NCBI GenBank assembly: GCA_009380025.1
Contig: WHSP01000025.1
Coordinates: 1-39,068, forward strand
From: Gemmatimonas sp.
Lineage (GTDB): Bacteria; Gemmatimonadota; Gemmatimonadetes; Longimicrobiales; Longimicrobiaceae
DNA length: 39,068 bases
Reading direction: 5' to 3'
The translations under genes and the position numbers were made by a program. Positions 1 to 39,068 of this stretch are shown one piece after another (the stretch's first letter is position 1; every line of letters begins with the position of its first letter). The notes under the pieces are model-generated. The model ran no database searches. It saw only the letters and a list, made by a program, of their open reading frames with translations, and was not told where the DNA came from.

Positions 1-362
1 TGCCCGCCCTTCGGTGAACGAGCCTGATTTCGCCGGGCTCGGCGCGCCGCCGGCAGGAAGAGGAGAAGGGTCAGCGCGCCCGCTGCCCACAGGAATACCA
101 CGTGCTTGGTCGGCGTCAGATCGATCGGGCCGACGACCCAGGAGCCCTCGGCAGGGAGGTGGATCGCGGCCCCGAAGGGAAGTTCGATCTCGCGAGCGTC
201 CTGGATGTGGTGCATGATGTCCAGGCCGCCCTCCTCGTGCTGATCACCAGCGGGCATCGCCTCGTCGCGCTCCTGCACCAACGCCGGTGCCAGCATATCG
301 AGGCCCGACGTCGTCGGGGGCGTCATCGCCGCTGCCACCAGCAGAGCTATCGTCGCGAACAT
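1..362 (-). CDS. atpB: ATP synthase F0 subunit a, N-terminal part (runs off the left edge)
   Basis: The minus-strand frame opens with ATG at 362 and stays open to base 1, so only about the first 120 residues are visible. It begins with a hydrophobic, signal-like stretch, then an acidic linker, then HHIQDAREIELPFG, which resembles the N-terminus of F0 subunit a in related bacteria, then a hydrophobic segment (HVVFLWAAGALTLLLFLPAA) that would be the first membrane helix. Subunit a forms the proton half-channels next to the c-ring; its essential arginine helix lies outside the window. It starts 6 bp after the stop of an AtpI-like gene, which in turn overlaps atpZ, and this is the usual order at the head of an atp operon. 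The identification rests on that context and on the N-terminal pattern, since the conserved C-terminal helices cannot be seen. Confidence 0.8.
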   Translation of the reverse strand, partial: MFATIALLVAAAMTPPTTSGLDMLAPALVQERDEAMPAGDQHEEGGLDIMHHIQDAREIELPFGAAIHLPAEGSWVVGPIDLTPTKHVVFLWAAGALTLLLFLPAARRARRNQARSPKGG

Positions 363-368
363 TCGTCT

Positions 369-764
369 CTAGGTGCGAATCGTCACCGCGCCGGTGCCTG
401 CCTTCCCCATCTCCCGACGCTGAATGAAGAGTGCCTCCAGCAACGTGCTCCCAAAGAGGCACGCGACCATCGAAAACAGCGTTGGAGCGGCAGAAGCACC
501 CACCGCAGCCACTCCGAAAAATGCCATCAGTATCACCGCCATGAACCGAACCAGTATCCCCGCACCGTAAGCGAGCCCTCTCCTCTCCAGCCGGACCCGA
601 AGAAATAACAGCCAGAAGAGTGCGGCCTGAAGCGCCACCGCCGTGGACGCTCCCCACGCAACCCCAACGATTCCACCCCGTCCGACCCATAACCCGCCGA
701 CCATCGTCACGAGCAGCCCAACAGCCACCACACCGATCGTGTACTCCATCCCCAGCCGGATCAT
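369..764 (-). CDS. atpI: AtpI-like membrane protein of the ATP synthase operon
   Basis: This is a 131-residue protein with four predicted membrane segments (about residues 7-27, 31-52, 63-85 and 90-110) and a short basic C-terminus. Small four-helix proteins encoded between atpZ and atpB belong to the AtpI/ATP synthase I group, which helps assemble the c-ring and may move Mg2+ or Ca2+ with AtpZ. I chose the ATG at 764 because it overlaps the atpZ stop codon as ATGA. A longer frame to 905 exists but its extra residues overlap atpZ and look like shadow coding. The sequence itself is poorly conserved in this family, so the call depends on length, topology and position. Confidence 0.75.
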   Translation of the reverse strand: MIRLGMEYTIGVVAVGLLVTMVGGLWVGRGGIVGVAWGASTAVALQAALFWLLFLRVRLERRGLAYGAGILVRFMAVILMAFFGVAAVGASAAPTLFSMVACLFGSTLLEALFIQRREMGKAGTGAVTIRT

Positions 765-1015
765 CGCTCCCTTCGCTCGCGTTCCTGGCGCTCCCGCGGC
801 GCGATTACCAACTGCCTGTACATTGAATAGAAGCCACCAACCGCTCCCAGCAGCACCCCGATCAACAACAACCAGGGTTCCGTCCCCAGCCGAGAGTCGA
901 GCCAACGACCCACAAAGAGGAAGAGAACAATGGCCGCTGCAAACTGCAGTCCGACCCCGGCGACCTCCGCGACCTGGGTGGTCGTCGACCGTTCTTCTCG
1001 ACCCGGTGCCGCCAT
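761..1015 (-). CDS. atpZ: AtpZ/AtpI family protein, first gene of the atp operon
   Basis: This is an 84-residue protein with two membrane helices (about residues 22-38 and 48-65) joined by a short loop containing the WLDSRLGTEPWLLLIG pattern, which is typical of AtpZ (the former DUF3043/AtpZ-AtpI family with a G-x-x-x-D-x-x-x-G-T-x-P signature). The C-terminus is highly charged (ERQERERRER). AtpZ works with AtpI as an accessory factor of F0 assembly or Mg2+/Ca2+ supply. The ATG at 1015 is preceded by AAGGAG at a good distance. Its stop overlaps the next gene, so the three atp genes are translationally linked. It is transcribed from the promoter at 1052-1080. Confidence 0.85.
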   Translation of the reverse strand: MAAPGREERSTTTQVAEVAGVGLQFAAAIVLFLFVGRWLDSRLGTEPWLLLIGVLLGAVGGFYSMYRQLVIAPRERQERERRER

Positions 1016-1051
1016 GGTTTTCTCCTTACCGTGCCGGGATCTGAGGCCACA

Positions 1052-1080
1052 ATAATAGGCGCTTGTGAAATTTTTCGCAA
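1052..1080 (-). promoter_or_regulatory. Sigma-70-type promoter of the atp operon
   Basis: Read on the minus strand there is TTGCGA (1080-1075), a 17-bp spacer, and TATTAT (1057-1052). Both hexamers differ from consensus at only one or two bases and the spacing is ideal. Transcription would start near 1045, leaving a leader of about 30 nt before the atpZ ATG at 1015. Confidence 0.75.
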
Positions 1081-1084
1081 GCGC
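1059..1084. promoter_or_regulatory. 26-bp dyad covering the -35 box and spacer of the atp promoter
   Basis: The outer arms GCGCTTG (1059-1065) and CAAGCGC (1078-1084) are perfect inverted repeats. The inner bases GAAA/TTTC extend the symmetry, giving 11 complementary pairs out of 13. The dyad lies upstream of the expected transcription start, so it is better explained as a protein-binding operator than as an RNA hairpin. No regulator gene is adjacent. Confidence 0.55.
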
Positions 1085-1110
1085 TCCCGAACGCCGTTCC
1101 GGACCCTCGC

Positions 1111-1140
1111 TTGACGTGCTTTCGGATGGGCCTCTATCTT
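1111..1140 (+). promoter_or_regulatory. Sigma-70-type promoter for the CNNM transporter gene
   Basis: TTGACG at 1111-1116 and TATCTT at 1135-1140 are separated by 18 bp on the plus strand. The start codon of the next gene is at 1352, so the leader would be roughly 200 nt. Confidence 0.55.
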
Positions 1141-1351
1141 GCGTTTTTCCAGCCGCATAGCCACTTCGGCGAGTGGCGGGACCGCGGGCTCTCGCGCTTT
1201 CCGCGACGGACCCGATTCAGGGGAGCGATGAAGTGACATGCAAAGTCCCTCCCCCGTGGCGGTTCATCTCGATAACCCAGGGAACGAAAGTGGACAACGG
1301 CCCAAGTAGACGGCTTTCGACGAATCCGATACTGCCTCCTGGAGGGGTCCC

Positions 1352-2692
1352 GTGATCGTCGAAGCATTCCTTCTTCTCTTCCTCCTGGTTCTTTCCGCTT
1401 TCTTTTCCGGATCGGAGATCGCCCTGTTCTCGTTGGGTGAGGCGCGTGTACGGACGCTTCGAGAGGAGAGGCGACGGGGATCGGTGTCGCTCGAGCGGCT
1501 CAAGGCGAACCCCGAGCGACTCCTGGCAACGGTGTTGGTGGGCAACAACGTCGTGAACATCGGGGCAGCGTCGCTTGCCACGGCGATCGCCCTCGATGCG
1601 TTCGGGAGCGCCGGGGTGGCGTATGCGACGGGTGTGATGACCTTATTGGTGCTGGTCTTCGGCGAGATCACCCCGAAGGGACTGGCGACGGCCAACGCGG
1701 ACGAGTTCGCGCTGTTCGTCGCTCCGGCGATGTACACCCTTTCGCGGATCCTGGCACCCGTGGTCGTGCCGCTCGAGAAGCTGACGCGGTGGTTTGTCCG
1801 TCGGAGTCAGCGAGAGGGTCGATTGACGGTGACGGAAGGAGAGATCCGGGAGATGACGGCGATCGGCCACCGTGAAGGAGCGATCGACGAGCACGAAAGG
1901 CGGATCATCGAACGGGCGTTTCGGCTCGACGACACGCGTGCCTGGGATATCATGACTCCGCGGGTCGACATCTTCGCCTGGTCTGCGGAGCGCCCCCTCG
2001 CGTCGATCGCCTCCGAGCTCCCGACGCTCCGTTTCTCGCGGGTTCCGGTCTACCGCGAGTCGGTGGATGACATCGTCGGGATCCTGTACACTCGTGACGC
2101 CTACCAGGCATTGGTAGCCGGCCAGCGGGATGTTTCGATCGGCGAGCTGGCCCGAGAGCCCTTCTTCGTTCCCGGGTCCATTCCCCTGACGCGGCTGCTG
2201 GGTGACTTTCAGACTCGCCGGATCCATATGGGGCTGGTGATCGACGAGTACGGCGGAACGGACGGGCTCGTCACGCTGGAGGACATTCTGGAGGAGCTCG
2301 TCGGAGAGATCGTGGACGAGACGGATCTGGAGCACCAACCGCTCGTGCGGGTCTCGCGTAACGAGCTGCTGGTGGAGGGAGGAGCCGACCTTCGCGAGAT
2401 CAATCATTTCTTCAACACGGCATTCCCTCAACTAGAACACCGCTCGCTCAACGGCTACCTTCTCGACGAGCTCGGCTACGTTCCACGAGAAGGCGAAGCG
2501 GTCGAGCGGGAAGGGGTGGTGATCCAGATCCTGGAATCCAGCGAAACCCAGGTGCTGCAGGCTCTTCTCATCCGCGAGGCGGGTGCGGACGAAATCGACG
2601 AGCCGGTGCGCGAGGGGGCCACGGTGGAGGCTGTGGGGCCGGGCGACGGGCCGGCTCGTCGCGAGAATCGGGCGCCCGGACGAAGCGAGTGA
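1352..2692 (+). CDS. CNNM/CorC-HlyC family ion transporter with CBS pair
   Basis: This is a 446-residue protein with the classic three-part layout. An N-terminal CNNM (DUF21) membrane domain (about residues 1-180) shows the conserved FFSGSEIALFSL start and the GEITPKGLA motif. A CBS-domain pair follows (about 195-325), with IMTPR at its start and the conserved DEYGGTDGLVTLEDILEELVGEI segment near its end. A C-terminal CorC_HlyC/transporter-associated domain occupies about 340-415. Members are Na+-coupled Mg2+ exporters or Mg2+/Co2+ resistance proteins in the inner membrane. Translation starts at GTG 1352, preceded by GGAGG at 1341-1345. The last 30 or so residues are acidic, variable and probably disordered. 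The name 'hemolysin' often given to this family is historical and not a supported function. Confidence 0.9.
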   Translation: MIVEAFLLLFLLVLSAFFSGSEIALFSLGEARVRTLREERRRGSVSLERLKANPERLLATVLVGNNVVNIGAASLATAIALDAFGSAGVAYATGVMTLLVLVFGEITPKGLATANADEFALFVAPAMYTLSRILAPVVVPLEKLTRWFVRRSQREGRLTVTEGEIREMTAIGHREGAIDEHERRIIERAFRLDDTRAWDIMTPRVDIFAWSAERPLASIASELPTLRFSRVPVYRESVDDIVGILYTRDAYQALVAGQRDVSIGELAREPFFVPGSIPLTRLLGDFQTRRIHMGLVIDEYGGTDGLVTLEDILEELVGEIVDETDLEHQPLVRVSRNELLVEGGADLREINHFFNTAFPQLEHRSLNGYLLDELGYVPREGEAVEREGVVIQILESSETQVLQALLIREAGADEIDEPVREGATVEAVGPGDGPARRENRAPGRSE

Positions 2693-2926
2693 TCCGGACG
2701 GCCATGGGCCGCTCACTCCCCGTCACCGCGTCGGCGGGAAATCACGCCATCCGTGAGCTGTATCTCCGGGAGGGAGTGACCGCGGAGGGCTCCGGCGCTG
2801 TGGGAGTCGCAGCCGTCCTCGCAGGGCTTCTCGACGGCGTGCCCGGGCCGGTGGTGATCGTCGTTTCGGGCGGGAACATCGACGCCGAACGGCTCGCCGA
2901 GATCGTAATGATGCAACGGAGCAGAG
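2689..2926 (+). pseudogene. Remnant of a threonine/serine dehydratase, 5'-truncated and internally deleted
   Basis: An open frame from GTG 2689 overlaps the transporter stop as GTGA. Its first 20 residues contain PVTASAGNHA, the Ser-Gly-Asn-His loop that lies near residue 80 in fold-type II threonine dehydratases. This is joined directly to IRELYLREGVTAEGSG and then VVIVVSGGNIDAERLAEIV, which match the last 60-70 residues of the catalytic domain in the same family. The part between them, including the glycine-rich cofactor loop, is missing, as is everything before the SAGNH loop with the Schiff-base lysine. The frame has also lost its natural stop and runs on into the next gene in another frame. 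A full-length enzyme is about 320 residues. It cannot be a working enzyme. A joined assembly error would look the same. Confidence 0.7.
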
Positions 2927-3472
2927 ATGATTCTGGAGTTCGAGGGGATGCGCCCGAAGATTCACCCGACCGCGTGGATCGCCCCGAACGCGGTGGTGAT
3001 CGGGAACGTCGAGATCGGGGAGGAGAGCAGCGTCTGGTTCGGCGCAGTCATCCGGGGTGACGAGCGGGAGCACGTAATCCGGATCGGCGCACGAACGAGC
3101 GTCCAGGACAACTGTGTGGTGCATGTCAGCGATCGTGGGCCGACGCTGATCGGCGACGACGTGACGATCGGGCACGGAGCGGTTCTCGAGAGCTGCGCGA
3201 TTGGCCGCTCTGCGCTCATCGGGATGAACGCGGTGGTACTTCAGCGGGCGCAGATCGGGGAGAGCGCGCTGATCGCGGCCGGTTCGGTCGTTGGCGAAGG
3301 TGCGGACATTCCAGCGCGGTACCTCGCTGCGGGGGCGCCGGCGAAGGTGAAGCGGGAGGTCGATGGGCCCGCACTCCGCTGGGTTACCAACAGCGCATCG
3401 CACTACGTCGAGCTATCGCGTCGCTACCTTGCCGAGAGCGCCCCGTTACCCGACCCGTCCAGCCGCCAATGA
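2927..3472 (+). CDS. Gamma-class carbonic anhydrase-like hexapeptide-repeat protein
   Basis: This is a 181-residue protein made mostly of left-handed beta-helix hexapeptide repeats (about residues 12-150, for example VVIGNVEIGEESSVWFG). It is of the YrdA/PaaY/CaiE type, which forms trimers with metal sites between subunits. The first two metal histidines are recognisable (H66 in CVVHV and H83 in IGHGAVL). The position of the third, usually GH-x4-H, holds glutamate (E88 in GHGAVLESC). Carbonic anhydrase activity is therefore not certain. Some related proteins show this same substitution. The ATG at 2927 gives the normal N-terminus for the family. The last 20 residues are variable. Its stop overlaps the thiO start as ATGA, so the two genes are coupled. 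Confidence 0.85.
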   Translation: MILEFEGMRPKIHPTAWIAPNAVVIGNVEIGEESSVWFGAVIRGDEREHVIRIGARTSVQDNCVVHVSDRGPTLIGDDVTIGHGAVLESCAIGRSALIGMNAVVLQRAQIGESALIAAGSVVGEGADIPARYLAAGAPAKVKREVDGPALRWVTNSASHYVELSRRYLAESAPLPDPSSRQ

Positions 3473-4575
3473 GCTACGACGTCGGGATCGTCGGTGGAGG
3501 AATCGTCGGGTCGGCGATCGCCCGGGAAGTAGCCCTCCGGAAGGGCCGTGGTGTGGTCGTCGACACGGATCGGCCGGTTGGCCAGGCGACCTGGGCGGCC
3601 GCCGGGATGTTGTCTCCCCAGGCCGAAGCAAAAGGTCCCGGCGCGTTCCTGGACCTCCTGCTGCAGGCTCGGGATCTCTATCCCGCATTCGTTGCCGAGC
3701 TGGAGGAGAGGACTGGGATCGGACTCGGGTATCGCACGGAGGGGGCGATCCTCGTCGCGATAACCGAAGAGGACGAGGTCGAGCTCGAGAAACGACTGCA
3801 TTGGCAGCGCGAGCTCGGGCTCGACCTCGAGTCGCTCACCGGCGTAAAGGCGCGTCGCCTCGAGCCAGCGCTCTCGGCGAAGGTTCGCTCGGCGCTCTAC
3901 TTCCCGGGCGATCACCAGATCGAGAACCGGCTTCTCGGGAAAGCACTCTCGTTCGCCGCGGCGGCGCTAGGCGCAGAGTTCAGGGTGGGCGCGGCCGTCC
4001 AGAAGGTAAAGGTGGATCCACGCCCAACCCTGGAGATGGCGGACGGCACGACAATCGAGGCCGAAACGATCGTCATCGCCGCCGGGTCCTGGTCGGGGAC
4101 GCTTCTGGGGATGCCGCGAACGCTACCCGTCGAACCGGTGCATGGGCAGCTGATGAGCGTGACGGCCGTCCCGCCGGTGTTTCGTCACATCGCCGTTTCG
4201 CCGCGAGGATACGTCGTCCCGCGCTCCGATGGGCGGATCATCGTCGGAACGACAGTGGAGCGGATCGGCTTTCGCCCGAAGGTGACTCCGGTCGGACTTC
4301 AACGACTCGCCGGTATTGCCGTCGAGATCGCCCCTTTCCTCGGCAACCTCCCCGTGGAGGCCCACTGGTCCGGGTTCCGGCCCGGAACTCCGGACGGACT
4401 GCCGATCCTCGGCCCGGATCCCGACGAGCCCCGCGTAATCTACGCCACCGGACACTTCCGCAACGGCATCCTCCTGGGCCCACTGACCGGCCAGTTGATC
4501 GCCGCCATTGCACTGGGCGAGTCGGCCAGCGTCGACCTGAAGCCGTTCGCAATCGATCGGTTCCCACGCGGTTGA
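3469..4575 (+). CDS. thiO: Glycine oxidase ThiO (FAD-dependent)
   Basis: This is a 368-residue flavoprotein of the DAO family. The N-terminus has a Rossmann dinucleotide fold with GGGIVG at residues 9-14. Then follows the TWAAAGMLSPQAE segment typical of ThiO, a substrate domain, and the C-terminal FAD contact HWSGFRPGTPDGLPILG followed by ATGHFRNGILLGP. ThiO oxidises glycine to iminoglycine, which supplies the C-N unit of the thiazole ring of thiamine. It starts at ATG 3469, overlapping the carbonic anhydrase-like stop. No other thiazole gene (thiS, thiG) is adjacent, but thiD lies 3.5 kb downstream on the same strand. A general D-amino acid or sarcosine oxidase is the alternative, though the sequence fits ThiO better. 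Confidence 0.85.
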   Translation: MSYDVGIVGGGIVGSAIAREVALRKGRGVVVDTDRPVGQATWAAAGMLSPQAEAKGPGAFLDLLLQARDLYPAFVAELEERTGIGLGYRTEGAILVAITEEDEVELEKRLHWQRELGLDLESLTGVKARRLEPALSAKVRSALYFPGDHQIENRLLGKALSFAAAALGAEFRVGAAVQKVKVDPRPTLEMADGTTIEAETIVIAAGSWSGTLLGMPRTLPVEPVHGQLMSVTAVPPVFRHIAVSPRGYVVPRSDGRIIVGTTVERIGFRPKVTPVGLQRLAGIAVEIAPFLGNLPVEAHWSGFRPGTPDGLPILGPDPDEPRVIYATGHFRNGILLGPLTGQLIAAIALGESASVDLKPFAIDRFPRG

Positions 4576-4626
4576 CAGATGGTCGACGGCCAGCTACTCC
4601 ACGGACAATACTCCTGGCCACCACCG

Positions 4627-4700
4627 TCATTCCCGCGAAGGCGGGAATCTAGAGTTGGGGAGCCGAGGAAGCGGCTGGATTCCCGCCTTCGCGGGAATGA
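4627..4700. repeat. Palindromic intergenic repeat, copy 1 (REP/MITE-like)
   Basis: Two perfect 23-bp inverted arms (4627-4649 and 4678-4700) flank a 28-bp centre. Each arm is itself a hairpin of the form TTCCCGC-GAAG-GCGGGAA. Just downstream there is an imperfect direct repeat of GGGAATGA-x-AGGGTTTG at about 4693-4708 and 4713-4728. The element sits between the convergent ends of thiO and the prepilin peptidase gene. A 73-bp relative lies at 18715-18787 in the same kind of site. It could act as a bidirectional terminator or be a non-autonomous mobile repeat. No transposase is present. Confidence 0.8.
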
Positions 4701-4762
4701 GAGGGTTTGACACGGGAATGACAGGGTTTGGCATCCCATGAGAGCGGGCATCCCGCGAGTTG

Positions 4763-5530
4763 TCAGAGGCCGAAAATATTTGTCGTGTACCACTCGACGA
4801 TCGCCGGGCCCCAGACCTCCGTCGCCGCCGCGCCGATGGCCAGGAAGATCCCGAACGGAACGAGCTTGTGAGTCCGCAGGGAGATCGGAACGAAGACGAT
4901 CGACCCAATGAGCGCACCGAGGAAAATCGTCAGGATCGAGCCGAGCGGACCGAGGAACGATCCGACCATCCCCATCATCTTGATGTCCCCACCTCCCATG
5001 GCCGGCTTCTCGAGCCACCGCTCCCCCACCTCGGCGGTGAGGTAGAGGACGCCGAAGCCGAAGACGGCTCCGGCCAGCGCCTGCACGATGGAAAGGCCGC
5101 CCGGCGCCAAAGCCAACAGGAGCCCGATACCCGTCCCGCCGAGCGTAAACTCGTCGGGAATGATGTAGGTCCGGGCGTCCGTCGTGGCGATGCCCAGCAG
5201 CAACGTGAAGAAGATCGCGACGGTGAGAGCCTGCCACGATGCACCGTACCGAATGACGGCAGCGATCCAGACGAAGGCCGTGGCCAGCTCGATGGCAGGA
5301 TAGAGCGGCGAAATCCGCTCGCCACAGTGGCTACATCGGGCCCGCAGCGCGATCCAGCCGACAACCGGGATGTTCTCGTACCAGAGGATCCGGTGACCGC
5401 ACTTCGGACAGCTCGACCGCGGGGCGAACACCGATCCGCCCTCGGGCCACCGCGAGATGCACACGTTCAGAAACGAGCCGATCGCCACGCCAAAGATTCC
5501 CGCCGGCATCCAGATCGCGATCTCGAACAT
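4763..5530 (-). CDS. pilD: Prepilin peptidase (type IV prepilin peptidase / N-methyltransferase)
   Basis: This is a 255-residue membrane protein with about seven or eight helices. The cytoplasmic N-terminal loop has the zinc cysteines in the form CPKCGH (C41, C44) and CSHCGER (C66, C69), the mark of the bifunctional enzyme that cleaves and methylates prepilins. The two aspartyl-protease aspartates are D118 in TTDART and the aspartate of MGGGDIKMM. It processes type IV pilins and type II secretion pseudopilins in the inner membrane. The ATG at 5530 lies 5 bp after the stop of the upstream RNA methyltransferase gene, so the two probably share a transcript. No other pilus genes are in the window, so this is a lone housekeeping copy. 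Confidence 0.92.
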   Translation of the reverse strand: MFEIAIWMPAGIFGVAIGSFLNVCISRWPEGGSVFAPRSSCPKCGHRILWYENIPVVGWIALRARCSHCGERISPLYPAIELATAFVWIAAVIRYGASWQALTVAIFFTLLLGIATTDARTYIIPDEFTLGGTGIGLLLALAPGGLSIVQALAGAVFGFGVLYLTAEVGERWLEKPAMGGGDIKMMGMVGSFLGPLGSILTIFLGALIGSIVFVPISLRTHKLVPFGIFLAIGAAATEVWGPAIVEWYTTNIFGL

Positions 5531-5535
5531 TAATC

Positions 5536-6381
5536 TCAGCGCGTCAACTCGTAGAGCAGGATCGCGCTCGCCGCCGTCACATTCAGCGACTCGCCACGTC
5601 CTGGCAGCGGAACCCCGATCAGCCCGTCGACGCCCTTCCGCACAGCCTCCGAGAGCCCCGCTCCCTCGTTGCCGACCACAACGACTCCACGGCCCCCACG
5701 CACTTCGCTCACCGGTCTGCCCCCCACCGCCGCACCGTAGACCGGCATCCCAGACCTCTTGAAGACCTCGACCGCCTCTTCCCAGGCCGCCGACACCATG
5801 GACAGTCGGAATGCCGAACCCGCCGCCGCACGCACGGACTTAGGGTTCCACGGATCGACCGTTCCCGGCAGGGCCACGACCCCCACCGCACCGAGAGCTT
5901 CAGCCGACCGCACCAGGGCCCCGAAGTTGCCCGGGTCCTGGACTCCGTCGACTGCCAGGACCACTGCACGCGTCGACGTTACATCGATAGCCGAGAGCTC
6001 TCGAACAGGCGTATCGGCAACGGCCATCACTCCCTGTGGCGATTCCGTCTTCGCCACCCGCTCGAAGTCCCGATCACGGAGGACGCGCCGGAGGATCCGC
6101 CGTTCGTCGATCTTGCGGACGAGGGCACGGCCCCGTTCGTTGTCCTCCAGCGAGGACGTGCAGACGACCCAGCGGACGGCCAGCGGCGAGGCGAGGAGAT
6201 CCTCGACCACCCGAACCCCTTCCGCGACGAAACGCCCCGTTGTCTCCCGTCCCTTGCGAGTATCGAGGGACCGCAACTCCTTGGTTTCACGCGATGTAAG
6301 CAATGTCGTCAGGTGGTCCGAGTCTTGCGCGATTCGGGCTCGCGGATCTCTACGATTGAACCCGAGGACGGAGACCTTCAT
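5536..6381 (-). CDS. TrmH/SpoU family RNA 2'-O-methyltransferase
   Basis: The C-terminal SPOUT domain shows all three knot motifs: DPGNFGALVRSAEALG, VVVVGNEGAGLSE and PLPGRGESLNVTAASAILLYE. The N-terminal half (RKGRETTGRFVAEGVRVVEDLL) is the L30e-like substrate domain seen in RlmB and related ribosomal RNA methyltransferases. The enzyme methylates a ribose in 23S rRNA or tRNA using SAM; the exact site cannot be told. The start is uncertain. ATG 6381 has an AAGGA ribosome-binding site and gives 281 residues, but it places the start codon on the same CATG as the divergent protease gene. TTG 6303 would give the more usual N-terminus (LLTSRETKELRSLD). The stop is 5 bp before the prepilin peptidase start. 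Confidence 0.88.
   Translation of the reverse strand: MKVSVLGFNRRDPRARIAQDSDHLTTLLTSRETKELRSLDTRKGRETTGRFVAEGVRVVEDLLASPLAVRWVVCTSSLEDNERGRALVRKIDERRILRRVLRDRDFERVAKTESPQGVMAVADTPVRELSAIDVTSTRAVVLAVDGVQDPGNFGALVRSAEALGAVGVVALPGTVDPWNPKSVRAAAGSAFRLSMVSAAWEEAVEVFKRSGMPVYGAAVGGRPVSEVRGGRGVVVVGNEGAGLSEAVRKGVDGLIGVPLPGRGESLNVTAASAILLYELTR
6314..6328 (+). promoter_or_regulatory. Possible sigma-54 (-24/-12) promoter before the first M48 gene
   Basis: TGGTCCG-AGTC-TTGC has the exact -24/-12 spacing (GG at 6315-6316, GC at 6327-6328) and 9 of the 11 core bases of TGGCACG-N4-TTGC. Transcription would begin near 6340, 40 nt before the ATG at 6380. It lies inside the early codons of the opposite methyltransferase gene, or just upstream of them if that gene starts at 6303. 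It is weaker than the candidate upstream of dnaK. Confidence 0.3.
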
Positions 6382-7213
6382 GCTATCCTTCAACTCCAAT
6401 GCGAGGAATGCCGGTGGCATCCTCGCTTTGGTAGGATCCCTTACTATCGGTGCCGGTTGCGTACCGGCGATTTCAACGCAGCAGGAAGTTCAGCTCGGTG
6501 ACCAGTACGCAGCCGAGCTCAATCGCGAGCTTCCACTGGTGCGTGACCAGGCGATCGTGAACTATATCAACTCGCTTGGCAATCAGATCGCCCAGCGAGC
6601 GGATCCGCGCGGGCTGCGCTACCACTTCTACGTCGTCAACGCGCCGGAGGTCAACGCGTTCGCCGTCCCGGGCGGGCACGTCTACGTGAACCGCGGCCTG
6701 ATCGAGCGAGCGACGAACATGTCCGAGCTCGCCGGAGTCCTGGCGCACGAGATCGGCCATGTGGTACACCGACATAGCGTCGAGCAGATCCAGCGAGCCC
6801 AAACGGCGAACACGGGCCTCGCGGTTGTCTACGGTGTACTCCTCGGTCGGTCGCCTTCGGGGATCGAGCAGATCGGAACGCAGGTGATCGGCTCGGCGGT
6901 CTTTGCGGGATACAGTCGTGACGCCGAACGAGAGGCGGACGAGACCGCGATCCGGTTCCTGGTTGCAAGCGGCATCAACCCCGAGGGGCTCGTAACGATG
7001 TTCGAGAAGCTGCTCGCGGAACGTCAGCGCAATCCGGGCGGGGTCGCGGAGTGGTTCTCGACCCACCCGACGACCGAGGAGCGGATCGAAACCACGAGGC
7101 AGGAGATTGCGAGATTGCCAGCCGGCTCCCTCCAAAACCTCAACACGAACTCTCAGGCGTATGCCGACTTCAGGAGCCGCGTGAACGGCCTTCCGGCGAG
7201 CGCCTCTCGGTGA
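6380..7213 (+). CDS. M48 family zinc metalloprotease, exported (BepA/LoiP-like)
   Basis: This is a 277-residue protein. The N-terminus is a signal-like hydrophobic segment ending in IGAGC (C27), a weak lipobox. A peptidase M48 domain follows, with conserved NAFAVPGGHVYVNRGLI, the zinc site HEIGH (123-127), and the third ligand region EREADE. The C-terminus holds the STHPTTEERI motif. Such periplasmic M48 lipoproteins degrade or help fold outer-membrane proteins. The ATG at 6380 has GGAG upstream. A much longer frame open to 5759 overlaps the methyltransferase on the other strand and is not a credible extension. A second, related M48 gene follows after 64 bp, so this is a tandem pair of paralogs. 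Confidence 0.9.
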   Translation: MLSFNSNARNAGGILALVGSLTIGAGCVPAISTQQEVQLGDQYAAELNRELPLVRDQAIVNYINSLGNQIAQRADPRGLRYHFYVVNAPEVNAFAVPGGHVYVNRGLIERATNMSELAGVLAHEIGHVVHRHSVEQIQRAQTANTGLAVVYGVLLGRSPSGIEQIGTQVIGSAVFAGYSRDAEREADETAIRFLVASGINPEGLVTMFEKLLAERQRNPGGVAEWFSTHPTTEERIETTRQEIARLPAGSLQNLNTNSQAYADFRSRVNGLPASASR

Positions 7214-7277
7214 TGCAGCGTAAGACATCCGATCGTGGCTCATATCGTCGGTCTCCTGGCGAGAAGAATATAGGTCG

Positions 7278-8096
7278 ATGCGTGCAGTATCTTTTCTTCT
7301 GGTGGGGTCGCTCGTCGGAACCGCGGGATGCATCTCGGAGGGTCGTGAGCAGGAGATCGGCGATACGCTGGCTTCCGAGATAAACCCTCACCTGCCCTTG
7401 GTAGGCGATCCACTTCTGAACGCGTATGTCGGCGCGGTAGGTCAAACTCTCGCGACGGTGAGCGAGCGCCCTAACCTGCACTACCGCTTCTACATCATCA
7501 ACACCGATGCCGTGAACGCCTTCGCGCTCCCGGGCGGCCATGTCTATGTGACGCTCGGACTGATCGATCGGACCGAGTCCGGCGCCGAGTTCGCGAGCGT
7601 CCTGGCCCACGAGATCGGGCATGTCGCCGCCCGACACGGCGTCGACAAACTTCAACGACAGCTCCGTACCGGTTCACTCGTCAACGTACTGTACGATATG
7701 ATCCTGGGGGGCGAGCCCGAGCTCCTGCGGGAGAACGCTTTGCAGCTGGCGAACGCCATCTGGACCGCCCAACACTCGCGTAGTGATGAACAGGAGGCCG
7801 ACCGCCTTGCAGTCCGCTATCTGGTACGCACGGGCACCGAGCCGACGGCTGTCGTATCCCTGCTCGAGTCTCTTCTCGTCGAGGAGCAAGCGCGGCATCG
7901 GAGTTTCGGGCCGTTGCAGAACTGGCTCTCGACCCACCCGCTGACGGCGGATCGGATCCGGGACGCGGAGAAGAACATCGAACGCCTGACCGGCGAAGAG
8001 GAACAGATGACTGAGCTCGACCTGAGCGCATTCGACGCGTTCAAGGCCCTGATCGCCCGGGTCCCGTCCGGGCCTTCCACCACTCTGGAGATGTGA
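7278..8096 (+). CDS. M48 family zinc metalloprotease, exported (second of a tandem pair)
   Basis: This 272-residue protein has the same build as its upstream neighbour: a signal segment ending in GTAGC (C18, lipobox-like), the [17 protein letters not shown] stretch, HEIGH at 111-115, a third zinc ligand in SDEQEAD (probably E171), and [11 protein letters not shown] near the C-terminus. The two share the same core but differ widely elsewhere, so the duplication is old. Its likely place is the periplasmic face of a membrane, with a role in envelope protein quality control. The stop overlaps the thiD start within ATGTGA, so thiD is probably translated from the same message. Confidence 0.9.
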
Positions 8097-8917
8097 CCCC
8101 TCCGATCGCTCTCACCATCGCAGGCTCGGACTCGGGTGGCGGGGCGGGCATCCAGGCCGACCTGAAGACATTCCAGGCGTTCGGCGCTTTCGGGACGAGC
8201 GCCGTCACCGCGATCACCGCGCAGAACACGGTGGGCGTGACGGCAGTCCACCCGGTCCCGGCGGATGTCGTTCGTGCACAGATCGACGCCGTCGCGATCG
8301 ACCTGCGTCCGGCGGCGCTGAAGTCGGGGATGCTAGCCACGCGCGGGCTGGTCCAGACGGTGGCGGGGGCGATCCGCGCGCATTCCCTCGAGAGGTACGT
8401 GCTCGACCCCGTGATGGTGGCGTCGAGCGGAGCAAGGCTCCTCGCCAGCGATGCCGAAGCCAGTATCCTGACCGAGCTCGTGCCCCTCGCGACGCTCGTA
8501 ACGCCGAACCTGGACGAGGCCTCGATCCTCGTTGGCTTCCCCGTCGACGATCTCGAGTCGATGCGGAACGCGGCGGCGGCGATCGTCGAGGCGGGAGCCG
8601 AGGCGGCGTTGGTCAAGGGAGGTCACCTCGAAGGCGACCGCCTCATCGATGTCTTCTTCGACGGCGCGACGTGGCGGGAATGGCAACGCGTCCGAATCCC
8701 CTCCCGAAATACCCACGGAACCGGCTGCACGCTCTCGGCGGCGGTCGCGGCGGGACTCGCGTTCGGGCGAACGCTTATCGACGCCACGAACGACGCGCTC
8801 GACTACCTCCATCGCGCCATCCTTCACGCCCGGGATCTGGGCTCCGGGCACGGTCCGGTAGACCACACGGTCGAGGCGCGGCGCGAATCGGATCATTCGG
8901 AACGAGCCGATTCGTAG
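8093..8917 (+). CDS. thiD: Hydroxymethylpyrimidine / phosphomethylpyrimidine kinase ThiD
   Basis: This is a 274-residue ribokinase-fold enzyme. It starts with [21 protein letters not shown], the signature of ThiD. It has the [13 protein letters not shown] segment, the [13 protein letters not shown] motif, VTPNLDEA, and the C-terminal anion hole and catalytic aspartate region [18 protein letters not shown]. It phosphorylates HMP and then HMP-P to the pyrimidine diphosphate used in thiamine synthesis. The start is GTG 8093, overlapping the stop of the M48 gene. The coupling to a protease gene has no obvious biological logic. No THI-box riboswitch is seen upstream. The C-terminal 15 residues are charged and variable. 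Confidence 0.93.
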
Positions 8918-8982
8918 CCCGCGCAGCTGCCGTTGGGGATCAGGTGTCATAGTCGGCATCGACTGGCTTCCCGCCACGCGGA

Positions 8983-9819
8983 CTACGAGGCGGCTTCGGT
9001 CGGCAGATTCGAGGGAACGATACGAGGCAGGAGCACGCGAAGGAGCCGGGCGAGGTGAGACGAGGCCCCCGCCCCCACCGCGAGCACTTCGTCGTGGCTC
9101 AGCTTCGTCCCTCCCACGCTCGCCGCTACGTTCGTGATGCAGGAGATCCCCAGCACCCGCATTCCGAGCGCTTGTGCGACCATGACCTCCGGCACGGTCG
9201 ACATCCCGACGGCGTCGGCGCCCATACGTGCTAACATTCGTATCTCGGCCGGGGTCTCGTAGCTCGGGCCGAGCACCGCCGCGTACACACCCTGGACGAG
9301 TCCGATCCCGAGCTCGTCCGCGGTCCGGAGCGCGATTCGCCTGAACTCCGCATCATACGGGTCAGACATGTCTGGGAACCGATCCTCGGTCCCTGCCACT
9401 CCTCCGATGAGCGGGTTCCGGAACGTCAGGTTGAGATGGTCTGCCATCAACATCAGATCCCCCGGAGCCATCCCAGGGCGGATTCCTCCGGCTGCGTTCG
9501 TCACAACCAGATCCTTCGCGCCGAGCGCGGCAAGTGCCCTCATCGGCAGCGCGACGTCCCCCGGTGCGGCCCCTTCGTAGAGGTGGAACCGGCCGGAGAG
9601 GACGGCGACCTCGACCCCCGAATGGATCCCCACGATCAACGCCCCCGCATGCCCCGCAACCGTCGAAGGCGGAAAGCCCGGGATCTGATCGTAGGAAATG
9701 CGGACTGCATCCTGAATCTCCGCTTCGATCGAGCCGAGCCCCGACCCGAGCACGAGCACGGTCCGTGGCGCGCGACTCAGGCGCGTTCGCAGGAAGCTGA
9801 TGCTGGATGTGATCGGCAT
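8983..9819 (-). CDS. punA: Purine nucleoside phosphorylase (trimeric class)
   Basis: The protein has about 278 residues and belongs to the trimeric PNP/MTAP family. Visible motifs are VLVLGSGLG (phosphate loop), SGRFHLYEG, VVTNAAGGI, GPSYETPAEI and the base-binding region GADAVGMSTVPEV. It splits inosine or guanosine with phosphate in purine salvage. GMSTVPE and the methionine/asparagine context (CITNVAA) fit PNP rather than MTA phosphorylase. I prefer ATG 9819, which leaves the usual short N-terminus. A TTG at 9846 would add nine residues, and neither start has a clear ribosome-binding site. It is convergent with thiD and separated from it by 65 bp without an obvious terminator. Confidence 0.9.
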   Translation of the reverse strand: MPITSSISFLRTRLSRAPRTVLVLGSGLGSIEAEIQDAVRISYDQIPGFPPSTVAGHAGALIVGIHSGVEVAVLSGRFHLYEGAAPGDVALPMRALAALGAKDLVVTNAAGGIRPGMAPGDLMLMADHLNLTFRNPLIGGVAGTEDRFPDMSDPYDAEFRRIALRTADELGIGLVQGVYAAVLGPSYETPAEIRMLARMGADAVGMSTVPEVMVAQALGMRVLGISCITNVAASVGGTKLSHDEVLAVGAGASSHLARLLRVLLPRIVPSNLPTEAAS

Positions 9820-10365
9820 CGGCGCGGAGAAGGTGGAAGAGCTCAATGCGGATGTTCGACTACTGAATCGAGGCGCGCCCGCTGCTCCTGGCCATGTCTG
9901 TCGATCGAGTCAGCCTCGAACCCGCGGAGGCCGGACCTTTCTCGATCGTACGCCCGACGCCATGCTACGGTTTCGGATTCTCGAAGCTCCGCGTCCGCGT
10001 GAGCCCCTTCGTCGGCTACCCGCCTTGGATACTCGCTTCCACGAGAATGAGACGGCTCGTACTGCCGGAATGGCTGCGTGCATGCCGATTCCGCAGGAAA
10101 AATGGCGGGGTTACGTGGCACATGCGTTGCACCCGCCGTCCGCCACTGTGCGCATCCCATGAGCTCGCCGCCGATCTCCCGAGGGAACCAGCAGGATGAG
10201 GCGCCCTGGCGACGCGTGGGGGTTCCCCCACCGACTCGCCTCGCCTGTCCGGTCATCGAGGACGGCCGGGGGCAAGCGACGCAGCGGAGCGCATGAAAGC
10301 TCGCGACCTGGACGGCCACCGCGGCGGTCCGGTCTTTTTCACGAATAGCAAGGCAAGGAGAACCC
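9820..10365. other. Intergenic region upstream of dnaK (about 540 bp)
   Basis: I find no convincing gene here; the short open frames have no recognisable domain or ribosome-binding site. There is no CIRCE element (TTAGCACTC with its inverted repeat). The region holds a strong sigma-54-like promoter match at 10116-10131, an inverted repeat CGGAAT-N16-ATTCCG at 10066-10093, and a longer-range pair ATTCTCG (9977-9983) and CGAGAAT (10042-10048). AAGGAG at about 10354 is the dnaK ribosome-binding site. Confidence 0.6.
10116..10131 (+). promoter_or_regulatory. Candidate sigma-54 (-24/-12) promoter upstream of dnaK
   Basis: TGGCAC at 10116-10121 and TTGCA at 10127-10131 have the exact sigma-54 spacing, with GG at 10117-10118 and GC at 10129-10130. 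The only departure from TGGCACG-N4-TTGCA is A for G at 10122. Transcription would start near 10142, giving a 5' leader of about 225 nt before dnaK. An inverted repeat, CGGAAT-N16-ATTCCG, is centred about 62 bp upstream of that start and could bind an activator. Confidence 0.5.
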
Positions 10366-12330
10366 ATGGCCAAGGTCATCGGGATCGATCTGGGCACCAC
10401 GAACTCGGTCGTCGCGGTGATGGAAGGCGGCGATCCGGTGGTCATTCCGAACGCTGAGGGTGGACGCACGACGCCGTCGGTAGTCGCCTTCACAAAGGAC
10501 GGCGAGCGGCTGGTCGGTCAGGTCGCCCGTCGCCAGGCGATCACGAACCCGAAGAACACGGTCTTTTCGATCAAGCGCTTTATGGGGCGCAAGGAATCGG
10601 AGGTCAAGGCAGAGGAGAAGATCGTTCCATACGAGGTGGTGAACGGGCCGAACGGCCTCGCACAGGTGAAGGTGCCGAACGCTGGCGACAAGCTTTTCTC
10701 GCCGCCCGAGATCTCCGCGATGATCCTGCAGAAGATGAAGCAGACGGCGGAGGACTATCTCGGCCAGACGGTGGAGCAGGCCGTCATCACCGTACCCGCG
10801 TACTTCAACGACGCACAGCGGCAGGCGACCAAGGACGCCGGGAAGGTCGCCGGTCTCGAAGTCCTGCGAATCATCAACGAGCCAACAGCCGCCGCGCTGG
10901 CGTACGGTCTGGACAAGAAGAAGGACGAGAAGATTGCCGTCTACGACCTGGGTGGCGGTACGTACGATCTCTCCGTTCTCGAGCTCGGCGACGGCGTCTT
11001 CGAGGTGAAGGCGACGAACGGCGACACGCACCTCGGCGGTGACGACTTCGACCAGCGGGTGATCGATTGGCTGGTCGAGGAGTTCAAGAAGGATCAAGGC
11101 ATCGACCTCTCGAAGGACGCGATGGCGCTCCAGCGGCTGAAGGAAGCTGCGGAGAAGGCCAAGATGGAGCTATCGACGACCTCATCGACGGACATCAACC
11201 TGCCCTTCATCACGGCGACGCAGGAGGGCCCGAAGCACCTGAACGTCAGCCTCAGCCGAGCGAAGTTCGAGCAGTTGGTCGACGACCTCGTGCAGCGAAC
11301 GATCCCCCCGATGGAGAAGGCGCTCGCCGACGCCGGGCTCAAGCCGGGCGAGATCGACGAGGTGATCCTGGTCGGTGGGTCGACTCGCATCCCGAAGATC
11401 CAGGAGATCGTGAAGGAATTCTTCGGGAAGGAACCTCACAAGGGGGTAAACCCTGACGAGGTGGTAGCGGTCGGCGCAGCGATCCAGGGTGGGGTGCTCG
11501 CGGGTGACGTCAAGGACGTTCTGCTGCTGGACGTGACGCCCCTGTCGCTCGGCATCGAGACACTGGGCGGCGTGATGACACACCTGATCCAGCGCAACAC
11601 GACGATCCCGACGAAAAAGGCGGAGACGTTCTCGACCGCCGAGGACAACCAGACGACCGTCGAGATCCACGTGCTCCAGGGCGAGCGCGAGATGGCGATG
11701 TACAACAAGACGATCGGCAAATTCCAGCTCACTGGCATCCCGCCGGCGCCGAGAGGAGTTCCGCAGGTCGAAGTGACGTTCGACCTCGACGCGAACGGGA
11801 TCCTGAACGTTTCGGCAAAGGACCGTGCGACCGGCAAGGAGCAGAAGATCCGGATCGAAGCGTCCAGCGGACTATCGGACCAGGAGATCGACCGGTTGGT
11901 GAAGGACGCCGAGTCGCACGCCGAGGAGGACAAGCGGCGGAAGGAGGAAGTCGAGACGAGAAACCGGCTCGACGCCCTCACGTACGAGGTCGAAAAGAAC
12001 ATGAAGGAGTGGGAGGACAAGCTGGACGAGGCGACGAAGGAGCAGTTGACGTCGGCCGTCGAGCGAGGCCGTAAGGCGCTCAAGGAAAGCGATATGGGGG
12101 AGATCCAGGCGGCTTCCGAGGCTCTCCAGCAGGCGTATAGCGCAGCCGGCGCGCAGATCTACCAGGCGCAGCAGGCCGCCGGTGCGGCCGAAGGGCCAGA
12201 TGCCGGCTTCGCTGGTGGGGCGACCGCGGGTGCGGGATTCGCAGGCGACGAGACCGAGCGAGCGGCCCCATCGCCGGAAGAAGAGGACGTCGTCGAGGCC
12301 GATTACGAGATCGTCGAGGACGAGAAGTAG
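10366..12330 (+). CDS. dnaK: Hsp70 chaperone DnaK
   Basis: This is a 654-residue full-length DnaK. The nucleotide-binding domain (1 to about 385) begins with [18 protein letters not shown] and has [14 protein letters not shown], the phosphate-2 loop [10 protein letters not shown], and [11 protein letters not shown]. The linker [16 protein letters not shown] leads to the substrate-binding domain (to about 505) and the helical lid. The C-terminus ends in the acidic EIVEDEK tail that contacts co-chaperones. It folds and refolds cytosolic proteins with DnaJ and GrpE, neither of which is adjacent. The ATG at 10366 follows AAGGAG. The gene heads a block of protein quality-control genes (HtrA, trigger factor, ClpP, ClpX). 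A sigma-54-like site lies upstream, and CIRCE is absent. Confidence 0.98.
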
Positions 12331-12353
12331 GACGTCCGTTCGCGAAGTGTGGT

Positions 12354-12381
12354 CCCCGGCCCTTCGCAGCGAGGGTCGGGG
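12354..12381 (+). terminator. GC-rich hairpin just after dnaK
   Basis: The arms CCCCGGCCCT (12354-12363) and AGGGTCGGGG (12372-12381) pair at 9 of 10 positions around an 8-nt loop, 24 bp past the dnaK stop. There is no T-rich tract after it, so termination would be partial or need Rho. Confidence 0.4.
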
Positions 12382-12510
12382 CCGAGCCTTGGATGGGAGG
12401 TGCATTTCGGGTTCGTGGACTCGGTTCGCGGAACCCGATGGACGGAAGCAGGTAAAGCAGGGTTACAGCGATCGCAACCAACCCACCTTCGTTTACCGCA
12501 CGAATCAGCC

Positions 12511-14019
12511 ATGCTCGACCCCATTCGCGCCAAAGCCCGCATCATCGGAGTTACCGCCGCGTGCTTCGTCGGCGGCGTACTGCTCGCCTCGGGGATGGAG
12601 TGGACGGCCGGGTCGCAGGCGACGACCCTCTTCCAGCAGGCGCCCGCGGCATCGGAAGTCCAGCCGATCGCAGAGCTGAGCGAGTCGTTCATCTCCATCG
12701 CCGAATCGGTGACGCCGGCCGTGGTCAGTATCCGAACCGAGCGGGCCGCACGTCCCGCCAGCCAGGGTGATGTACCCGAGCCGTTCCGCCGCTTCTTCCA
12801 GCCGCCAGATCAGGAGCCGCAGCAGGCGGGTGGCACGGGCTTCATCATCAGTGAGGACGGGTACATCCTGACCAACAACCACGTCGTCGCCGACGCGGAC
12901 GCCATCGACGTCGTCACGATGGATCGCCGGGAGTACGACGCGGAGCTGGTCGGGCGAGATCCGACGACGGATGTCGCGGTCATCCGGATCCAGGGAGGAT
13001 CCCTCCCGACGGTTCGCGTTGGAGATCCGGCCGACACGCGGGTCGGCGAGTGGGTGCTCGCCGTGGGGAACCCCCTGGGCCTGGACTTCACCGTCACAGC
13101 GGGGATCGTGAGCGCGAAGGACCGCAGCATCCAGATCATCAGCCGAAGCATCGAGGATGAAACCCTGCAGGCCCTGGCCGTTGAGTCCTTCATCCAGACG
13201 GACGCTGCGATCAACCCGGGCAACTCCGGCGGACCGCTGGTCAACATCCGCGGCGAGGTGATCGGGATGAACACGGCCATCGCGTCGAATACCGGGCTGT
13301 CCGCCGGGTACGGCTTCGCCGTCCCGATCGACCTGGCGCGCCACGTCGCGGAGGACCTCATCCGGTACGGGCGGTGGCGGCGCGCGGTGCTCGGCGTCTC
13401 GATCAACCCTGTCTTTGTCGAAGACGCCGAGGTTTTCGATCTCCCCTCGATTGGGGGCGCCGTCGTGCAGGGCTTCAGCCAACAGAATACCCCGGCGGAG
13501 GGCGCGGGCCTCCGCATGGGCGATGTAATCGTGGCTGTGAATGGCAGCCCCGTGTCCCAGGTAAACGCGCTCCAGCGCATGATCGCCAGTCATCGGCCCG
13601 GCGACCACGTAGAGCTCGACCTGATCCGGTATGGCGAGCCGGTCACCCTCGACGTCGAATTGATCGAGTCCGACCAGCGCCCCATCACAACGGCGAACTC
13701 AGGTCCGGCCGAGCCGTCTCGCACCAACGACAGCAGGCTCGGGATCCTCGTAGCGCCGCTCACCCGCGAGCGAGCCAACGCCCTCGGCTATTCCGCTCCG
13801 GGTGGGATCGTCATCGAGGACTTCGATCCGACGAGCCCCCTCGGGGATCGCCTGAACGCGCGCGGCTGGAAGATCGTGAGCATCGACGGCGAGCCGGTCT
13901 CCGACGTCAGCCAGTACGAGCGCGTGATTGGATCGAAGCAGCCCGGAGCCGTCGTATCCCTACTTCTCGAGGGGCCGGGCGAGCCGCAGCGAATCGTCAA
14001 CGTCCGGCTGAGGGAATGA
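12511..14019 (+). CDS. degP: DegP/HtrA family serine protease with two PDZ domains
   Basis: This is a 502-residue protein. A membrane or signal segment (about residues 10-28) is followed by a trypsin-like domain with the catalytic triad H124 (TNNHVV), D154 (TTDVAVI) and S239 (GNSGGP), then two PDZ domains (about residues 300-385 and 410-500). It acts in the periplasm as protease and chaperone for misfolded envelope proteins. The N-terminal hydrophobic run has no clear cleavage site, so it may be a membrane anchor as in DegS; two PDZ domains argue for DegP/DegQ. The ATG at 12511 lacks a good ribosome-binding site, and an in-frame GTG exists at 12349, but the added residues do not look like coding sequence. 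It lies 180 bp downstream of dnaK. Confidence 0.92.
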   Translation: MLDPIRAKARIIGVTAACFVGGVLLASGMEWTAGSQATTLFQQAPAASEVQPIAELSESFISIAESVTPAVVSIRTERAARPASQGDVPEPFRRFFQPPDQEPQQAGGTGFIISEDGYILTNNHVVADADAIDVVTMDRREYDAELVGRDPTTDVAVIRIQGGSLPTVRVGDPADTRVGEWVLAVGNPLGLDFTVTAGIVSAKDRSIQIISRSIEDETLQALAVESFIQTDAAINPGNSGGPLVNIRGEVIGMNTAIASNTGLSAGYGFAVPIDLARHVAEDLIRYGRWRRAVLGVSINPVFVEDAEVFDLPSIGGAVVQGFSQQNTPAEGAGLRMGDVIVAVNGSPVSQVNALQRMIASHRPGDHVELDLIRYGEPVTLDVELIESDQRPITTANSGPAEPSRTNDSRLGILVAPLTRERANALGYSAPGGIVIEDFDPTSPLGDRLNARGWKIVSIDGEPVSDVSQYERVIGSKQPGAVVSLLLEGPGEPQRIVNVRLRE

Positions 14020-14078
14020 GCACCGCGGCCGCCGTCAGTCTCGAGCCGGCGGGTGGCGTCGTACCGATCATGTGGATC

Positions 14079-14113
14079 AAGGGGAGCGTTCCGCCGGAGC
14101 GGACGCTCCCCTT
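14079..14113 (+). terminator. Hairpin terminator-like element after the HtrA gene
   Basis: AAGGGGAGCG (14079-14088) pairs perfectly with CGCTCCCCTT (14104-14113) around a 15-nt loop. It lies 60 bp past the protease stop. Only two T residues follow the stem, so it is a weak intrinsic terminator, but the 10-bp stem is strong. It can also work in the other direction, though nothing is transcribed from there. Confidence 0.5.
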
Positions 14114-14240
14114 GCTTCCGGGCACAGCTCGTGCGCAGGGTCGATTCAGCCAGGGTGTCGTACCCCGTACGAGTCGCTACGACGACCGCCGTGGCCGCTG
14201 TTCCCCACCCGTCCGACGACCGGAACAAGCCGATTTCCGG

Positions 14241-14270
14241 TTGACCGTCCGCTTCGGAGAGGTCTATACT
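14241..14270 (+). promoter_or_regulatory. Sigma-70-type promoter of tRNA-Leu
   Basis: TTGACC (14241-14246) and TATACT (14265-14270) are separated by 18 bp. Transcription would start about 10 bp before the mature tRNA 5' end at 14287. These are among the best -35/-10 hexamers in the window. Confidence 0.75.
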
Positions 14271-14286
14271 TCTGTGTTGCGGTGGG

Positions 14287-14367
14287 GCGAAAGTGGCGGA
14301 ATGGTAGACGCGCTGGTCTTAGGAACCAGTGGCTTTGGCCGTGGGGGTTCGAATCCCCCCTTTCGCA
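14287..14367 (+). tRNA. tRNA-Leu, anticodon UAG
   Basis: The acceptor stem GCGAAAG (14287-14293) pairs with CTTTCGC (14360-14366), followed by discriminator A at 14367. The D-arm has the GGTAGACGC form common in tRNA-Leu. The anticodon stem CTGGT/ACCAG encloses a loop with anticodon TAG (in CTTAGGA). A long variable arm, as in all leucine tRNAs, precedes the T-arm GGGGGTTCGAATCCCCC. CCA is not encoded. It sits alone between the HtrA and trigger factor genes. Confidence 0.95.
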
Positions 14368-14396
14368 TCGTGAGGCGCTCTGATCGCCCGCTTCCC

Positions 14397-14427
14397 GTTT
14401 CCCATTTCGAGGGGCACTGCGGGAAAC
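14397..14427 (+). terminator. Possible terminator after tRNA-Leu
   Basis: GTTTCCC (14397-14403) pairs with GGGAAAC (14421-14427) around a 17-nt loop, 30 bp after the tRNA. There is no T tract after it. The rest of the interval up to the trigger factor start at 14526 shows no other clear signal. Confidence 0.3.
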
Positions 14428-14525
14428 CCCCTTCCGCGCAGCCGCCGAAACGCCGCTCGGCGCCGAATCCAGAGTGATACACACGGGTCGTCTGGACCCT
14501 CGAACAAGGATCGAACGAGAGCCGA

Positions 14526-15821
14526 ATGGCTTCGAACACGACAGATTTGAAGATTGCGGTGGAGGAGGTTGCGTCGTGGGGCCGGAGGCTCTCGATCACC
14601 GTACCTGCCGAGCGGGTCCAGCGTACCCGTGGGCGGGTGGCCGATCGGGTCGCCAAAGGGATGCGGCTTCCTGGGTTCCGTAAGGGAAAGCTTCCGACGC
14701 AGGTCATCGAGAAGCGATTCGGGTCCGAAATCGACCAGGAAACGATCGATCGGCTGGTCCAGGAAGCCTACCGGGAAGCCCTCGAGACGGAGGGGATCAC
14801 ACCGATCAACCAGGGACGGGTCGGGGACGTCCAGTACGATAAAGACTCGGACCTCGTTTTCCGTGTCGAGCTCGAGGTCAGGCCAGAGTTTGAGCTGGCG
14901 CGCCTCAACGGCTTCACGGCGAGTCGCCCACCTGCCGACGTCGGGGAGGAGGAAGTCGACTCGGTTCTGGAACGCCTCCGCGACGAACGGGGCGAGTGGG
15001 TACCTCTCGAGGAGGGGGCCCGACCGGACAACGGGGATCAGGCGCTGGTCAAGATCACGGCGCTTGGCGAAGATGACGAGGCCAACGAAGAACCGAGAAC
15101 GTATCGCATCGTCCTCGGCGAGGATCAGGCGATCGCCGACGTCGAGGCCGCGATCCTAACCCTCGCCGAGGGAGAGTCCGGAGACTTCACGGTCTCGTTT
15201 CCCGACGACTTTCCCGACGAGGAGCGACGAGGGCAGCAGCAGAAGCTTCACATCGGGGTGTCGGAGACGCGCAAGAAGGTGCTGCCGGAGCTGAATGACG
15301 AACTTGCGCAGGGCATTGGTGACTTCGAATCGGTCGAGAAGCTACGCGAGCGAATCCTGAAGGACCTGGAGGACGAAGCTCAGGATCGGGCGGAGGCGAA
15401 CGTTCGTAACCAGCTGGTCGAGCAGATCCTCGCGGCGAATTCGTTCGATCCCGCGCCCTCGATGATCGAAACGTATCTGGACTACATGACGGGCGATGGT
15501 CAGGCCCGAGGTGAAGATGCGCCGGAGCGGACGCCGCAGGAAGAGCAGAGGCTAGCGCAGCTCCGCGAGGGGCTCCGGCCGCAGGCGGAGAGCGGCCTGA
15601 AGCGGATGCTGGTGCTGGAAAAGATCGCGGAACGGGAGGGGCTTCGTGCTTCGCAGGACGAGATCGACGAGCGAGTGGAAGAAATCGCGACGCGCAACGA
15701 CCGGTCGGCGAGCGAGGTCTGGATACAGCTCGAGAAGAGTGGGCAACTGGAGGTCCTGGAACGAGAGATAACGGAGGAAAAGGTCTTCGAGTTCCTGAAA
15801 TCCCAGAATACCGTCGCCTGA
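14526..15821 (+). CDS. tig: Trigger factor (ribosome-associated chaperone)
   Basis: This is a 431-residue protein with the three trigger factor domains. The N-terminal ribosome-binding domain (about 1-125) holds the signature GFRKGKLP near residue 50. A middle FKBP-like peptidyl-prolyl isomerase domain covers about 155-240. A long helical C-terminal chaperone domain runs to the end. It binds ribosomal protein uL23 at the exit tunnel and shields nascent chains. Its place directly before clpP and clpX is conserved in many bacteria. The ATG at 14526 follows a GAGAG-type ribosome-binding site. Confidence 0.96.
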   Translation: MASNTTDLKIAVEEVASWGRRLSITVPAERVQRTRGRVADRVAKGMRLPGFRKGKLPTQVIEKRFGSEIDQETIDRLVQEAYREALETEGITPINQGRVGDVQYDKDSDLVFRVELEVRPEFELARLNGFTASRPPADVGEEEVDSVLERLRDERGEWVPLEEGARPDNGDQALVKITALGEDDEANEEPRTYRIVLGEDQAIADVEAAILTLAEGESGDFTVSFPDDFPDEERRGQQQKLHIGVSETRKKVLPELNDELAQGIGDFESVEKLRERILKDLEDEAQDRAEANVRNQLVEQILAANSFDPAPSMIETYLDYMTGDGQARGEDAPERTPQEEQRLAQLREGLRPQAESGLKRMLVLEKIAEREGLRASQDEIDERVEEIATRNDRSASEVWIQLEKSGQLEVLEREITEEKVFEFLKSQNTVA

Positions 15822-15869
15822 CAGGCGGCCCTCCCGAACTTCCAACCCACTGAGAAGGGGACTTCCGGA

Positions 15870-16499
15870 ATGCCATTGTATGCGCCGTACGTGATTGAAA
15901 GGTCGAGCCGGGGAGAGCGTTCCTACGACATCTTCTCGCGGCTCCTGATGGATCGTATCATCTTCCTGGGCACACCCATCAACGATGACGTGGCGAACGT
16001 CATCATCGCCCAATTGCTCTTCCTGGACGCGGACAATCCCGAGAAGGACATCTTCCTCTATATCAACTCGCCGGGGGGCTCGGTCTATGCCGGGCTGGCC
16101 ATCTATGACACGATGAGCTTCCTTCGGTCACCGGTTAACACTTACTGTATGGGTCTCGCCGCGAGCATGGGATCCTTCCTTCTGGCGGCCGGTACGAAGG
16201 GCAAGCGATACGCGCTTCCGAATTCCCGGATCATGCTGCATCAGCCGTCCGGCGGGATGAAGGGCACGGCGGCAGACATCGAGATCCAGGCAAAGGAGAT
16301 CCTTTACCAGCGCGAGCGTCTCAATAGCATCTATGCTGAAAACACGGGCCAGTCCCTTGACCGGATCAACGAGGATCTCGATCGAGACCGGTTCATGTCG
16401 CCCGAAGAGGCGCAGGAGTACGGCCTCGTCGATCACGTGATCTCTCAACGGGGTGAAGTGGTGGAAGTTCGGCACGAGGAGCCCGAGACCGGGGGCTGA
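15870..16499 (+). CDS. clpP: ATP-dependent Clp protease proteolytic subunit
   Basis: This 209-residue protein is a typical ClpP with [18 protein letters not shown], the nucleophile S99 (GLAASMGSF) and the catalytic H124 ([10 protein letters not shown]). The N-terminus ([20 protein letters not shown]) is short and probably has a small removable propeptide. Two heptameric rings form the degradation chamber, fed by ClpX. The gene lies 48 bp after tig, with a GAAGGGGA ribosome-binding site, and 127 bp before clpX, the common tig-clpP-clpX order. Confidence 0.97.
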
Positions 16500-16626
16500 T
16501 CGGCACGGCGTACTGCGCGCCAGCCTTCGAGGTGATCGACGACCTAGAGCTGGCGACTCCGATTTGAAGCGCGCGCTGCCGAGCTGAAGGCCGGCGTGGC
16601 ATTTCCCTTATCGGCGAAAGAAGTCC

Positions 16627-17907
16627 ATGGCGAACGACAAACACCTTCGCTGCTCCTTTTGCGGAAAGTCCAAGGACGCGGTAAAGCGTTTCATTTCGGG
16701 ACCTTCCGTCTACATCTGCAACGAGTGCATCTCGCTCTGTAACGAGATCCTGGCAGAAGAGGAGGAGAAGGAAGCAGCGAACACTCCTACGCCGCTGCCG
16801 ACGCCGAGGGAGATCAAGGAAGCGCTGGATCAGTACGTCATCGGGCAGGACGACGCCAAGCGGTGGCTATCGGTCGCGGTCTACAACCACTACAAACGGG
16901 TCACAGGGACATTCCCGAGCGAGGGGGTGCAACGTCACCCTCACGCGCCGGTGGCTGACGACGTCGAACTGGACAAGTCGAACATTCTGCTGATCGGCTC
17001 CACAGGTGTCGGGAAGACGTTGCTTGCCCAGACGCTCGCCCGCACCCTGCAGGTTCCCTTCACCATCGTCGATGCGACGACGCTGACGGAGGCCGGGTAC
17101 GTCGGCGAAGATGTGGAAAACATTCTGGTCCGCCTTCTCCAGGCCGCGGATTTCAACGTGGCGGAGTGCGAGAGGGGGATCATCTACATTGACGAGATCG
17201 ACAAGATCGCGCGGAAAAGCGAGAACCCGTCGATCACGCGGGACGTGTCGGGTGAGGGCGTGCAGCAGGCGCTCCTGAAGATTCTGGAGGGGACCACTGC
17301 CTCCGTGCCGCCCCAGGGAGGACGGAAGCACCCCCAGCAGGAATACATCCAGATCAACACGCGAGACATCCTCTTCATCTGCGGCGGGGCTTTCGATGGG
17401 CTCGAAAAGATCATCGAAGCCCGTACGGGCAGACAGCAGATCGGCTTTGCGACCGAGGCCGGGGGCGGATCGATCAGTGACGAGACGAACCCCTTCCAGA
17501 ATGTCGAGCCCGAGGATCTGCTGCGCTTCGGTCTGATCCCCGAGCTCGTCGGGCGGCTGCCAGTGGTGGTAACGCTGGACAACCTGAACGAAGACGCCCT
17601 GGTGCGGATCCTTTCGGAGCCAAAGAACGCCATCATCAAGCAGTACCGGAAGATCCTGGGGATGGAAGACGTCGGGCTTACATTCGATCCGGCCGCCGTC
17701 CGAGCCATTGCGGGAAAGGCGCTGGACCGCGGTACAGGTGCCCGCGGCCTGAGAGCCGTGATCGAGGAAGTGATGTGCGAAGTGATGTTCGACATTCCTT
17801 CGCGCCCGGACGTGCGCGAGGTTGTCATCACACCCGAGAGCATCACCGACAGAATCCCCCCGCTATTGATCCTGGCGGCCGAGCCGAAGCAGAAGAAGGA
17901 GGCGTAG
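16627..17907 (+). CDS. clpX: ATP-dependent Clp protease ATPase subunit ClpX
   Basis: This is a 426-residue AAA+ unfoldase. The N-terminal zinc domain has C9/C12 (CSFCGKS) and C31/C34 (CNECISLC). The AAA+ module has the Walker A motif GSTGVGKT, the pore loop [10 protein letters not shown], Walker B ([10 protein letters not shown]), and the ClpP-docking loop QQIGFA. It recognises tagged or damaged proteins and threads them into ClpP. The ATG at 16627 gives the standard N-terminus. The 127-bp gap after clpP shows no strong promoter. Confidence 0.97.
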
Positions 17908-17937
17908 CGCGCCGGACGCGGTTACGTCGACACACTC

Positions 17938-17970
17938 CCGGCCCCCTGCGCCCTGCGCGTGGGGGGCCGG
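17938..17970 (+). terminator. GC-rich hairpin between clpX and engB
   Basis: CCGGCCCCC (17938-17946) pairs perfectly with GGGGGCCGG (17962-17970) around a 15-nt loop. No T tract follows. It lies 31 bp after the clpX stop and ends 24 bp before the engB start, so it may lower engB expression rather than end transcription. Confidence 0.4.
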
Positions 17971-17993
17971 CTCGCGTGAAGAGGAACTCAGAC

Positions 17994-18611
17994 GTGCGAA
18001 TCAAATCCGTAGACTTTGCCGGTGCCATTGGTCAGATCGGGCAGTCAGCGCCTCAGTCCGCAGAGGGCCTTCCCCAGGTGGCGTTCTCCGGACGCTCGAA
18101 TGTGGGAAAGTCCAGCCTCATCAATCGGATGCTTGGGAGGACCCGGACCCCGATCGCGCGGGTCTCCTCGACCCCGGGAAAAACCCAAGAGATCAACTTC
18201 TTCCGGGTGAGATCGGACATCGGCGACGTCGCTCTCGTCGACCTGCCGGGCTATGGCTTCGCCAGGGCGCCCGACGAGGCGCGGGTCCACTGGGGCCGAC
18301 TGATCGAAGGCTTCCTGTCGTCAACGGAAGACCTGCGGGGCGTCGTGCAGTTGATCGACATCCGGCACGGCCCGACCGACGACGATCGGAAGGCGATCGA
18401 ATACCTGGCGGACGTCGGAATGCCGGTGCTCTTCGTTCTCACGAAAGCCGATAAGCTGAAGCCGCAAAAGCGCAAGGCGGCCATTGCGGAGATCACGGCG
18501 GGCCTGGGCGTGGAGTCGGACCAGGTCATCCCGGTATCCGTGCTCTCGGGTCACGGGATCACCGAGCTACTAGCGGCGTTGGGCGAGCTATTGGAAGACA
18601 GCGGGGAGTAG
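17994..18611 (+). CDS. engB: Ribosome biogenesis GTP-binding protein EngB (YsxC/YihA)
   Basis: This 205-residue protein is a TrmE-Era-EngA-EngB-Septin family GTPase. It has G1 GRSNVGKSS, G2/switch I with TPGKTQEINFF, G3 DLPGYGFA and G4 TKADK. It helps assemble the large ribosomal subunit. I chose GTG 17994, with GAGGA 8 bp upstream and a normal family N-terminus. A second GTG at 17976 would add six residues. A longer frame back to 17775 overlaps clpX and is not credible. It is the last gene of the plus-strand quality-control block and converges with a sigma-54 activator gene across a repeat region. Confidence 0.94.
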   Translation: MRIKSVDFAGAIGQIGQSAPQSAEGLPQVAFSGRSNVGKSSLINRMLGRTRTPIARVSSTPGKTQEINFFRVRSDIGDVALVDLPGYGFARAPDEARVHWGRLIEGFLSSTEDLRGVVQLIDIRHGPTDDDRKAIEYLADVGMPVLFVLTKADKLKPQKRKAAIAEITAGLGVESDQVIPVSVLSGHGITELLAALGELLEDSGE

Positions 18612-18671
18612 CGGATCCAGGTGCTGTCATCCGCGGCGGAGTCATGATCAACGCCGGCGCTCATCTCCACT

Positions 18672-18787
18672 TGTTGTCACCCCCGCCCCCTGTTGTCATC
18701 CCCGCCCCATGCTGTCATCCCCGCGCACGCGGGGATCCAGTCACCATCGCCTGTCCAGCCCCAGGATTCCCACCTGCGCGGGAATGA
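18672..18787. repeat. Palindromic intergenic repeat, copy 2, with short tandem repeats
   Basis: The arms at 18715-18737 and 18765-18787 are inverted repeats matching at 19 of 23 positions. The first arm contains CCCCGCG-CAC-GCGGGG. It belongs to the same family as the element at 4627-4700 and is nearly equal in length (73 versus 74 bp). Before it, TGTTGTCA-CCCCCGCCCC-like units recur at about 18672, 18691 and 18711, as partial copies of the arm. The site lies between the convergent ends of engB and the sigma-54 activator gene. Confidence 0.75.
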
Positions 18788-18821
18788 CGGACGGGAGTTC
18801 CGGCGCCCGACGACGCAGAGG

Positions 18822-20381
18822 TCAGTCCAGGTCGAACTCCTTGATCTTCCGGTAGAGGGTACGCTCGCCGATGCCGAGTATCTCGGCGGCCCGGCGCCGG
18901 TTCCCACCGACCTCTCGGAGAGCCGCGCCTATGGCCTCGCGTTCCAGGTCGAGCATCGTCATTCCTGGCCGGTAGACCACGACCCCTTCCGGTTCGGCCG
19001 GTTCCTCTTCCGCGGGGATCTCGGCCTCTACTGTCGGCGTGGACGGGATGACCGCGAACGACGGGGTATACGGCAGCTCGCCCCGCCGATCCTGCCGAAG
19101 CCGAAAGTTCTCCATCTCCCTGCGCAGGTCCTCGACATCCAGCTTGAGGTCGAAGATGGTTCGCAGAATGAATTCCAACTCGGCCGGGGTGCCACTCGCC
19201 TGTGGTGAAGCGAGAGGCCGCGGAGCGGGAACGGGGAGCAGGCTCGCCCTGTGTCCCCCGGCGCGTACTTCGTTCGGGATGTCCCCAGGCCGGATCGGAT
19301 CCCGGTGTGCCAGGACGACCATGGACTCGATCAGGTTACGGAGCTCGCGAACGTTCCCCGGCCACGAGTAATCGACGAGAAGTTGGAGCGCTTCGGGGTC
19401 GATCCCCGGGAATGGCCTATCGTGCTGGCGACTGAATTCGCGGACGAACTGTTCGATCAGCCGCGGGATGTCCTTGCGACGATTCCGGAGCGGCGGGAGG
19501 GCGATGCGCAGAACGTTCAGGCGGTGGTAGAGGTCACGCCGAAACTCGCCGACCTCGACGCCTTCTCTGAGGTCGCGGTTGGTCGCGGCGATCACCCGGA
19601 CGTCGACCCGGAGAACGCTCTCGCCGCCGACGCGACGGAACTCCCGCTCTTCGAGCACCCGCAAGAGCTTCGTTTGCGTCGCGAGCGGCATCTCACCGAT
19701 CTCATCGAGAATGATCGTACCACCCTGAGCCAGCTCGAAGAGACCCTTGCGTAAGGAGGCAGCGCCGGTGAATGCGCCCTTCTCGTGCCCGAAGAGCTCG
19801 CTCTCGAGCAGCGTCTCCGGGAGCGCGGCGACGTTGACTGCGATGAACGGCTTGTGGCGTCGGGGAGAAAGGGCGTGAAGGCCGCGGGCGACGAGCTCCT
19901 TGCCCGTTCCGCTCTCGCCCTCGATGAGGACAGTGGAGTTGACCTCGGCGATCCGGACGACACGCTCGAGGACCTCCTCCATTACTTCGGTCTCGCCGAC
20001 GATCCCGGTGACACCCCGGAGCCGCTCCCTCTCGATTAGCCTCCTGCCAACGAGGACGACCTCCTCAGCATCGATCGGTTTGACGAAGCATTCACTTGCG
20101 CCTAATGCCCGGCACGCCTCACGGCTGACTTCCTCGGTCGGCTCCAGGAGGGCAACGATGGGAAGCCGGGTCTGCTCTCGGGCGGCGGAAACGAGCTGCC
20201 TCGCGCGGCGTTCGTGGACTCCACCGGTCAGGATGAGAAGGACCGGATCCCCCGGGACGTCGCTCAGGCCCTCGCTCGCCGTCAGCAGCTCGACGGTCAG
20301 CCCGGCCGCGACGAATCCACCACGGAGGCGCACCGCCGGCTCGAGATCGTCCGCCGTGATCACCACGATCTCGCCGCTCAT
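18822..20381 (-). CDS. Sigma-54-dependent transcriptional activator with a degenerate receiver domain
   Basis: This is a 519-residue protein. The N-terminal domain (1 to about 115) has the length and spacing of a response regulator receiver, including a late lysine (FVKP), but the expected phosphoacceptor aspartate is missing: the strand reads PVLLILTGG. The AAA+ domain (about 125-365) has Walker A GESGTGKE, the sigma-54 contact loop GAFTGA and the R-finger region. A linker of about 110 residues follows; it includes a predicted coiled coil ([21 protein letters not shown]) and a proline/glutamate-rich stretch. The C-terminus is a Fis-type helix-turn-helix ([21 protein letters not shown]). No kinase gene is beside it. 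It may respond to a ligand or a partner protein rather than to phosphorylation. It lies at the far end of the dnaK-clp-engB block. Confidence 0.92.
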
Positions 20382-20408
20382 ACGCAGCCCGTCTTCACGG
20401 CCGCTCGA

Positions 20409-21518
20409 TCATCGCGGAATGGAGCCGTCCGTATAGAAGGGAGGGCGAACGACCTCAGCGTCGATAGGCTGGCCGCGGATCTGGATTTCGATAGCGGTAC
20501 CGGGCTTTGCAAGATCCGTGGGAAGGTAGGTCAGGCCGATGCCTACCCCGAGGGAAGGGCTGAGCGTGCCGCTCGTTACCTTGCCCACTCGACGACCGCT
20601 GTGGCGAACGTCGTATCCCGGGCGAGGGAATCCACGCTGGAGGAGCCGGAACCCAACGAGTCGCTCCGCGGGACCCTCCTCCTTCACTCTTCGCAGGGTG
20701 TCACCGGCGACGAACCTTCCCTTATTCAGCTTCGTCACCCAGCCGAGCCCAGCCTCGAGGGGGTTCCGGGTCTCATCCAGATCGTTCCCGTATAGGGCAT
20801 AGCCCATCTCGAGGCGCAGGGAATCACGCGCCCCGAGGCCGGCCGGCATCACGCCGAGGCTTTCCCCCGCGCGCAGGATGGCGCGCCAGAGATGAGCTGC
20901 GTCCTCCGCCACCAAATAGAGTTCGAACCCGTCCTCGCCGGTGTAGCCGGTACGGCTGATAATCGAGGAGCTGCCATCGATTTCCCCGTTGGCGAAGCGG
21001 TAATAGGCGATCTGAGCCAGATCGATGCTGGCGAGCTTCTGGAGGACCTCCGCTGCATGCGGCCCCTGCAGCGCCAGCAAGGCGATTTCGTCCGATCGAT
21101 CGATGAGCTTGGCGTCGAAGCGGTCCAGAAATCTCGAGATCCAGGCGAAATCCTTCTCCCTGTTGGCCGCGTTGACGACGAGCATGTACCGATCGGCGAA
21201 ACGGTAGACGAGCAGGTCGTCGAGCAGGTTGCCGTCCTCACCCGGTAGGGTGGAGTACTGTGCCTGCCCCACGTCCAGAGCCGAAGCTTCGTTCGAGGAA
21301 ACGAACTGGACGAGATCCAGCGCCTGGGGGCCGGTGATCTCGAACTCCCCCATGTGGGAAACGTCGAAGAGGCCGGCAGTCGTGCGGACGGCGTTGTGCT
21401 CGGCCGTGATCCCCGCTGGATACTGGACGGGCATCTCGTAGCCTGCGAACGGGACGAGCTTGCCGCCCGCCGCCACATGCTCACTGTAAAGCGGTGTCCT
21501 ACGCAGCGCTTCGCTCAT
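20409..21518 (-). CDS. gcvT: Aminomethyltransferase, T protein of the glycine cleavage system
   Basis: This 369-residue protein has the GcvT fold throughout: PFAGYEMPVQYPAGITAEH and LFDVSHMGEFEITGPQAL near the N-terminus, ISRTGYTGEDGFELY in the middle, and the folate-binding GLGARDSLRLEMGYALYGNDLDE. It transfers the methylene group from the aminomethyl-lipoyl H protein to tetrahydrofolate. The ATG at 21518 overlaps the argF stop as ATGA. A longer frame to 21659 lies inside argF and is shadow. The H and P proteins are not nearby. Confidence 0.95.
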   Translation of the reverse strand: MSEALRRTPLYSEHVAAGGKLVPFAGYEMPVQYPAGITAEHNAVRTTAGLFDVSHMGEFEITGPQALDLVQFVSSNEASALDVGQAQYSTLPGEDGNLLDDLLVYRFADRYMLVVNAANREKDFAWISRFLDRFDAKLIDRSDEIALLALQGPHAAEVLQKLASIDLAQIAYYRFANGEIDGSSSIISRTGYTGEDGFELYLVAEDAAHLWRAILRAGESLGVMPAGLGARDSLRLEMGYALYGNDLDETRNPLEAGLGWVTKLNKGRFVAGDTLRRVKEEGPAERLVGFRLLQRGFPRPGYDVRHSGRRVGKVTSGTLSPSLGVGIGLTYLPTDLAKPGTAIEIQIRGQPIDAEVVRPPFYTDGSIPR

Positions 21519-22444
21519 TCGCCCTCGCCGTTCGCGACGACGGTGGCGAGGATAGCCTTCTGTACGTGGAGTCGGTTCTCGGCCTGATCGAAGATCCGCG
21601 ACCGAGGACCTTCGAGGACCGCTTCGGTGACTTCTTCCCCGCGATGTGCCGGTAGGCAATGCAGAAAGATCGCCCCGCCGGCAGCGGCCTTCATCAGTGC
21701 GTCGTCGACCTGGAAGCGGCCGAAGGCGCGAGCTCGCTGCCCATGCTCCTCCTCCTGTCCCATCGACGCCCAGACGTCAGTGTTCACGACGCTGGCACCT
21801 CGCACCGCTTCGTACGGGTCATCGGTGACACGGACAGACGCAGACCCCCGGGCCCGTTCCAGGATCTCAGCATCCGGGCCGTATCCCTCGGGGCACGCCA
21901 GCCGCAGCTCGAACCCAAAGCGGAAGGAGGCGTTGAGCCAGGAGTTGGCGACGTTGTTTCCGTCCCCGATCCACGCGACGGCGAGCGACGATAGGTCGTC
22001 GTCGAAATTCTCGCGGACGGTCATCAGGTCCGCCATCACCTGGCAGGGATGAAGGAGATCAGTGAGGCCGTTGATGACCGGAATCGTCGAAAAGTGGGCG
22101 AGCTCCGCGACGTCGCTGTGGGCGAACGTCCGGATCATCAGGGCGTCAACGTAGCGGGAAAGGACGCGAGCGGTATCTCGGATCGGCTCGCCGCGACCGA
22201 GCTGAATATCCCGCGCAGACAGGAAGATCGGATGCCCACCGAGTTGAACGGCGCCCACTTCGAACGACACCCGCGTCCGGGTCGAGCTCTTGGTGAAGAT
22301 CATCCCGAGAGTCCGGCCCGCGAACGGCATCTCGCGGTATTCACCGCGCTTCATCCGCCGGGCGAGGTCGAGGACTGCCTCGAGCTCGTCTCGAGAGAAG
22401 TCCGGAAGGGCGAGGAAATCGCGCTTTTGGCGCTGTCCGGGCAT
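21515..22444 (-). CDS. argF: Ornithine carbamoyltransferase
   Basis: This is a 309-residue protein of the aspartate/ornithine carbamoyltransferase family. The carbamoyl-phosphate loop is STRTR (54-58), followed by the HPCQ motif and GDGNNVANSW. Near the end, FLHCLPAHRGEEV is the ornithine-specific HCLP loop. It makes citrulline in arginine synthesis. N-acetylornithine carbamoyltransferases have a different HCLP context, so the normal OTC is more likely. The ATG at 22444 gives the usual N-terminus; a longer frame extends to 22540 but is not conserved-looking. An extended -10-like TG-C-TATCTT sits on the minus strand at about 22494-22502. No other arginine gene is adjacent. Confidence 0.93.
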   Translation of the reverse strand: MPGQRQKRDFLALPDFSRDELEAVLDLARRMKRGEYREMPFAGRTLGMIFTKSSTRTRVSFEVGAVQLGGHPIFLSARDIQLGRGEPIRDTARVLSRYVDALMIRTFAHSDVAELAHFSTIPVINGLTDLLHPCQVMADLMTVRENFDDDLSSLAVAWIGDGNNVANSWLNASFRFGFELRLACPEGYGPDAEILERARGSASVRVTDDPYEAVRGASVVNTDVWASMGQEEEHGQRARAFGRFQVDDALMKAAAGGAIFLHCLPAHRGEEVTEAVLEGPRSRIFDQAENRLHVQKAILATVVANGEGE

Positions 22445-22670
22445 CGGAACTCGGAAGATGTGAACTGGTACAAGTTCTTTCGTGTCGCGGGCTAAGATAG
22501 CACGGCCGAGATTCGGCGACCACCCGACTCCCGGGGGCATCCCAGGAGATCACAGCCGCGAGCTCCTTCGGGTCCGCGAGCTGGGGACACGGGCGGGCGG
22601 TTGCTGGGAAGATCATAATGGGGAAGCCGCCCAGATCTCGCCGGCTGATATATTTGGCAAGGGTGCGCTC

Positions 22671-23195
22671 ATGCTCCGCCTCTTCACCTTCCTCACGGTC
22701 GTCCTGCTTGGCTGCGCCCCGCGCGGTGAGCCCTCCGACTCGTTGAGTCCGGGAACACGGGCCGCTGGGCGCGAAGGCAGGGAAAACATACTCGTCGGCG
22801 TCGTTCGGATCGTGGGTTCGGCGCCGGTCAATCTGCAGGTCGTCGTTCAGCCGGAGGGAGAGCGGACCGTCCGGCTGCTGGGGCCCCTGGTCCCCGAGCT
22901 GGAGAATCTGGCCGGGGTGAGGGTAGCCGTCGAAGGGGACATCACCGAATCGCCGGACCCCATCGCCGACCGTCAGCTCGAGGCGACCAGGTACGAGATC
23001 GTCGAGGTGGACGGGAGCCCGGTCGTGATGGGAGAGATCATATCGGTTTCGGACGGTAACGCGCGCCTCCGCACGGCGGATGGCGAGGAGGTCAATCTCA
23101 GTGGTGTACCTGAGGCGTTTCGCGTGGGGCAGAAAGTCTGGATCCAGGGTCCGCGAAGCGTCGCGGTGCAGGCATATGGAATGATTCGACAATGA
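22671..23195 (+). CDS. Small lipoprotein of unknown function
   Basis: This is a 174-residue protein with a lipoprotein signal (LTVVLLGC, lipidation at C15). The mature part is beta-rich: two similar stretches, NILVGVVRIVG... and VVMGEIISVSDG..., may each form a small barrel like those in OB-fold lipoproteins. I do not recognise a named family. The ATG at 22671 has AAGGG at a suitable distance; the frame is open further upstream but without signs of coding. Its stop overlaps the next lipoprotein gene as ATGA, so the two are made together and may form a complex in the envelope. Confidence 0.75.
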   Translation: MLRLFTFLTVVLLGCAPRGEPSDSLSPGTRAAGREGRENILVGVVRIVGSAPVNLQVVVQPEGERTVRLLGPLVPELENLAGVRVAVEGDITESPDPIADRQLEATRYEIVEVDGSPVVMGEIISVSDGNARLRTADGEEVNLSGVPEAFRVGQKVWIQGPRSVAVQAYGMIRQ

Positions 23196-25189
23196 GAGCG
23201 TGGCGAAGGGGATTGGTTGCCCCGATTTGTGGTGCCCTGGCTTCGACGGTGCTCCTCGCGTGTAGCGACGGAACCAGTCCCGCCGCGACCGGAGTTTCGG
23301 TCCGCATTCGGCTTGGGCTGGCGGAGTTCGACGAGCAAACGATCGCGATCGGTGAGAGCTTGCAGCTCAGTGCTGAAGTTCTGAACGAAACGGGCGATCC
23401 GATCGACGGGCAGAACGTCGAGTGGTCGAGCGACCGAACGGACGTGGCGACCGTCAGTGGGACGGGCCGCGTGAACGCGGTAGGGCTCGGGACGGCGCAG
23501 ATCACGGCGCGTCACGCCGCGGGAGAGGAAATCGCAATCGTCAACGTCGCACAAAGCTTCCTGGCGACGGATCTGCCCGATTGTGGGGCCGCGGACGCCT
23601 TGACGTTGGGCGTCGGCGAGGCGCTGGTGGTCGCAGGTCCCGACGCGCTGCCGATCTGTCTGGGAGGGGGCGCGGACGGCGACGCGGAGTACGCCATGGC
23701 CGCCGTCAACCTCGGGTCGACGGCCGCGTCGATACTGCAGGTCCGCATCGACGGGGTGGGTGTCGTGCAATCGGCCGCGTCGACGAACCGGGTCAGCACG
23801 ATGCTGCTCTCGGATCGTCCGACGACGAACGAGCGCTTTCATAACCGAATCCGTGGCGAGATTCCGGCCAGCCTCGAGCACCGACTGAACACTTTCCCCG
23901 AAGCGGAGGCGCTCGGCGGACCGAGCTATCAGATCGGCGTCGACGAAGTACTATCGTTCAACGTCAACGCCGCCCCGGGCGACGGGTGTGCCGCGCCGGA
24001 CCTGCGAGGGGGCCGGGTCCGGTACGTCGGCGAGCATGCCGTGGCCGTCGCCGATACGATGAACCCGGCCGGTGGCTTCACCGACGCGGACTACAAGGCC
24101 CTCGTCGACTTCTTCGACGATGACGTCTGGCCGCTCGTGACGGAGAACTTCGGAGAGCCGTCGGACATCGATGGAACGCAGAAGGTCTACATCTTCTTCA
24201 CGCGTGCGGTCAACGAGCTCGGGGAGAACCAGCCGAGGGGGTCGAGCTACGTGGGCGGTTTCTTCTTCAATCGTGACCTCTTCCCGACGAGCTCCTGCGA
24301 GGGAAGCAACGTCGCGGAGATGTTCTATCTTCTCGTACCGGATCCGACCGGCGAGACGGGAGGCCGGGCCTTCTCACCCGAGTTCGTCTACCGCAGCAAT
24401 CTGAACGTGCTGGTTCACGAGTTCCAGCACCTCGTGAACGACTCGAGGCGCCTGCACGTGAACCACGTGCTGGAGTGGGAAGAAGGATGGCTGGGCGAAG
24501 GGCTCAGCCACATCGCCGAGGAGCTCATGTTCTTCCGTAAGTCGGACGGGCTCGGGCCCGCGGAGAACATCGGGCCCGTGGCGTTGGCAGAGAACCAGCG
24601 CGCAAGCGACGCGTTCCGAATCTATCAGCTCGACAATCTGGAGCGCCTGAAGAGGTTCCTGCAGGAGCCGGCTGGCCACAGCGTCATCGGCGGAGCGAAT
24701 CTCCTGGAAACCCGAGGGGCCTCCCGGTCCTTCCTGCGGTACTCGGCCGACCAGCAACCCGGAGAGGACACTGCTCTCTGGCAAGCACTCGTCCGGGACA
24801 CCCGGCATGCAGGGCTCGCGAACCTCGAAGCGGCGCTCGGCATGGAGCCCGCCGATCTCATCCGGGACTGGGCGGCCGCACTGTACGCAGACGATCTGTT
24901 GCCGGGGTCGGAGGCAAGGTTCCAGCTTCCGAGCTGGAACTTCCGGGCAATCTGGCCAGTTGCTGGAACTCTTGGTCTCGGGACCCCGAACCAGAACTAT
25001 CCGCTCATCGTCAGGCCAATCGAGCCAACTCAGGTCTACACCGAGGAACTGAGCGGTGGGGGCGCGCTGTACACTCGGGCCGTCGTGCCAGCCGATCAGG
25101 TTGCCGCCATTCGGTACGTTCTGGGTTCCACCCCACCCTACCTTCCCCTACCGGCGCGCGTCCAGGTCGTCGTGATGAGGGTGGACTGA
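23192..25189 (+). CDS. Lipoprotein with Ig-like domain and an HExxH (M30/hyicolysin-like) metalloprotease domain
   Basis: This 665-residue protein has a lipobox (TVLLAC, C24). A bacterial Ig-like (Big_2) domain at about 35-120 shows AVGLGTAQITARH. Then comes a region of unknown fold and, from about residue 290, a metalloprotease domain with VHEFQHLVN (H409, E410, H413) and a following EGLSH (E436 likely third ligand). This arrangement resembles the M30/hyicolysin peptidases and their many lipoprotein relatives. Paired cysteines in the central part (for example DLPDCGAAD and LPICLGG) fit an exported protein. The start at 23192 overlaps the upstream lipoprotein stop. Substrate is unknown; a role in outer-surface protein degradation is an inference. 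Confidence 0.82.
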   Translation: MRAWRRGLVAPICGALASTVLLACSDGTSPAATGVSVRIRLGLAEFDEQTIAIGESLQLSAEVLNETGDPIDGQNVEWSSDRTDVATVSGTGRVNAVGLGTAQITARHAAGEEIAIVNVAQSFLATDLPDCGAADALTLGVGEALVVAGPDALPICLGGGADGDAEYAMAAVNLGSTAASILQVRIDGVGVVQSAASTNRVSTMLLSDRPTTNERFHNRIRGEIPASLEHRLNTFPEAEALGGPSYQIGVDEVLSFNVNAAPGDGCAAPDLRGGRVRYVGEHAVAVADTMNPAGGFTDADYKALVDFFDDDVWPLVTENFGEPSDIDGTQKVYIFFTRAVNELGENQPRGSSYVGGFFFNRDLFPTSSCEGSNVAEMFYLLVPDPTGETGGRAFSPEFVYRSNLNVLVHEFQHLVNDSRRLHVNHVLEWEEGWLGEGLSHIAEELMFFRKSDGLGPAENIGPVALAENQRASDAFRIYQLDNLERLKRFLQEPAGHSVIGGANLLETRGASRSFLRYSADQQPGEDTALWQALVRDTRHAGLANLEAALGMEPADLIRDWAAALYADDLLPGSEARFQLPSWNFRAIWPVAGTLGLGTPNQNYPLIVRPIEPTQVYTEELSGGGALYTRAVVPADQVAAIRYVLGSTPPYLPLPARVQVVVMRVD

Positions 25190-25201
25190 CGGGTCCGCGG
25201 G

Positions 25202-26398
25202 TCAGCGCACGTACTTCAGCCCGCTGCCCGTGTTGAAGAGCACGACCTCGTCGCCAGGCGAGAGCGCCCCCGAGCGGAGGAGATGCGGAACGACGGCGGC
25301 GGTGGCCGCGCCTTCCGGAGCGCAGAACAGACCGGTAAGGGCACCGACGCGCTTGGTCCAGTCCACCATTTCGTCGTCGGTCACCGTTGCGGCGGCGCCG
25401 CCGGACTCGCGGATCGCACGGAGGATCAGGAAATCCCCGATCGCGCGCGGAACCCGGATTCCGGCGGCGTACGTGTTCGCACCCTCCCACGGCTCCGCGA
25501 ACTCCTGCCCCTTCTCCCAGGCTCGGACGATCGGTGCGCAGCCGACAGCCTGCACGGCGAACATCTTCGGGCGCCGAGAGCCGATCCAGCCGAGCCGTTC
25601 CATCTCATCGAATGCCTTCCACATCCCAACCAGGCCGGTCCCGCCGCCGGTCGGGTAGACGATGGCGTCGGGCAGTCGCCAGCCGAGCTGTTCCGCCACT
25701 TCGTACCCCATCGTCTTCTTTCCCTCGACGCGATACGGCTCCTTCAGCGTCGAAAGGTCGAACCACCCCTCGGCTCGTACGCCTTCGGCGACGCGCGCGC
25801 CACAGTCGGTGATGAGACCATCGAGCAGCTCGAGATCAGCTCCCAGCCCACGTATCTCCTCGAGGATCGGTGGCGGTGTGTCCCGGGGGACGACGACGTG
25901 TGCTTCGATCCCGGCGGCGGCCGCGTAGGCCGCAGCGGCACCTCCGGCATTCCCGGCGGACGGTAGAGCGACGGCCGAAGCGTCGAGCTCGTGCGCGCGA
26001 GAGACCGCCATACAGAGACCCCGCGCCTTGAAGGAAGCGGTGGGGTTCTGACCCTCATCCTTGACCCAGACACGGGAAACGCCGAGAGCGTCCGCGAGAC
26101 GCGGCGTATCCAACAGCGGTGTCCAGCCCTCACCAAGGCGGATCGCGTGTGCTGGATCACGAACCGGAAGGAGCTCGGCGTACCGCCAGAGATCGGCCGA
26201 TCGGTGCACGAGATCCGCCGGAGATAGGACCGATCGGATTCGCTCCAGATCATAGCGGGCGTACAGAGGACGGCTACAACAAGGCGAGACAGTGCTCAGT
26301 TCTTCCGACGGATACCTCGATCCGCAAAGGGTACACTCGAGATGCGTCGCGGCACCCGTCAGAGCGGGTTCGGAGCGGAGGGCTTCGACATCGGACAT
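25202..26398 (-). CDS. thrC: Threonine synthase
   Basis: This 398-residue protein is a fold-type II PLP enzyme. It begins with a small zinc-ribbon-like N-terminus (C22, C25, C40, C41) seen in one class of threonine synthases. LGEGWTPLL is followed by the PLP lysine K124 in NPTASFKARG, the ALPSAGNAGGAAAAYAAAAG loop, and the phosphate-binding PTGGGTGLVGMWKAF. It converts O-phosphohomoserine to threonine. No hom or thrB gene is adjacent. The ATG at 26398 is 3 bp from the stop of the upstream zinc-ribbon gene, so the two are coupled. The closely related cysteate synthase is an alternative that cannot be excluded from sequence alone. It converges with the metalloprotease gene, 12 bp away. Confidence 0.9.
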   Translation of the reverse strand: MSDVEALRSEPALTGAATHLECTLCGSRYPSEELSTVSPCCSRPLYARYDLERIRSVLSPADLVHRSADLWRYAELLPVRDPAHAIRLGEGWTPLLDTPRLADALGVSRVWVKDEGQNPTASFKARGLCMAVSRAHELDASAVALPSAGNAGGAAAAYAAAAGIEAHVVVPRDTPPPILEEIRGLGADLELLDGLITDCGARVAEGVRAEGWFDLSTLKEPYRVEGKKTMGYEVAEQLGWRLPDAIVYPTGGGTGLVGMWKAFDEMERLGWIGSRRPKMFAVQAVGCAPIVRAWEKGQEFAEPWEGANTYAAGIRVPRAIGDFLILRAIRESGGAAATVTDDEMVDWTKRVGALTGLFCAPEGAATAAVVPHLLRSGALSPGDEVVLFNTGSGLKYVR

Positions 26399-26401
26399 GA
26401 G

Positions 26402-27097
26402 TCAGCGGCGGTGCAAGGGTACAGCCACGACCGTTTCGACAGCATCGCTCTCGCAGTCGGGACACCGCTCGTGCGAACCCGGGCTCCATCGACGACAGGC
26501 ATGGCAAAGAATAGTGAGACTTCCTTCGGCCTCGGGGGCGGCGGGCAGGAGGAAAGCCTCGCCGTCGGGCCCGACCAGGCGAACGGACGGACCGGTATAG
26601 AAATGGACCAGAAGGTCACGCACGTCGAGGTCGCCTGCGGTCTGGACCTTGTCTTCCCGAACCACGGCCGTCCGCTTACGGAAGATCGAATGCTCCGCGG
26701 TCCACGTCCGTTCGACACCCGCTTCCTCTTCCAGAGTGAACGTCAAGCCGCGGCTCTCGAGTTCGTACGGCACGGCGAGTCGACGCCGGAGACGGTCCGC
26801 GGCCACGCCGGCTGCCTCCGCTGGGCTCAGCTGCCTTCGATTCGCTTCATGGACTGACTCATCGCAGAACACCGAGGCACGAGCGTGTGACCAGAGTGGC
26901 GTCCTGAGCCGCCCGACATCCGTCTCCACGACACCAGTGAGGTCGTACTCATGACCGATGGGACCAATCTCGACCCACACCGTCTCGACTTCCTCCCGTC
27001 CGTCCAGAAGTCGCTCGAGCTCCCCAACGAACCAGGCCCGCCGGCCCGCCAGATCGAGCTCGCACCACCGGTCTATGTCGATGTGTCCTTCTTCCAA
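26402..27097 (-). CDS. Unrecognised protein with a C-terminal zinc ribbon
   Basis: This 231-residue protein has no domain I can name. The N-terminal 170 residues are acidic, mixed alpha/beta, with blocks such as EVETVWVEIGPIGHEYDL. The C-terminus has a four-cysteine zinc ribbon, CHAC-(x9)-CPDC. The start is uncertain; TTG 27097 is the upstream limit of the frame and a GAAGAAGGA run follows it. A promoter with TTGACC and CATCTT lies 40-70 bp upstream. It is transcribed with threonine synthase, and may bind nucleic acid or act as a cofactor for that gene's product; neither is supported by more than location. Confidence 0.7.
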   Translation of the reverse strand: MEEGHIDIDRWCELDLAGRRAWFVGELERLLDGREEVETVWVEIGPIGHEYDLTGVVETDVGRLRTPLWSHARASVFCDESVHEANRRQLSPAEAAGVAADRLRRRLAVPYELESRGLTFTLEEEAGVERTWTAEHSIFRKRTAVVREDKVQTAGDLDVRDLLVHFYTGPSVRLVGPDGEAFLLPAAPEAEGSLTILCHACRRWSPGSHERCPDCESDAVETVVAVPLHRR

Positions 27098-27135
27098 GGT
27101 TCTTGCTTCACGAGTGAATGGGGAGCGACGCGAAC

Positions 27136-27165
27136 AAGATGTCGGTCCTCCCGTGAGCAGGTCAA
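27136..27165 (-). promoter_or_regulatory. Sigma-70-type promoter of the zinc-ribbon/threonine synthase operon
   Basis: On the minus strand TTGACC (27165-27160) is followed after 18 bp by CATCTT (27141-27136). An inverted repeat, CAAACC (27163-27168) and GGTTTG (27176-27181), overlaps the upstream edge of the -35 box and could be an operator. Confidence 0.5.
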
Positions 27166-27212
27166 ACCCGGTGGAGGTTTGTCACATCTGACGTGGAAGG
27201 CGCCGTCGAGTA

Positions 27213-28544
27213 CTACTGGCCGAGGCGGGTCTCGAGACGACGTACGGCGTCGAGGGCAGCGCTGACCGCGCCTTCGGCGGACGGGCCATAGAGATAGTCG
27301 CCCGCAAGGACGAGGGGGAGCGATCCCTCGAGATTGGACGCGCGGAAGGCACCCAGGTGGCCGAGGTAGCCCGGATACATGATCGGTGTGCCGATGGGCC
27401 AGCGGTACACGCGTGCCCGCACCACGTGCTGCTGGACCCTGGGCAATGCACGAATGACCTCGGGCAGCATGCGATCGTGCACCTGACGAGAATCCAGGTC
27501 GATCAGCGAAGGGACCGCCTCGGGCGTCGGGAGAACGAGCAGCAGGCCTCTACCGGATGGTACAAGATCGACCCCTTTGTTCTCCTGTACGGCCACGGCT
27601 GCAACAACGTTCGTCTGTCCCTCGGGGAAGGAGAGGCCGAAGAAGCGCGGACCGACAGGTCGGTCCAACAGGAGGGCGAGCGAAAGAGTTGGCCGGTAGC
27701 GTACCGCGCCCAACCAGTCGCGGAGGAGGATCGGGAGACCTTCGACGATGTCCAGCACAACAGGGGCGGGCACCGCGGCGACAACGGCATCGAACGCCTT
27801 CTCTCCTGCCTCACTGGCCACTACGGCGCCCTCGGCCGTCAGCCGCACGGAGGTGACCGGGAGCCCCGTCCGAACCTCCCCGCCCGCCGCCTCGATCCGT
27901 TCCGCGAGCCTTGCCGGCACTTCGCCCACACCGCCTCGGATTCCGTACAACTTCACGTCCATCCCGTCCCGCGCCAGGATGTGATAGAAGCCGGCACTCG
28001 TCTCCCCTGGTGACGCGCCGTAGTACGCCCCCAGCTGTGGGTAGACGAGCGCCGCGACGAACGCAGTGTCGATTTCCCGGACTCCCCAATCCGCGATCGA
28101 CTCGGCATCGAGACCCCCGGCCGCCGCGTCCTCCGGGGAATGCAGATCGAGAGCTCGCGAGTGTCGCGAAAGGAACGGAAGGTAGGTCGAGCCGAGCCTG
28201 AGCTTGGTGCCAAGCGGCAGGCCACCCGACGAGATCATGCTCGCAATCGATCCGTAGACTACCTCGTGCGTACGCCCACCCCTCCACAGGGCATCCCGCC
28301 CCGGTACCTGGACGAGACGATCCTGGAGGCCAATCTCCTCGACGAGCGCCAGAAATCGGGTGTACATCGAACCGAAGAGCTGCGCCCCTGCGTCGACATG
28401 CGTGTCGCCCAGTCGGTCGGTGAGCATGCGACCCCCCACCCGTTCCTCACTCTCATAGACCACAACGCTGTGTCCACGGGCCTGGAGCGCGTGGGCAACA
28501 GTCAACCCGGAAAGGCCGGATCCTACGATCGCAATCGAGGTCAA
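27213..28544 (-). CDS. FAD-dependent amine oxidase / protoporphyrinogen oxidase-like protein
   Basis: This 443-residue protein opens with the dinucleotide-binding motif IAIVGSGLSGLTVAHALQARG and VVVYESEERVGGRM, which is the start of the monoamine oxidase/protoporphyrinogen oxidase superfamily. The C-terminus has the second FAD motif (LVLAGDYLYGPSAEGAVSAA). The middle holds a substrate domain with GGVGEVPARLAERIEAAGG. HemG/HemY protoporphyrinogen oxidases share this plan, but no other heme gene is near, so the substrate is left open. The frame opens with TTG at 28544 and no good ribosome-binding site is visible. It lies 115 bp upstream of the zinc-ribbon gene on the same strand. Confidence 0.85.
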   Translation of the reverse strand: MTSIAIVGSGLSGLTVAHALQARGHSVVVYESEERVGGRMLTDRLGDTHVDAGAQLFGSMYTRFLALVEEIGLQDRLVQVPGRDALWRGGRTHEVVYGSIASMISSGGLPLGTKLRLGSTYLPFLSRHSRALDLHSPEDAAAGGLDAESIADWGVREIDTAFVAALVYPQLGAYYGASPGETSAGFYHILARDGMDVKLYGIRGGVGEVPARLAERIEAAGGEVRTGLPVTSVRLTAEGAVVASEAGEKAFDAVVAAVPAPVVLDIVEGLPILLRDWLGAVRYRPTLSLALLLDRPVGPRFFGLSFPEGQTNVVAAVAVQENKGVDLVPSGRGLLLVLPTPEAVPSLIDLDSRQVHDRMLPEVIRALPRVQQHVVRARVYRWPIGTPIMYPGYLGHLGAFRASNLEGSLPLVLAGDYLYGPSAEGAVSAALDAVRRLETRLGQ

Positions 28545-28673
28545 ACGTCAGCGTTCGGTTGATCTTTCAGCTCCGCGCGAGGTCGCGTCGGGGTCGCGGA
28601 TTGGCCTGGAAGAGCCCGGCCACCGGCGCTGCGAATCAGTAGCAGACATCCTCGCCACCGCCCAAAGAGAAAC

Positions 28674-28707
28674 GCGGGCGACCACCCTCGCCAGGGTGGT
28701 CGCCCGC
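28674..28707 (-). terminator. Strong intrinsic terminator of the small gene at 28.8 kb
   Basis: A perfect 15-bp stem (28674-28688 with 28693-28707) closes on a 4-nt loop. Read on the minus strand, the stem is followed by GTTTCTCTTT. This is the clearest Rho-independent terminator in the window and ends a minus-strand transcript about 40 bp after the stop at 28746. Confidence 0.85.
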
Positions 28708-28745
28708 GCTCAACCAGCTACTGCGAAAATCTCTACGCCCGGACT

Positions 28746-28931
28746 TCAGGCAGCCGGCAAAACCGCGCGCTTCCAGCGCCCATATGGGAGCGACGGCTGG
28801 GGACGAACCTTGCCCCCCCAAACGAAGGCCACCGCTCTCGGCTTCGCCTGCTCGGGCCTTCCGCCCTGTACCACAATGCCGACCGCATCTTCCGATACGG
28901 ACGCCTCTTTCTTTGTTTTGATCTCGCTCAT
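28746..28931 (-). CDS. Unrecognised 61-residue protein
   Basis: The ATG at 28931 is preceded by GGATGG. The protein starts with a charged part (MSEIKTKKEASVSED), then a short hydrophobic strand (AVGIVVQGG), and ends in a basic, proline- and tryptophan-rich tail (WGGKVRPQPSLPYGRWKRA). It has no cysteine. The strong terminator just downstream and a quiet 310-bp region upstream with repeated half-sites argue that this is a real gene. A run of seven G residues in the frame (near 28813-28819) is a possible sequencing or slippage point. I do not recognise the family. It could be a peptide precursor, a small regulator or a conserved orphan. Confidence 0.5.
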   Translation of the reverse strand: MSEIKTKKEASVSEDAVGIVVQGGRPEQAKPRAVAFVWGGKVRPQPSLPYGRWKRAVLPAA

Positions 28932-29255
28932 AAAACCATCCAATCATGCAAAGCTTTAGTCACAACGACGTGCGCCGCGGCGTCGAGGAAGGCATGGCGC
29001 ATGCCCCTTTCGCCACAACTCTCAACCCGCGCTGTAGTATTATTTTAGCGCTCCGTAATCCACTCCGTCGCAGAGCGCGCCGTACCCTTTCGGGGACACG
29101 CGACGTGTCGGAAGGACACGACATCGGTGGATTGGGATCTCACGAAGCAGCGAAGTCCGCGAAGGGGAATTCCCCGCGATCAGGATTTCGCGTCGTCGCG
29201 TGACCTTACCGTTCGTCGACGCGGTCCAGTCCGTTGAACACCTGACGAGGGGCGC
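28932..29255. other. Intergenic region upstream of the 61-residue gene
   Basis: It holds an AT-rich island at 29034-29048 (TAATAC and TAAAAT on the minus strand) without a matching -35 box, the three GACACG half-sites at 29095-29120, and a perfect 12-bp palindrome GGGGAATTCCCC at 29164-29175. No gene is supported here. Confidence 0.5.
29095..29120. promoter_or_regulatory. Three alternating GACACG half-sites
   Basis: GACACG (29095-29100), CGTGTC (29104-29109) and GACACG (29115-29120) are spaced by 3 and 5 bp. Any two neighbours form an inverted repeat, so they are either protein-binding half-sites or two mutually exclusive hairpins. They lie about 50 bp upstream of the AT-rich, promoter-like island of the 61-residue gene. 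Confidence 0.4.
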
Positions 29256-29537
29256 TCAGTCCGTGAGGTTGGGCCGGTGCGACTTCTGGCGGCCGCTACT
29301 CCAGGTGCGATAGCCAGGCAGCTTCAGGAGCTTGAAGATCTTGCGGTCGACGGCGTTGGAGAGGAGGAGTTCGGTGAGCTGGTACTGATCGCCCTGTTCC
29401 CGGCGCAGCTCATCGGCGGCTTCGTCAGCGATACGCAGGAGGTCGGCGCGGGAGACACTGTCCTTATAGTCCTCTATCTGATCCTCCACCCATGCCCGGT
29501 AGGCACGTCGCAGGGAAGGAGAGGACTGTCGCGTCAT
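29256..29537 (-). CDS. Small hypothetical protein
   Basis: This 93-residue protein is mostly helical and charged: RRAYRAWVEDQIEDYKDSVSRADLLRIADEAADELRR is one long amphipathic block, followed by QYQLTELLLSNAVDRKIFKLLKLPGYRTW. It has no signal peptide or cysteines. The regular heptad-like pattern and sharp edges look like true coding sequence, and I believe similar short proteins occur in related bacteria, but I cannot name a family. It lies 100 bp downstream of the archaemetzincin gene on the same strand. Confidence 0.7.
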   Translation of the reverse strand: MTRQSSPSLRRAYRAWVEDQIEDYKDSVSRADLLRIADEAADELRREQGDQYQLTELLLSNAVDRKIFKLLKLPGYRTWSSGRQKSHRPNLTD

Positions 29538-29637
29538 GACGACCGTGGTTGGGGAGCGGCGCGAATAGTCGGAATGACTGGAGTCGGAAACTGTCCTGCG
29601 ACATTGGCCATGAAGCTAACTTTCAGTGAGATATGGA

Positions 29638-30186
29638 TCAAGGACCATTCGAGGTCGAGAGGCCGAGCCGGCATGAGGGGCAGAATTCGGATACTTTCTC
29701 ATCGATTTCCAAGACGGAGGTTGAGGGGTGCATCACGCAGTGTGGATGGGGACAGTGTTCCAGGCCGACGAGATGTCCGAGCTCGTGAACGGCTTCTTTG
29801 AGGAGGCGATCGTGGAGGATGTTGGAGTCGTGGATGGGAGACGCAAGTCGGGCGGAGCTGACAACGGCCCAAGCGCCACCGAAGGCGGCTTCGCCGAAGA
29901 CAAAGGAGCGCACGGGAGCGTAGAGATCGTGGCTGGTAACAGCGAGCGTCAGGTGATCGAAGGTGTCCCGATTGGGTCCAGCGCGTTCGATCAGCCGATC
30001 GACGATCGCATTGGAAGGAAGCTGGGAACCGGACAACGGGATATCGGGAGGGAGACGAAGGTCCGGACCGATCGAGACGCGGGTCTGCAGGCTCTCCGCG
30101 ATCGCTGCGGTCAGGAGGCGGACGACATCGGGGTCGGGAGCGGCGCCTCGAACGGAGACGATCTCGATCGGCAGCGGCCAGATCAC
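29638..30186 (-). CDS. amzA: Archaemetzincin family zinc metalloprotease
   Basis: This 182-residue protein has the extended metzincin zinc site HELGHLVGLEHC (H134, H138, H144) followed by C145, C150 and the Met-turn M152, then CPSC (C169, C172). The second zinc is held by the cysteines, the mark of archaemetzincins (family M54). N-terminal IEIVSVRGAAPD fits the family start. Substrates of prokaryotic members are unknown. The GTG start at 30186 overlaps the response regulator stop as GTGA, so it is translated as the third gene of a kinase-regulator-protease cassette. Confidence 0.9.
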   Translation of the reverse strand: MIWPLPIEIVSVRGAAPDPDVVRLLTAAIAESLQTRVSIGPDLRLPPDIPLSGSQLPSNAIVDRLIERAGPNRDTFDHLTLAVTSHDLYAPVRSFVFGEAAFGGAWAVVSSARLASPIHDSNILHDRLLKEAVHELGHLVGLEHCPHPHCVMHPSTSVLEIDEKVSEFCPSCRLGLSTSNGP

Positions 30187-31547
30187 TGCTGAATCCCGTA
30201 TCGAACGAGCTTGCGGTAGAGGGTGGACGGATCGATCCCGAGGACCTGGGCCGCCCGCGTCTTGTTGCCGCCGACCGCATCGAGAACCCAGAGGATGTAA
30301 GCGCGCTCGACGGTCTCGAGGGTCGGGTTTGGCGGTCGCTTCTCGGAGATGAACGATCGGACCGGCCGACTCCTCAGTCGGAGGGGGAGCGCATCCGGCG
30401 CGATCACGGAGTCCTTCGAAAGGACGGCGGCTCGCTCGAGGGCGTTCTCCAGCTCCCGCACATTCCCGGGCCAGTCGTACGACTTGAGCAATTCGCTGGC
30501 CTCCGGGGTGAGACGGGGCACGTCGTCCCCACGGACTGCCGCAAAGCTGGAGAGGAGGTACTCGGCGAGCACCGGAACGTCATCGACCCGGTCGCGGAGC
30601 GGTGGCAGATGAAGGGTGATGACATTGAGCCGGTAGTAGAGGTCGCTTCGGAAAGCACCCCGACGAATCTCCTCCTCCAGATCCCGGTTGGTGGCCGCGA
30701 CGATCCTCGCGTCGACCCGGATCGGTTCGGTGGCGCCCACCGGAACGACTTCCCGCTCCTGCAGGACCCGAAGCAGCTTCACCTGCGTTGCCGGCGTCAT
30801 CTCACCCACTTCATCCAGGAAGAACGTTCCTGACCCCGCGGCAACGAAGAGCCCTTCCTTGTCCCTGATGGCACCCGTGAACGCTCCTTTGAGATGCCCG
30901 AAAAGCTCCGACTCGAGCAGATTCTCCGGAAGGGCTCCGCAGTTGATCGATACGAACGGTCCCCCTGCCCGTTTCGACAGGTTGTGCAGATAGCGAGCGA
31001 GCACCTCCTTTCCCGTTCCCGACTCCCCGGAGATGAGCACCGTCGAGTCCGTCGGAGCGACCGTCTCCGCGAGCCCGAGGATCTCCTTGAAGGCACGGCT
31101 TCTTCCGACGGGTCGTTTGAACTGCCCTGCATCCCACCGGCGTCCTACGGTCCTCGATCCCTGAAGCGGCCGTTTGCCGAGGCGTGACTCGACGGCCCGG
31201 TGACAGACTGTGACGAGCTCGTCGTTCGAAAACGGCTTCTGGATGTAGTGAAAGGCACCTTGGTTGACCGCCTGGATGGCGCTCTGAAGAGATGCCTGCG
31301 CGGTCATGAGGACGACGGGGATCATCGCGCCCTGCTTCCGGATCGCCGAGAGGACCTCGATGCCGCTGATCCCCTGCATCCGGATGTCGCTCAGCACGAC
31401 ATCCGGGGGCGCGTCCGTGATCGCCTCCAGTCCCTGCTGGCCGCTGGACGCTGTGGACACCTCGAATCCCTCGCCCTTCAACAGGATGCGAAGGGTGTCG
31501 AGCGTGGCGACCTCGTCGTCGACGATCAAGATTCTCGGACGACTCAA
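30183..31547 (-). CDS. Sigma-54-dependent response regulator (NtrC/AtoC type)
   Basis: This 454-residue protein has a true receiver domain (1-115) with D10/D11, phosphoacceptor D54 (VVLSDIRM) and the late lysine (IQKPF). The AAA+ domain (about 145-380) has GESGTGKE and the sigma-54 contact loop GAFTGA. The C-terminus is a Fis-type helix-turn-helix (TRAAQVLGIDPSTLYRKLVRYG). I take TTG 31547 as the start, because it overlaps the kinase stop as TTGA and gives the usual short N-terminus before the receiver; a frame open to 31643 adds non-conserved residues. It is the cognate regulator of the kinase encoded just upstream. Confidence 0.95.
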   Translation of the reverse strand: MSRPRILIVDDEVATLDTLRILLKGEGFEVSTASSGQQGLEAITDAPPDVVLSDIRMQGISGIEVLSAIRKQGAMIPVVLMTAQASLQSAIQAVNQGAFHYIQKPFSNDELVTVCHRAVESRLGKRPLQGSRTVGRRWDAGQFKRPVGRSRAFKEILGLAETVAPTDSTVLISGESGTGKEVLARYLHNLSKRAGGPFVSINCGALPENLLESELFGHLKGAFTGAIRDKEGLFVAAGSGTFFLDEVGEMTPATQVKLLRVLQEREVVPVGATEPIRVDARIVAATNRDLEEEIRRGAFRSDLYYRLNVITLHLPPLRDRVDDVPVLAEYLLSSFAAVRGDDVPRLTPEASELLKSYDWPGNVRELENALERAAVLSKDSVIAPDALPLRLRSRPVRSFISEKRPPNPTLETVERAYILWVLDAVGGNKTRAAQVLGIDPSTLYRKLVRYGIQQ

Positions 31548-32734
31548 GGGCCGCCGTCCCGAACGGCGGTGGAAATCGGCTGCCGGACGGATACAGCGTG
31601 CGGGAGCGTCGGAAGATAGACCGAGAACACGGCGCCCGTGCACTCACTGGGGCGGACGTTGTCGACGAAGATCGCCCCGCCGTGGGCCTCCACGGCCCGC
31701 TGAACGAGTGCCAGACCCAGCCCTGTACCCCCACTTCGCCGCGTGAAGAAGGGATCGAAGATCCGATCCCGGATATCATCCTGGACACCGGGCCCGGTGT
31801 CACGAACGGATAGCCGGATCAGCTGGAATGCGCCAAAGGCAGGCGAGAGCAGGTCCGACTTCAGGTCCTCCAGACTCACGTTGACACTGCCGTTGCGACC
31901 GGCCCATTGGGCGGCGTTCAGGACGAGGTTGAAAACCCCGCGATGAAGGACTTCCTCGGCGCCGCGGACATAGACGTCCCTGGGCGGCACGTCGAAGGCG
32001 AGTTCAACCCCGTCACGGCGAGTGTCTGGGTGAGCGCGGACCAGGTTCACGACTTCGCTGACTACGGCACGGAAATCGACCGGGCGTGGGTCGATGACCC
32101 TGACGCGCCCGAAGTCGATAAACTCGCCGAGAAGTCGGCTCAGCCGATCTGATTCCCGGACGATCAGCGCGCCGAGCAGCCGGGTATCCTCGGGTTCGGC
32201 TCGCACCCCGACTATCTGTTCGACGGCGCTTCGGATCGATGTAAGGGGATTCTTGATCTCATGCGCGAGCGACGCTCCCAGCTCTGCAACGGCCTCGAGG
32301 CGCTCCGCACGGCGACGTAGGCCCTCTGCTCTCACCTTCTCGGTAATGTCCTGGAAGATCGCGGCTACCGATGGCGTCAAGGCCCCCTCCCTCGGCTTCA
32401 GTAGAGCAGTGCTCACGCCGAGCACGAAGCCGGACTCTTCAGCGGGAGCGGTCTCGAACCGCCGAATCGGCAGACCTGTCCTTGCTGTGCGTTCGATCAC
32501 GCAGCCCAGGCCCGGCGTGGCTCGATTCAGCTCTCGGAGGATCGGACGATCGAGCCAGTCCGCCGACCGGAGGTCGAGCAGGTCCGAAGCGGCTGGGTTG
32601 AGGTAGGCGAGCCTTCCATCGCTATCGACGATGAGGACACAGGTCCCGATCGTGTCCAGCAGGTCACCAAAATCAAATCGCAGCCGTCGAAGGTCGGCTG
32701 GAGCGTCCCCAGGAATGGTGTCCAGCTCGGTCAT
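31544..32734 (-). CDS. Soluble PAS-domain histidine kinase (NtrB type)
   Basis: This 396-residue protein has no membrane helix. A PAS domain (about 20-130) is followed by the dimerisation domain with the phosphorylated H158 in SLAHEIKNPLTSIR and an ATPase domain with the N-box NLVLNAAQWA, DTGPGV (G1) and GGTGLGLALV (G2). This is a cytosolic sensor of the NtrB/ZraS/AtoS general type; the signal is unknown. The ATG at 32734 opens the PAS domain neatly; the proline-rich extension to 32818 is unlikely. The next gene starts within its stop codon. Confidence 0.94.
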   Translation of the reverse strand: MTELDTIPGDAPADLRRLRFDFGDLLDTIGTCVLIVDSDGRLAYLNPAASDLLDLRSADWLDRPILRELNRATPGLGCVIERTARTGLPIRRFETAPAEESGFVLGVSTALLKPREGALTPSVAAIFQDITEKVRAEGLRRRAERLEAVAELGASLAHEIKNPLTSIRSAVEQIVGVRAEPEDTRLLGALIVRESDRLSRLLGEFIDFGRVRVIDPRPVDFRAVVSEVVNLVRAHPDTRRDGVELAFDVPPRDVYVRGAEEVLHRGVFNLVLNAAQWAGRNGSVNVSLEDLKSDLLSPAFGAFQLIRLSVRDTGPGVQDDIRDRIFDPFFTRRSGGTGLGLALVQRAVEAHGGAIFVDNVRPSECTGAVFSVYLPTLPHAVSVRQPISTAVRDGGP

Positions 32735-32851
32735 GCGGTCAGAGGAGTGAGGGGTCGAGGGGGAGGAGTGGTGGGGTGGAGGTGGGATCGGAACAGGCCA
32801 GCGAGGCCAGGTGATCAAGGAGAACGTCGGTCTGGTCGTGTCATCGTGGAC

Positions 32852-33121
32852 TCAACGGGGATCCTGGCTGCCGGCGGCGTCCGGCGCCCAGCGCCAGCGC
32901 ATGCGGCCGCGCCATCCGCACCGGGCGCACTCCGCCATGAAGGTTCGAGCAAACGCAGGGATCTTCGCGAGGATGGAGAATGTCAGATCAACTTCGCGCG
33001 CCACCGCTCGACAGCTTGGGCACTCCGGGGCAACGGGAAGGTGGCGAAGGTATCGTTCCATCAGCAGCGGCGCGGCGAGCAAAAGCGCCATCAGGGCGGC
33101 GGGGACCAGTTGCTCCGTCAT
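32852..33121 (-). CDS. Small membrane-anchored protein with four cysteines
   Basis: This 89-residue protein begins with one hydrophobic helix (about residues 5-20), then has CPSC and, 30 residues later, CARCGWRGRMRW, a zinc-ribbon-like pair. It would sit in the inner membrane with its ribbon in the cytosol. I do not recognise a family. The ATG at 33121 has no strong ribosome-binding site. It lies 118 bp upstream of the kinase gene on the same strand and could be part of that sensory unit. Confidence 0.55.
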   Translation of the reverse strand: MTEQLVPAALMALLLAAPLLMERYLRHLPVAPECPSCRAVAREVDLTFSILAKIPAFARTFMAECARCGWRGRMRWRWAPDAAGSQDPR

Positions 33122-33241
33122 GGTTCAGCGGCGGCGTACGGTTCGGTGGAGGACGATCGACGGGCCCATGAGGGCGGCGCTGGCCAGTCGTCAGCAGACA
33201 GGTACCCAGCCGTGCACGTTTTGGACCCGGGATCCTTCCTG

Positions 33242-33814
33242 TCAATCCGCCAATTTGGCGTATCGAATCGTCAGGTTTCGAGGCTCCCCGTCCGGCGTGT
33301 AGAAGTCGACGAACTGAATCTTGTACACCTCGTCTCCACGCTTGATGAGGAAGACGTCGTACGTCGGCCAGATCAAGTGCTGTCCAGCGAGGTTGTAGCG
33401 ATACCAGGGATTCGTGTCGAAGACGCCACCATCCCAGGCCCCAGGATCCGTCGGGAGATCCGCCGTACCAACGGACTCGAAATCGGCAAGCGCGGCCTCG
33501 ACGGCCAGCGCCTGGATTTCCTCATCGCCGAGCCCCTGGTTCCGGCAGATACAATAGGCGACCACGTCGCCAGGGCCGGACTCTCCGCCGTTCACCGAGA
33601 CGGTCGTGCCGAGGATACCGAGGTCCCATTCCGAGGACGCGACGGGATCGGCAACATCGATCTGAAAGGAGGACGCGCCGAAGTCGAGGAACACCCAGTC
33701 GCCTGACACGTCCACGGTACCCGAGAGCACGTCTTGCGCGGTGGCAAGCCTCAGCGGAGCTACCGCTGCGGTGATCCCGGCGGCAACGGTCAGATAGTGG
33801 ATGATCTTAGTCAT
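33242..33814 (-). CDS. HmuY-like secreted protein
   Basis: This 190-residue protein has a signal peptide (about residues 1-27, ending in ATAQD) and no lipobox. The mature part shows SSEWDLGILGTTVSVNGGESGPG and, near the end, YDVFLIKRGDEVYKIQFVDFY, the two hallmarks of the HmuY family. HmuY from Porphyromonas binds heme; most environmental homologs are uncharacterised and the two histidine heme ligands are not evident here. The ATG at 33814 follows GAAGGG. Its gene is downstream of an iron(III)-type ABC operon, and an inverted repeat lies 40-65 bp upstream of its start. Confidence 0.78.
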   Translation of the reverse strand: MTKIIHYLTVAAGITAAVAPLRLATAQDVLSGTVDVSGDWVFLDFGASSFQIDVADPVASSEWDLGILGTTVSVNGGESGPGDVVAYCICRNQGLGDEEIQALAVEAALADFESVGTADLPTDPGAWDGGVFDTNPWYRYNLAGQHLIWPTYDVFLIKRGDEVYKIQFVDFYTPDGEPRNLTIRYAKLAD

Positions 33815-33854
33815 ATGAGCCCTTCGTCAGATCTCGAGGCGGTCGGCAAGAGTC

Positions 33855-33877
33855 AGCGTACTGGAGTAATGTACGCT
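33855..33877. promoter_or_regulatory. Inverted repeat upstream of the HmuY-like gene
   Basis: AGCGTAC (33855-33861) and GTACGCT (33871-33877) form a perfect 7-bp inverted repeat with a 9-bp centre, between the HmuY-like gene and the ABC permease gene. It has the size of a repressor operator. It is not a Fur box as I know it. A clear -35/-10 pair is not visible next to it. Confidence 0.45.
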
Positions 33878-33974
33878 ACCACGCTTGGGAAAGTGCCGAG
33901 GCGAATCATGAGTGGTAATCGTGACAAGTCCAGAGAGAGGTCGGCACGGGAGCTGACAAAAACGATGCTCGTGC

Positions 33975-35729
33975 CTACGTACCGGGAGTACCGCTCACCT
34001 TTCCGTATCCCAACATAAAGACGAGCGCCATCAGTGCGATCAGGAATACACCGTAAGCCGCGGCGCCGCCGAAGTCGAACTCTCGGAGTTGCGACAGGAT
34101 GGCGATCGAGATGGGCCGGGTACGCTGCGTATACAAGAGGATCGAGGCGACGAACTCCCCCAGCGCCGTGACGAATGCGAGGAGGGCGCCGGCGGCAAGA
34201 CCAGGAAGGACCAGGGGTAGTGCGACGCGGCGCATCGTCGTCGTCCACGACGCACCGAGCGACGCCGACGCCTCCTCGAGGGCGGGATCGAACTGCCGGA
34301 AGCTCGTGAGCGCGGCGCGCGTCACCAGGGGAATGTTCCGGATGAAATAGGCAAGGGGCAGGATCGCGAACGTGCCGACGAGCAGGAATCGTCCGGCCAG
34401 AGGCTGATCGGCATTGAAGGTCGTTGCAAGGGCCATGGCGAGCACCGTGCCTGGCAGTGCCCACGGCAGGATGACGAGAGCGCCCAGGATCGCCTTGCCA
34501 CGGAACTGTCTGCGAACGAGAAGGTAGGCGGCGAGGAAGGCGAGCACGACGTTCGCCGCGGTCGCTATCGTCGCCATCTGGAACGAGTTGACGATGGGTG
34601 TCAACATCTCTGGCCGAGAGAAGAGATTTACGTAGTTCTCGGCGGAATAGGTCGGTGGGAAGAGCTGCGTCGTCCAGGTTCCTTCCGGAACGAAGGAGAC
34701 CAGAAGGACCGTCGCGTGCGGGAGAAGGAGCAAGATCGTCAGCGACCAGGCGAGGACGCCGAGCAGTGTCGTGGTCCCACGGCCCTGCTTCGCCGCCGCT
34801 CCAGCCCCGACGGCACCTTTGCCCGCACCGGTGTAGATGCGGCGCGCCTCGTAATACTGGAGCATTGCGAGGAAAGCGATCGACACCCCCGCCAAGATCA
34901 CCGTCTCGACCGCTGCGATCGCCAGGTCACCGTTGAGCTTGCTGACGTAGATCTGCGTGCTGAGGACCCGGAATCCACCGCCGAATATGTATGGCGCGCT
35001 GAACGAGCCCATGGACGTCATGAAGACGAGGAGCCCGGCACCGGCGAGTGCGGGCGCTAGCATGGGCAACGTCACGCGCCGCAGGGTGGTGAAACGGGAC
35101 GCACCGAGAGCGGCAGCAGCCTCTGCGTACCCACCGTCGAGCCGAGCCAGGGCAGCACTCGTGAAGAGGTAGAAGTACACGTACATCGTGTACGAGTGGA
35201 CGAGCAGGATCGCCCACGGACCGGTAAGCCGCCACGGTGGACGGTCGAGACCCAGCAGACCCTGGACAGTGCGCGCGACGAAGCCGCTCTCGCCATAGAG
35301 GAACAGGAAGGCGATGACGCCTACGAGGGGCGGGAGGAGCACCGGCAGCGCAACCAACCCCCCGAGGATCGAGCGACCCGGGAACGAGTAGCGGGTGAAC
35401 AGGAACGCGAGGGGCACTCCGATCAGGCCGGAGAACAGCACACTCGCAGCAGAGATCCAGACGCTGTTCCACAGCGCTTCGCGTTCCGACGAGCTCTCGG
35501 CGAACCGTCTGTAGTTCTCGACGGTCCACTCGGCGCCCTCGCGGAGAGAGTCGCCGAGTACGAACAGGTTCGGGTACAGAACGAGCCAGATGAGCAGCAG
35601 GATCACGACGGCGCCGAGGGCACCCGGACGCATGATCGGAGCACCGAGCCTTCGGCGAGAACTGGGCGGCGGGGGACGAGGCACGGGTGGGGGAACCCTC
35701 GATGCGACCGCCTCTGCGACCTCGCTCAA
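33975..35729 (-). CDS. Iron(III)-type ABC transporter permease, two fused halves
   Basis: This 584-residue protein has about 12 membrane helices in two homologous halves joined by a linker near residue 300. Each half has an ATPase-contact (EAA) loop: EAAAALGASRFTTLRRVTLP and EEASASLGASWTTTMRRVALP. This is the FbpB/SfuB/ThiP-like plan. The proline-rich N-terminus is cytosolic. The ATG at 35729 overlaps the ATPase gene stop. It forms the channel of the importer made with the next two genes. Confidence 0.92.
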   Translation of the reverse strand: MSEVAEAVASRVPPPVPRPPPPSSRRRLGAPIMRPGALGAVVILLLIWLVLYPNLFVLGDSLREGAEWTVENYRRFAESSSEREALWNSVWISAASVLFSGLIGVPLAFLFTRYSFPGRSILGGLVALPVLLPPLVGVIAFLFLYGESGFVARTVQGLLGLDRPPWRLTGPWAILLVHSYTMYVYFYLFTSAALARLDGGYAEAAAALGASRFTTLRRVTLPMLAPALAGAGLLVFMTSMGSFSAPYIFGGGFRVLSTQIYVSKLNGDLAIAAVETVILAGVSIAFLAMLQYYEARRIYTGAGKGAVGAGAAAKQGRGTTTLLGVLAWSLTILLLLPHATVLLVSFVPEGTWTTQLFPPTYSAENYVNLFSRPEMLTPIVNSFQMATIATAANVVLAFLAAYLLVRRQFRGKAILGALVILPWALPGTVLAMALATTFNADQPLAGRFLLVGTFAILPLAYFIRNIPLVTRAALTSFRQFDPALEEASASLGASWTTTMRRVALPLVLPGLAAGALLAFVTALGEFVASILLYTQRTRPISIAILSQLREFDFGGAAAYGVFLIALMALVFMLGYGKVSGTPGT

Positions 35730-36793
35730 CTACTCTCCAGGGGGAACGCATGCAACGGCGGGTCTTGTTCGGCCGTGACGAGGACCTCCTGTTCCTCGAG
35801 GCGCCGACCGTGGCCCGGCACGGTCACGAGCAGCTCGTTGCCGCCGGCCATACGAACTCGATAGGCGGTGTTCGCGCCAGCGAAGCGCCGATCGACGACC
35901 TGCCCGGCAAGTCCTACTGCACCGTTGCCCGATTGGGACGGGACGATCCGAAGAGCCTCCGGCCGCACCATCACGCGGACCCGACCCTCCTGGTGAGAGT
36001 GCAAGCGCACCCGCCATTCCGCGCCACCCACTTCGACCATCCCCTCCTCGCCGTCGCGTGTGACGACGCGACCCTCGATGAAATTGGCACGGCCGACGAA
36101 CGTCGCCACGAACGGAGTCGAGGGGGTTCGGTACAGCTCCTCGGGGGTACCGAGCTGCTGGAGCTCGCCGTTTCGCAGCACCGCGATTCGATCGGAGAGG
36201 GCGAAGGCCTCTTCCTGGTCGTGCGTCACAAAGATGGCGGTGATCCCGATGCGCTTGAGGAGAGCACGGAGCTCCTCGCGAGTCCGCTCACGGAGAGCGG
36301 CGTCCAGATTGGAGAGCGGTTCGTCCAGCAGGAGGACGGGCGGTTCGGGAGCGAGCGCACGCGCGAGTGCGACGCGCTGTTGCTGACCTCCGGAGAGCGC
36401 CTGAACTGCGCGCTTCTCGTAGCCCGTGAGATCCACGCGCGCGAGCGCCTCCGGCACCTTCGTGCGGATCTCAGAGGCCCGGACGCCCTTAGCCTTCAAA
36501 CCGAACGCGACGTTTTCGAAAACGTCGAGATGTGGAAAGAGGGCATAGCTCTGAAAGACCATCCCCATTCCGCGGCGTTGGGCTGGGAGGTCCGTGACGT
36601 CGCGTTCGCCGAGAACGATCCGCCCCGACGTCGGGCGTTCGAATCCTGCGATCATCCGGAGGGTGGTCGTTTTCCCGCAACCGCTGGGGCCCAGCAGGCT
36701 CAAGAACTCACCAGGATGGACTTCCAGCGATAGCTCCCTCACAGCGACCGTCGTACCGAAGCGCTTGGAGAGCGCCTCCAGACTCAGCTTCAT
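35726..36793 (-). CDS. ABC transporter ATP-binding protein, iron(III)/polyamine class
   Basis: This 355-residue protein has Walker A GPSGCGKTTT, the Q-loop VFQSYALFPHLDV, the signature LSGGQQQRVALARAL, Walker B VLLLDEPLSNLD, the switch histidine VTHDQEEA, and a C-terminal TOBE domain (about 240-350). The class serves Fe3+, putrescine/spermidine, thiamine or phosphonate imports; the partner binding protein points to iron. The ATG at 36793 overlaps the binding-protein stop as ATGA, and its own stop overlaps the permease start. Confidence 0.95.
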   Translation of the reverse strand: MKLSLEALSKRFGTTVAVRELSLEVHPGEFLSLLGPSGCGKTTTLRMIAGFERPTSGRIVLGERDVTDLPAQRRGMGMVFQSYALFPHLDVFENVAFGLKAKGVRASEIRTKVPEALARVDLTGYEKRAVQALSGGQQQRVALARALAPEPPVLLLDEPLSNLDAALRERTREELRALLKRIGITAIFVTHDQEEAFALSDRIAVLRNGELQQLGTPEELYRTPSTPFVATFVGRANFIEGRVVTRDGEEGMVEVGGAEWRVRLHSHQEGRVRVMVRPEALRIVPSQSGNGAVGLAGQVVDRRFAGANTAYRVRMAGGNELLVTVPGHGRRLEEQEVLVTAEQDPPLHAFPLESS

Positions 36794-37830
36794 CCCGCGC
36801 GGACGTTCTCGTCCCAGTAGCGCATCCACTCCGGCCCGCGCTCGTGGAGCAGTTGCCAGTCGATGGGCTCAGGGACGATGAGATCGCGAGCACGCCGGAG
36901 CTCAGGAGGGAGCGAGTCGACCGGGATGTCGGTTCGGGCCGGAAGCCGGTAAAACTCACGGGCCGCGAGGAGCACTTCCCCCTCTTCGCCAATGAACTCG
37001 ACGAAGCGTCCGGCGAGCTCCGGATTCGCGCTTCCGTTCACCACGGCGATCGCATCCTCCACGAGCGGCGTGCCACTCGAGGCATAGAGGTAGTCGATCG
37101 GGTAGTCCGTGGTCGCTCGAAGGGCCTCGATATCGGGCATGTCCCACAAGGTAACGAGGCCTTCCCGTCGTGAGAGCTTCTGGTAGAGAAGGGTGGGATT
37201 GAGCACGTACTCTCGGGTGCGAGCGTCGAGCTGTCTGAGCCAATCGAAACCGCCGTCCGTTGCCCCGGTCTCTCGCACCGAACGCTGGATCACCATCCCG
37301 AACAGCGTTCGCATCGTGCCGCTGGCGACCGGATCACGAATCAGGATCTCGTCGGTCCAGCGCTCGTCCAGAAAATCGTCCCAGTCCTGCGGTGCGGCGG
37401 CCGAGTCGACCACTTCACTGTTGTAGGCGATGATCAGGGGCGTCAGGTACACTCCCTGGTACCTGTCCTGTTCGTCGCTGTAGTCGGCGACCTGTGAAGA
37501 CCAGGTGGGCGAGAACGCCTGAAGCAGGCCTTCTTCGGCGGCTGCGTGGAAGAGCTGGCTCGGGCCGCCGAACCAAACATCGGCCTGTGGATTTGCGCGT
37601 TCGGAACGAACGCGGTCCAGAACCTCCTGTGAGCCCATGTCGAGCCACTGGACATCGACATCGGGGTTCTGAGTCTCGAACCGCTCCTCGAAGGTACGGA
37701 GCAGATCGGGCCCATGAGGCGAGTAGACGACGAGCACCTGCCGACCGTCCGATGGCGAGCATCCAGCCACCAGCGCCGCAATCAGGGCTGCGATCGTAAG
37801 CCGCGATCGGGTCATCGCTCCACCGCTCAT
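36790..37830 (-). CDS. Iron(III)-type ABC transporter substrate-binding lipoprotein
   Basis: This 346-residue protein has a lipobox (LVAGC, C24). The mature part is a type II periplasmic binding fold, with LVVYSPHGPDLLRTFEERFE at the start, ADVWFGGPSQLFHAAAEEGLL, GVYLTPLIIAYNSEVV, and SGTMRTLFGMV. This matches the FbpA/FutA/SfuA group that binds free Fe3+, although 2-aminoethylphosphonate and thiamine carriers share the fold. The ATG at 37830 overlaps the stop of the upstream PIG-L gene (ATGA); an internal ATG at 37815 is the alternative. It is the first transporter gene in a three-gene, fully overlapping importer unit. Confidence 0.9.
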   Translation of the reverse strand: MSGGAMTRSRLTIAALIAALVAGCSPSDGRQVLVVYSPHGPDLLRTFEERFETQNPDVDVQWLDMGSQEVLDRVRSERANPQADVWFGGPSQLFHAAAEEGLLQAFSPTWSSQVADYSDEQDRYQGVYLTPLIIAYNSEVVDSAAAPQDWDDFLDERWTDEILIRDPVASGTMRTLFGMVIQRSVRETGATDGGFDWLRQLDARTREYVLNPTLLYQKLSRREGLVTLWDMPDIEALRATTDYPIDYLYASSGTPLVEDAIAVVNGSANPELAGRFVEFIGEEGEVLLAAREFYRLPARTDIPVDSLPPELRRARDLIVPEPIDWQLLHERGPEWMRYWDENVRAG

Positions 37831-39068
37831 TCCGCCCCCAGGGCGAGGAGGTTGGCGAACAGTCGATAGGCCCCCGGCACGCCAGCTGGTAGCTGTCGGA
37901 AGAGCGCCAGCCCAGTGTAGACGTACGTGCCCTCGCCGTACTCGGCGATGACCAGGCCACCGCGCTTCGGGTCCTCGCCCGGATCGGCCATCTCCATCAA
38001 GGGCGAATAGCGATCGTCCCAGCTGTTCAGGAAATAGAGACCGCGCTCCTGGATCCAGCCCTCGAAATCCGCATCCGTAATCCGGTTCGGAGTCGTGAAG
38101 ACACGGTGCTGCGGATCGAGCAGGGTGACCTCGGCCGTGTGGTCGGTGATGCGATCGTGGGGACGCGCCATCTCGATCGGGTACGGGGCGAGCCCGGGCG
38201 TAGTGTACTGGTACTGGTTGTACTGAACGATCGCGGTCCCACCCTCTGCAACGTAGTCCAGCAGCCTCTGATTGTGCGCGACGAGATCGGGGCGCCCCTC
38301 GTACGCCCGGATCCCCACAACGATCGCATCGAAGTCATCGAGGGGAGCCGAAGCGAGATCGTCAGGGGTGAGCAGGACGACGTCCACCCCAAGCTCCGCT
38401 AGCGTCGCTGGGACCGGATCGCCGGTGGACGCGATGTAGCCGACGCGGAGGTTCTCGGGCAGCTCGGCGTCGAGTGCCTGGACGTCGATCGTCGCGCTCC
38501 GGAAGAGCGGGCGTGGGTGGATGTGCTCGTAGTCGACCAGTGAGTAGCCGCGATCGAACCGGCGACCGCTCTCGTCGATGAAAACCGCCTGAACGACGAA
38601 GCGCTCCTGATCGACCTCAGCCGGGGGATGGATCGTGAACTCCCGAACCAGTTCCTCGCCCGCACTTGCGAATCGGATCGGAACGGAGTCTGGCTCGACC
38701 CGCCATCCCTCTGGCACATCAAACCGGAGGCTCCCCGCGATCCCCCCGGGCTCCTCGGCAATGAGCCGCACCGAGAAAGAAAGGGGCTCACTGGCGCGAG
38801 ACGCGGGGAGCACGGTCAGTTGCGGCTCGACGTTCACCGCGACGGCCGGAACGACCCGGACAGGACGTCGAAACTCCCCGCGCCACTGATCCACATCGCG
38901 ATAGGTCGCCTCGACCTCCTCCTGGACGGCTATCCCTCGGACCTCGAGAGCCACTGTAGATCGGATGTCTGCTAGTTGGAACGGTACGCCGACCTGCCCA
39001 GCTTCCGACGGCCATCGATACCGGGTTTCCTCCCTCGGGATCCGGTGGAAGTACGGCTCGGTGGCGAT
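37827..39068 (-). CDS. PIG-L family deacetylase, C-terminal part (runs off the right edge)
   Basis: The minus-strand frame is open from the stop at 37827 to base 39068, so the true start is beyond the window; a GTG at 38954 in the same frame is internal. The visible 413 residues begin with EPYFHRIPREETRYRW and end with GTYVYTGLALFRQLPAGVPGAYRLFANLL, both known to me from the long C-terminal region of large PIG-L (LmbE-like) deacetylases of Bacteroidota and Gemmatimonadota. A central class I glutamine amidotransferase-like fold is likely (LDDFDAIVVGIRAYEGRPDL, LLDYVAEGGTAIVQYN). The zinc-dependent deacetylase domain would lie in the unseen N-terminus. Its stop overlaps the iron-binding lipoprotein start. 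Confidence 0.8.
   Translation of the reverse strand: MATEPYFHRIPREETRYRWPSEAGQVGVPFQLADIRSTVALEVRGIAVQEEVEATYRDVDQWRGEFRRPVRVVPAVAVNVEPQLTVLPASRASEPLSFSVRLIAEEPGGIAGSLRFDVPEGWRVEPDSVPIRFASAGEELVREFTIHPPAEVDQERFVVQAVFIDESGRRFDRGYSLVDYEHIHPRPLFRSATIDVQALDAELPENLRVGYIASTGDPVPATLAELGVDVVLLTPDDLASAPLDDFDAIVVGIRAYEGRPDLVAHNQRLLDYVAEGGTAIVQYNQYQYTTPGLAPYPIEMARPHDRITDHTAEVTLLDPQHRVFTTPNRITDADFEGWIQERGLYFLNSWDDRYSPLMEMADPGEDPKRGGLVIAEYGEGTYVYTGLALFRQLPAGVPGAYRLFANLLALGAE

Follow-up and report, generated by a model that had tools for sequence, protein, structure and literature searches.

A class-wide small-protein gene of Gemmatimonadota with a predicted sigma-54 promoter and a probable role in type IV pilus control

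Introduction

The closest described counterpart of the locus analysed here is the PilS-PilR/sigma-54 regulon known from Pseudomonas, Geobacter and Dichelobacter. PilR regulons extend past pilA, and the part of the source drawn on here gives a TGTN11AGA sequence (as printed) together with GTCT elements as hallmarks of PilR sites (PMC6058289). Also relevant is TldD/E, a heterodimeric protease that removes the leader of microcin B17 (PMC5810440). The Gemmatimonadota are widespread and little studied, and a gene kept across a whole class can escape notice through its shortness.

We analysed a stretch of 39,068 nt from a Gemmatimonas sp. assembly (contig WHSP01000025.1; referred to as the window), in which a sequence-only reading had pointed to a small unrecognised gene with its own terminator on the minus strand. 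Comparison of the locus with other genomes shows that the frame, a predicted sigma-54 promoter, a distal palindrome and a terminator-like hairpin recur across the class of the window's genome. The features of the locus are collected in Table 1; f1 to f10 denote the groupings of class genomes, or families, used throughout.

Table 1. Positions of the features of the small-protein locus in the window
Feature	Position	Strand	Basis or remark
Small-protein gene, 61 codons, ATG start	28749..28931 (stop codon 28746-28748)	minus	homologues across the class; pN<pS in 9/9 close pairs
Intrinsic-terminator-like hairpin, 16-bp perfect stem, 4-nt loop, tail TTTCTCTTT	28673..28708	minus	inverted-repeat listing, folding, relatives
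Predicted sigma-54 -24/-12 site GGGGCATGCGCCATGCC (GG-N10-GC)	28991..29007	minus	begins 76 nt upstream of the ATG
Proximal element CTAAAATAATACTACAGCGCGGGTTGAG	29021..29048	minus	fixed distance upstream of the -24 site; kind common to pilin promoters
Distal palindrome GTGTC-CTTCC-GACAC, candidate enhancer site	29105..29119	minus	motif counts in relatives
up93, 93 aa, predicted four-helix domain	29256..29537	minus	conserved neighbour
NtrC-family response regulator (RR), PilR-like, predicted activator	30183..31643	minus	
PAS histidine kinase (HK), PilS-like by orthology	31544..32818	minus	no predicted hydrophobic segments
FAD amine-oxidase-like gene	27213..28544	minus	beyond the terminator; neighbour in f1 and f2 only

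Results

Conservation and coding evidence

The predicted product of the 61-codon frame, which an alternative TTG start at 28943 would extend to 65 residues, has the core DAVGIVVQGG...PRAVAFVWGG and ends in -AA. As sole query it found matches in 31 of 60 other related genomes (E <= 1.3e-4). Profile searches covered 295 class genomes: A1, built from 30 members, located the small gene in 118 (E <= 1e-3), and A4, with 66 members, in 136 (E <= 1e-4). Omitted from the underlying alignments were L054 (a weak stray hit), L037 (the same gene as L096) and L053 (a near copy of L052) in the case of A1, and L087, L090, L101 and L103 in the case of A4. A scan of genome contigs with a single peptide sequence gave no match; a nine-row family alignment later gave 16 loci, all of them in Gemmatimonadetes, Gemmatimonadota or Longimicrobiales. 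L071 and L106 are second copies of the small gene (in genomes G088 and G244), both without a sigma-54 site.

The substitution pattern is that of a coding sequence, with pN<pS in 414 of 435 pairs of small genes (median ratio 0.78) and a median ratio of 0.40 among the nine close pairs, all of which have pN<pS. Conservation across genomes and pN<pS together rule out a chance frame, and on this comparative evidence the frame is a real protein-coding gene, previously unrecognised, with its own terminator. On this point the sequence-only reading is borne out, and the small-protein search in relatives that it had proposed returned both a conserved frame (136 of 295 genomes) and a coding substitution pattern. 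The window protein falls into no Pfam and no NCBIfam family; a comparison of 30 members with both libraries gave one weak stray match in each and otherwise none, and the small-protein profiles matched no PDB sequence at E <= 1. A literature search, whose scope left out most subscription journals, returned no title that describes such a protein.

The family consensus reads GIV[IV]...PR..AF[VI][WY]G, the constant part being GIV[IV], followed by a variable stretch with G and PR and then A[FY].[WY]G. Conservation peaks centrally and the C-terminal part varies from family to family: proteins of f1 to f3 mostly have PxPxLP[YF]GRWK appended, and those of f7 mostly carry an acidic tail in place of the tail rich in W, P, R and K. 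That tail, called unusual in the sequence-only reading, is thus a feature of f1 to f3, replaced in most f7 proteins. An -AA C-terminus occurs in 37 of 66 small proteins against 0.9 expected from composition; -AA ends act as degrons in ssrA-like tags. AlphaFold2 modelled the small protein without secondary structure at pLDDT 66; we take the protein to be probably unfolded, a low-confidence model being weak evidence for disorder.

In f6, 20 loci were read following the conserved neighbour. A profile match at E <= 1e-3 was obtained in eight of them and a plausible ninth at 0.011, several of these frames having the form MTSLP...EPxGIIxxAG...RPAKIWAYCWF; the profile search found no small-gene frame in the other 11 and also returned a stray-looking frame at E 0.0031. 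A regular expression applied to the same 20 loci yielded only one candidate.

Terminator hairpin and transcript

The stem of the hairpin behind the small gene is 100% complementary, and the minus-strand sequence that follows it reads TTTCTCTTTGGG. The inverted repeats listed for the window number 18, with arms no further than 60 nt from each other. This hairpin alone among them combines a perfect match, separate arms and a loop no longer than 5 nt; the two other perfect repeats are an overlapping palindrome and one with a 13-nt loop. The perfect stem and 4-nt loop reported earlier are therefore present, with 16 rather than 15 base pairs. The further claim that this is the strongest terminator in the window holds for the stem but not for the tail: in TTTCTCTTT the T-tract is interrupted and only moderately T-rich, and the hairpin was not among the sites that a generic scan for terminators reported in 19500-39068. 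Among relatives, 53 of 66 loci have a hairpin with 11 or more pairs no further than 160 nt from the stop codon, compared with 32 of 198 shuffles and 10 of 62 control stretches taken 700 nt further on.

With the predicted sigma-54 start near 28980, the transcript would be some 310 nt long, in fair agreement with the earlier estimate of about 300 nt. The 321-nt region including the hairpin folds with z = -5.09, an excess that is due to the terminator hairpin, since the transcript body without it has z = -0.65. Rfam at gathering thresholds gave no match in this stretch. The sequence-only reading expected so short a gene to be highly expressed; what the sequence suggests is regulated expression from a sigma-54 promoter.

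Promoter region

The promoter, which is absent from the sequence-only reading, was found from the upstream regions of relatives. In 58 of 65 small-gene upstreams a sigma-54 site is located between 60 and 125 nt ahead of the ATG (L071 and L106, the paralogues without promoter, are omitted from the 65-sequence counts), and these -24/-12 sites have the GG-N10-GC spacing and a TGGCAC...TGC look. The best score reaches at least 11.5 in 56 of the 65, against 13 of 287 control upstreams taken from other genes in the same loci (p = 3e-32). Counting all 67 upstreams, 54 beat their own shuffles at p<0.05, and the mean score is 12.5 on the forward and 9.7 on the reverse strand. At family level, the small gene thus has the GG-N10-GC site predicted for a sigma-54-dependent gene. 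The window's own site scores 10.5 (p = 0.18), which equals the best reverse-strand score; it is weak alone, and its assignment rests on its position within the range of the relatives.

Further upstream, the palindrome TGTC-N5-GACA is present in 34 of 65 small-gene upstreams, compared with 0.27 in shuffles and 1 of 264 controls, and other spacings are rare or absent (N4 0, N6 0, N7 6, N8 5). The 5.02-Mb genome of the window has its longer form GTGTC-N5-GACAC twice, once as the copy in Table 1. In f6 the palindrome was found in one of nine syntenic small-gene copies, two of the nine having no good sigma-54 score. A scan of five genomes for a palindrome and a GG-N10-GC site separated by a gap of 60-90 nt, which excludes the window's own promoter with its gap of about 99 nt, gave 14 rows, mostly unexplained.

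EM motif discovery in the 90 nt that precede the -24 site recovered the distal palindrome and gave p<0.05 in only 2 of 11 pilin promoters, a result that led us to test for an element at fixed position. The proximal element of the window has a leave-one-out score of 3.9, the top among all offsets tried, and the same test succeeds in 33 of 65 small-gene promoters. When trained on the 65 small-gene promoters, the element scores a mean of 3.49 in 11 pilin promoters (above 0.5 in nine), which were hand-picked from 20 pilin-like frames and are few and partly near-copies, against -2.94 +- 1.29 at other offsets of the pilin promoters. The mean is -4.0 in 24 exact matches to TGGCACGN4TTGC, of which L153, L159, L168, L169 and L174 score above 1; many of these comparison sites may be chance matches, because a backwards control was as frequent or nearly so in four of six genomes, with a clear excess of the pattern over this control only in G042 and G173. 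By themselves the pilin promoters showed no significant column information: equally high values arose in 38 of 300 jittered sets. At L153, L168 and L169, putative lipoprotein or secreted-protein genes combine the proximal element with a strong sigma-54-like site, and these genes may belong to the same regulon as the small gene.

Regulator and type IV pilin genes

The gene order in the window is HK, NtrC-type RR, an archaemetzincin-like gene, up93, the small gene, the FAD gene, a gene for a 231-aa protein and threonine synthase. Of 16 genomes tested, 14 have an orthologue of the RR with 60-71% identity, while the paralogues listed next reach at most 48%. With a threshold of E <= 1e-140 the RR was detected in 200 of the 295 class genomes, two of them with two copies. 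In families other than f1 it lies beside a kinase that has 4-7 hydrophobic segments and, at 8 of 13 loci, beside type IV pilins, an arrangement like the PilS/PilR layout. The window HK has no predicted hydrophobic segments, compared with the 4-7 of its orthologues, and no pilin gene was seen beside it; its sensor part may be lost or broken. Physical linkage of the RR to the small gene, within 5 kb, is confined to f1 (10 of 16 loci, and 10 of 71 overall).

Pilin-like frames beside the PilR-like gene reach a sigma-54 score of at least 11.5 in 8 of 20 cases, all at -77 to -95. The N5 palindrome is in none of these 20 upstreams (N6 or N7 in two), for which reason it may bind an activator other than PilR, and control of the small gene by PilR is rated as likely only. 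Across the 295 genomes, small gene and RR are both present in 124, the small gene alone in 12, the RR alone in 76 and neither in 83, counts that ignore shared ancestry; an RR orthologue thus accompanies the small gene in 124 of 136 genomes, and the small gene is undetected in 76 of 200 genomes with the RR. PilB (TIGR02538 over its cut-off) was found in 11 of 12 genomes with the small gene versus 3 of 14 without (p = 0.0005), in a comparison of hand-picked genomes that ignores ancestry and in which 3 of the 14 passes needed summed pieces; at least a weaker PilB-like match is present in 24 of the 26.

Gene neighbourhood

Neighbours were counted within 5 kb at 71 small-gene loci. The conserved neighbour up93 lies upstream of the small gene in 42 of them (f1, f2, f6 and f7) and occurs in 146 of the 295 genomes, with one weak match in f3 among the matches listed. 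Its homologues in f1 and f2 comprise 90-160 residues, the N-terminal helical part, whereas in f7 a TehB-like methyltransferase-like domain is fused to it, giving proteins of 250-290 residues. Over this C-terminal domain, profile A5 has matches to TehB-type structures (E 2e-8 to 6e-8), and the best NCBIfam match of the f7 domain is the daptide methyltransferase model, at 26.6 bits against a cut-off of 175. A PDB fold search with the N-terminal helical domain of the window's up93 gave nothing below E 4.5. This protein looks like an N-terminal remnant of the f7 protein with the TehB-like domain (L073-L086). In five loci from one genus (L043, L044, L048, L050 and L051) up93 ends in ...ACVG, placing a cysteine third from the end. 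LPYGRWK of the small protein (28770-28790) resembles LPxYxxW of up93 (29259-29537, minus strand), and the two are perhaps a common motif for binding.

The FAD gene has homologues at 14 of 33 loci, all in f1 or f2 and in eight cases starting no more than 450 bp from where the small-gene match starts; counted within 5 kb, it is found at 11 of 71 loci, again all f1 or f2. The earlier suggestion of a peptide modified by the FAD amine oxidase was rejected on account of this restricted distribution. A pair of PmbA/TldD-family genes lies near the small gene at 14 of 71 loci, namely five in f1, one in f2, seven in f7 and one in f9 (L024, L032, L034, L036, L038, L039, L078-L080 and L083-L087), always downstream, convergent and on the opposite strand, and it is possible that this pair encodes a protease for the small peptide. 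The pair is missing within 5 kb at 57 of 71 loci including the window, which has no match below E 0.3. Downstream of the small gene in f3 (25 loci) are genes for an ECF-type sigma factor (20), an ABC ATPase (20), an HlyD-type protein (12) and a MacB-type protein (7). Pfam searches with one representative of each of 25 recurring neighbour clusters identified no radical SAM and no YcaO protein, seven representatives being without any match.

Discussion

The reading that we favour, and hold with reasonable though not high confidence on the strength of sequence comparison, is that sigma-54 and PilS/PilR-like control yield an mRNA of about 310 nt, monocistronic in this reading, for an unfolded small protein tied to type IV pili. 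A PilS/PilR-like system, encoded just upstream in the window's family, would drive sigma-54 polymerase, acting from the proximal AAgTC...CTT element, the TGTC-N5-GACA palindrome or both, and the mRNA would be made under conditions that also activate type IV pilin genes. As the promoter type resembles that of type IV pilus genes, the small protein is probably an unstudied part of pilus control in Gemmatimonadota. Less certainly, it would be soluble and unfolded and would serve as an adaptor peptide, its GIVI...AF.WG core binding a partner in the pilus or in signalling, and the frequent -AA end would be a ClpXP-type degron making it short-lived. A bolder proposal, which we offer tentatively and think doubtful, is that a class-wide family of unfolded, rapidly degraded proteins constitutes a dedicated PilSR-sigma-54 output with its own TGTC-N5-GACA enhancer; its members would be peptides that regulate surface sensing or the assembly of type IV pili or, after cutting by a TldD/E-type protease, peptide signals linked to them.

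Alternatively, the small protein might be controlled by sigma-54 while the palindrome is bound by another NtrC-family regulator and the link to pili is indirect. The genomes encode many such regulators, 12 of the 136 genomes with the small gene have no PilR-like orthologue, and the palindrome is missing upstream of all 20 pilin-like frames beside the PilR-like gene; against this, pilin promoters have the proximal element in common with the small gene, the small gene is linked to the HK-RR pair in f1, and it co-occurs with both the RR and PilB, so that we regard a different activator as unlikely. A small RNA driven by sigma-54 and ending at the terminator, with the frame incidental, would account for the short unit and the strong hairpin, and sigma-54-dependent small RNAs such as Qrr and GlmY exist elsewhere. 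This explanation was rejected, and we give it almost no credence: the class-wide conservation is at the protein level with pN<pS, and neither excess RNA structure beyond the terminator (z = -0.65) nor an Rfam match at gathering thresholds was found in this stretch.

We judge it improbable, more so than a different activator, that the gene encodes the precursor of a processed or modified, RiPP-like peptide, cut for instance by TldD/PmbA, perhaps methylated by the domain of the neighbour, and exported. The predicted lack of fold would suit such a precursor, as would the PmbA/TldD pair just downstream at 14 of 71 loci (f1, f2, f7 and f9), the methyltransferase-like domain of the upstream neighbour in f7 with its match to the daptide methyltransferase model (26.6 of 175 bits), and the ABC ATPase (20 of 25), HlyD-type (12) and MacB-type (7) genes downstream in f3. 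However, the TldD-type genes are encoded on the other strand, and 57 of 71 loci, the window among them, have no such pair within 5 kb; radical SAM and YcaO proteins were not found in the 25 cluster representatives (seven without a match), the FAD gene is restricted to f1 and f2, and conservation is central in the protein while its C-terminal part depends on the family.

The small protein is kept over the whole class, and its gene has a precise sigma-54 promoter; with its apparent link to type IV pili it offers a direct handle on the regulation of surface behaviour in these bacteria, and the promoter grammar of palindrome, proximal element and -24/-12 site makes the regulon searchable.

Compared with RiPP precursors cut by TldD/E, such as that of microcin B17, the small protein is similarly short and predicted to be unfolded, and has a PmbA/TldD pair near 14 of 71 loci; it differs in having no leader/core layout and, in the window, no such pair nearby. 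With TehB-like SAM methyltransferases the locus has in common the C-terminal domain of the upstream neighbour detected by profile A5, although the window's up93 has the N-terminal helical domain only. The resemblance to the PilS-PilR/sigma-54 regulons of Pseudomonas, Geobacter and Dichelobacter lies in the membrane HK and NtrC-type RR that relatives encode beside pilin genes and in the -24/-12 promoters. The target here differs in being a short gene whose predicted control region carries a TGTC-N5-GACA palindrome, with a spacing unlike the TGTN11AGA given in the part of the PilR source drawn on.
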